In this document: positions 1 through 34,250 of the stretch, one piece after another
Layout of the letters: every line of letters begins with the position of its first letter
Position numbering within the stretch: the stretch's first letter is position 1
Source: a virus
Direction: 5' to 3' (one strand)
DNA: 34,250 nucleotides
Virus record (IMG/VR): IMGVR_UViG_3300035698_010279
Coordinates: 1-34,250 of that record
Position numbers and translations under genes: made by a program
The notes under the pieces: model-generated
What the model was told of the DNA's origin: nothing
The model's database searches: none
The model's input: only the letters and a program-made list of their open reading frames with translations

Positions 1-176
1 CCCCCTGCCCTGACCGCACAGCAATACGCCTCTTCTGCTGCGAGTGAGGTAAGTCACGCTCCAACTGCACAAGACGCAATACTGCGGCCTGATCTGGGGT
101 TGGGGTGAAGTTCAGAGCTTGGCAGAGATGAAAGATGTTCTCCCGGATTTTTTCGAAAAAAGTTTCGAACTTCAAG
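1..176 (-). CDS. Terminase large subunit, N-terminal part (runs off window)
   Basis: The reading frame is open from a TTG start at 174-176 to the left edge, giving 58 residues that end in SGQG, the beginning of the ATPase P-loop (SGxGxGKT type) of phage large terminases. The start is supported by a GGAGG ribosome-binding site 8 bases upstream and by a 4-base overlap (TTGA) with the stop of the HNH gene. TerL is the packaging motor ATPase and nuclease; only the adaptor helix region and P-loop edge are visible here. The segment is clearly related to the start of the gene at 546-1103: both share the pattern F..FE.IR.NI..LC..LNF.P...Q. This copy looks like the functional one, but the catalytic residues lie outside the window, so the call rests on the visible N-terminus and on the neighbouring paralogue. 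Confidence 0.6.
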
Positions 177-549
177 GTAGGTGCCTCCAGCGTTTCCTGT
201 TGACGATGAAGCTGACTTGAGATTGAGTCATACCAAACTCTTCACCCAATCGCTCCTGAGTCATTCCACCAGCAGCGTAACGTTCCCTAATTTCAATTAC
301 TTGAGCTTCTGTAAGTTTTGAATTGCTCCGCCCTTTCCTAACCATATCATCTGAATTGTCTTGGTCTGTTCCTAGAAATAGGTGGGAAGGATTACAGCAC
401 CCTGGATTGTCACAGTAATGACAAACACGTAGCCCTTCTGGGATCTGGCCGTTAGCTATCTCCCATGACAGCCTGTGGGCCTTTTTCGGCTTACCTACTA
501 CCCACATATGCCCATATCCCCCATCCCTGTCCTGCCATGACCTTTTCAC
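172..549 (-). CDS. HNH endonuclease with C-terminal helix-turn-helix
   Basis: The 125-residue product has the layout of HNH_3-type phage/homing endonucleases. An N-terminal strand region (GYGHMWV, AHRLSWE) is followed by the zinc/HNH core with CHYCDNPGCCNPSHLFLGT around residues 43-61. A C-terminal helix-turn-helix (LTEAQ...MTQERLGEEFGMTQSQVSFI, about residues 79-115) would bind DNA. The start is GTG at 547-549, overlapping the TGA of the upstream terminase-like gene by 4 bases. The gene separates two terminase large-subunit-related genes. HNH proteins beside terminases are common in phages; some (HK97 gp74) assist packaging, others are mobile homing enzymes. Which applies here is undecided, but its position beside a truncated terminase copy favours a mobile or recombination-associated role. 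Confidence 0.88.
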   Translation of the reverse strand: MKRSWQDRDGGYGHMWVVGKPKKAHRLSWEIANGQIPEGLRVCHYCDNPGCCNPSHLFLGTDQDNSDDMVRKGRSNSKLTEAQVIEIRERYAAGGMTQERLGEEFGMTQSQVSFIVNRKRWRHLP

Positions 550-1103
550 GTTGCCACCACCGAGGTTCCGACACTCCCTGTAAGTAAGTTGACCCTCCTC
601 ATCATCTCACTGCCGAGCATATCCCAGCTCTGCTCCAGGATAACAAGCATGTTCTCAACGTGGAGTCCATTGAGTCGCTCAGGATGCTCCATGCTGGTCA
701 TGATAACATGATCAAGATTACCGATGTAGAACTTGATTCCGTCCCGAGAGATGTGGATCAACCTCTTGACGGCAGGCTTGGCTCCGTGAATGAGATTTTT
801 GAAAGTATCAAGCCAGATGCGGTTCCCCCGCAAGGTGGAAGAGACGACCACACCTTGACCCTCCCATTCCTGAAACTGAGTCCAGATCAGGATGATACAG
901 GTCAAGGTAGTGTTTCCCTTGCCTCGGTCCAGTTGGAGCCTGGTCCAAGTTCGCGGCCTCTCCGACTGACTGTTCTGTTGGAACTTGATCAATTCCTTTT
1001 TCTGCTCTTCGGAAGGCACGAAGTTCAGCTCCTCACATAGGTATAAAATGTTTAAGCGAATGTCCTCGAAATACTTGAGAAAGTCTTTAGAGCGTTTGGT
1101 CAT
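546..1103 (-). CDS. Truncated terminase large-subunit paralogue, probably ATPase-dead
   Basis: The 185-residue product follows the ATPase domain of phage large terminases. It has an N-terminal adaptor (FLKYFEDIRLNILYLCEELNF), a Walker A region (DRGKGNTTL), a middle with GVVVSSTLRGNRIWLD, and a Walker B region (GLHVENMLVILEQS) followed by LLTGSVG...VVAT. It stops where functional terminases continue into the coupling motif and nuclease domain. Aligned with SGxGxGKTT and VILDEA, the P-loop Lys is Asn and the Walker B Asp-Glu is Glu-Gln, changes expected to abolish ATP hydrolysis. The frame itself is open and has an ATG (1101-1103), with a GGAGG about 12 bases upstream. It overlaps the genes on both sides by 4 bases, so it may be translated. 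It could be a decayed duplicate or a regulatory pseudoenzyme. Confidence 0.6.
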   Translation of the reverse strand: MTKRSKDFLKYFEDIRLNILYLCEELNFVPSEEQKKELIKFQQNSQSERPRTWTRLQLDRGKGNTTLTCIILIWTQFQEWEGQGVVVSSTLRGNRIWLDTFKNLIHGAKPAVKRLIHISRDGIKFYIGNLDHVIMTSMEHPERLNGLHVENMLVILEQSWDMLGSEMMRRVNLLTGSVGTSVVAT

Positions 1104-1354
1104 GATAGCAACATCCCTCCAAGAGAGATTAAGGCCCAGGCACCAAGAGCTCCAAGGATCGAGTAAACGATTTTCATCCTGACGGCGAGCTTGGCAACCT
1201 TGACAACTAGGCCCTCGCGCCCATTGCCAAGGAGGCTCTTCTCGATCTTGGAGACACTTTCGTGGATCTCCTCCTGCTTGATTTGCATGATTGCGAGATT
1301 CAGGGAGACCTCGCGGCCCACCGGACACTCGTTGAAGTTGACTTGATCAGGCAT
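1100..1354 (-). CDS. Small membrane protein, XhlA/holin-accessory-like
   Basis: An 84-residue protein with a short N-terminus, an amphipathic coiled-coil-like middle (about residues 22-45, IKQEEIHESVSKIEKSL) and a single C-terminal membrane helix (about residues 63-83, IVYSILGALGAWALISLGG). This coil-plus-C-terminal-anchor layout resembles XhlA-type haemolysin/holin-associated phage proteins, but the similarity is one of architecture only. It overlaps the upstream two-helix protein by 8 bases and the downstream terminase-like gene by 4 bases, so the genes are translationally linked. A role in lysis is inferred from topology and from the neighbouring hydrophobic gene; no endolysin is recognised nearby. 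Confidence 0.55.
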   Translation of the reverse strand: MPDQVNFNECPVGREVSLNLAIMQIKQEEIHESVSKIEKSLLGNGREGLVVKVAKLAVRMKIVYSILGALGAWALISLGGMLLS

Positions 1355-1727
1355 CGCTTTGGGCCTCCTTCAGGAGTTTGCGGATCAATGCACTCGTGCG
1401 GAGGTAAACCGTCTTGTAGAAAGCGTCCAAGGCCGCATCTGCCTGGACGTAAGCATCATGGCGGTCCAGCACTTTGGTAATCCCTGGAGCGATTGCGTCC
1501 ACAGCGAGGGTTCCGACTTTACACCCAGTGGCTGGAAGGAAGAGAGCACACATGAGGAAGAGCGGGACAATCTTTCTGACTCCGAGCTTTCCGGTTCCGA
1601 TAGTGACACCGGAGGCAGCGGCAAGAAGGGGGATTCCGATGGCTTCGTTCCCCAAGACAATGAGGATGATACCAGCGACGAACATGAGAAGGGACAATAC
1701 TTGCTTGTAATTCATATACCAGGGCAT
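1347..1727 (-). CDS. Multi-helix membrane protein with internal lipobox-like Cys, possible holin/spanin component
   Basis: A 126-residue protein. Residues about 9-45 form two adjacent hydrophobic segments (LSLLMFVAGIILIVLG and IGIPLLAAASGV). A third hydrophobic stretch (about 53-68) is preceded by RK and ends in ATGC (Cys69), resembling a lipoprotein signal placed internally. The C-terminal half is soluble and helical. The start has a good ribosome-binding site (AAAGGAG, 7 bases upstream). The two-helix hairpin suits a small holin, and the internal lipobox-like site recalls outer-membrane spanins, but neither assignment is secure. It lies directly upstream of the coil-plus-anchor membrane protein, which supports a membrane or lysis function for the pair. 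Confidence 0.5.
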   Translation of the reverse strand: MPWYMNYKQVLSLLMFVAGIILIVLGNEAIGIPLLAAASGVTIGTGKLGVRKIVPLFLMCALFLPATGCKVGTLAVDAIAPGITKVLDRHDAYVQADAALDAFYKTVYLRTSALIRKLLKEAQSDA

Positions 1728-1738
1728 GATTTTCTCCT

Positions 1739-2041
1739 TTAGGCAATAACTGCCAGAACAGTTTTGAACACAAGATTGAGGGTCACCAGGAAACGTCTCC
1801 TGGCAGCCTCTGTGAGTTTTACGCGGTAGATTTCTCCGAGAAGCAGGGCCTGTGCTGAGAACTCACCACCAAGATCGGTGTGTCCTGCTCGGAAAGCATG
1901 GAGGACATCCGTCGCGATTGCACTGGCAAAATCCTTAAGATCAGCATCGTTACCAGCCGCCTTCGCATCGTCCAAGAGCCCAGAAATGAGGGCTTCGAAC
2001 TCCGGGCGTGCGGAGTTGAGGATCTTGTTAATCTTTCCCAT
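1739..2041 (-). CDS. Hypothetical helical protein
   Basis: A 100-residue, mostly alpha-helical, Ala-rich protein with no recognised motif and a hydrophobic C-terminal helix (LVTLNLVFKTVLAVIA) that could touch a membrane. The start at 2041 has AAGGAAAG upstream and lies 14 bases inside the end of the upstream gene, in a different frame. It sits between the candidate small terminase and two membrane proteins in the same transcription unit. No function is assigned. Confidence 0.6.
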   Translation of the reverse strand: MGKINKILNSARPEFEALISGLLDDAKAAGNDADLKDFASAIATDVLHAFRAGHTDLGGEFSAQALLLGEIYRVKLTEAARRRFLVTLNLVFKTVLAVIA

Positions 2042-2894
2042 TTTTCTTTCCTTCCGGTTCTACTTTCACATCAATGAATTCGAAGTTATCAAGTCCGTGC
2101 TCGTCATCGAATTTCTTCTCTGACACCTTCTCAGGCTCCAGGCCCAGTAGCCTCGTCACGAGCTTCACCGCCGCGAGTTCGGCCCGGACATCCCCGATCT
2201 CCTTGGATCTCCGGATGATGTCCTCTAGCTGGGAGATGACCAGGGACCGCTCTTCCTTCTTCGTGCCACTGAAGATATTGGAGGTAAGTTTCCTGGACAG
2301 TGCTACGATTCCCTCAGCCTCGTGGATCAAGAGACAGTGGTCCTTCAGAAGACCTTCGCGAAGGGCAAACCGACCGCCCTTGGACGACTCCTGGGCAGTC
2401 TTGTAAGCCAACATGCCTTCGAACGCCAGGACCTCCCCAGGGGACGGCCATTCCCGCCAGTTGTCCAGCTCGAACATCCTCTCCAGGACTGGCTGGAACC
2501 TGGAGACGGTGCTCATCATGAGCTTATCGGCAACAGCCTGGGCACCTTCAAGGAACCCAGCCGGGTCCAGATCCGTGGGCACGAGGGAGATTTTGGCCTG
2601 CTCCACCTTCTCGATCCTGGTGTAGACATTGTTTCGGCTGTCCGGGTTGCTGAAGGACTCGACGGGCTCCGTCCAGGGGCTTGGCTCCATCTCACTGAGG
2701 AATGCCAGTGGATCACCCGACACGAGCCACCCCTTGAGCCTGGCGATCTCCATGGCGATTCTGTAGGCAATCATGAACTGGGTGTTCCTGGTGGCCTTGT
2801 AGAACTTCCCGGGAGACATCCCGTCGTAACGGAAGATGTCAGCCCAGAAGCTGGATTCTCGCTTGTTAGGTATTGCTGGAAGAAACCCGTCCAT
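2028..2894 (-). CDS. Conserved phage protein, candidate terminase small subunit-like
   Basis: A 288-residue soluble protein. The start ATG at 2892-2894 has GGAGAGGG upstream and lies 2 bases after the protease stop codon; a longer open frame upstream would run antiparallel through the protease gene and is not used. The C-terminal third is helical (SQLEDIIRRSKEIGDVRAEL, then AAVKLVTRLLGLEP) and resembles the helical C-terminal segment of some terminase small subunits. The N-terminal 30 residues (SPGKFYKATRN) could be DNA-binding but show no clear helix-turn-helix. Its place upstream of the terminase genes suits TerS, which recognises the packaging site. The assignment is an inference; it may be an unrelated packaging or accessory protein. 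Confidence 0.4.
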   Translation of the reverse strand: MDGFLPAIPNKRESSFWADIFRYDGMSPGKFYKATRNTQFMIAYRIAMEIARLKGWLVSGDPLAFLSEMEPSPWTEPVESFSNPDSRNNVYTRIEKVEQAKISLVPTDLDPAGFLEGAQAVADKLMMSTVSRFQPVLERMFELDNWREWPSPGEVLAFEGMLAYKTAQESSKGGRFALREGLLKDHCLLIHEAEGIVALSRKLTSNIFSGTKKEERSLVISQLEDIIRRSKEIGDVRAELAAVKLVTRLLGLEPEKVSEKKFDDEHGLDNFEFIDVKVEPEGKKNGKD

Positions 2895-2896
2895 GA

Positions 2897-3667
2897 TTAC
2901 AGCACCCTCTCCAAAAATCCCCAGATCGTGGAGACCGGGATAGCGAAGGCCGGCCCACCGCTGGACCCACAATTCACTACTCCGAGGAGCCTCCCATTGA
3001 CATCGACCAAGGCCCCTCCGGAGTTTCCTGGGCACACCAGTGAGTCTGTCTGGACCATACCCTTGTAGATCATCTTCCCAAAGGTCACCAGGACGCGCTC
3101 CTGGCCTCGGAAGGCCCACCTGCTCATCTTCACACTAACCGTCCTGTCAAGCCCGGAGACGATCCCCCTGGACACCGAGTGGGTCAACCCAAGGGGAGAT
3201 CCAAGGACCAGGCAGGTCTCCCCCAGCATAGGCCAGGTCGAGAAGATGATAGATTTCAAGTTCTTGGGAGGGTTAACAATCTGGAGGAGGGCCAGATCCA
3301 CGTCGATATCACTGGCAAGGAATACGGCCTTGACCACGGACAGGTCCCACAGGGTGACCTTGTAGTCCCTGGCAGTGGGCTCCGTCGTATCGTCGGCCAC
3401 ATGCCAATTCGTCAGGACCAGGCCACCCCTGTTAATGACGATGCCCGAGCCCTGCCATTTCGCTGTGTAGGCCCACTCATTCTCCCCGTAGGTCATTTCC
3501 ACGTCGATCCTGACGATGGAGGGCATCGTGGAGGCGCACACGTCCGTTGTGACGTTCCTCCGGCTGTATCTAGGGTCTTCACCCTCAGTCATGCCCAGGA
3601 CCACACACGCCATGCCCATGAGCACGACAAAGATGGCTGCCAGGTTCGTTCCAGAAGACATTCTCAT
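2897..3667 (-). CDS. HtrA/DegP-like trypsin-fold serine protease, exported or membrane-anchored
   Basis: The 256-residue protein begins with a signal-anchor-like hydrophobic segment (about residues 9-26) followed by a single S1 protease domain. The catalytic triad is visible: His89 in TNWHVADD, Asp124 in DVDLALLQI and Ser216 in CPGNSGGAL. LGSPLGLTHSVSRGIVSGL matches the HtrA family pattern before the catalytic Ser. There is no PDZ domain, so it is shorter than DegP/DegS. Paired Cys residues (Cys212, Cys233) could form a disulfide outside the cytoplasm. The start at 3667 has AAGGAG 6 bases upstream and overlaps the preceding gene by 4 bases. Being exported, it probably acts on envelope or periplasmic proteins rather than as the head protease, which is a separate gene at 23436-24374. 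Confidence 0.85.
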   Translation of the reverse strand: MRMSSGTNLAAIFVVLMGMACVVLGMTEGEDPRYSRRNVTTDVCASTMPSIVRIDVEMTYGENEWAYTAKWQGSGIVINRGGLVLTNWHVADDTTEPTARDYKVTLWDLSVVKAVFLASDIDVDLALLQIVNPPKNLKSIIFSTWPMLGETCLVLGSPLGLTHSVSRGIVSGLDRTVSVKMSRWAFRGQERVLVTFGKMIYKGMVQTDSLVCPGNSGGALVDVNGRLLGVVNCGSSGGPAFAIPVSTIWGFLERVL

Positions 3668-3900
3668 TTTCTTCTCCTTGCGAGGGCTTTTTCCACCCTT
3701 GTATTCAGTTCGCCGTTCTTCCACCGTCCGGAGCACGCTAATTCCTCCGACTCGTCACAGTATTCTTTCCAGTGAGCATCGCAGAGCCCGTGAGGGTCTC
3801 CGGCTACCCAGAGAATAAGGTAGGCACTCTTTTTGCACCGAGCCATCCCACAGATGTCAAGATCGAAATCCAACTTGCTCCTCCTCTCCTTCCGGTTCAT
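3664..3900 (-). CDS. Small Cys/His-rich protein, possible zinc-binding
   Basis: A 78-residue protein with CGMARCKKS near residue 17 and GLCDAHWKEYCDE near residues 38-50, a Cys/His spacing that could bind one zinc ion. The C-terminus is basic (KALARRRK). The start ATG at 3898-3900 has a modest purine-rich upstream region. It overlaps the protease gene by 4 bases and begins inside the end of the preceding membrane protein gene (different frame). No family was recognised. Confidence 0.6.
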   Translation of the reverse strand: MNRKERRSKLDFDLDICGMARCKKSAYLILWVAGDPHGLCDAHWKEYCDESEELACSGRWKNGELNTRVEKALARRRK

Positions 3901-4045
3901 CTCTCTCGTCCTGGTTGTCGCTCACCTGAGCCAAAGTGATCCTCATGTTCGCCCAGGAGACATACCACCTGTGCAGGAAGTTGAGCAAGGGAAGGAGAAT
4001 GAACTGGAAGACCAAGACTAGTCGTAGGAATTCGGGTTCACTCAT
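3857..4045 (-). CDS. Small single-span membrane protein
   Basis: A 62-residue protein with one strong membrane helix (about residues 7-24, FLRLVLVFQFILLPLLNFL) and a very acidic tail (DNQDERDEPEGEEE). The start at 4045 was chosen over an upstream in-frame ATG because AGGAGG lies 6 bases before it and it overlaps the stop of the 39-codon gene upstream as ATGA. It resembles small phage inner-membrane proteins in size and layout only; function unknown. Confidence 0.6.
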   Translation of the reverse strand: MSEPEFLRLVLVFQFILLPLLNFLHRWYVSWANMRITLAQVSDNQDERDEPEGEEEQVGFRS

Positions 4046-4161
4046 TTTTTCCTCCTCTTCCCTCCGAAGCCCTTCCACACGAAGTCGGCTGCATACCGAT
4101 AGAGGACCGTGCCTATGGCAAATCCGGTCAAGACAACGATTACTTTGAGCATGATCAACAT
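4042..4161 (-). CDS. 39-residue membrane peptide
   Basis: A very short gene reading MLIMLKVIVVLTGFAIGTVL and then a Trp- and Lys-rich basic tail ending GGKRRKK. It encodes one membrane helix (about residues 3-21) and a positively charged C-terminus. It starts at 4161 one base after the TAA of the upstream gene (TAAAATG) and ends in an ATGA overlap with the next membrane protein, so it fills the only gap between them. The ribosome-binding site is weak (AAGAAG-rich), which suggests translation coupled to the upstream gene. A start at 4152 is also possible. Confidence 0.5.
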   Translation of the reverse strand: MLIMLKVIVVLTGFAIGTVLYRYAADFVWKGFGGKRRKK

Positions 4162-4162
4162 T

Positions 4163-4468
4163 TTAATTCTTCTTCTTCTTTTCGGCTGGGGGAGCTATCT
4201 TGATGGCACCACTGTCGTGCAGAATCATGATGCAGAATGTGAAGACGGACTTGGCCGATTCTGCATCCAATGTGAGGTTCTGTCCACCAACAGCCACCTT
4301 CTGGAAGGCAGTCCAGAGTTCGGTGTCCCTGCGAGTGAATCCTTGGATGGCCCTGGCCTCCTGCTTGGTTGGCGTAATGGTGAAGCTACTCACCTTCTTA
4401 CTCAGGGTCTTCTTGCCCTCGGAGACCTTCTTCGCCAAAGACGCGAGGTGTGGCAGTGGGTTGGTCAT
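4163..4468 (-). CDS. Hypothetical protein with basic tail
   Basis: A 101-residue soluble protein with no recognised family. It ends in a lysine run (APPAEKKKKN) and has a Lys-rich N-terminal third. The start at 4468 has AAAGGAA about 8 bases upstream and overlaps the end of the preceding gene by 4 bases (ATGA). It is second in the unit started by the promoter at 4769-4797. Confidence 0.6.
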   Translation of the reverse strand: MTNPLPHLASLAKKVSEGKKTLSKKVSSFTITPTKQEARAIQGFTRRDTELWTAFQKVAVGGQNLTLDAESAKSVFTFCIMILHDSGAIKIAPPAEKKKKN

Positions 4469-4728
4469 GACTTTATTCCTTTGAGTTCTTCGAGTGGGTG
4501 CAGTATCGGGTGCAAAGCCCCCGGCACGATTTTCAGGTGAAAGGCAATGCCAGCAGGCATTTGAATCTTCAGGGAGGGGTCCGACACCCTCCAGAAGTAG
4601 GAGCCGCCGCCGTAGTATCCCTGTGCTGGCTTCTCAAGGAACAGGTAGATCGTTCCGTTGTCATCCTTGGATGGGTGGAATTCCCTGCCGAGCCATGCCT
4701 TGATATATTTGTCCAACTTGTCTGCCAT
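4465..4728 (-). CDS. Hypothetical protein, first gene of promoter-driven unit
   Basis: An 87-residue soluble protein with KAWLGREFHPSKDDNG and a Gly/Tyr-rich middle (GYYGGGSYFW); no known family recognised. The start at 4726-4728 was chosen because GGAG lies 7 bases upstream; a longer frame starting further upstream would overlap the promoter. It is the first gene after the promoter, with a leader of roughly 35 bases. Confidence 0.6.
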   Translation of the reverse strand: MADKLDKYIKAWLGREFHPSKDDNGTIYLFLEKPAQGYYGGGSYFWRVSDPSLKIQMPAGIAFHLKIVPGALHPILHPLEELKGIKS

Positions 4729-4768
4729 CTTTTTGCTCCATTCGGGCGCAACTCGCGCCGACACAGGA

Positions 4769-4797
4769 ATTATACTCTAAAAAAGGAGAAAAGTCAA
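4769..4797 (-). promoter_or_regulatory. Sigma-70 promoter P1
   Basis: Reading the minus strand, a -35 box TTGACT (4797-4792) and a perfect -10 box TATAAT (4774-4769) are separated by exactly 17 bases. The spacer ends in TAGAG. It lies in the only intergenic gap between the tail-fibre chaperone and the 4465-4728 gene and would start the unit that leads to the terminase genes. It shares the GAG-TATA arrangement with promoters at 30296-30324 and 33998-34026. Confidence 0.85.
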
Positions 4798-4802
4798 ACA
4801 GT

Positions 4803-5180
4803 CTACCAGGACATTATGGAATCACCCTGGCCCTTCTCCGGCTTCGTGGGCCAGACAATCTTCTGGGAGGAGCTTAGGATGAGCTTGGGAAAGTCTCTGA
4901 GGAGCTGTCGGTAGGCATCCCACTTGGTTGCTTGGATCAGGGTGAGTGGGCAGTCCTTGAGTTGAGTCCAGTCAGACTCCATGAGGAGCTGATCCCGCCG
5001 CTTCCTGAGAGAGGTGAGGAACTCTGCCAGGCCGACCTTCGCCCTCTCGAAGGGCTCCCCAAGGTCCACCACGGTGTCGTCTGGAACGTGAATGACCTCC
5101 GAGCCTGCGTAGAGGCCCTCAACATGCTGGTGGTCGGAATGTGTGGCAATTGCCACACCCTTTTTGATGATGATTTTCAT
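4803..5180 (-). CDS. Tail fibre assembly chaperone-like protein
   Basis: A 125-residue protein. Its C-terminal half matches the pattern of phage tail assembly chaperones of the P2 gpG/DUF4376-like group: LRKRRDQLLMESDWTQLKD, then CPLT and KWDAYRQLLRDFP. It follows the fibre gene with a 4-base gap, the usual place for a chaperone that folds or trimerises the fibre tip. The start at 5180 gives the compact product; an in-frame ATG at 5264 would overlap the fibre gene. No strong ribosome-binding site is seen, so translation may be coupled to the fibre gene. The N-terminus (MKIIIKKGVAIATHSDH) is unlike the best-known members. Confidence 0.7.
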   Translation of the reverse strand: MKIIIKKGVAIATHSDHQHVEGLYAGSEVIHVPDDTVVDLGEPFERAKVGLAEFLTSLRKRRDQLLMESDWTQLKDCPLTLIQATKWDAYRQLLRDFPKLILSSSQKIVWPTKPEKGQGDSIMSW

Positions 5181-5184
5181 GAGA

Positions 5185-8028
5185 TTATGACTGGAGGCTT
5201 TCTGAATTTCCGACAACTCCCACGAGTGGAGAGAAGTCAGTTCCGTTTGTGTTGATGCCAGCACCGCCGTTTATATAGGCGGCAGAGTTCCGTAGCACAT
5301 AGGACCCGTAGACTGTGTTGTTTGTTGCAGCTATACCATCAACTTCAGCATATGAAGTTCCGTTAAGGGTCAATCCGTTGCTATTGTAGCTCAGGACACA
5401 GTTCCCAGCAGCTATGACACTGAACATTCCTGCATTGACTCCACTGGACCCATTGTATTGGCAATTGCAGTTTGCAGCGGAGAGATTCCCCCCGTTACTT
5501 ACTTCACAACCGCTGTAGAAATTTCCAATACACCCAATGTATACCCCTGAGAAGGTGCTATATCCTATGACAACCAGCCCGTTGCCTCCATTTTGCGAGA
5601 ACGTCGGCCTGGACCCCGCTACGCTGCTCAACACAGTCCGGCTATTGCCGTCGCAGGCGCACCCGTTTCCCGTGGCGTTACACACATAGAAGAAGTCAGG
5701 CTGTCCTCCACTACCGTCCGAACCCAGGTATGAGTGATTACCTATGTAGATTCCAACTGCATCTGAAGCATAGGAGAGGAGTCCGTTGCAGAGCAGACTG
5801 CTGTGCCGGAAAACCCTGATTCCAGGATTGCCTCCTTCGACAAACAACCTATCAGAAGCCAAGACACTTGACCCGTGGCTGACATTGAGCCCATACTGGG
5901 TGGCTGAGGGCAGTAGTGCGATGCCTGTCAGCTCCTTCAAAAAGTGCCCATTACTTACGTCAATGACGGAACTTCCGGCAGTGGCAGCTATTGTAACTGC
6001 GGTTGCTTGTGGCAGGCTGTAGAGCGTGCCATCAACGGTCGTGTCCTGTGGAGTCTCTGTCACAGTGATAACAGTGTTTCCGCCACCGAAGGCCGAGGAT
6101 ACAACAGCATAGATGGAATCGTTGATGGTGGATGCCTGGATCAGCAGACGTTCTCCAGCAACGAAGGTGGCGGATAGGTCTCCAACGATTGTGAAGGTAT
6201 TGGGTGCCGCACTGGCCCCTGTAACTGCATACCCGGTGGGCGTTGTCGCGGAGCCGGTGATGATGATTTGGTCCCCCTGTGGATGACGAACCTCCACTGT
6301 GATGGCTTCTGTGTAAGCACCGTCTGCCATGTTGATCGTCACCGTCGCATCTGGGGCGATGGTGTATTCATCCAACCTGGCCAGTGCATAGGACAGGTCT
6401 TTCCACGGTGTTGCAGCGGAGCCATCCCCGGTCGCGTTGCTTCCGGCAGTATCGACATAGATGGCGGTGTCGGTGTGGATGTGTCTCTTCGGGTCCCTTG
6501 AGTCGAAATCACCACTTAGCTTCGTGTAGTAGAGGGTGATATACGAGGAAGCGAAGTCCGTCAGGTCCACGGCAGATTCCAGAACCATTGATTCTGAGTC
6601 CACTGTGATCTCCAGGGAGTTCGTTGTGTCGCCCCTGACGACTGGCATCGGATACCAGGCGTTGTTGGTCGTATCGTCATATGCTGCACCCATCAAGTGG
6701 ATGACCCTCTTCAGGTTGAGGATACCGTGCAAGACTGTCTTCGAGGTCGCGTTCGGCAAGGACCCGGTATCGAATGTCTTGAAGTAGACATCTTCGCCGC
6801 CCTGAGTGAACCCAGCCTCCTGCTCCTCGGTCGAGTAGTCAGGTCCCTTGGTCTCACCTACACCACCATCATACACGCTCTTGGTGTAGTAGATCGTGCA
6901 GAAGCTGGCTGTGTAGGCTGACCTGTCCGATGTCGTTGTGATCGTGATGTCAGTGCTGTCGATAAACCACACGTTGGAATCAGCGGCATGTCTCGGCTGA
7001 ACCATGTGGCTGGACCCCGTAGTGGAGATGGCAGACACACTAACGACCTCTTCCAGGCCAGTAATATTATGTGCGACAGTTTTTGATGCGGAGTCAGGCA
7101 TCCCACCAGTATCGATGGTCTTCACATAGATGCTGCGACCATCAACCCAGTTCCATCCCGTGGCCTGCTCTGAGGTAGAGTGCGAGATACACCCTTCTGT
7201 CTCTGTCGTTCCGCCAGCAGTCTTGGTATACAGGACGTAGGTTCTGCCGTAGTGTGTCCCAGCGTTCCATACGGTGTTGATCCTGGCTGTCGTGGCATCA
7301 AAGTAAACTGCTGTGGTGTCGTTGCCTCCTCCACCGTGGGAGCCTGGAGCGTTCTGGTAGTCACCATCTGGGGTGAAGTTATCACTACACACCACTACCC
7401 AGGCATCAATGACATTGACCAAGTTAACAATATTGTGGTTTGTAATGTCGGTGCCGTTGTTCTGCAAAAGACCGTTGTCGATGTATTTGCAGTAAATCTG
7501 TTCGTTGGCCGTCCAGCGCATTCCTGTGTCAGTCTCACTGGAAGTTATCTCCAGCAACCTGCCGAGGAGTTTCGAATACGCTGTGGTTCCACCGCTGACC
7601 ACCGAGAACTCCAGGGCATCTCCTGCACCATTCACGACGGCAGCTTTCCCGGCCTGCCCAGCAAACGTTGCGGGTGTGTCAGACTGCTCCAGGAAGGTAG
7701 GAGTTACGAATTCCAGAGCATCCACACCTACGTTTACTCTCGGGTATTTTCCTGCTTGCCCAGCATAGGTGGCTGGAGTGTCGGTCATCCCAAGGAAGGT
7801 TGTCACGGAGACTGCGCTCCATGTCGCACCATCACTGGAATAGAGGATGTCGGAGTCTATCGCAATTGCCAGGCAGTTCTCATATGATGAGGCAGCCGGG
7901 AAGACACCGATGTTCGCATAAATTGCCACAGGGAAGGGGGTATCGAATATGAGGGCGAAATTGGTCTCGATGTCAGCGTCCCAGGACTCTGCACCATGTG
8001 AGATTGTGTTTCTTGCTGGTCTGGCCAT
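5185..8028 (-). CDS. Modular tail fibre/tailspike with C-terminal beta-helix
   Basis: A 947-residue protein. An N-terminal region of about 85 residues probably attaches to the tail. It is followed by two copies of a fibre motif (DTPATYAGQAGK and DTPATFAGQAGK, each ending DALEF). Then come three related modules of about 110 residues, with recurring IYVKTIDTG, VYFKTFDTG and TIYYTK segments. The last part, from about residue 525 (AIYVDTAGSNATGDGSAATP), is a right-handed beta-helix domain of pectate-lyase/tailspike type, rich in Asn, Gly and Ser ladder turns. Such proteins bind or cleave surface polysaccharides. No catalytic residues can be assigned. It lies after the tip protein and before its chaperone, consistent with the receptor-binding fibre. 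Confidence 0.8.
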   Translation of the reverse strand: MARPARNTISHGAESWDADIETNFALIFDTPFPVAIYANIGVFPAASSYENCLAIAIDSDILYSSDGATWSAVSVTTFLGMTDTPATYAGQAGKYPRVNVGVDALEFVTPTFLEQSDTPATFAGQAGKAAVVNGAGDALEFSVVSGGTTAYSKLLGRLLEITSSETDTGMRWTANEQIYCKYIDNGLLQNNGTDITNHNIVNLVNVIDAWVVVCSDNFTPDGDYQNAPGSHGGGGNDTTAVYFDATTARINTVWNAGTHYGRTYVLYTKTAGGTTETEGCISHSTSEQATGWNWVDGRSIYVKTIDTGGMPDSASKTVAHNITGLEEVVSVSAISTTGSSHMVQPRHAADSNVWFIDSTDITITTTSDRSAYTASFCTIYYTKSVYDGGVGETKGPDYSTEEQEAGFTQGGEDVYFKTFDTGSLPNATSKTVLHGILNLKRVIHLMGAAYDDTTNNAWYPMPVVRGDTTNSLEITVDSESMVLESAVDLTDFASSYITLYYTKLSGDFDSRDPKRHIHTDTAIYVDTAGSNATGDGSAATPWKDLSYALARLDEYTIAPDATVTINMADGAYTEAITVEVRHPQGDQIIITGSATTPTGYAVTGASAAPNTFTIVGDLSATFVAGERLLIQASTINDSIYAVVSSAFGGGNTVITVTETPQDTTVDGTLYSLPQATAVTIAATAGSSVIDVSNGHFLKELTGIALLPSATQYGLNVSHGSSVLASDRLFVEGGNPGIRVFRHSSLLCNGLLSYASDAVGIYIGNHSYLGSDGSGGQPDFFYVCNATGNGCACDGNSRTVLSSVAGSRPTFSQNGGNGLVVIGYSTFSGVYIGCIGNFYSGCEVSNGGNLSAANCNCQYNGSSGVNAGMFSVIAAGNCVLSYNSNGLTLNGTSYAEVDGIAATNNTVYGSYVLRNSAAYINGGAGINTNGTDFSPLVGVVGNSESLQS

Positions 8029-8030
8029 TT

Positions 8031-10835
8031 TTAGATCCTATTCATTGTAAGGGTTACTGGGTCACTGGTATATCCACCTCGAACGTTGTAGACTCGAACC
8101 TTGAACAGTGCGGGTTCTCCACTGAAGTCACTTACGAGGGTTGCGTTTGAATACGTGTAGGTTATCGCCTGGCTTATGTTCACTTCACGCTTGATTACGT
8201 CACCGGAGTCCAGGAACTGAATGATGAAGTCACCATCCACTGCACTGACATCTGTTCTTTCACCTGCGCCCTGAAGGCCAGCTCCAGTCCCGGTAGTCAG
8301 GGTGGACATATAGGCCCAGTCGAACACAAAGTTCTCGCCGGTGTAGAATGCAGGGACGCAGTTACGAGGAAGAGAGGCTCGCAGGTTCAGGGGAGCCATC
8401 GGTTTCACCCCCTTGCCGATCAGCGTGCCAGTCATGGCTGGGACATCTGCCAGAGTGTGTTCATGCACGGAGCCCCCATAGGGCATTGCCTTCAGGTAGT
8501 AAGTATCCCCAGGGACGTAAATGCCAGTGTTGAAAGCAGTGAACTCGCTCTTGTTGCAGATCATGAACATGTCGTCAGCGGCATGATCCTGAACCGAAGT
8601 ATCATACCTCGCGCGGATCACACCGTCCATTCGGTAAGTCACACCTGACACATGGACGATCTCCTGAACGAACAGGATCTCTCCTTGGATGAAGACGAGC
8701 TGATCACCCCTCCTCCAGGCCGTATCATTACTTGACAGGTCCTGGACAACTGCATCGTAATCCGTCCCTACATAGGTGAAGGTGGGTCCGGTCGCAACGA
8801 TTCCCAGGGAGGTGTCCGGCAGGGCATCCAAGAGCTTTCCCCCGAGCCCAGGATAGTAGTCCTCCTCAACGAAGGTGTAGTCCGTCCCATCCTCTGACAG
8901 GTAAATGTCTGCGCCTGCGATCCTGTCGTGCCTCCGGACCCTGGAGCACCCAAGCCACATCTCATCTCGTAGCATGGTCATATGCTCTGGGAGTTCGATA
9001 AGCGCAACCAGGGAGTCAATGGCCCAGGAGTCATTGGATTGGGAGGTGTAGAAGCCATCACTGTGGGCAAAGGACGCGGCTGCCACACCAAAGATATCCG
9101 ACATGACGGTAAGTTTTACTTTACTGGAGTTCGGTATGCCCTCCACTTCGAGGATACGCATCACTTCATCGAACCCGTCGATAGTGACGCACTGGGACGG
9201 GAGTAGGGTCCTGGCAGACCTGCCGCAGTGGAGCTTGATGGAGGAGTGCTTCGCGAGAACCTCCTGGGACTTCTTTTCTGCAAGTATCCCTGCAACCTCC
9301 ATGCACACTGCGATTGATAGCTGGACCTCCTGGGCGTTCTGGTAGCTAACCAGCGATGCAACACCATCGTTGCCTACCGAGATGGTTGTGTCTGCCCAGT
9401 TGTTGGCGATATCCTTGAACACGAACAGAACCTTGCTCGGTCGCTGTTCGTCTGTGAACTTGATAACTTCAGGCAGGGGGTCGAGGATCATGTCCTCATC
9501 TATGTGATCAAGTGGGCTCCCAGGCTCATCAAGAGTGGAGAAGGCCAGCTTCCCTGTGGACGTATCGAGATACAACTGGACGCTCAGGTCTTGCAGCCCG
9601 AGAGACAGGACCTCTTTGGCCGTCCTACCCTGTCGCGCTGCCCAGGATGTGTAGACATCAAGATCGGTCCCGAGGGCGTTCTCGTAATACTCCCCGAGGT
9701 CCTCCAGGCTGTCAGTGTCCCAGAAGGACTTATCGAACCCTAGCCCGGTCGGCCAATCCTCAAACAACATGTCGTAAATCGCATGGGCAGGATTCACACC
9801 CTGCGAGGTATAGTCCCTGCCGAGCAAGTCGGCCCTGCCGGTTTCGCCTGTTGCAGATATCCCGCCATAGGGGAAGATCCGGATCACTGGGCGGCCCAGC
9901 CACACGCCTGTTGTAGATGTTTGCGAAGAATAAATGCTGTAACTCTTTACGGTGTAGTCTCCATCGAGCGTTGAGCTGTTTGTTACGGTAACCTTGTCGC
10001 CAACATTCAGGCGGAACTCATCTGGTTTATACTCTGCCAGAACAGTCGGCTCCGACATTGGAGACACCTCTAGGTATCCTGCACCTTCAGCACCAGTGAA
10101 GGTGTTTGTGATCGGGTGCCAGGTCGGGAGGGCGTTGTCGTAGACATTGACCTTCTCGCTAACGATCCCAGCAGATAGGTTCCCAGACGGAGACTTGACG
10201 ATATCGTAGTGGAGGGTCCCCCAGGTTGCCCCACTGACCTCTGCGCCTCTTGGGACGGTGGCAATGAGCTTATCACACCAGACTATATAGCATAGCCCAG
10301 GCCACCTCGATGATACCCCCATACCTGTTGCGAGTGTAGAATCTATCGGCTGGCTGTCTTCTCCCCAGTAGATCCTGAAACCCTCCAGGCCAACTGAAAT
10401 CAAGCTACCGGATGGAGTGTTCGAGCTGTTTAGGTTCCCTGTGAACCAAGGTTTATCGTTTTCGTAAATGGTAGTAAGTTCGCTCACAGGACCTACAGCG
10501 AGAGCGTGAAACCCTCTCTGCATATACATCTTTCGTTTCGTGTAGTTCCCCGTAGGAAAATGGCTACCCTTTTTCTTAATGACTTGGAAGCCATCCTGGA
10601 CCCATGCAAACACCCCTCCAACACGGGCAGGACCAGTGATCCATGCAACATACGCCCCTCGCCTTGCGATGTTGGATTCTATCTCTTGGATGCCACTGTG
10701 CTTGATCTGGTTGTCCATGATGGCGGAAAACGTTATGGCCGCCGCCATGGATACAGCAAATAGAATGAGGGTTACCAAGAACCCTGGGTAAATGAGCAAC
10801 TCTCCTGGCAGGAACTGGGGAATATCAAATATCAT
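8031..10835 (-). CDS. Tail tip / central fibre protein (lambda J or GTA gp15-like)
   Basis: A 934-residue protein at the position of the tail tip protein. The middle (about residues 345-600) contains the tail-hub pattern seen in J-like proteins, for example GVNPAHAIYDMLFEDWPTG and DEDMILDPLPEVIKF. The C-terminus from about residue 800 looks like a fibronectin type III-like beta domain (MAPLNLRASLP ... VRVYNVRGGYTSDPVTL). Unusually, it starts with a strongly hydrophobic helix (about residues 14-40, FLVTLILFAVSMAAAITFSA), which could reach the host membrane during DNA entry. Its start overlaps the upstream gene by 4 bases. The protein would cap the tail and contact the receptor or guide membrane penetration. 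Confidence 0.72.
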   Translation of the reverse strand: MIFDIPQFLPGELLIYPGFLVTLILFAVSMAAAITFSAIMDNQIKHSGIQEIESNIARRGAYVAWITGPARVGGVFAWVQDGFQVIKKKGSHFPTGNYTKRKMYMQRGFHALAVGPVSELTTIYENDKPWFTGNLNSSNTPSGSLISVGLEGFRIYWGEDSQPIDSTLATGMGVSSRWPGLCYIVWCDKLIATVPRGAEVSGATWGTLHYDIVKSPSGNLSAGIVSEKVNVYDNALPTWHPITNTFTGAEGAGYLEVSPMSEPTVLAEYKPDEFRLNVGDKVTVTNSSTLDGDYTVKSYSIYSSQTSTTGVWLGRPVIRIFPYGGISATGETGRADLLGRDYTSQGVNPAHAIYDMLFEDWPTGLGFDKSFWDTDSLEDLGEYYENALGTDLDVYTSWAARQGRTAKEVLSLGLQDLSVQLYLDTSTGKLAFSTLDEPGSPLDHIDEDMILDPLPEVIKFTDEQRPSKVLFVFKDIANNWADTTISVGNDGVASLVSYQNAQEVQLSIAVCMEVAGILAEKKSQEVLAKHSSIKLHCGRSARTLLPSQCVTIDGFDEVMRILEVEGIPNSSKVKLTVMSDIFGVAAASFAHSDGFYTSQSNDSWAIDSLVALIELPEHMTMLRDEMWLGCSRVRRHDRIAGADIYLSEDGTDYTFVEEDYYPGLGGKLLDALPDTSLGIVATGPTFTYVGTDYDAVVQDLSSNDTAWRRGDQLVFIQGEILFVQEIVHVSGVTYRMDGVIRARYDTSVQDHAADDMFMICNKSEFTAFNTGIYVPGDTYYLKAMPYGGSVHEHTLADVPAMTGTLIGKGVKPMAPLNLRASLPRNCVPAFYTGENFVFDWAYMSTLTTGTGAGLQGAGERTDVSAVDGDFIIQFLDSGDVIKREVNISQAITYTYSNATLVSDFSGEPALFKVRVYNVRGGYTSDPVTLTMNRI

Positions 10836-11236
10836 TTTATGCTCCTGAAGATACCATTACACACCTGTAGAGAGTCCACCACTATCCCGGACATCTCAAC
10901 ACCAAAGTTCTGCTTCCAGAAATAGAGGGCGTTTTTCCTACCAGAGACGACTCTGATCTCATCATCCATACCTGGAGGGCCTGAGAGGAGGATAATATCC
11001 CCCGGTCGAATCGGAAACCTGTCCCCGTCTGCCTTAACTGGCTCCAGGTCGAGGGCTTTCTGGATCTTGGAGGTCTTAAACTTGGGGCTGATTTGCTGCC
11101 CCCTCAAGCGACCAACAACAGATGCAGCGAATTCCTTGCTGCCCTTTGCTGCGAAGGAATCAGCTATGGCCTGGTTGACAGCCTCTTCATGTCCGTTTGG
11201 AACCCACATCCAAGGCATCTCAGTATGGTGAAACAT
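10832..11236 (-). CDS. Small tail hub-associated protein
   Basis: A 134-residue protein located between the L-like hub protein and the tip protein, the slot held by an NlpC/P60 peptidase (K or GTA gp14) in related phages. No Cys-His-His catalytic arrangement typical of NlpC/P60 is seen, so a peptidase call is not supported. The segment FPIRPGDIILLSGPPG suggests a small beta domain. It overlaps both neighbours (1 base and 4 bases). Role in tip assembly is inferred from position only. Confidence 0.6.
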   Translation of the reverse strand: MFHHTEMPWMWVPNGHEEAVNQAIADSFAAKGSKEFAASVVGRLRGQQISPKFKTSKIQKALDLEPVKADGDRFPIRPGDIILLSGPPGMDDEIRVVSGRKNALYFWKQNFGVEMSGIVVDSLQVCNGIFRSIK

Positions 11237-12078
11237 TATAGACCTCTCTTGCTTGGCTGATACGCCGGAATTCCATATCCGAATCCCATGAATGTGCTCT
11301 CAGAACTCCACCGGCTCCTGCATGTTGCCAGGGTCTTGTCGCACCCAGGCATGACGAAGACGCCAGCACCTACCCAATCCTGTGGTGGGACATCCGTCAT
11401 GTGGAACTCGGTAGGTGCAGAGCTTCTCCACTCCCTGATCCCGATCCGCAACTCATTCCGCAGGATGTAGCCCCTGTGGAAATAATAGTCTGAATACACT
11501 CCAATCGAATTCACAATGAGGAGCTTCCCTGCTACCGACCCAACGTTGAATCCGCTCATCGGGGCGGCTACTGCTCCACACTTTCCTTCACCCAGGGTCC
11601 ACAGGCATTCAGGTGTTGCCATCATTCCCAGCTTCACATCCAAGAGATTCTTCGGAGACTTTGCTGCGATCCTGACGACCCCCCTCTTGCCTAGCGGGTG
11701 GAGGGTGGTGGACACGACATAGCCACTGAAGATATGGAGGTCCGTGGCATCACTGGCCCCTTCTGGGTCCTGGAAACGCTCCCAGATGTCCATCTTGATC
11801 CGCGTTATCGGCTCACTACCAGCGACTCGCAATGTGAAGGTGTCCTCTGGGAGGAGTATCCTCATCTCCTGGTCTTCGATCAATCCGTTGTTTGGCATCG
11901 ACTTAACTTCCATGGTCGGAGTCGTCTTGAACCCGTCAGTAGAAGTTCCGGACAGGTCGGTTGTCCAGTCAGTGTATTCGTCGTATGTCCAGTAAGGACT
12001 CACCAGCGTCCTGTCCATGCTGGTGAACCTAACCTTGTGGTAACTCTGCTTATATGCAGCGTCTATGATGCCACTCAT
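11236..12078 (-). CDS. Tail hub protein, BR0599/lambda L-like, probable Fe-S ligand cysteines
   Basis: A 280-residue protein resembling the DUF2163/BR0599 family (lambda L, GTA gp13). The C-terminus has the family signature GCDKTLATCRSRW followed by FMGFGYGIPAYQP. Four cysteines are grouped as Cys158-X8-Cys167 and Cys246-X6-Cys253; in lambda L and GTA hub proteins equivalent cysteines bind an iron-sulfur cluster. The N-terminal half is a beta-rich hub domain. The gene overlaps the distal tail gene and the small hub gene, matching the lambda M-L-K-I-J order. The product would join the tail tube to the tip. Confidence 0.75.
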   Translation of the reverse strand: MSGIIDAAYKQSYHKVRFTSMDRTLVSPYWTYDEYTDWTTDLSGTSTDGFKTTPTMEVKSMPNNGLIEDQEMRILLPEDTFTLRVAGSEPITRIKMDIWERFQDPEGASDATDLHIFSGYVVSTTLHPLGKRGVVRIAAKSPKNLLDVKLGMMATPECLWTLGEGKCGAVAAPMSGFNVGSVAGKLLIVNSIGVYSDYYFHRGYILRNELRIGIREWRSSAPTEFHMTDVPPQDWVGAGVFVMPGCDKTLATCRSRWSSESTFMGFGYGIPAYQPSKRGL

Positions 12079-13442
12079 AATGATACACTCCCTTCCTGCA
12101 ACAGCTCAATGGTCTGGACCATTATCTCACATATGCCATCGTTTACCCACACCTCTGACAATGAATCCTTCAAGAACCTCGATTTCCTGGCACGAGAACA
12201 GTATAGCACATCATTCACGGAAAGTCCACTTGGGAGGTTGTCATCCAGGACAATTCTCCAGGTGGCTCCGTTATCCTGGAAGGAATGTATAGCCTTGACC
12301 TGCGACTCATCTTCATAAAACTTGAGGCCGACGTAATCAAAATCCTCCTGCATTTTTGTGAAGTCTCCAACCGCTGTGATGTCCACATATCCTGTAGCTA
12401 CTGCATCCACTTCCCAGAGATCCTCGGAGTCGATGGTCCAGAATGGGATTGCCCTACCCAGCCTGGAGTCAAAGAAGTTGAGCATCCTGTAGGCATCTGT
12501 CCGGTTGAGCTGGAGGTTGAACTTCTGTGTCAATCTGGGATGAGCACCTCTGAGGTCGATGATCTTTCCACGACCCTGATTATAGAGACTTCCATCCATT
12601 GAATATTTGGAGTCAAGGCTTGTGACCCAGTTATGATCTGGCGCGAAGATCGGGAGGCCATCGTAGGACCCGAACCCTGTGGCGATACCTGTCCAGCTCG
12701 GGGGCAGGGCCGAATCGCCGATCATCTCCTGCGCGGTCACATTCACGATAGCCTTGGTGGACGATATGTGCTTCACAGAGGCCGTGGCGACTGGTTCCAT
12801 GTCCAGGCAAGGGTAGATGAGCGTGCGTCCAGCGAGGGTGTCATAGGGCATGTCAGACGACACATCCAGCCGGTCGGTGTAACGGTTCAGCACCTGAGTG
12901 AAGTGAACCCAGTTCACGTCCCCACTGGGGTCCAAGTTAACCACAGCGATTCGAATCCCAGCCGGGAACCTTCGGAGGAGTGGCTCACAATACAAACTGA
13001 AGACCGATCCACCCAGTCCAGATGTGAAATCCTCGGTCAGTTCAATTTGGTCACCGTAGAGGGGGCAGGCCCAGGTCTCGCTGGCCATCCCTCTGAGGTT
13101 GAGCATGACCTGATCCAGCGCGGTCCTGTCCAACTCGGTCCACTGGAAGGCGGTCGATCTGTGCGGCTTGTAGAGCAGGCTGACCCGCTCCTCTGCGCGG
13201 TTCTCGGCCGATACTGTGATGGAGGTGTCATACCTCGTGTGGATCTGGAATTTACTGATCCAGTTGTGCATGAACAGGTCATCATTCCACGACGGCCTGG
13301 CGAGAGGCGTTCCAGCCATCGGCAGTGCCCTGCCAAGAACCTCAATCCCGAGTTGGCTGAGTTCCAGTGAGGCTGCGGCGTTGTCCGTGTTCTCTTTTGC
13401 CGCTACCCGTTTCCCCTGCCTGTGGACCTCGATGGTTGCCAT
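12075..13442 (-). CDS. Distal tail / minor tail protein
   Basis: A 455-residue beta-rich protein at the place of the distal tail protein that starts the tip (lambda M or GTA gp12 position). It has recurring segments such as FNLQLNRTDAYRMLNFFDSR that resemble tail-tube/distal-tail folds, and a C-terminal part with VNDVLYCSRARKSRF typical of adaptor proteins. It lies directly upstream of the Fe-S hub protein and overlaps it by 4 bases. The family call rests mainly on context and general pattern; no catalytic motif is present. Confidence 0.6.
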   Translation of the reverse strand: MATIEVHRQGKRVAAKENTDNAAASLELSQLGIEVLGRALPMAGTPLARPSWNDDLFMHNWISKFQIHTRYDTSITVSAENRAEERVSLLYKPHRSTAFQWTELDRTALDQVMLNLRGMASETWACPLYGDQIELTEDFTSGLGGSVFSLYCEPLLRRFPAGIRIAVVNLDPSGDVNWVHFTQVLNRYTDRLDVSSDMPYDTLAGRTLIYPCLDMEPVATASVKHISSTKAIVNVTAQEMIGDSALPPSWTGIATGFGSYDGLPIFAPDHNWVTSLDSKYSMDGSLYNQGRGKIIDLRGAHPRLTQKFNLQLNRTDAYRMLNFFDSRLGRAIPFWTIDSEDLWEVDAVATGYVDITAVGDFTKMQEDFDYVGLKFYEDESQVKAIHSFQDNGATWRIVLDDNLPSGLSVNDVLYCSRARKSRFLKDSLSEVWVNDGICEIMVQTIELLQEGSVSL

Positions 13443-13444
13443 TG

Positions 13445-14545
13445 TTATTCCCTCTCCACTCCGAATTCATAAGCGTCAATGTCGTCAGAGTCCCATGCCG
13501 CTGCGGTAACCGGGTCCTGGTCGAGGATTTCAGAGAACATCACCGGAGTGGTGCTGTTCGTCGTGTTCGTTATGCCATCGTTTTCAGTCCCGGCAGCGTT
13601 CCTCAAGAAGTGGTGGAATGACCCACTACTGGCGGCATCGACCTGGCAGATCGTTTGGAGATTGAGGGCGACCACATCACCCTTTGCTATTGCGAGGTCA
13701 TCGTAGGTGTAGAGGTCTCTCGACTGAGGACTTGATGCTCCGTCATCTTCAACCCAGTCGGTCAGTGTTGGAATGGTTTCAGAATCTCTCACATTGCCTG
13801 CATGGCTCCCAGACGGGTCAGGGCTCCATTCGGAATACGTCCCATCTGCTTCTGGGTGACTCGACTCGATGATGATCGGGCCGAGGAAGTCTGTGTGTGT
13901 TCCGGCAGCCGTGTCGAGGACATACAGATCGTCGAAATGTGCAGTATGTGTTGGGTAGCTTCTGATCTGCATCCCGAACCTGTCTGCTCCATCTGTTCCC
14001 TGGTATGCTGTGTCAACTCCAGAGACCGTCAAGATGGTGGTTTCGGTCCCGTAGATATCGTGCATCTTCAACGTGGCGGAACCGTTTACTCCAGTTCTCA
14101 CATCGACCTTCAGCTCGAAGTAATGCCACACCTTCGGGTTGAAGGGAGTGCTCGTTCCCAGGGATGCTCCTGTGGAGACGCTATCCCCCCTGCGAAGGTT
14201 CCACCTGACGGTCTCGTCATCGACCCGCTCGGCATAGAGCATTATCTGGGTATTACCCACAGCGTTACCGTCCGTCAGGCTTACTCCGGTCCAGTTCGTC
14301 TGGGAACCTGCGGCAATTGCTGCACTGCACCGATACCCGAACCCAATGACCCACTCGTCCAACAGGGCTGCCGATAGCTGATCATACCTCCAGAGAGGTC
14401 CACCAGACGCTGGCCCTGAAGCAGAAAACCCGTGCGTCCTGCCCGAAGTTGAGAAGGTGACGGTCCCGGCGAGGGCCTCTGTGCGGTAGCCAAGATACGT
14501 GGCGTTCCTGTCTAGCTCGAAACCCTCTAGTAGTCTGATTGCCAT
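13445..14545 (-). CDS. Virion protein with lectin/LamG-like fold, paralogue B
   Basis: A 366-residue beta-rich protein whose first about 220 residues look like a concanavalin/LamG-like sandwich (WVIGFGYRCSAA; VWHYFELKVDVRTGVNG; FDDLYVLDTAAG). The C-terminal part forms a second domain ending FGVERE. It is clearly paralogous to the next gene upstream (14547-15599): both start with a (R)xxEGFE motif, contain the DDLYVLD/DDIYVLD motif and end in identical FGVERE. Located between the tape measure and the distal tail protein, it is probably a decorative or carbohydrate-binding tail component. Only 2 bases separate its stop from the next gene's start. Confidence 0.65.
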   Translation of the reverse strand: MAIRLLEGFELDRNATYLGYRTEALAGTVTFSTSGRTHGFSASGPASGGPLWRYDQLSAALLDEWVIGFGYRCSAAIAAGSQTNWTGVSLTDGNAVGNTQIMLYAERVDDETVRWNLRRGDSVSTGASLGTSTPFNPKVWHYFELKVDVRTGVNGSATLKMHDIYGTETTILTVSGVDTAYQGTDGADRFGMQIRSYPTHTAHFDDLYVLDTAAGTHTDFLGPIIIESSHPEADGTYSEWSPDPSGSHAGNVRDSETIPTLTDWVEDDGASSPQSRDLYTYDDLAIAKGDVVALNLQTICQVDAASSGSFHHFLRNAAGTENDGITNTTNSTTPVMFSEILDQDPVTAAAWDSDDIDAYEFGVERE

Positions 14546-14546
14546 G

Positions 14547-15599
14547 TTATTCCCTCTCTACCCCGAACTGACTATCATTGATGTCTGCAGCAGTCCATTT
14601 TGCAGTTGTTTGTGGATTCTGCTCCTCGACATGGGGGAACACAGAAGTCGTTTCTCCACGATGGCCTGTTTCTTTCCATGCCATGGTGCTTTCCGCTCCC
14701 CCGGCTGCCCTGAACCTATATCTTATATCCCGTGTTCCAGCCTGGTCGAGTTTGGCATGTCCGTTGAACTGAACACCGTTTATGTCGCCGCTCAATTGGG
14801 CCAGGCTTGTAAACTCGAAATACTCTTTTTCACCTGTCGCGTCTGTGTAGACATAGTGGTCGGGGGAGTCGTTGCTGCTGGCAGCATCATTGACCTGCGT
14901 ATACGCATCCTGTGCTACGTCAGACTTGTCCCACTCCTGGGTTGCACCGTCTGCGTTCGGGAGTAGCCCTTCAACAGTCTGAATCCCGAGGTAGTCATTG
15001 TTGGAGGTTCCGGCACTATCGAGGACGTAGATATCATCTATCCATACAGCACCCTCGGCGTGAAACTCTGCAATGTCTGCGCCTGCTACCCCTGAGTTCG
15101 CTGTGTTTATTCCTGTGAGTGTCAGCACAACGGTCTCATCCATTCGCAGTTCGACGGAACCTGCCACACCAGTGTTGATGGTGGCCTGGATCTCTAGGTA
15201 ATACCATGCGCTCTCATTGAATTCTACGGTCGTGGTTCCCAGCAGGGTCGCACCTCGTAGGACCTTCAGAACATACACGCTCCCTGACTCGGAAAGTGTG
15301 ACGGTCAGTTGATTCTGGTCACCGCTGTAGAACCTGAAGACCTCATCATCTCCAGAGATGTTCACGACACGGATCTCCATGCCGACAGTCCAGGTGTTGG
15401 CAACAGGAGATACAAGCGGTGGCGTCTTCAGTGTGCAGCCGTTTATTGCCTTCCCGTGGAACCTTCCTGACATCTCACCTGCGAACACAGGACCCACGTT
15501 CCACATGTCAGGGATATGCCCGACGATGGGCTGATACTTATTCCGCAGTTTTAATACTGCTCGTTCTGTCTCGAATCCTTCAATCCATCTAAGTGTCAT
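14547..15599 (-). CDS. Virion protein with lectin/LamG-like fold, paralogue A
   Basis: A 350-residue protein sharing architecture with the adjacent 13445-14545 product: N-terminal RWIEGFE, sandwich strands WYYLEIQATINTGVAGSVEL, the motif VWIDDIYVLDSAG followed by NNDYLG, and the C-terminal end FGVERE. The pair arose by tandem duplication followed by strong divergence. The predicted fold suits carbohydrate or cell-surface binding. The start ATG at 15597-15599 has AGGACA upstream and follows the tape-measure stop after 9 bases. It probably decorates the distal tail. Confidence 0.65.
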   Translation of the reverse strand: MTLRWIEGFETERAVLKLRNKYQPIVGHIPDMWNVGPVFAGEMSGRFHGKAINGCTLKTPPLVSPVANTWTVGMEIRVVNISGDDEVFRFYSGDQNQLTVTLSESGSVYVLKVLRGATLLGTTTVEFNESAWYYLEIQATINTGVAGSVELRMDETVVLTLTGINTANSGVAGADIAEFHAEGAVWIDDIYVLDSAGTSNNDYLGIQTVEGLLPNADGATQEWDKSDVAQDAYTQVNDAASSNDSPDHYVYTDATGEKEYFEFTSLAQLSGDINGVQFNGHAKLDQAGTRDIRYRFRAAGGAESTMAWKETGHRGETTSVFPHVEEQNPQTTAKWTAADINDSQFGVERE

Positions 15600-15608
15600 A
15601 AGTGTGTC

Positions 15609-18600
15609 CTAGTTCTTCAGCATGTGACTGATTGTTTCCGAGTTATCTTGAATGAACGACATCATGGCAGACGATCCACCGGCAAGGAGCCTGTCCATTG
15701 CGTCATCACTGGCAACGATTGCTGCCGGGATGACTGTGGGAGCATCCTCGCCCGATCCGGTGTCGGCGATGTTTCCGCCCTCAGCGAATCCCCTGCCTGC
15801 GGGTGCCTTGCGGGTCGGCCTCTGGAACACTCCGGCCAGGCTCCTCAGTGCGCTCGGGTCGATCAGACCTTGGTTGATTGCTCCCATGACTTCTGATCCA
15901 TACTTTTTCACTGCGTCCACTTTCATCATGAACTCACCAGGTGCGGCCCAGATCGGAATGGTATCAGAGTGGTGGAGTCCAGCAGGAGCCCCTCCATCAG
16001 CCAATCCCTGCGGCGCAAACATGTGGCCCAGTGAGGGTTGGCCTCCGTTGAGTCGCCCTCCTACACGCCCGCCAGAGTGCATTCCGCCAGCACCAGACAG
16101 CCCGATCATTACCATGGTCTTCATCATGGCGATCTTGACCAGCTCCTGGATGATCATGGAAGACAGGCCCTTCAGGAACATGGCGAACTTCTCTTTGATC
16201 CCACCGGACTTGTCGGGGTCGAATGCGTCAATGACCACACTCGAAATCGTGGAGGCGAACGATTTGATGGCTGTCTCCATCACCCGCATCCCGACCTCCA
16301 GGGCCGTTGGGATTTTCGTCTGTAGGTCCAGTGCGATGGCCTTGATCGAGTTGCCCCAGCCACCCTGGGTCTCTGCCACAAGGATGGCCTGCTTCGCACG
16401 GATTCTTTCGAGGGCCTGTGCAGATTGGTAGAGTAGGATGGGCATCTCCTTCTGAAGACCAACCAACTCCCTGCGCTTGACGAGGATATCTTCCTCGTTC
16501 CGTGCCACGGATATGCCTGCTGCGATAGCTCCTTGGTGCCCAACGATTTCCCGTTCAAGCTGGCTGATCCTGCCAGAGTAGACCTCGTTGATATTCCTGT
16601 TGATCATTTCCTGGGCCTGAAGCTCTTGGGTGATCGGCTTGAGCTTGTCCTGCATCTCCTGGATCTTGGCAGCGTAGTTCTTCCCTATTTCGAGACCCTC
16701 TTCTCCGCCGCCGCTACCTGCCTCCTTGGCTGCCCTCAGCTTGTCAGCAATGGCCTCGTATCCCTTCAGCCAACCTCCACCTTCCTCCTTGGCTGCCTTC
16801 AGCTTGTCAGCAATGGCCTCGTATCCCTTCAGCCGATCTCCACCAGCCTCAGCCCCTTCGTCTCCAATGAGGTCTTTCAGCAGGCCGCCTATTCCCTCTC
16901 CCGCAAAGCCTTTCACCTCACCGATGAAGCTGGAGACCCAGGCTTTCCCTGACTCTGCTCCACCCTTCTCCATGATTTCATCTACACCCTCCATGAGGTC
17001 GAAGTCTTTCCAGGCGTTAGATATTTCTCGGAAGCCGTCCTTCCAGGCACCTGCTATCTCTTCGCCACCAGCTCTGATTTCCTTGTTATACTGTTCGCGC
17101 TGTTTCTGGAGCTTCTCCATTGCCTTCCATGTCGTGTCGGCAGCGTCTGTGTGACCAGCAAGTAGTTGTGCTTTTGCCACTGCATCCAATGCGGATTCAG
17201 CAATATAGAGGGCAACAGATGCAGCCGCCTTGAGTGCCAAGCCGATGGACCGATCAATGGTGACTCCCAGGGCCATGAAGATCCCTCCAAGAGACGCGAC
17301 AGTATTGAAGATGCCCTTGACTATATTATAGGCTATTCTGAAGGCGACCGCTACCTGGTCGATGGCACTGAAGTCCGTTCCAAGCATTTTCTGTATGCGC
17401 TTATTTAGGGCTACGACAATCGTGCCAGCAATAACAAGGGGAGCCACTAGAGAGAAGAAGGATGTTCTGAGGAAGGTGACTGCCTTTCCCACACCACCAA
17501 CGGCAGCCTTTGCACCGAGGAGCGCAACCTTCACACCCCAGACAGCATTCTTGATTCCGACGAATGCGATCTTCAGGACGAGTAGCTCTGTGATCAGTGT
17601 CACGACGTTGCCCAATGCGCCACGGAGGTCTTTGACCGTCCCAAGAACCCCACCGAACGCATTGGAAATGGCTCCCAGTGTAGCGAAGGCCCTGGCCACT
17701 CCTGCACCGATATCAACAAAGAGCTTCCCGATGAATTCGAGGATGCCACCGAGGGCGTCTAGGAAGCTCTTGAATGAGTTGAAGTCCATCGCCTTTGCCA
17801 TCTGCTTTGCATAGACGACAATGTTCCGGATGTGCTTGAAGAACTCCCTGGCCAACACGATGGCTTCTGGGCGGATAATGACTGAGTTCTTCGAGAAGTC
17901 AACGATCAGTTGGAACATGTCCTTCAGCGAGGACTTTACTTCGTCGAACAGGCCCCTGCCACCCTCTCCGGCCAACTGCTGGAAAGCATCCATCACTCGA
18001 CCCGAGATGCCCGCGAAGGTCTCCTTCAACTCCTTACCGGACTCCTTGAATGCCTCGAACCTTTTCACCAAGTTCTCGGTGAGTGTGCCCATTGTCTTCC
18101 ACCGGCGAACGTGCTCATTGGTAATACCAAGAGCCGCCGCGATGCGGGTGTTCTGGACCCGGATGGACCCCTGCAAGATGGACCTGATTTCCTCAGCCAA
18201 CTGCCTCTGTGGCATGGCGAGGGCAGTAGCTGCCTGGGAGATCCTGAGCGCAAAGATTCGAATGTCATCCAGTGCCATTCCACCCATCAATCCGGGGGCG
18301 ATGGCTACTTGGAAAGTCTCCAGGAGTTGCTGATAGGTGGCCTCAGTGGCGAGGGCATCTTTTCTTAGCAGTTGGACTTGCCTTCTTGCTTCTCCCTGGG
18401 CAAAGGCAAAAGCTCGGGTGGTGCTTACTGCTCTCCCGAAGGAATCCTCGATACGCGCCGATGCAGTGATCAGCGCAGCGATACCTAGTTGGGACTGCTC
18501 GATCTGCCGGTTGAAGTCTATCGAGCTACCTATGAGGCTCCTGAACCCCCGCTGTGCGGCCATGGCGGCGTAGAAGACTCCCCAGGATACCAGGAGCCTT

Positions 18601-18890
18601 CGCACCACAGTGTTCATCAAGGTGAGTTCCGCTGTGGACCTCTTGACGACCGAGGTCTGTCTCTTGATGGCCCTGGAGTGCCTACCTACGCGGGCCGTGT
18701 GCTTGCCTATGGAGGACCCAAGCTGGTTCATCCTCCCATTGGCAACTGCCATTGCTCTGGAGTGCCTGGATTGGTTGGTCTCCAGGGTCTTGGTCGCCTT
18801 CGCCAGGTTCCTTAGAGCCCTCTCGCCCTTCTTGAGCCCTGCCACATCTGCGGAGGATTTGATCCTGTAGTTGAGTCCACGTTCAGCCAT
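15609..18890 (-). CDS. Tail tape measure protein
   Basis: The 1093-residue protein is the largest in the window and sits directly after the chaperone genes, as expected for lambda H. The N-terminus is helical and basic (ALRNLAKATKTLETNQ), residues about 85-350 are long helices, and about residues 430-510 are hydrophobic and could insert into the host membrane (SFFSLVAPLVIAGTIVVAL). A 21-residue unit around LKGYEAIADKL is repeated twice. The C-terminus is Gly-rich. By the usual 0.15 nm per residue, the tail would be about 160 nm long, an estimate. The start codon overlaps the stop of the preceding frame (TAATG), with GGAAAG upstream. It sets tail length and is ejected with the DNA. Confidence 0.92.
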   Translation of the reverse strand: MAERGLNYRIKSSADVAGLKKGERALRNLAKATKTLETNQSRHSRAMAVANGRMNQLGSSIGKHTARVGRHSRAIKRQTSVVKRSTAELTLMNTVVRRLLVSWGVFYAAMAAQRGFRSLIGSSIDFNRQIEQSQLGIAALITASARIEDSFGRAVSTTRAFAFAQGEARRQVQLLRKDALATEATYQQLLETFQVAIAPGLMGGMALDDIRIFALRISQAATALAMPQRQLAEEIRSILQGSIRVQNTRIAAALGITNEHVRRWKTMGTLTENLVKRFEAFKESGKELKETFAGISGRVMDAFQQLAGEGGRGLFDEVKSSLKDMFQLIVDFSKNSVIIRPEAIVLAREFFKHIRNIVVYAKQMAKAMDFNSFKSFLDALGGILEFIGKLFVDIGAGVARAFATLGAISNAFGGVLGTVKDLRGALGNVVTLITELLVLKIAFVGIKNAVWGVKVALLGAKAAVGGVGKAVTFLRTSFFSLVAPLVIAGTIVVALNKRIQKMLGTDFSAIDQVAVAFRIAYNIVKGIFNTVASLGGIFMALGVTIDRSIGLALKAAASVALYIAESALDAVAKAQLLAGHTDAADTTWKAMEKLQKQREQYNKEIRAGGEEIAGAWKDGFREISNAWKDFDLMEGVDEIMEKGGAESGKAWVSSFIGEVKGFAGEGIGGLLKDLIGDEGAEAGGDRLKGYEAIADKLKAAKEEGGGWLKGYEAIADKLRAAKEAGSGGGEEGLEIGKNYAAKIQEMQDKLKPITQELQAQEMINRNINEVYSGRISQLEREIVGHQGAIAAGISVARNEEDILVKRRELVGLQKEMPILLYQSAQALERIRAKQAILVAETQGGWGNSIKAIALDLQTKIPTALEVGMRVMETAIKSFASTISSVVIDAFDPDKSGGIKEKFAMFLKGLSSMIIQELVKIAMMKTMVMIGLSGAGGMHSGGRVGGRLNGGQPSLGHMFAPQGLADGGAPAGLHHSDTIPIWAAPGEFMMKVDAVKKYGSEVMGAINQGLIDPSALRSLAGVFQRPTRKAPAGRGFAEGGNIADTGSGEDAPTVIPAAIVASDDAMDRLLAGGSSAMMSFIQDNSETISHMLKN
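16721..16834 (-). repeat. 51-bp direct repeat inside tape measure gene
   Basis: Bases 16721-16771 and 16784-16834 are 51 bases long, differ at one position and are 63 bases apart start to start, so the duplication keeps the frame and adds 21 residues (LKGYEAIADKL unit). Near-identity of the copies at DNA level means the duplication is recent. Confidence 0.9.
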
Positions 18891-19138
18891 TACTTTCCAA
18901 ACCTTGCTATCAGGGCTTCTGCATCTGAGGGACCCTCGTAACTCGTCCCATCTTTTTGCAGAGCTTTAATGTATTTTGTAAAGTCTTTTACTTCCGCTCC
19001 AAATGCAGCCCTGAGATTCTGTGCCTCTACTGCGATGATTTGATTTTGATTACGGCGAACGCTTCCGATCAGTTCTCCAAACGAGATCATGTCCAGGTCG
19101 ATCACCCATTCAATATCAAGTCCTCGCATCGCACACAA
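18890..19138 (-). CDS. Tail assembly chaperone T domain, probably made as a -1 frameshift fusion
   Basis: This frame lies between the G-like gene and the tape measure, the exact place of the lambda T frame. Read alone it would start at TTG 19136-19138 (GGAG 5 bases upstream) and give 82 residues (CAMRGLDIEWVIDLDMISFG). However, the same frame is open upstream without stop to about 19339, well into the G gene. A slippery heptamer at 19246-19252 would join it to the G frame, giving a product of about 282 residues. The joined linker is basic and Pro-rich and then reads PGWWRRLQDGVVLCAMRGLD. In this phage group the GT fusion recruits the tail tube protein to the tape measure. The frameshift is inferred, not shown. 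Confidence 0.65.
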   Translation of the reverse strand: MCAMRGLDIEWVIDLDMISFGELIGSVRRNQNQIIAVEAQNLRAAFGAEVKDFTKYIKALQKDGTSYEGPSDAEALIARFGK

Positions 19139-19140
19139 GA

Positions 19141-19737
19141 CTACTCCGTCTTGGAGTCGTCTCCACCATCCTGGGGACTGAGGTCTGGGACGTTTAGGTT
19201 TGCGGCGGCCAGACCGTGTTTTACCAGTCCTTCCGCCTTTCCCGCTAAAGGGCCAAAGACCTTCGCGTTGGCTCTGGCGAGTCCGGTGAGCATGTCTGTC
19301 AGGGCCGGGAGAGGCATCTCGTCCACGAACTTCTTGGCATCATCCGTTGAGAGGTCCCGAGGGATGTCGTTGCGTAGGGAGTCTGCCAGGAGCATTCCGA
19401 TGATGGCGGCGTTGTCTGGGTTGAGCAGGGCCTGCACGGCTTGACCCATGGCAGTCTCTCGCTCCTTGGTTCGGGAAGCGGCGAGGTCTGCCGAGATGGC
19501 ATCGTTCTTGATCTCCTGGATGATACCTTCCTTGTTGGCCTTTGAATTCTGGGCCGTGTCAGTGTCATGCCTGGTCATCAAAACGGTGAGGGCCTTGACG
19601 AGGGGCTGGGCTACTGACCTGATCCTGAAGGCTGACCTCACAGAGATCGGGAAGAACTGGAGGTCCTGGCCCTGGACCGGGTGCAGGATGAACTCTGGGG
19701 AAAAGAAGGAAAATTTGTTTTTGAAATCAAATGCCAT
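19141..19737 (-). CDS. Tail assembly chaperone (G-like)
   Basis: A 198-residue protein between the major tail protein and the tape measure, the lambda G position. It starts at ATG 19735-19737 with GGAG 8 bases upstream; a longer frame upstream would run into the terminator and is not used. The protein has an N-terminal beta part (FSFFSPEFILHPVQGQDLQF) and a helical C-terminal part (ALLNPDNAAIIGMLLADSL). It carries the slippery sequence CCCTTTA at its codons 163-164. Tail chaperones coat the tape measure while the tube is built and are absent from the finished virion. Confidence 0.72.
   Translation of the reverse strand: MAFDFKNKFSFFSPEFILHPVQGQDLQFFPISVRSAFRIRSVAQPLVKALTVLMTRHDTDTAQNSKANKEGIIQEIKNDAISADLAASRTKERETAMGQAVQALLNPDNAAIIGMLLADSLRNDIPRDLSTDDAKKFVDEMPLPALTDMLTGLARANAKVFGPLAGKAEGLVKHGLAAANLNVPDLSPQDGGDDSKTE
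19246..19252 (-). promoter_or_regulatory. Candidate -1 ribosomal frameshift site C CCT TTA
   Basis: On the minus strand the heptamer CCCTTTA is in the correct phase (zero-frame codons CCT TTA) and obeys the X XXY YYZ rule. Slipping back one base there enters the frame of the T domain, which has no stop between this point and 18892. No other canonical heptamer was seen in the 200-base overlap. Efficiency cannot be judged from sequence. Confidence 0.55.
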
Positions 19738-19754
19738 TGATAGGTCTCCAAAGG

Positions 19755-19788
19755 TAAAAAATAGCCCCCGGAAAAAGCTCCGGGGGCT
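19755..19788 (-). terminator. Intrinsic terminator after major tail gene
   Basis: Minus-strand hairpin with a perfect 9-bp stem AGCCCCCGG/CCGGGGGCT (19780-19788 pairing with 19763-19771) and an 8-base loop, followed by ATTTTTTA. It sits in the 58-base gap between the tail tube gene and the chaperone gene. It would reduce transcription of downstream tail genes relative to the abundant tail tube. Confidence 0.88.
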
Positions 19789-19795
19789 GGAAAGT

Positions 19796-20650
19796 TTACG
19801 ACTGGCTCGGGTCACTCACGATGGTCAGATACGGACTGTCGGTGTCGGCAGCCGAGTTCTTGTTCGCGGTTCCGGTGAGAGTGAGGGTTCCCCACTCATC
19901 CGAGATCAAGGAGAGGTCTCCGTCAGCAGACAGCGAAACCTTGTGGAAGTTGTATTCGATCCACTTGTCGTCGTCGGCAGGGTTTTCCCCGACGTATTTG
20001 AGGGCACCTTCGAGCAGGGAGTTCTTAAGGGTGCTTACGGTGTGAACGGATGCTGCAGCAGTGAGATTCGTTGCAGTATCCACGTCATACGACCCAGCGA
20101 CCATATCACCCCCCTCCACGACAAAAATGCGCCCAAGATCGGAATCGACTTCGAAGTCAGTGTTTTCGACCATGGCAGATCCGCCACCGGTCGGCTCGAT
20201 GGTCACCGTTCCGATATCGTAGATCCTCTTGTCCATGATGTTACTGTCGGGCTGGCCTGTGGAATCCTCGTAGAGGTCGATCCAGACACCCTGTTCGGTG
20301 ACGGTTACGTTGGCCGCGCCGGTGATAGCGGTGCCGCCTTCGTTGAACCTGGAGCCCGAATCACCTGAGAAAAACATCGCGAGATTCTCAAAGTTCAATT
20401 CGTCCAGGGTGATGGAAAGCTGGATCTCCTGGGAGACCACAACCTCTTTGTCGGTGAGCTTCAGACCTTCTCTGGAGGACTGGTGCTTCAGTTTTTCGGT
20501 TTCGATGGTGATGTTGAACTCAGGTGCGTTACCGAGGTCACGCCACTCATTTGGCATGTCATCCGAGTCCAGTTCAGAAAAATACAGTTTCCCGCGACCA
20601 AGCTGATAGTCGCTGGTATCCGGCTTGCCGGTGGTGTTCAGACCAGGCAT
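19796..20650 (-). CDS. Major tail tube protein
   Basis: A 284-residue beta-rich protein with the pattern of siphophage tail tube proteins: an N-terminal YQLGRGKLYFSELD, then GNAPEFNITIETEKLKHQSS, and repeated beta strands with acidic loops. The start ATG at 20648-20650 has GGAGAAAG closely upstream. It lies between the U-like gene and an intrinsic terminator, followed by the G/T chaperones, which is lambda V order. The product polymerises into hexameric rings to form the tail tube. A C-terminal extra beta domain (from about residue 225) may decorate the surface. Confidence 0.82.
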   Translation of the reverse strand: MPGLNTTGKPDTSDYQLGRGKLYFSELDSDDMPNEWRDLGNAPEFNITIETEKLKHQSSREGLKLTDKEVVVSQEIQLSITLDELNFENLAMFFSGDSGSRFNEGGTAITGAANVTVTEQGVWIDLYEDSTGQPDSNIMDKRIYDIGTVTIEPTGGGSAMVENTDFEVDSDLGRIFVVEGGDMVAGSYDVDTATNLTAAASVHTVSTLKNSLLEGALKYVGENPADDDKWIEYNFHKVSLSADGDLSLISDEWGTLTLTGTANKNSAADTDSPYLTIVSDPSQS

Positions 20651-20665
20651 TTCTTTCTCCTATTG

Positions 20666-21088
20666 TTAAACCGGCGAGAGGACAACATCGAAGGTGAAAA
20701 CTACGATGGTTCCCTTTGCAGGTTGCTTCCTTACAGGATGCTCGTATTGGGCATCCTCCAATTTAAAAGTGATCTGTCTCGTGTCAGACGTTCTGGAGAT
20801 CAACGTAGGGCTTGCACAGAAGGATTCCTCGAACGATTCCAAGGTAACTTCTCGGTTGAACTCCAAGTATAGTTTCCATGACCAACTGGTCTTTTCCTGT
20901 CTCCTTGATCTCCTGTGTCGGATCGGCTCACCGAATCCAGAGGCTGCCTCCCATGCGAGAACTGACTTGGGTTCCACACTGACTGATCCAATCGTCATCG
21001 TCCTGCCATCATAGGAGACTGGGAAGTATACACCCCCCAGGCCCAGTGTGACAAGTGCTGTATAGATTTTTTCTTTGTGTGTAGCCAT
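20666..21088 (-). CDS. Tail terminator/completion-type protein (U-like position)
   Basis: A 140-residue protein immediately upstream of the tail tube gene, the slot of lambda U. It combines a short N-terminal helix (HKEKIYTALVTLG), a beta-rich middle with basic residues (EPIRHRRSRRQEKTSW) and a C-terminal strand pair (GTIVVFTFDVVLSPV). No sequence motif proves the family. Its start overlaps the stop of the upstream connector (TAATG). By synteny it caps the tail tube and joins it to the head. Confidence 0.5.
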   Translation of the reverse strand: MATHKEKIYTALVTLGLGGVYFPVSYDGRTMTIGSVSVEPKSVLAWEAASGFGEPIRHRRSRRQEKTSWSWKLYLEFNREVTLESFEESFCASPTLISRTSDTRQITFKLEDAQYEHPVRKQPAKGTIVVFTFDVVLSPV

Positions 21089-21603
21089 TACAGTGACTCG
21101 TTAAGAGAATCCCCTACTCTCCTGGGAGAGGTTGGTTCGATGGTGACTGTCCTGAAAGACCCTGATTCCTCAATATCCTTCTCACCTGACAAGACATCGA
21201 GGTTCGTTTCCACTTCGGTCTTGAGCTTGGAGCGCAACCTTCGCAACTCCTCCATGGACATCTTTCTGAAAGGTGCCTCCTCGTTATAGACTTCGCGCTG
21301 GTCAGAGCTTGAGTCCATAAAGAGCATAGGGAGAAGGAAGGTCAGCTCCAATCGAACCCAGTCAATCTCAGTTATCTCAGCCAATTCCCGTATGTATTCA
21401 TTATTGGTTTCGGGACTTGCAGCTTGAGAGTATGCTTTGATTGTCGTGATTCTTTCGTGACCAAGAGCCTTGCGGAAATTCACTCGAACCTTTCGAACGC
21501 CGAGGTCGATAAGGGCATCAATGTCGGCATCAACGGCAGACGATACTCCGGAGAGTCTCAGGGCCGCCTTTACCGCAACCAGGGTTGAGAAGAGTGGGTC
21601 CAT
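21088..21603 (-). CDS. Head-tail connector-like protein
   Basis: A 171-residue mostly helical protein. The N-terminal part (VAVKAALRLSGVSSAVDADIDALIDLGVRKVR) recalls the helical head-tail adaptors of the gp6/gpFII-neighbour class. In these, paired helices sit on the portal. It lies between a small unknown gene and the U-like gene. The start abuts the preceding stop (TAAATG) and has GGAGAGG about 10 bases upstream. The acidic, Ser-rich C-terminus is likely flexible. Confidence 0.55.
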   Translation of the reverse strand: MDPLFSTLVAVKAALRLSGVSSAVDADIDALIDLGVRKVRVNFRKALGHERITTIKAYSQAASPETNNEYIRELAEITEIDWVRLELTFLLPMLFMDSSSDQREVYNEEAPFRKMSMEELRRLRSKLKTEVETNLDVLSGEKDIEESGSFRTVTIEPTSPRRVGDSLNESL

Positions 21604-21939
21604 TTATTTGACCTCTCCGAGGAAATCCTTGGACAGCATGTTGATGCAGTCTTCGGACAGTTCCGGAATGTTGCCTCCACCACCTCTCTCGACGATCAGA
21701 ACTTGGAGCTGTTCCAGGCTCTTGTCACCAAGCAAAGTGGGATTGAGGTTCCATTTCGTCACCTGGGTCTTCTTCAGCCTGACACCTACCGGGAGGTCCA
21801 ACTGCTCCTCCACTTTGGGGATCAGTCCGATGCACTTCTTCTTCAAGAGTTCATCCTTCCTGACCTTCGGGAGTTGAGGGGCTTCCTGACCTACAAGGTA
21901 GATCACACTGTTGTATTTGAATGTTCGAATGACTTTCAT
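21604..21939 (-). CDS. Small head-region protein of unknown function
   Basis: A 111-residue protein directly after the major capsid gene. The N-terminus looks like a small beta domain (MKVIRTFKYNSVIYLVGQEA) and a Lys-rich segment follows (KVRKDELLKKKC). It occupies the FI/FII-like slot of lambda order, but no family could be recognised. The start has GGAG 5 bases upstream and follows a stable UUCG hairpin. Confidence 0.6.
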   Translation of the reverse strand: MKVIRTFKYNSVIYLVGQEAPQLPKVRKDELLKKKCIGLIPKVEEQLDLPVGVRLKKTQVTKWNLNPTLLGDKSLEQLQVLIVERGGGGNIPELSEDCINMLSKDFLGEVK

Positions 21940-21956
21940 ATCGACTCCAGGAAATG

Positions 21957-21978
21957 GGGAGGCCCCGAAGGACCTCCC
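21957..21978 (-). terminator. UUCG-tetraloop hairpin after capsid gene, probable partial terminator
   Basis: On the minus strand GGGAGGTCC-TTCG-GGGCCTCCC forms a 9-bp stem (one G-U pair) capped by the very stable C(UUCG)G tetraloop. It is followed only by ATTTCC, so the T-tract is poor. It lies between the capsid stop (21988) and the next start (21939). It could be a leaky terminator or an RNA 3' end stabiliser for the capsid message. Confidence 0.65.
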
Positions 21979-21987
21979 TTAGACGGG

Positions 21988-23025
21988 TTAGGCGACCTCG
22001 TAGGAAACCATGCTGCCGGGGCGTCTCGGCACACACAGAGGCCGGGAGTGAGCCAGCATGACATAGAGACTGGGGTCCTTCTCGATCCAGCTCTTGGAGA
22101 AGATTTTGCCCTGGAACTTTCGACCCTGAAGAGCTTCCATGTCGGGGATTGCGCCGTAGTAGGTCACATTGTCAGCCTGGGGGCTGGCGGTGACGATCTC
22201 GGCATAGTTGGCACGAACGAGTTCGGTGGAGGTCCCGTCAACGCTGAGGCTCCGTCCATACTCCCACACCTGGAGACCCTGCCAGTCACCGAGGAAGATG
22301 GCACCCTGGGGCGTGAAGTTGCCTTTCCAGGAGAGTTCGCCGGGATTGGCCCGACGAAGGTCCAGGAGGGACAGGATCTTCGCGTTCTTGAGGAATTCCT
22401 TGGAGGCATTGCTCCCGAGGATCATGTGGGTGGGACTGAGGCCGGTCTCGTTGGAGATCAGTCTCTTGGAGTCCATGATGTCCTCTTCCGGGTTGGAAGT
22501 GGTAGACCACAGGGGAGAGAGCGTGCTGGAGTGTGCATCGGGCTTCGGGAAGGTCACGGTGAAGTTCGCTTCGTCGTCAACCGAGTATTCGATTGTGCCT
22601 CGTATGGCCATGGCAGCCATCCACTCTTCTGCATTGGTGATCATGTCGCGCATGTATTGTGCATCGCGACCGATGTGCGCTTCGATGGCACTGATCTGCT
22701 CACCCGAAGACGGGAAGATGACCGTTCCGGGCTTCCTGTTGAACAGGAGTTCGGAGGGGGTCAGGGGTCGCTTGATGCGAATGTTGGGCATCTCGACGGT
22801 CGCGAACGCGTGTCCGAGACCTTCGACGGGGATGGCTTCACCATTCTTCTTGACGAAGGGAGCCATGACTCGATCACCAACCAGGTAAGACAGCTCGGCC
22901 ACCTCGGTGGAGAGGGTCTCAAAGTTGGAGAACAGGAGTTCTTTCAGGAAGCTCTGGGGACCCTTGATCTCGTTGATCAGGGAGGTGAGAGCATACCACT
23001 TGAGTTCGTTGATCGTATAGGTCAT
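21988..23025 (-). CDS. Major capsid protein, lambda gpE family
   Basis: A 345-residue protein with the layout of the phage capsid E family (HK97 fold): N-terminal helix (FLKELLFSNFETLSTEVAEL), E-loop region with KRPLTPSELLFNR, spine helix (AQYMRDMITNAEEWMAAMAIRG) and C-terminal strands (NVTYYGAIPDMEALQGRKFQ). Length equals the lambda protein (341) almost exactly. The start has GAGGTAA upstream and follows the decoration gene by 6 bases. It forms the icosahedral shell. Confidence 0.9.
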   Translation of the reverse strand: MTYTINELKWYALTSLINEIKGPQSFLKELLFSNFETLSTEVAELSYLVGDRVMAPFVKKNGEAIPVEGLGHAFATVEMPNIRIKRPLTPSELLFNRKPGTVIFPSSGEQISAIEAHIGRDAQYMRDMITNAEEWMAAMAIRGTIEYSVDDEANFTVTFPKPDAHSSTLSPLWSTTSNPEEDIMDSKRLISNETGLSPTHMILGSNASKEFLKNAKILSLLDLRRANPGELSWKGNFTPQGAIFLGDWQGLQVWEYGRSLSVDGTSTELVRANYAEIVTASPQADNVTYYGAIPDMEALQGRKFQGKIFSKSWIEKDPSLYVMLAHSRPLCVPRRPGSMVSYEVA

Positions 23026-23031
23026 TTTTGA

Positions 23032-23433
23032 TTACCTCACTTTGCTCAGGCCACGGATGACAAGGCCACGTTCCAGGCAACCCGCCCGGAGAGCCTCTCT
23101 CAGGTCAGACTGGGATTCCCCGGAGGGGAGAACCACATCATCATAATGGATCTCTCCGGCAACCATCACCTGGGCGATGAGTTCTCCGGCAGAATCCAGC
23201 ACGAAGGAATCGGGGTAGACGAAGCCTTTGATCTCGTCAACATCACCGGTTCCGGAAGCAGACCACACGACCCATTCGAAGTTGGCAGAGTCAAAAGAGA
23301 CAGGGGTGCCTACTTCAACGGTGGGCTCTGCGGCATCACTTCCGAAAGTGACGGGCAGGACCTTGGTGGGCTGGATGCGCGGATACGCATCATAGTCGGA
23401 TTTTCCGAACAGTTCATTGGTTCGGTAAGCCAT
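23032..23433 (-). CDS. Head decoration protein, lambda gpD-like
   Basis: A 133-residue protein between protease/scaffold and capsid genes. The C-terminal half (GFVYPDSFVLDSAGELIAQV, then MVAGEIHYDDVVLP and a helical end LREALRAGCLERGLVIRGL) matches the gpD-type pattern, in which the trimer stabilises the expanded shell. The start has GGAGAGGA about 8 bases upstream. The family call is by pattern and synteny. Confidence 0.72.
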   Translation of the reverse strand: MAYRTNELFGKSDYDAYPRIQPTKVLPVTFGSDAAEPTVEVGTPVSFDSANFEWVVWSASGTGDVDEIKGFVYPDSFVLDSAGELIAQVMVAGEIHYDDVVLPSGESQSDLREALRAGCLERGLVIRGLSKVR

Positions 23434-23435
23434 GA

Positions 23436-23819
23436 TTACAGTCCTCTCCTCTTGTTGAGGATTTCAGCGACTTTGCTGGCACGAGCCACGAGGTCACATT
23501 CCTCTTTGTTGAGTTCGATACCAAGAACGCTTTCAGCGGGATCGTTTTCGGCGGGGTCCTGGTTCGAGGATTTTTCCAGCTTTGCGAGCCGGGCTTTCAT
23601 TTCGTCACGCTCTTTGATGAGGGCTGCCTCGGAGTCGGAGACCTTGGGCTTCTCCAGCTTGGCCTTCATTTCGTCGCGTTCTTTGATGAGGGCTGCCTCG
23701 GAGTCGGAGACCTTGGGCTCTTCTTCCTTTTTGACAACGGTCATTTCCTTGACGGTCTCGGCGAGACCACTCACGACTTTCGTGAGATCTTCAAGGTCTT
23801 TCTTGAATTCTTTGGACAT
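23436..23819 (-). CDS. Nested scaffold protein from internal in-frame start
   Basis: Met186 of the protease gene (ATG 23817-23819) is preceded by GGAG at the ideal 8-base distance, strong for an internal site. Translation there gives 127 residues (MSKEFKKDLEDLTKVV and onward): the coiled coil, the 23-residue repeat pair and the C-terminal helix (ECDLVARASKVAEIL) that would contact the capsid protein. Lambda Nu3 is made in the same way from inside gene C. The internal start is an inference from the sequence. Confidence 0.6.
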   Translation of the reverse strand: MSKEFKKDLEDLTKVVSGLAETVKEMTVVKKEEEPKVSDSEAALIKERDEMKAKLEKPKVSDSEAALIKERDEMKARLAKLEKSSNQDPAENDPAESVLGIELNKEECDLVARASKVAEILNKRRGL

Positions 23820-24374
23820 CTTCTTTTCTCCATTGAAGAGAGACTTCACGAATTGGAATAGCGAAGTAGAGTCCTCCTCTTTCTCCGCCTCAAGTTCAGC
23901 AGTTCCGGCCAGGGACACCCCCGACCACTTACCTTCTTTATAGAGCTTTTTCAACTCTTCATCTTCCAGCTTGATGACCATGCCCCAAGCACCTGTAGGC
24001 TCTACCAGGATACCATCCCGGTTCTTCAGGTCCTTAAAACGGGGGTCACCCTTTTGAACGATGAAGGTCTCTGCTACGAAGGCACGCTCCTTGTCGAGGG
24101 CCTTGCCATCATGGCGAAGGTCCAATTGGCCGCCACCCTGCTGAAAAGAGTAGGCCATTTGTTTGATTACTTCTGCCGATGCGATGTCCCCCTGGGAGTC
24201 CCTGTTTTCGGGGGTGTAAACAATCGCATGGATCTCATCCAGGGCCTCGGAGGCTTTGGATACCAAGTCCATTTCGAACAGGCCATCCTCCTTCAAGATC
24301 ACCGGGAGTCTGTTTGCACCGGCTGGGACCAGGCTGATAAACCTGATCGAGGCGCGTTTGATTCTCCGTTTCAT
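23436..24374 (-). CDS. XkdF-like prohead serine protease fused to scaffold
   Basis: A 312-residue protein. Residues about 45-165 match the XkdF/Peptidase_S78_2 prohead protease: IVYTPENRDSQGDIASAEVI, His88 in LRHDGK, and Ser154 in KWSGVSLAG as likely catalytic pair. From about residue 180 it is a charged coiled coil with a 23-residue unit (KVSDSEAALIKERDEMKA) repeated twice, typical of a scaffold. This is the C/Nu3 arrangement of lambda: protease with the scaffold as its C-terminus. The start ATG at 24372-24374 has TAAGGA 8 bases upstream. An internal start at 23819 would make the scaffold alone. The product cleaves and removes the scaffold during head maturation. Confidence 0.83.
   Translation of the reverse strand: MKRRIKRASIRFISLVPAGANRLPVILKEDGLFEMDLVSKASEALDEIHAIVYTPENRDSQGDIASAEVIKQMAYSFQQGGGQLDLRHDGKALDKERAFVAETFIVQKGDPRFKDLKNRDGILVEPTGAWGMVIKLEDEELKKLYKEGKWSGVSLAGTAELEAEKEEDSTSLFQFVKSLFNGEKKMSKEFKKDLEDLTKVVSGLAETVKEMTVVKKEEEPKVSDSEAALIKERDEMKAKLEKPKVSDSEAALIKERDEMKARLAKLEKSSNQDPAENDPAESVLGIELNKEECDLVARASKVAEILNKRRGL
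23596..23719 (-). repeat. 55-bp direct repeat in scaffold coding region
   Basis: Bases 23596-23650 and 23665-23719 are nearly identical (two differences) with a 69-base period, which is 23 codons. The unit encodes KVSDSEAALIKERDEMKA plus a short linker and lengthens the coiled coil by about three heptads. Confidence 0.9.
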
Positions 24375-24514
24375 TATCGAGTCCTTACATAAGTGATACA
24401 AACTAATCGCCACAAATTGCGTATCATTCTGTGACGACGGACTTCTTTCCTTCTGAGGCATGTAACGCAATGGAACGGAAAAAGTTCTCTCTTTTTTGAT
24501 AAAAGGCTGGAAAA
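24375..24514. other. Divergent intergenic region between protease and portal genes
   Basis: This 140-base gap is the only place where transcription must diverge: leftward to the capsid genes and rightward to the portal. It is A/T-richer than its surroundings. No -35/-10 pair of the quality of the three other promoters is visible on either strand. Candidate weak minus-strand elements (TTGTGG with TATGTA at 18 bases) are not convincing. A phage-specific or activator-dependent late promoter is possible. Confidence 0.5.
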
Positions 24515-25903
24515 ATGAGTAAAAGCAGTAAAAAGAAGAAGACCGACTCCATGGTCTCCTTCATCAATCACTTCCACAACAAGCTGTATGGAGCCCGTGA
24601 CGTGTCCCTGACGGACGCGCTGTTCAAGATGGCTCCAGTGGATGGGGTATCCAACCAGGACCCCTCACAGGGCAGGAAGGGCCATCCATTCAATTTCTCA
24701 GCGGCACTTGACTTCAAGAAATCGAATGCCCATCACTCTACCTGCATCGAAACAAAATCTGAATCTACGGTTGGCCTGGGGTTCGCCACCGAAAAAGAGA
24801 AACGCGACAAGGCTGCACCAAAGTTCCCAGGTGGAATCCAGCCTCCACAGGAAGCCAAGGGTGTCAACAAGGAGGATGTCCAGGCCGACCGTAGACTTTC
24901 CAAGGCAGAGAACCTCCTTGACCCCCTCTGCTCGATCAGCATCCAGGACGTGATTTCCAGCGTGTGCGAGGACTACTGGCAGACCGGCAACGGTTACATC
25001 GAGGTGGTCCGGAACGCCTTCGGAGAGGTCTCTGGGCTCCATCACCTGCCTGCCAATTACGTCTATGTGAATGTGGAGGATGACTTCTACAACATGCACT
25101 ACGAGGTCCTGGGTGCGGGCCTGGGCAATGTCTTCACGTCCGGGGACCGGCTCTTTGCTGCCTTCGGTGACACGGAGAACTTCAAGACACGGAGAAAGGT
25201 TGCCGGAGACGTTCGTTCAAGTGAGGTCATTCACTTCCGTAAACCTACTTCCCAGTCCAGGTGGTATGGGGTCCCTGATTGGTTGTGTGGTGTCGCGGCC
25301 ATAGAGCTGGTCCAGTGCCTGCACCAGTTCCAGTATGACTTTTTCCAAAACAGAGCAGTGCCCGAATTCATGCTCTTCCTCCTCGGCCAGAACGTCGGGG
25401 CTGATAACTGGGAATCCCTCACCAGTTCACTCCAGGCCAACATGGGTCACGGGAACTCCCACAAGTCCCTGGTCATGAACATCACGGACCCGAACATGAA
25501 GATCCAGTTGGAGAAGCTGGCTCTCGACAGGGGAGGTGAGGATACCTTCAGTGACCTCAATGCAGGGCTGGCCCAGGAAGTCGTGACTGCTCACCGAGTC
25601 CCGCCGCTGCTCGCTGGCATCCAGATCCCAGGCAAGATGGGTGCGGCCAACGAGATCGTCTCCACCATGAAGGCGTTCCAGAGCCTGGTCATCGGCCCTG
25701 CCCAGAAGGTGTTCGAGACCGTCCTAAACAATACTCTCGGTGGAGACCTGGGCGTGAAGGGCCTGGCCCGAGGTGACTTCGAGTTCCGAAAGATCGTTGA
25801 TGAGATGGAAGTCGAGCAGATGGATACGGTCTCCAGGATGCGCCAGGAATTCGCTGGTCCCGAGAACGCTGGCCGCGACCCCAACAAAGGATTGAAGAGA
25901 TAA
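24515..25903 (+). CDS. Phage portal protein (PBSX/PF04860 type)
   Basis: A 462-residue protein with clear portal features: VCEDYWQTGNGYIEVVRN, LHHLPANYVYVNV, the conserved YGVPDWLCGVAAIELVQCL followed by FQYDFFQNRAVPEFML, and AHRVPPLLAGIQ. The N-terminus is Lys-rich (SKSSKKKK). The portal forms the dodecameric ring through which DNA enters and leaves. It is the only virion gene, with its downstream partner, on the plus strand, whereas other head genes lie on the minus strand from 24374. The ribosome-binding site is AAAAGG, about 8-10 bases upstream. Confidence 0.92.
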   Translation: MSKSSKKKKTDSMVSFINHFHNKLYGARDVSLTDALFKMAPVDGVSNQDPSQGRKGHPFNFSAALDFKKSNAHHSTCIETKSESTVGLGFATEKEKRDKAAPKFPGGIQPPQEAKGVNKEDVQADRRLSKAENLLDPLCSISIQDVISSVCEDYWQTGNGYIEVVRNAFGEVSGLHHLPANYVYVNVEDDFYNMHYEVLGAGLGNVFTSGDRLFAAFGDTENFKTRRKVAGDVRSSEVIHFRKPTSQSRWYGVPDWLCGVAAIELVQCLHQFQYDFFQNRAVPEFMLFLLGQNVGADNWESLTSSLQANMGHGNSHKSLVMNITDPNMKIQLEKLALDRGGEDTFSDLNAGLAQEVVTAHRVPPLLAGIQIPGKMGAANEIVSTMKAFQSLVIGPAQKVFETVLNNTLGGDLGVKGLARGDFEFRKIVDEMEVEQMDTVSRMRQEFAGPENAGRDPNKGLKR

Positions 25904-25904
25904 C

Positions 25905-26612
25905 ATGGGCAGGCTAATGAGAGGTCTGACGAGAAAGAGGATAGAGGTCTCAACGGCCTATATCCTCGCTCGTGCATTCAAGCACCGGGCAGGGTCCGAG
26001 TGTAGGTCACTGTCCCTCAGAATCGTTATCGACGGCATCAAACTCCGGCGCAAGTCCAGCGTCATCAACCTTCGGATCAAGCACCACTGGGCCAGGTCCT
26101 ACCATGATGGCTATGGTGGGAGCACAAAGCAGGTAGGATTCTGGGTCATGTTCCCGAAGGGCAAGGACCCTCGTAGACCTGCCGAGGCCCACCTTGAGAT
26201 CAGCAGGCGGCGCGTGCGGAAGTTCACTCCTGGAGAGGGTCGTGCTGCCAAGGCCAGGTTCGGCAAGGAGATGATCTTCTTCAAGAAGCGGAAGGCATGG
26301 AAGGGAGATCCATTCTTTGATCGTGCCACACTAAACTACCGGGCCGAATACGATAAAGAGGTTGGTGACATTCTGGATGCTGCTGTTCCAGCCCACCTTG
26401 ACAGAATTCTGGGTAAGGCCCTTGGTGTGAAGTTGTCTGGAAGCGCGAAGAGGGTTGACATGCGAGACTTCAAGCACCCCGACCCCCTCCGGCGACCTGG
26501 ATCATTCACTGTAGTTCCCATCTACTCCAAGACCAAAGAGACCACGATCTCACCGGAGCAGTGGAACATCATAAACGGCATGGGCTCAGGCACCGAGGAG
26601 CGCGAGGATTAA
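25905..26612 (+). CDS. Basic protein after portal, possible virion morphogenesis protein
   Basis: A 235-residue, very basic protein starting 1 base after the portal stop, with AAAGGA in the portal end as ribosome-binding site. The segment HHWARSYHDGYGG and a later KGDPFFDRATLNYRAEYD followed by a helix (AAVPAHLDRILGKALG) recall the layout of Mu gpG/HK97 gp10-like neck or tail-completion proteins (a Y-A-x-x-H-x-x-G motif, then R-P-F-F/L, then a terminal helix). The match is weak. It ends convergently on the RuvC-like gene. Its coupling to the portal suggests a head or neck role. Confidence 0.45.
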   Translation: MGRLMRGLTRKRIEVSTAYILARAFKHRAGSECRSLSLRIVIDGIKLRRKSSVINLRIKHHWARSYHDGYGGSTKQVGFWVMFPKGKDPRRPAEAHLEISRRRVRKFTPGEGRAAKARFGKEMIFFKKRKAWKGDPFFDRATLNYRAEYDKEVGDILDAAVPAHLDRILGKALGVKLSGSAKRVDMRDFKHPDPLRRPGSFTVVPIYSKTKETTISPEQWNIINGMGSGTEERED

Positions 26613-26620
26613 CCTCGCGC
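26600..26620. terminator. Hairpin over convergent stop codons
   Basis: A perfect 8-bp GC-rich stem GCGCGAGG/CCTCGCGC with loop ATTAA. The loop contains both stop codons: TAA of the plus-strand gene (26610-26612) and TAA of the minus-strand resolvase gene (26611-26609). There is no T-tract on either side, so it is not a standard intrinsic terminator; it may pause polymerase or protect both 3' ends. Confidence 0.5.
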
Positions 26621-27121
26621 CTCTCCCCATGCTGCCAACCCGATGGAATCGACTAAGTGGAGCCATTCACCTACCTTGAAGTCAAACGGTGCGTTCGTCG
26701 GGTAGGAGCCTGTAGAGGTCTTGGTATACTCCCAGCCGATGCGCGACAGAATCCTTGCTTGGTGGATGGGCTTCGGGACACTCTTCTTCCAGTCGCAGGG
26801 CCTGGGAATGACCAGGCTACCGGCGAACGGCCTGAGAATCCCAGCAACTGCCCCGGTCACCTGGGCGATCATAATGAGGCTGTTCGGATCGGCCCTGCCC
26901 CTGCCCTGGTATGCTTGCTGCCCCTCCACGACCAGAAGGAACTCCTTGCCGCAGGGCACCTGGTTCGGCAGGTCCTGAAGAGCCCATATCATCTCGCGAA
27001 CTGAATCCGCTCCCCTGAACTTCCTTGGGATGGAAACCACCCCCAGGCTCAGGACCTCCCCATCCTCCATGCAGCACCATGAGGTATCTTTGCTGTCGGG
27101 GTCAACTCCAATGACTCTCAT
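26609..27121 (-). CDS. RuvC-like Holliday junction resolvase
   Basis: A 170-residue protein with the RNase H/RuvC fold pattern: first strand RVIGVDPDS with Asp7, a central VVEGQQAY with Glu66, and a C-terminal HLVDSIGLAAWG with His155 and Asp158. Phage resolvases of this type cut branched DNA before packaging or in recombination. The start ATG at 27119-27121 overlaps the stop of the glycosyltransferase gene by 4 bases. It is the last gene of the minus-strand block and converges with the portal unit. Confidence 0.78.
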   Translation of the reverse strand: MRVIGVDPDSKDTSWCCMEDGEVLSLGVVSIPRKFRGADSVREMIWALQDLPNQVPCGKEFLLVVEGQQAYQGRGRADPNSLIMIAQVTGAVAGILRPFAGSLVIPRPCDWKKSVPKPIHQARILSRIGWEYTKTSTGSYPTNAPFDFKVGEWLHLVDSIGLAAWGEARG

Positions 27122-27885
27122 GCGAAATCCCTCTCCCACATCTTAATGTAGAAACTTGCGAACTCTTTGCCCATCCACTCCGTCAAGACTCTGAAATTCG
27201 GGTCCGGCAGGAACTTCTTTGGACGGTGCCCAACACCTATCCCACCACGGCCCGGTAGGCCCTTCATGCCGATGCAGGTATCCCGCAATGGCTCGTAGCA
27301 GTCTTGGATGTAAGGGTCGTTCCCTGTCACAGTCCACATCCTGGCATCGTATCCCTTGCTGCCATTATGGATACCTTGCTCAACCACCATCTTGAAGACT
27401 GCCATGAGGTAAGACCCAAAGGCTGTTGAGCACAGAGCACTGCCACGGTTACGGAAGATTCGATACGACTTGCTGGGCAGGTGGTAATACTTCTGCCACA
27501 CCGTTCCGACGATATCAGCGTGTTCAAGCCTCCGGCTGACATTCTCTAGATGAGTGTTTGAATACCAGTCGTCATCCTCACAGATGACGATGTTGGGTGA
27601 GGAGACCACATTCAGGGCCTTCAACAAGTTCTTGCCGAGGCTGACTGGACCTGAATCCCTCTTGACCGGCTTGCGACGGATGTAATAACAGGTGATCCCG
27701 TAGTTGGCAAGAGTGGAGTCCCCTACCTCAGCGAGTGCCCTGGGAGCCGCATTGGTCTCCCCGTCGTCCACCACTATCCACTCGATCTTCCCGGTGTAGG
27801 TTTGGTGTAGGAGGTTCCTGGCCAGGAACTTCAGCGTCTCATACCTATCCCCAGTGGGGGTGATCACCGTAATTGAATCGTTCAT
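27118..27885 (-). CDS. Glycosyltransferase family 2-like protein
   Basis: A 255-residue GT-A fold protein. The N-terminus TVITPTGDRYETLKFLARNL and IEWIVVDDGE are the nucleotide-sugar binding strands, and ICEDDDWY (residues about 102-108) is the metal-binding DxD motif. The C-terminal half has a GNDPYIQDCYEPLRD region and aromatic residues for an acceptor. The start at 27885 has AAAGGGGA upstream and overlaps the preceding gene by 4 bases. The acceptor is unknown: modified DNA, virion protein or host surface are possible. Confidence 0.82.
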   Translation of the reverse strand: MNDSITVITPTGDRYETLKFLARNLLHQTYTGKIEWIVVDDGETNAAPRALAEVGDSTLANYGITCYYIRRKPVKRDSGPVSLGKNLLKALNVVSSPNIVICEDDDWYSNTHLENVSRRLEHADIVGTVWQKYYHLPSKSYRIFRNRGSALCSTAFGSYLMAVFKMVVEQGIHNGSKGYDARMWTVTGNDPYIQDCYEPLRDTCIGMKGLPGRGGIGVGHRPKKFLPDPNFRVLTEWMGKEFASFYIKMWERDFA

Positions 27886-28589
27886 TTCAGTCCCCTTTCC
27901 CCCTTCTTCCACCCTCTTTTTCGATGCAGCTCCGGGGCCGGAGTCGTCGATTGGTGCTTATAGAATTTGAGGTAACGATTTTTTCTATAATGGCCATCGA
28001 AGTATTCAACTGTGATGTTGTGCTTGTGCATCGTGTAGTCCACTGACAGTTGATCTCGGATCGTCCAGAGACAAACTTCCTCCCACCAAGACTCCTGCCA
28101 GGCCCTCACCTTCTTGGTGTTCCTTCTGACGAAGAACCCGGTAGACGTGATTGCGTTCTGCTCGACCCACCCCTGTTTCCTGTAGTAGGCTACCTGGGCC
28201 TGTGCCAGCTCAAGCGGGATACCACAGTGGATACTCACCGCCTCTGCCTCGGCCTCTGCCCTGGTCCTGTGAGGGTGCTTGAACGCGAGGATGTCATGGG
28301 ACTGTGAGTGCCTCACTATCGAGTTGGTTGGATCTCTCACGATCTCGAACGACCCATCTAACCATGCGTAGATGTCAGCATCCGGGAAGAACACATGAGG
28401 TTTGATCTTCAAGAGCCTGGCCTGGAGCCTCGGGTGGTGCCAGGCTCTCGTTACGAAGACCTCCCATACCTTGCACTGTGGTTGGGGAGTGTCTGTGAAT
28501 GCGACGTATCTGACCTTCGGGTTCACGTCCAGTGGGTCCCTCAGTGGGTCAGTAGCTCCGTAGACGGCGGTGCAATAGATTAGCTTCAT
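27882..28589 (-). CDS. DUF616/TOD1-like glycosyltransferase-family protein
   Basis: A 235-residue protein with the pattern of DUF616 proteins: LIYCTAVYGATDPLRDP, VRYVAFTD, a WHHPRLQARLLKIKPH segment, DIYAWLDGSFEI (DxD-like at the metal site) and a later GFFVRRNTKKV. The family is related to glycosyltransferases. The start at 28589 has GGAG about 7 bases upstream and an ATGA overlap with the methyltransferase stop; a longer upstream start lacks support. It forms a translationally coupled series with the two flanking enzymes. Confidence 0.75.
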   Translation of the reverse strand: MKLIYCTAVYGATDPLRDPLDVNPKVRYVAFTDTPQPQCKVWEVFVTRAWHHPRLQARLLKIKPHVFFPDADIYAWLDGSFEIVRDPTNSIVRHSQSHDILAFKHPHRTRAEAEAEAVSIHCGIPLELAQAQVAYYRKQGWVEQNAITSTGFFVRRNTKKVRAWQESWWEEVCLWTIRDQLSVDYTMHKHNITVEYFDGHYRKNRYLKFYKHQSTTPAPELHRKRGWKKGERGLK

Positions 28590-29173
28590 TGCTTCTCCAA
28601 GCACAGCAATCCGTGTCCATACGGGAAGTGGAATTTGATCTTCCACTCTGGGTTGCAGACCATGAATTCGTCGATGGCCAATCGAATTCCATGGGTGTCC
28701 TTATCATGCACGGGGGTAACGCTCGGCTGCCTCTGCCACTTGCCTGTCTCTCCATCGGCTCCGTAGATGGCGAAGGAGATCGTGTCGTGGAAGACCAGGA
28801 ACTTCTGGGCCTGTTTTCCGAAAGTGCGGAGTTCGTAGTTCAACTGCTCGTAGGTGTGGAGGGAGTCGAAGAAGATCATGTCACACACAGGGATCTCTTT
28901 GATGTCCCGGATGTCACCCTCATGTAGTCGCCAGTCCTTCCCTGCTGCTCTCTTGAGTCTCCTGGCCTTGCCAGTTATCACGAGGTCCCAGGAGTAAAGT
29001 GTTCCATTGCATCCAAGAAGGAATGCTGAAGCACTTGCACCTTGTTTCACCCCGAACTCCACGACATTGGCACACTCCTTTGCGATGCGGCGGAGGGTTG
29101 GTAAGTGCTGTGCGGTGGCACACCCACTCCTCGAATATTCACCGAACAGTTCTGCAATCTTGTTGACGTTCAT
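28586..29173 (-). CDS. Class I methyltransferase (Methyltransf_24-like)
   Basis: A 195-residue Rossmann-type protein. VVEFGVKQGASASAFL (about residues 37-52) is the SAM-binding motif I. LYSWDLV corresponds to motif II with its acidic residue, and CDMIFFDSLHTYEQLNYEL is motif IV with the metal/catalytic DSxHxY pattern of family 24 (related to O-methyltransferases acting on sugars). FLVFHDTI follows. It overlaps both neighbours by 4 bases. It likely methylates a sugar or small molecule made by the adjacent glycosyltransferases. Confidence 0.78.
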   Translation of the reverse strand: MNVNKIAELFGEYSRSGCATAQHLPTLRRIAKECANVVEFGVKQGASASAFLLGCNGTLYSWDLVITGKARRLKRAAGKDWRLHEGDIRDIKEIPVCDMIFFDSLHTYEQLNYELRTFGKQAQKFLVFHDTISFAIYGADGETGKWQRQPSVTPVHDKDTHGIRLAIDEFMVCNPEWKIKFHFPYGHGLLCLEKQ

Positions 29174-29754
29174 GCTGGTCTCGCTTTCGACGGTCTCATG
29201 GCCATCAATGGTTTAAATGGTAGTGCAGGCAGGTTCGCGATGGGGGAGCAGTTGAACAGGCCGACTCCCTTGGCTGCCAATAGGTCTCTGTATACCTTGA
29301 GTTGCTTGTTGATCTTTCCTGCTGCCTTGCTCATGTGGTGGTCTCGCAGGAGGTCCATCCCGATGATGCCAATGTTCTTGGACCGGAATCGGTAGGCAAG
29401 ACCGATGGCGGCGAACGGGGATGTCATGAAGTGAGGTATGGGTCCCTTATCAAGGTCCCACTGTTCTGGCTGGAGATGTGTGAACTTCTTGGTCTCCAAC
29501 TTCGTGACCCCATACCTCACATGGGGCAGGAGCCAATCATCCTGGTGGCAGACATAGGCCCGGTTCGCTGGGGTGCCCTCAATCGTGTCTACCCGCTCCT
29601 GTGTGAACCTCCCGAGCTTGTCCAGCACGAGGAGGTAGGTCGGGCTCAGGAAGTCACCAACGTCATTTACGCCGATGGTGCAAAACTTCTTGAGCGTATC
29701 TGCTTCGTCTCTTGCACTCTTCCCGAGCCCGACAATGATGATATCGTAAGTCAT
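29170..29754 (-). CDS. Rossmann-like protein resembling DUF115/MptE-type
   Basis: A 194-residue protein. The N-terminal IIIVGLGKSARDEADTL is a nucleotide-binding-like strand-loop-helix, followed by IGVNDVGDF. The segment TSPFAAIGLAYRFRSKNIGI then IGMDLLRD matches the S-G-x-x-A-x-x-L-A-x-x-x-G-x-x-x-I-x-x-I-G-x-D pattern of DUF115/MptE-like and some sialyltransferase-like phage proteins. Substrate unknown. It overlaps both neighbours by 4 bases and belongs to the sugar-modification cluster. Confidence 0.5.
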   Translation of the reverse strand: MTYDIIIVGLGKSARDEADTLKKFCTIGVNDVGDFLSPTYLLVLDKLGRFTQERVDTIEGTPANRAYVCHQDDWLLPHVRYGVTKLETKKFTHLQPEQWDLDKGPIPHFMTSPFAAIGLAYRFRSKNIGIIGMDLLRDHHMSKAAGKINKQLKVYRDLLAAKGVGLFNCSPIANLPALPFKPLMAMRPSKARPA

Positions 29755-30260
29755 TCCTGGTTGTTCCGATCAAACATCGACTCCACGAGGTTCTTCGCCC
29801 AGATAGCCATCATGGCACGACAGAACACATGGCCGAGGTGATCCTCACTCGTGTCCCCCTCCAGGAACTTGTAGACATGCCGGACCAGGTGGTTGAGGTG
29901 GCTCTTGAGCGGAATGCCTCCGTTGGATTTCCAGTTGGAGTCCCCATACTTCTCTGCGCCATAGGCCAGGACCTGGGCCAGGTTCTTGATTGCCCCTGGG
30001 TCGATCAGGTCGAACCTCTCGGCCAGCTTGGATTGCTTGGCACCGTTTGGAAGGGTCTCCATCTCCTCGACGGGAGCCTCCCTTTTCTGGGTGATGTGAG
30101 CGGAGTGATCCAACCCTTTCGCGAGGTCGATCCCTATCACAGGATTGTCAGCCTCTATCTCCTCCTCCTGGCTGGGGGAATGATATCCACCCATGAAACG
30201 ATGCTGGTAAGGCAGTGGTGGGTGGGAGCGTGGGTCACGTTGCTTGTCTCTCTCGGTCAT
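29751..30260 (-). CDS. dATP/dGTP diphosphohydrolase N-terminal domain protein (DUF5664-like)
   Basis: A 169-residue protein. The first about 70 residues are low-complexity and polar. The core matches the phage dGTP_diPhyd_N/DUF5664 pattern: RFDLIDPGAIKNLAQVLAYG, AEKYGDSNW, then SHLNHLVRHVYKFLEGD and DHLGHVFCRAMMAIW. Such proteins are thought to alter purine deoxynucleotide pools. Two adjacent ATG codons (30263, 30260) follow AGGAG; the second has the better 7-base spacing. The promoter at 30296-30324 lies just upstream, so it opens the sugar-modification unit. Confidence 0.7.
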   Translation of the reverse strand: MTERDKQRDPRSHPPLPYQHRFMGGYHSPSQEEEIEADNPVIGIDLAKGLDHSAHITQKREAPVEEMETLPNGAKQSKLAERFDLIDPGAIKNLAQVLAYGAEKYGDSNWKSNGGIPLKSHLNHLVRHVYKFLEGDTSEDHLGHVFCRAMMAIWAKNLVESMFDRNNQE

Positions 30261-30745
30261 CATTTTTCTCCTGTTGTTGGTGGTTCTCTTATAAGAGTAT
30301 ACTCCACACATTTCCGGTTTACAAGTTTAAGGTCCAGATCCCACCCAACTTTGTATGTCCGGACCACAACCCTGTCGATCCAGTCCGGCAGCAGTCCACT
30401 GGCGAGGTCATACCAGTAACCCTTCCCAGGCTTGGTAGCGACGACCTGGAAGGTGCTTGCCAGGGTCGGCGAGGGGCCGATCAGGACTGACCCCCCAGCC
30501 TTGTAGAACACTTCGAAGGAGCACCTGCCAACGCGGTCCAGGCCAGCCTTCAAGATAACGTGGTCACTGTTCTTCGTCTTCGTGGTGTTCACTGCAATCT
30601 TCACGCTCCCGATGTTGGCGGCAGTGTCAAGAGGCTCGAAGATGTAGGTCATCCCTTCCCAGCCACCGATGGTGAGACCGGCGTTACCGAAGTAGAGGAG
30701 CACCCCGATGATGATCTTAACTTGCATTTTCCTTGAAAAGATCAT
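30260..30745 (-). CDS. Hypothetical exported/membrane-anchored protein
   Basis: A 161-residue protein with a short hydrophobic N-terminal segment (about residues 8-27, VKIIIGVLLYFGNAGLTIGG) that may be a signal peptide or anchor, followed by a beta-rich domain (GSVKIAVNTTKTKNSDHVIL, YWYDLASGLLPDWIDRVVVR). No family recognised. The start at 30745 has GGAGG close upstream and an ATGA overlap with the preceding gene; Met7 (30727) with AAGGAAA is an alternative. Its end contains a promoter for the next gene. Confidence 0.6.
   Translation of the reverse strand: MIFSRKMQVKIIIGVLLYFGNAGLTIGGWEGMTYIFEPLDTAANIGSVKIAVNTTKTKNSDHVILKAGLDRVGRCSFEVFYKAGGSVLIGPSPTLASTFQVVATKPGKGYWYDLASGLLPDWIDRVVVRTYKVGWDLDLKLVNRKCVEYTLIREPPTTGEK
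30296..30324 (-). promoter_or_regulatory. Sigma-70 promoter P3
   Basis: On the minus strand TTGTAA (30324-30319) and TATACT (30301-30296) are 17 bases apart and the spacer ends in GGAG directly before the -10 box. It lies inside the end of the 30260-30745 gene and would give a leader of about 30 bases before the diphosphohydrolase-like gene. The -35 box is weaker (4 of 6) than in the other two members of the family. Confidence 0.65.
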
Positions 30746-30999
30746 GAATCCTCCACTATACTTTTGGTCACTGGGTGAACTTTTACATTGTTGCCACCGT
30801 CAACGACGTGCTGGGCAAACTGTCTACAGAAGAGTAGGGCCTCGTGCCAACAGGTTGCTTGGTAAACTGCGAGGCTCTTTCCGTTGGCGTAGTTGGCTAC
30901 GACTGAGAAGAAGCCAGCCCCCGGCAGCATCTTCACTTTGAAGGCAGTCGGGCTCCCGATGTCTACTTCTATACCGTTCAGGTGTTTGAAAGTTGCCAT
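30742..30999 (-). CDS. Hypothetical small protein
   Basis: An 85-residue beta-rich protein with VKMLPGAGFFSVVANYANG and a helical CWHEALLFCRQFAQHVV; no family recognised. It starts 1 base after the DNA polymerase stop (TGATATG) with GGAGGAGA as ribosome-binding site and overlaps the next gene by 4 bases, so it is co-translated with the polymerase operon. Confidence 0.65.
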   Translation of the reverse strand: MATFKHLNGIEVDIGSPTAFKVKMLPGAGFFSVVANYANGKSLAVYQATCWHEALLFCRQFAQHVVDGGNNVKVHPVTKSIVEDS

Positions 31000-31000
31000 A

Positions 31001-33079
31001 TCACTTCTCCTCCAGTGGTGGTTCCCATGGGATTAACTTCCCGGCCTTATCGAAGACCGGCTCGGCCCGCTTGTCCCATCTCATCATTGCGGCTGCCTCT
31101 GTGGCTATGGGCACGTCCGTCAACACCTCGGCCATGGAGTTGTCCATGATCTCGCTGATCTTCAATGCTGCCTCATCCACCCGGTCGAGAGGAGCCTCGG
31201 CGATGACTTCATCATGGATGAATGCGAGGATGTTTATCCCCTTCAGATGACCTATCTTGGATGCCTTGACGGTATTGAAAACAGCCAGTTTCGCTCCCTC
31301 GGCTGAAGGGCTTTGCATGGACAGGCCATTGCAGGCGGCGCAGTAGGCTGCACCCCTTCTGAGCATCCCTCCAGGAGTCGTATACTTGTAGGTGTCTGGA
31401 CGCATGGGGTCCTCACACTGGTTGTTGATGTGCTTGAAGAACTGTGGCATCTCGGTGTAGGTCTGGAGCCAAATCTCCTTCATCATGGCGGCTTGGGCCT
31501 CCGTCATGTCCACACCGTAGGTTCCCTTGGCGAACGTGACGAGTGTCGCTGGCCCTAGTCCCCCAGGAAGCCCCAGGCCCACTGGCTTGGCGAACTTCCT
31601 CCAGTGCTTGAAGAAGGCTTTCTCCACCTTGTCGCCGGTCTTGAGCCCAAGGAATGCCTTGTAAATCGCGTCCGGGTCCTCTGCTCCGATCCTGGCGCAG
31701 TAGAGAGGGAAGATGTCGTCCAAGTGATATGCCAGTTGACCCCCCAGGTAGGCATGGAGGTCATACCCTGCCAGGAGCTTGTCCCGGTGAACGGACCTCT
31801 TGAAGAGCCCGAAAGTCTGGTGGGCGACGGAGCACAGTTCCAGCGCGGAGTAGTCAATACTGATCAGGGCGTGCCCTGGGCGGGGAATGAAGCACCCTCT
31901 GGCCCTCGGATCGACCTGTTGGATGTTGGTAGAGGGGTAGGGCTCCAGGCTCCCATGGGCGTTCCCATAGGACGACGTGCGACCTGTCTCCTTCAGGATG
32001 GAATAGTTCGGGTGAACCTTGTCAGCATTCAGCCTGGGCAGTTCCGTCCCGGCCAACCTCTGGAGCTTCTGCCGGTGTTGGTAGACCTTCAGGACAGGTG
32101 ACAGGAGAGCGAGTGGAATGATGGTAGATTCGCTGGCAGATACATTGCTCTTTTTGCCCTCTGTGCCATCGTTCGTCATGATCACTTTGAGACCATTGGC
32201 CTCACACACATCCTCAATGATGGAGTGGAGGACCTTCGTGTTGATCGAGGGCTTCTTCGCCTTCTTCAGCTTCGGGGTGCCGTCCTCATTCAGGGCACCG
32301 TTCTTGTAGGGCATGGGAGGTAATCCTGACCGGAGTATTCCAGCGTCCACCAGGGGCTGCATCTTCTCTGGGGTCAGCTCCTCAGCCAACTCGGCAGCCA
32401 GCTCATCCCTTGCCTCCCGGTCGATGTGTATTCCCGTCACGGTCATTTTCCTGAGAGCGAAGTCCGTGGCGGTCTGGAAGAACTCCGTGGCAGTCGTGGC
32501 GCACTGTTCTTCGATCTTCCGAACCTCCTGGGCCTGATACACTCCCATGGTGTTCTCGGCATCTTCCACAGCGTATTTATACGCCTCTTCTGGGTAGTCG
32601 TCGATCTTCATACCTTCCAACTCAGCATACCTGAGCCGCCAGATATCGTCGCCCTCCTTCTCGTCAGACCTGTCCATACCGAGGTATCTCTTCTCCAGGT
32701 CAGACAATGAATAAGAGAGCCTGCTGACTGCACCGTTCTCCATCTCCATCTTATCAATGGCTCCGAAGGTGGAGAGGTTGAGGAGCTTCTCCCTGATCAT
32801 CGTGTCTGTGATCTGGTCACGCCCTAGCTTCGCCCAGATGAGTGGCTCAAGGGACGGCCAGGTCTTGGCAATCACTGTCAGATCAAATGCAGCGTAATGG
32901 AAGACCAAGGTATCATCACCCTTGAACAGCTTCGTCAGGATCTCTAGGGTGTGGGGGTCGCAGTGTGCGCGGAGTTCTGACTGACCCTTGGAGTTGGCGA
33001 ATGAGACACAGATAACGTCCGGGGCAACCTGGTCTGCTGCCATGAGCTTGGTCTCTGTGTCGATGGTGATGATTTCCAT
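31001..33079 (-). CDS. Family A DNA polymerase with 3'-5' exonuclease, Leu762 type
   Basis: A 692-residue phage PolA without a 5' nuclease domain. The exonuclease has the DEDDy set: Asp7 and Glu9 in TIDTET, Asp66 in YAAFD, Tyr169 and Asp173 in YAVED. The polymerase has motif A (Asp409-Glu414, DYSALEL), motif B (Arg494 and Lys498 in RKFAKPVGLGLPGG) and motif C (HDEVIAE, Asp623 and Glu624). The residue equal to E. coli Phe762 is Leu502 and the Tyr766 position is missing (a two-residue shorter O-helix end). It starts with AGGAG 9 bases upstream, one base after the zinc-ribbon gene stop. It replicates the phage genome. Confidence 0.95.
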   Translation of the reverse strand: MEIITIDTETKLMAADQVAPDVICVSFANSKGQSELRAHCDPHTLEILTKLFKGDDTLVFHYAAFDLTVIAKTWPSLEPLIWAKLGRDQITDTMIREKLLNLSTFGAIDKMEMENGAVSRLSYSLSDLEKRYLGMDRSDEKEGDDIWRLRYAELEGMKIDDYPEEAYKYAVEDAENTMGVYQAQEVRKIEEQCATTATEFFQTATDFALRKMTVTGIHIDREARDELAAELAEELTPEKMQPLVDAGILRSGLPPMPYKNGALNEDGTPKLKKAKKPSINTKVLHSIIEDVCEANGLKVIMTNDGTEGKKSNVSASESTIIPLALLSPVLKVYQHRQKLQRLAGTELPRLNADKVHPNYSILKETGRTSSYGNAHGSLEPYPSTNIQQVDPRARGCFIPRPGHALISIDYSALELCSVAHQTFGLFKRSVHRDKLLAGYDLHAYLGGQLAYHLDDIFPLYCARIGAEDPDAIYKAFLGLKTGDKVEKAFFKHWRKFAKPVGLGLPGGLGPATLVTFAKGTYGVDMTEAQAAMMKEIWLQTYTEMPQFFKHINNQCEDPMRPDTYKYTTPGGMLRRGAAYCAACNGLSMQSPSAEGAKLAVFNTVKASKIGHLKGINILAFIHDEVIAEAPLDRVDEAALKISEIMDNSMAEVLTDVPIATEAAAMMRWDKRAEPVFDKAGKLIPWEPPLEEK

Positions 33080-33080
33080 A

Positions 33081-33338
33081 TCACCCGCTCCTGGGCAAGG
33101 TGTCAGGCCCTGGGATGTTTTCCTGCTTCTCCCGCCTCACCTGCTCCTTGAAGGATTCGTTCTTGCTCTTGATCGACTTGCCAGGCCAGCCACCTCCCTT
33201 GAGGATGAAGTTGCCTGATCCGATCCTCTTCACCATCTGGGCACCGCACTTGCAGGCGCGGGGGGACGAGTCTGACATTGGATGATCGATGTCCATCTCT
33301 GCCCCACAAGCCCTACACCAATATTCGTAAATCGCCAT
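33081..33338 (-). CDS. Small FmdB-like zinc-ribbon protein
   Basis: An 85-residue protein beginning AIYEYWCRACGAEMDIDHP and continuing ACKCGAQMVKRIGSGNFIL, a two-pair Cys zinc ribbon of the FmdB/regulatory type (Cys-X2-Cys and Cys-X-Cys). It ends with a basic, charged tail. The start at 33338 has GGGAGAGG upstream; an upstream longer frame crosses a terminator and is rejected. It precedes the polymerase gene by one base, suggesting a replication- or transcription-linked role. Confidence 0.75.
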   Translation of the reverse strand: MAIYEYWCRACGAEMDIDHPMSDSSPRACKCGAQMVKRIGSGNFILKGGGWPGKSIKSKNESFKEQVRREKQENIPGPDTLPRSG

Positions 33339-33357
33339 CTCACCTCTCCCATTGATT

Positions 33358-33389
33358 GAAAAATAACGGGGGAGGTTGCCCTCCCCCGT
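33358..33389 (-). terminator. Intrinsic terminator after ssDNA-binding-like gene
   Basis: Minus-strand hairpin with a perfect 10-bp stem ACGGGGGAGG/CCTCCCCCGT (33380-33389 with 33366-33375), 4-base loop, followed by TATTTTTC. It lies between the gene at 33416-33928 and the zinc-ribbon gene. The polymerase genes downstream would then depend on read-through, since no promoter fits in the remaining 20 bases. Confidence 0.9.
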
Positions 33390-33415
33390 GCGGGCCGGAT
33401 TCACAGTAGTTTTAC

Positions 33416-33928
33416 TCAGCCCGCGAGTAGTGTATCAATCTCGGCCTGGGTAAGGCTCAGTTTCATGTTTGCCATGCCCACCCGGTCTTCCACCTCTTCG
33501 GTGGGGAGGGTCCGTTTGTAGTCGATGACCGTAAACGGTTTTCCCGCACGGGTCTCGATGTCCCTGGCGATGACTTCGATGACCTTGCCAGAGAGAGGCT
33601 GGTCTACGGACACGACCTCTTCAGCGGTTTCTTCGTCCACGTCATCGGCCTCGGCACCGGCGAGATTGGCGACCATTCCTTTGAAGTTCCCAAGGAAGGA
33701 ATCCTTGTCCGCCATGAGGAGATGGGTGGCTTCTTCGCCTGGGCGATGGGGCTCTTCGACCTTGTTGTCGAGGCTCTCCAGGACCACCATTTCTACGGCA
33801 ATGAACGGAATGTCCTTGCGGCTGGTGTCCTGCTTGATGTTCCGAAGGAAGGCCAGGTAGTGCCCGGCCCGCATGTAGTTGCCACCTTTTGAAACTTTGG
33901 CGGCCTTGATCTTCTTGAAAATGCTCAT
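33416..33928 (-). CDS. Putative phage ssDNA-binding protein
   Basis: A 170-residue protein. The start KKIKAAKVSKGGNYMRAGHY and strands such as FIAVEMVVLESLDNKV resemble a family of OB-fold-like phage proteins found beside PolA genes and often annotated as ssDNA-binding. The C-terminus (about residues 100-165) is acidic to mixed. The start at 33928 was chosen for AAGGAAA upstream and the N-terminal match; an upstream in-frame ATG at 33979 falls in the promoter region. It is driven by the promoter at 33998-34026 and ended by an intrinsic terminator, so it is a single-gene unit, as expected for a protein needed in large amounts. Confidence 0.55.
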   Translation of the reverse strand: MSIFKKIKAAKVSKGGNYMRAGHYLAFLRNIKQDTSRKDIPFIAVEMVVLESLDNKVEEPHRPGEEATHLLMADKDSFLGNFKGMVANLAGAEADDVDEETAEEVVSVDQPLSGKVIEVIARDIETRAGKPFTVIDYKRTLPTEEVEDRVGMANMKLSLTQAEIDTLLAG

Positions 33929-33997
33929 TTGTCTTTTCCTTTTCTTTACACTCGCAGTTGCTGTGTCAATTGTGAGCACTTGTGTGCTCGATATGGA

Positions 33998-34026
33998 ACT
34001 ATACTCTACGATTCGCCGTTTGTCAA
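33998..34026 (-). promoter_or_regulatory. Sigma-70 promoter P2
   Basis: On the minus strand a perfect -35 TTGACA (34026-34021) and -10 TATAGT (34003-33998) with a 17-base spacer ending in TAGAG. It overlaps the end of the 34006-34194 gene and reads into the ssDNA-binding-like gene with a leader of about 60 bases. It is the strongest match of the three to the common pattern. Confidence 0.85.
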
Positions 34027-34194
34027 GTCCTTTTCCATGTTGTTTGCGGCTTCCCTGGCAATCCGGCGGCGAAGGATCTCTTCATCCATGAGGTCACCCT
34101 CTCGCAGGTTGGGGTGGCCTTCGGTCGCATCGAAAACCTCAGCCTCGATTTGGAGGGCTTCCCAGTCGATTGCTGTTTTGTATTCACTGCCCAT
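34006..34194 (-). CDS. Hypothetical small acidic helical protein
   Basis: A 62-residue protein (MGSEYKTAIDWEALQIEAEV) rich in Glu and helix formers, with no family recognised. The start ATG at 34192-34194 has AAGGAGG about 6 bases upstream, a strong site. Its end overlaps the promoter for the ssDNA-binding-like gene. It is the last full gene before the right edge of the window. Confidence 0.6.
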   Translation of the reverse strand: MGSEYKTAIDWEALQIEAEVFDATEGHPNLREGDLMDEEILRRRIAREAANNMEKDLTNGES

Positions 34195-34213
34195 TAGATT
34201 CCTCCTTTTCTGT

Positions 34214-34250
34214 TCAAACGTTTCCTTGGTAGCCGAATTGGTCCACCAAC
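34214..34250 (-). CDS. Possible end of a gene entering from the right edge
   Basis: The right edge on the minus strand can be read LVDQFGYQGNV followed by TGA (34216-34214), which looks like the C-terminus of an upstream gene. With only 11 codons visible the frame cannot be proven; a second frame is also open (ending at 34195). No function can be given. Confidence 0.25.
   Translation of the reverse strand, partial: LVDQFGYQGNV

Follow-up and report, generated by a model that had tools for sequence, protein, structure and literature searches.

The phage probably uses four adjoining genes, at 27118-29754 of the window, to assemble a glycan in the cytosol and decorate one of its virion proteins with it. 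The window is the whole stretch of DNA analysed here, a contig fragment of 34,250 nt (positions 1 to 34,250 of IMG/VR record IMGVR_UViG_3300035698_010279); because it is a fragment, absent genes prove little. A virion protein is the acceptor we favour by association: homologous enzymes adjoin one another, or are fused, near capsid and head-tail genes elsewhere, and for this reason we consider the virus particle, rather than DNA, the most likely site of the sugar.

A sugar cassette inside a replication operon

All genes named in a previous sequence-only reading of the region were recovered on the - strand at the coordinates given there, with Pfam or PHROG matches for all but the MptE/DUF115-like protein. 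They are listed here together with their neighbours.

25905..26612, + strand: 235-aa gene, convergent with the operon and adjoining the portal gene (comparison with relatives)
26609..27121, - strand: RuvC-like Holliday junction resolvase, operon end (PHROG 1770, E 1.1e-4)
27118..27885, - strand: GT2 glycosyltransferase, GT-A type (Pfam PF00535, E 4.6e-9)
27882..28589, - strand: TOD1/MUCI70 (former DUF616) glycosyltransferase-like protein (Pfam PF04765, E 2e-11)
28586..29173, - strand: Methyltransf_24 (MT24) SAM methyltransferase (PF13578, 26.2 bits)
29170..29754, - strand: MptE/DUF115-like protein, 194 aa (AlphaFold2 model and fold comparison)
29751..30263, - strand: dATP/dGTP diphosphohydrolase N-domain-like protein (PF18909, dGTP_diPhyd_N, E 2.3e-17)
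30260..30745, - strand: uncharacterised 161-aa gene, a further link in the overlap chain (joined by ATGA on either side)
30742..30999, - strand: 85-aa gene, common to most cassette-bearing relatives (overlap chain and comparison with relatives)
31001..33079, - strand: DNA polymerase A (polA), operon head (PF00476, E 1.4e-16; PHROG 17, E 2e-52)

The 4-base overlaps of the earlier reading all have the sequence ATGA and number seven in a row between 30745 and 27118, a count that presumes internal ATG starts at 30263, 28589, 27885 and 27121. The longest ORF of the RuvC-like gene reaches a GTG at 27139, its likely start being the ATG at 27121; similarly, the diphosphohydrolase-like ORF extends to 30311 and likely starts with the ATG at 30263. 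Upstream, the overlap chain continues to within 1 base of polA. The cluster had also been credited with a promoter of its own. We reject this, because the region has no more promoter-like sites than chance predicts (4 found, 4.1 expected) and the gene overlaps continue upstream; the site closest to the first gene (30324-30296, 9/12 matches) lies inside the upstream gene. For the 161-aa gene, no family match and no homologue among the relatives were found. The 235-aa gene is kept in cassette-bearing relatives and has no match in the outgroups.

The limits of the sugar unit follow from comparison with other phages. In sister phages polA and RuvC are present with either a nucleotide hydrolase or another small gene, and sugar genes are lacking, whereas four to five closer relatives have, at this very position, the entire cassette plus two more genes, a second DUF616 and a GT-D-like protein; the window DUF616 gene is the counterpart of the second of the two. 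On these grounds the sugar unit is, as judged by gene content, four to six genes inserted into the polA-RuvC slot of a replication operon. The diphosphohydrolase had been counted among the sugar enzymes, which the sister phages rule out: their hydrolase slot, occupied by a DUF6378 protein, exists without sugar genes. By this comparison both the diphosphohydrolase and the resolvase are assigned to the replication block and not to the sugar pathway, the predicted role of the former being nucleotide metabolism next to the cassette.

The order nucleotide hydrolase-MptE-MT24-DUF616-GT2-RuvC is kept in L123, L124, L125/L130 and L126 at 32-53% protein identity, so the cluster is not a product of chance. 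Every relative has the RuvC-like gene next to polA, whether or not it carries the cassette, and the carriers group to one side in the polA tree (support 90/95). Between L124 and L125, dN/dS of the sugar genes is about 0.12-0.45. Homologues in viral contigs were recovered with alignments and not with single-protein queries; close-relative scans of these contigs with single DUF616, MptE-like or polA proteins found nothing. At the DNA level the region matched nothing among annotated phages, and polA found no relative in the bacterial genomes searched.

The four enzymes and a possible pathway

Enzyme families, catalytic motifs, synteny and gene fusions all support the proposal, already made from the sequence alone, that the products of these genes make a methylated sugar and transfer it to an acceptor. 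The GT2 protein scores 36.9 bits with PF00535 (cut-off 23.3), and its motifs ITPTGDR and EDDD, the latter an acidic metal-binding motif, are invariant across the group. The best PDB match of its profile is 5hea, the C-terminal domain of a Fap1 glycosyltransferase (E 1.9e-4). The DUF616 protein reaches 44.2 bits with PF04765 (cut-off 21.4), and its motifs W..D and RDQ are invariant among 11 phage homologues. MT24 falls marginally below the PF13578 cut-off (26.2 against 26.3 bits), its family being supported by the relatives. With these included, the MT24 profile matches O-methyltransferases, best of all 3cbg (E 1.5e-5), and the protein is probably a sugar O-methyltransferase. None of the four enzymes has TM-like segments. 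Protein searches of annotated phages with GT2, MT24 and the MptE-like protein gave no match, the last returning chance matches only when E values up to 10 were admitted.

The MptE-like protein has no direct Pfam match even at E 10, and it is the relatives that connect it to PF01973 (MptE-like). Set against the Pfam gathering score of 34.6 bits, the L125 homologue reaches 13.9 bits and the related L174 fusion 26.5 bits (E 6.2e-6). The window protein is probably MptE-like in its workings and, by score, outside Pfam MptE membership. Single-sequence AlphaFold gave a pLDDT of only 34, and a 6-row alignment was used instead, yielding an AlphaFold2 model with pLDDT 85.9 and pTM 0.86. Its best structural match is Maf 5mu5 (Z 14.4, 3.2 A, 180 of 194 residues), followed by MptE (Z 10.2) and GT42 sialyltransferases (Z 9-9.8). 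Maf proteins are cytosolic protein O-glycosyltransferases. The predicted model has the Rossmann-like MptE/GT42 fold seen in the catalytic domain of Maf, while the extra N- and C-terminal domains of full-length Maf are absent, the 194 aa comprising the core only. DHH and TSP are among its conserved residues. Fold likeness to Maf extends also to MptE pyrophosphokinases and thiamin pyrophosphokinase. From the model we infer a transferase activity, and we propose that the protein would act as the initiating transferase.

Presumed catalysis might then proceed as follows. The Maf/MptE-fold protein would attach the first sugar to Ser/Thr in a freshly synthesised structural protein, TOD1/DUF616 and GT2 would extend the chain by one or two sugars drawn from the host nucleotide-sugar pool, and MT24 would O-methylate the chain. 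Relatives with a second DUF616 and a GT-D-like protein might produce a longer chain. The order of steps, the identity of the sugars and the target of methylation are conjectural parts of this scheme, and a scan for a strongly Ser/Thr-rich virion protein as acceptor yielded no clear candidate.

The probable destination of the sugar

In the window itself, the sugar set lies in the replication operon, some 4 kb from the capsid gene, with several genes between the two; a tail tube protein is encoded at 19796-20650. Phages unrelated to this one repeatedly have these enzymes side by side amid capsid, portal and head-tail genes, and head and tail genes form the flanks of homologous sets. They also occur fused, as MT24-GT2-DUF616 (L167 and L210), MptE-GT2-DUF616 (L155) or MptE-GT2 (L168 and L174). 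At least one partner enzyme was found at 37 of 77 loci around homologues and at none of 37 control loci (563 kb). Of the 11 contigs with an identified capsid gene, 6 have it no more than 1.6 kb from GT2, four of the six being related to one another; random placement reached such proximity in 11 of 20000 cases. An MptE-GT2 pair also comes after the portal and head genes of two prophages, one in Stenotrophomonas sp. 278 (L228) and one in a proteobacterium (L231). A search for HK97-gp10 near these two loci gave no match, so the head-tail names there, portal excepted, rest on reading of the sequence. The enzyme set is hence associated with virion morphogenesis genes in unrelated phages and in two prophages.

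The earlier reading left phage DNA, virion protein and host surface side by side as acceptors. The Maf-like initiator fold, the exclusively soluble enzymes, the head-tail clusters of other phages and the lack of any GtrA or thymidylate synthase match in these possibly incomplete contigs favour the virion protein. Modification of host LPS or capsule during infection or lysogeny, resulting in receptor masking or phage exclusion, is rather unlikely, even if several observations speak for it. In cyanophages, DUF616 homologues belong to large sugar clusters that also encode epimerases and fucosyltransferases and that authors relate to cell-wall/LPS synthesis (PMC9602691); LPS modification is one option proposed for the phi18:1 glycosyltransferase (PMC11946311); and some bacterial GT2 relatives occupy surface-polysaccharide-like chromosomal loci with a nucleotide-sugar synthesis gene. 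Against this, the set comes without flippase, polyprenyl-phosphate transferase or membrane GT, its homologues sit inside head-tail modules, and the predicted fold of the MptE-like protein has a protein glycosyltransferase as its nearest match. As for a gtr-type O-antigen cassette, with its GtrA flippase and membrane glucosyltransferase, GtrA was not found in the window and relatives, whose contigs may be incomplete, nor was a TM-like segment in the four sugar enzymes.

We regard hypermodification of phage DNA with a methylated sugar, as a defence against restriction, as very improbable. Its appeal lies in the position of the set, which has a nucleotide hydrolase as its neighbour in the polA-RuvC replication operon, and in the precedent of T-even phages, which glucosylate their DNA. 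However, the hydrolase slot exists also without sugar genes, the MT24 profile matches small-molecule O-methyltransferases and not DNA methyltransferases, and homologous sets elsewhere belong to structural modules. No thymidylate synthase or hydroxymethylase homologue was detected in the window, in agreement with the sequence-only reading, nor in five cassette-bearing relatives and two sisters, whose contigs may be incomplete. Quite improbable, too, is a soluble or lipid-linked glycoconjugate, or a non-virion host protein, as the final product. Soluble enzymes and no visible acceptor would suit such a role, and we know of no enzyme assay for any member of the set, but the homologous enzymes are repeatedly linked to virion genes.

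Decoration of a virion protein thus being our preferred reading, a wider one can be put forward tentatively, at somewhat less than even confidence. The enzymes could represent a widespread, undescribed phage protein-O-glycosylation system, in which a single-domain Maf/MptE-fold initiator works with GT2, TOD1/DUF616 and an O-methyltransferase to coat virions with short methylated glycans; its genes, single or fused to encode several enzymes at once, would pass between unrelated tailed phages and settle mostly in head-tail modules. Experiments have established virion glycosylation for few phages, and in these it affects recognition by the immune system. The signature of MptE fold, GT2, DUF616 and MT24, fusions included, would allow phage genomes to be screened for decorated virions and would point to what TOD1/DUF616 proteins may do in phages, while "DNA methyltransferase" annotations of adjoining MT24 genes would be corrected. 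Which phages sugar-coat their particles, and why, then becomes a question for mass spectrometry.

Relation to known systems

Maf flagellin glycosyltransferases (5mu5) share the catalytic-domain fold of the window MptE-like protein. They differ in size (a 632-residue PDB chain against the 194-aa core) and in context, since there is no flagellin here and the neighbours are other transferases and a methyltransferase. In dGT1 (DUF1792 + GT2), from the Fap1 serine-rich-repeat protein pathway of Streptococcus parasanguinis (PMC5063993), the C-terminal domain is the best match of the window GT2 profile. A GT-D-like gene directly upstream of GT2, absent from the window and present in relatives, repeats the order of the two dGT1 domains, although its resemblance to GT-D is slight (PDB E 0.22; Pfam GT-D-like PF22882, E 0.018). 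DUF1792/GT-D (PF08759) had no match in ten relative and sister contigs, in a weak search whose control was also silent, and no counterpart of the Gtf1/Gtf2 initiator of the dGT1 pathway was seen.

Among phages, Cellulophaga phage phi18:1 (Helsingorvirus) carries an overlapping MT24-DUF616 pair, gp40-gp41, inside its head module; it differs in that no MptE-like or GT2 homologue was detected, and gp40 is annotated as a DNA methyltransferase. The T4-like cyanophages S-SCSM1 and AG-345-L05 have DUF616 near MT24-type methyltransferases and GT2 enzymes, but in large clusters with nucleotide-sugar synthesis genes, where no MptE-like homologue was found. In mycobacteriophages Che8, Corndog and Myrna, phage glycosyltransferases modify capsid and tail tube proteins, according to Freeman et al. 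2023 as cited in PMC12363180. The outcome proposed here is the same, demonstrated there and deduced from genes in our case; comparison with the mycobacteriophage enzymes extends to the lack of GT2, MptE-like and MT24 matches among annotated phages. The window set differs by its MptE/Maf-fold protein, DUF616 and MT24. In the best reading, the outcome resembles mycobacteriophage virion glycosylation, reached through a different and undescribed set of enzymes.

The sugar genes and the polA-RuvC slot

The window, 34,250 bases long, covers a complete IMG/VR virus record. It comes from a tailed phage that encodes a Cap_E-type capsid protein, an XkdF-like protease, a portal and PolA. The relevant features are:

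27118-29754, minus strand: four sugar genes, namely MptE/DUF115-like, Methyltransf_24 (MT24), TOD1/DUF616 and GT2
Surrounding operon, minus strand: polA, 85 aa, 161 aa, dGTP_diPhyd, the four sugar genes in the order listed, RuvC-like
24515-26612, plus strand: portal and next gene, opposite to the other head-tail genes
2897-3736: trypsin-like serine protease (E 8.2e-25) with hydrophobic N-terminal segment, close to where the tail gene region ends

Given internal ATG starts at 30263, 28589, 27885 and 27121, ATGA overlaps occur at seven consecutive operon junctions, and polA sits one base ahead of this chain. A private promoter, proposed for the cluster by the sequence-only reading, is unsupported because promoter-like sites in the region are as frequent as chance predicts (4 found against 4.1 expected). 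The base composition of the sugar genes matches that of the remainder of the phage. The inverted portal is likewise present in sisters and relatives (L007, L009, L011, L123-L126, L129). The tail region of L040, a contig of sister phage L007, encodes a 551-aa protein (2832-4487) that is arylsulfatase-like by eye only.

In sisters L007 and L008 (capsid 43%, PolA 42% identical to the window) the slot reads polA, 124 aa, DUF6378, RuvC, and contains none of the sugar genes. DUF6378 also occupies the slot in L129, and L132 has a short ORF only. Because the distant relative L131 carries a PAPS-reductase-family protein there (10081-10896, E 1.4e-21), the slot takes varied accessory genes. Closer relatives (L123, L124, L125/L130, L126; PolA 48-51%, capsid 57-64% identity) share the order nucleotide hydrolase, MptE-like, MT24, DUF616a, DUF616b, GT-D-like, GT2, RuvC, convergent gene, portal. 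DUF616a and the GT-D-like gene are missing from the window, where DUF616a queries matched just the single DUF616 gene and GT-D queries gave chance matches only. The PolA tree places cassette carriers on one side (support 90/95). Together with the slot contents, this indicates that the nucleotide hydrolase and RuvC, previously counted as cluster members, are resident replication genes, and that the four sugar genes (six in relatives) are an inserted, later conserved unit.

Between L124 and L125, dN/dS of the sugar genes is about 0.12-0.45, values that are rough for diverged pairs because dS is high, and identity is uneven (DUF616a/b 94-96%, GT2 52%, MptE-like protein 47%), a pattern that suggests purifying selection combined with exchange of genes within the cassette. 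L130 is 99.8% identical to L125 as far as inside GT2 and beyond it 97% identical to L124, which may reflect either a recombination event at the cassette or a chimeric assembly. The MptE-like gene of L126 has an in-frame stop (7202-7855), either gene decay or sequencing error.

Enzyme identities and fusions

The GT2 motifs ITPTGDR and EDDD are invariant through the group, and among several GT2 structures matched by its profile the best is 5hea (E 1.9e-4), the C-terminal GlcNAc transferase of dGT1. Eleven phage homologues of DUF616 retain the W..D and RDQ motifs, and the MT24 profile leads to O-methyltransferases (3cbg, E 1.5e-5). The predicted fold of the MptE-like protein, aligned with five relatives (pLDDT 85.9), most resembles Maf flagellin glycosyltransferase, with Z 14.4 over 180 residues; next come archaeal MptE at Z 10.2 and GT42 sialyltransferases at Z 9-9.8. 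Its matches in a viral library include proteins named MptE-like.

A GT2 alignment scan of viral contigs yielded about 75 further contigs. Partner-enzyme profiles match 37 of the 77 loci examined, two of which were found by the MptE-like query; in 37 control phage loci (563 kb in total) they match nothing. Single ORFs join MT24-GT2-DUF616 (L167, L210), GT2-DUF616 (L155, L159, L192, L208, L211; in L155 preceded by an MptE-like Pfam domain) and MptE-GT2 (L168, L174, L200). Such fusions are strong evidence that these enzymes share one pathway. Proteins of 1215-1245 aa in L167 (2772-6419) and L210 (2682-6419) unite an N-terminal GT2 (seen by Pfam in L167) with MT24, another GT2 and DUF616; judged by these domains, each is a complete glycan pathway in one polypeptide.

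Acceptor of the putative glycan

We infer acceptor, sugars and step order as follows. Most likely, the Maf-fold MptE-like protein would add the first sugar to Ser/Thr of a structural protein, before or during assembly, DUF616 and GT2 would elongate the glycan and MT24 would O-methylate it. NDP-sugars would be supplied by the host, because neither the window nor the relatives yielded a gene of the epimerase family.

Gene neighbourhoods favour a virion acceptor. Around fourteen sugar clusters the commonest families are major head protein, portal, head morphogenesis, maturation protease, major tail protein and tail terminator; other glycosyltransferases and methyltransferases are present as well. 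An HK97-type capsid gene, detectable in 11 of 41 contigs, lies within 1.6 kb of GT2 in six of them (equalled by 11 of 20,000 random placements), four of which are related (GT2 64-74% identical), so that the effective lineages are about three. Bacterial genomes provide further cases, where neighbour names other than portal were read from sequence: in Stenotrophomonas sp. 278 an MptE-GT2 pair comes after a portal gene (Pfam E 1.8e-63) and genes of connector type, with tail genes next, and in a proteobacterial MAG methyltransferase-GT2-MptE lies downstream of a portal gene (E 8.9e-76) and of genes resembling those for protease and capsid. Against a virion acceptor count the Rhodobacteraceae GT2 relatives; because their chromosomal loci resemble polysaccharide islands, the enzymes are not exclusive to phages.

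LPS is an alternative acceptor, and sugar clusters of cyanophages are regarded as cell-wall/LPS genes (PMC9602691), but its modification would normally require membrane transferases and a flippase; both are absent, and none of the four sugar enzymes has a TM-like segment. Phage DNA as acceptor would require a base-modifying enzyme; none is seen, in agreement with the sequence-only reading, which noted no hypermodification initiator in the window, although contigs are possibly incomplete.

Pairs of DUF616 and MT24-type genes also occur in cyanophage AG-345-L05 and Cellulophaga phage phi18:1, whose glycosyltransferase the authors considered as acting on LPS, on DNA or in regulation, without choosing among these (PMC11946311). 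In phi18:1 the gene of the MT24 protein gp40 (5540-6007) overlaps the DUF616 glycosyltransferase gene; gp40 is annotated and published as DNA methyltransferase, a role that appears doubtful. Virion glycosylation by phage enzymes is already known from mycobacteriophages Che8, Corndog and Myrna (Freeman 2023, as cited in PMC12363180), and our literature search found no paper tying MptE-like proteins to phage glycosylation. We therefore rate this enzyme set, with its putative virion acceptor, as a variant of known virion glycosylation.
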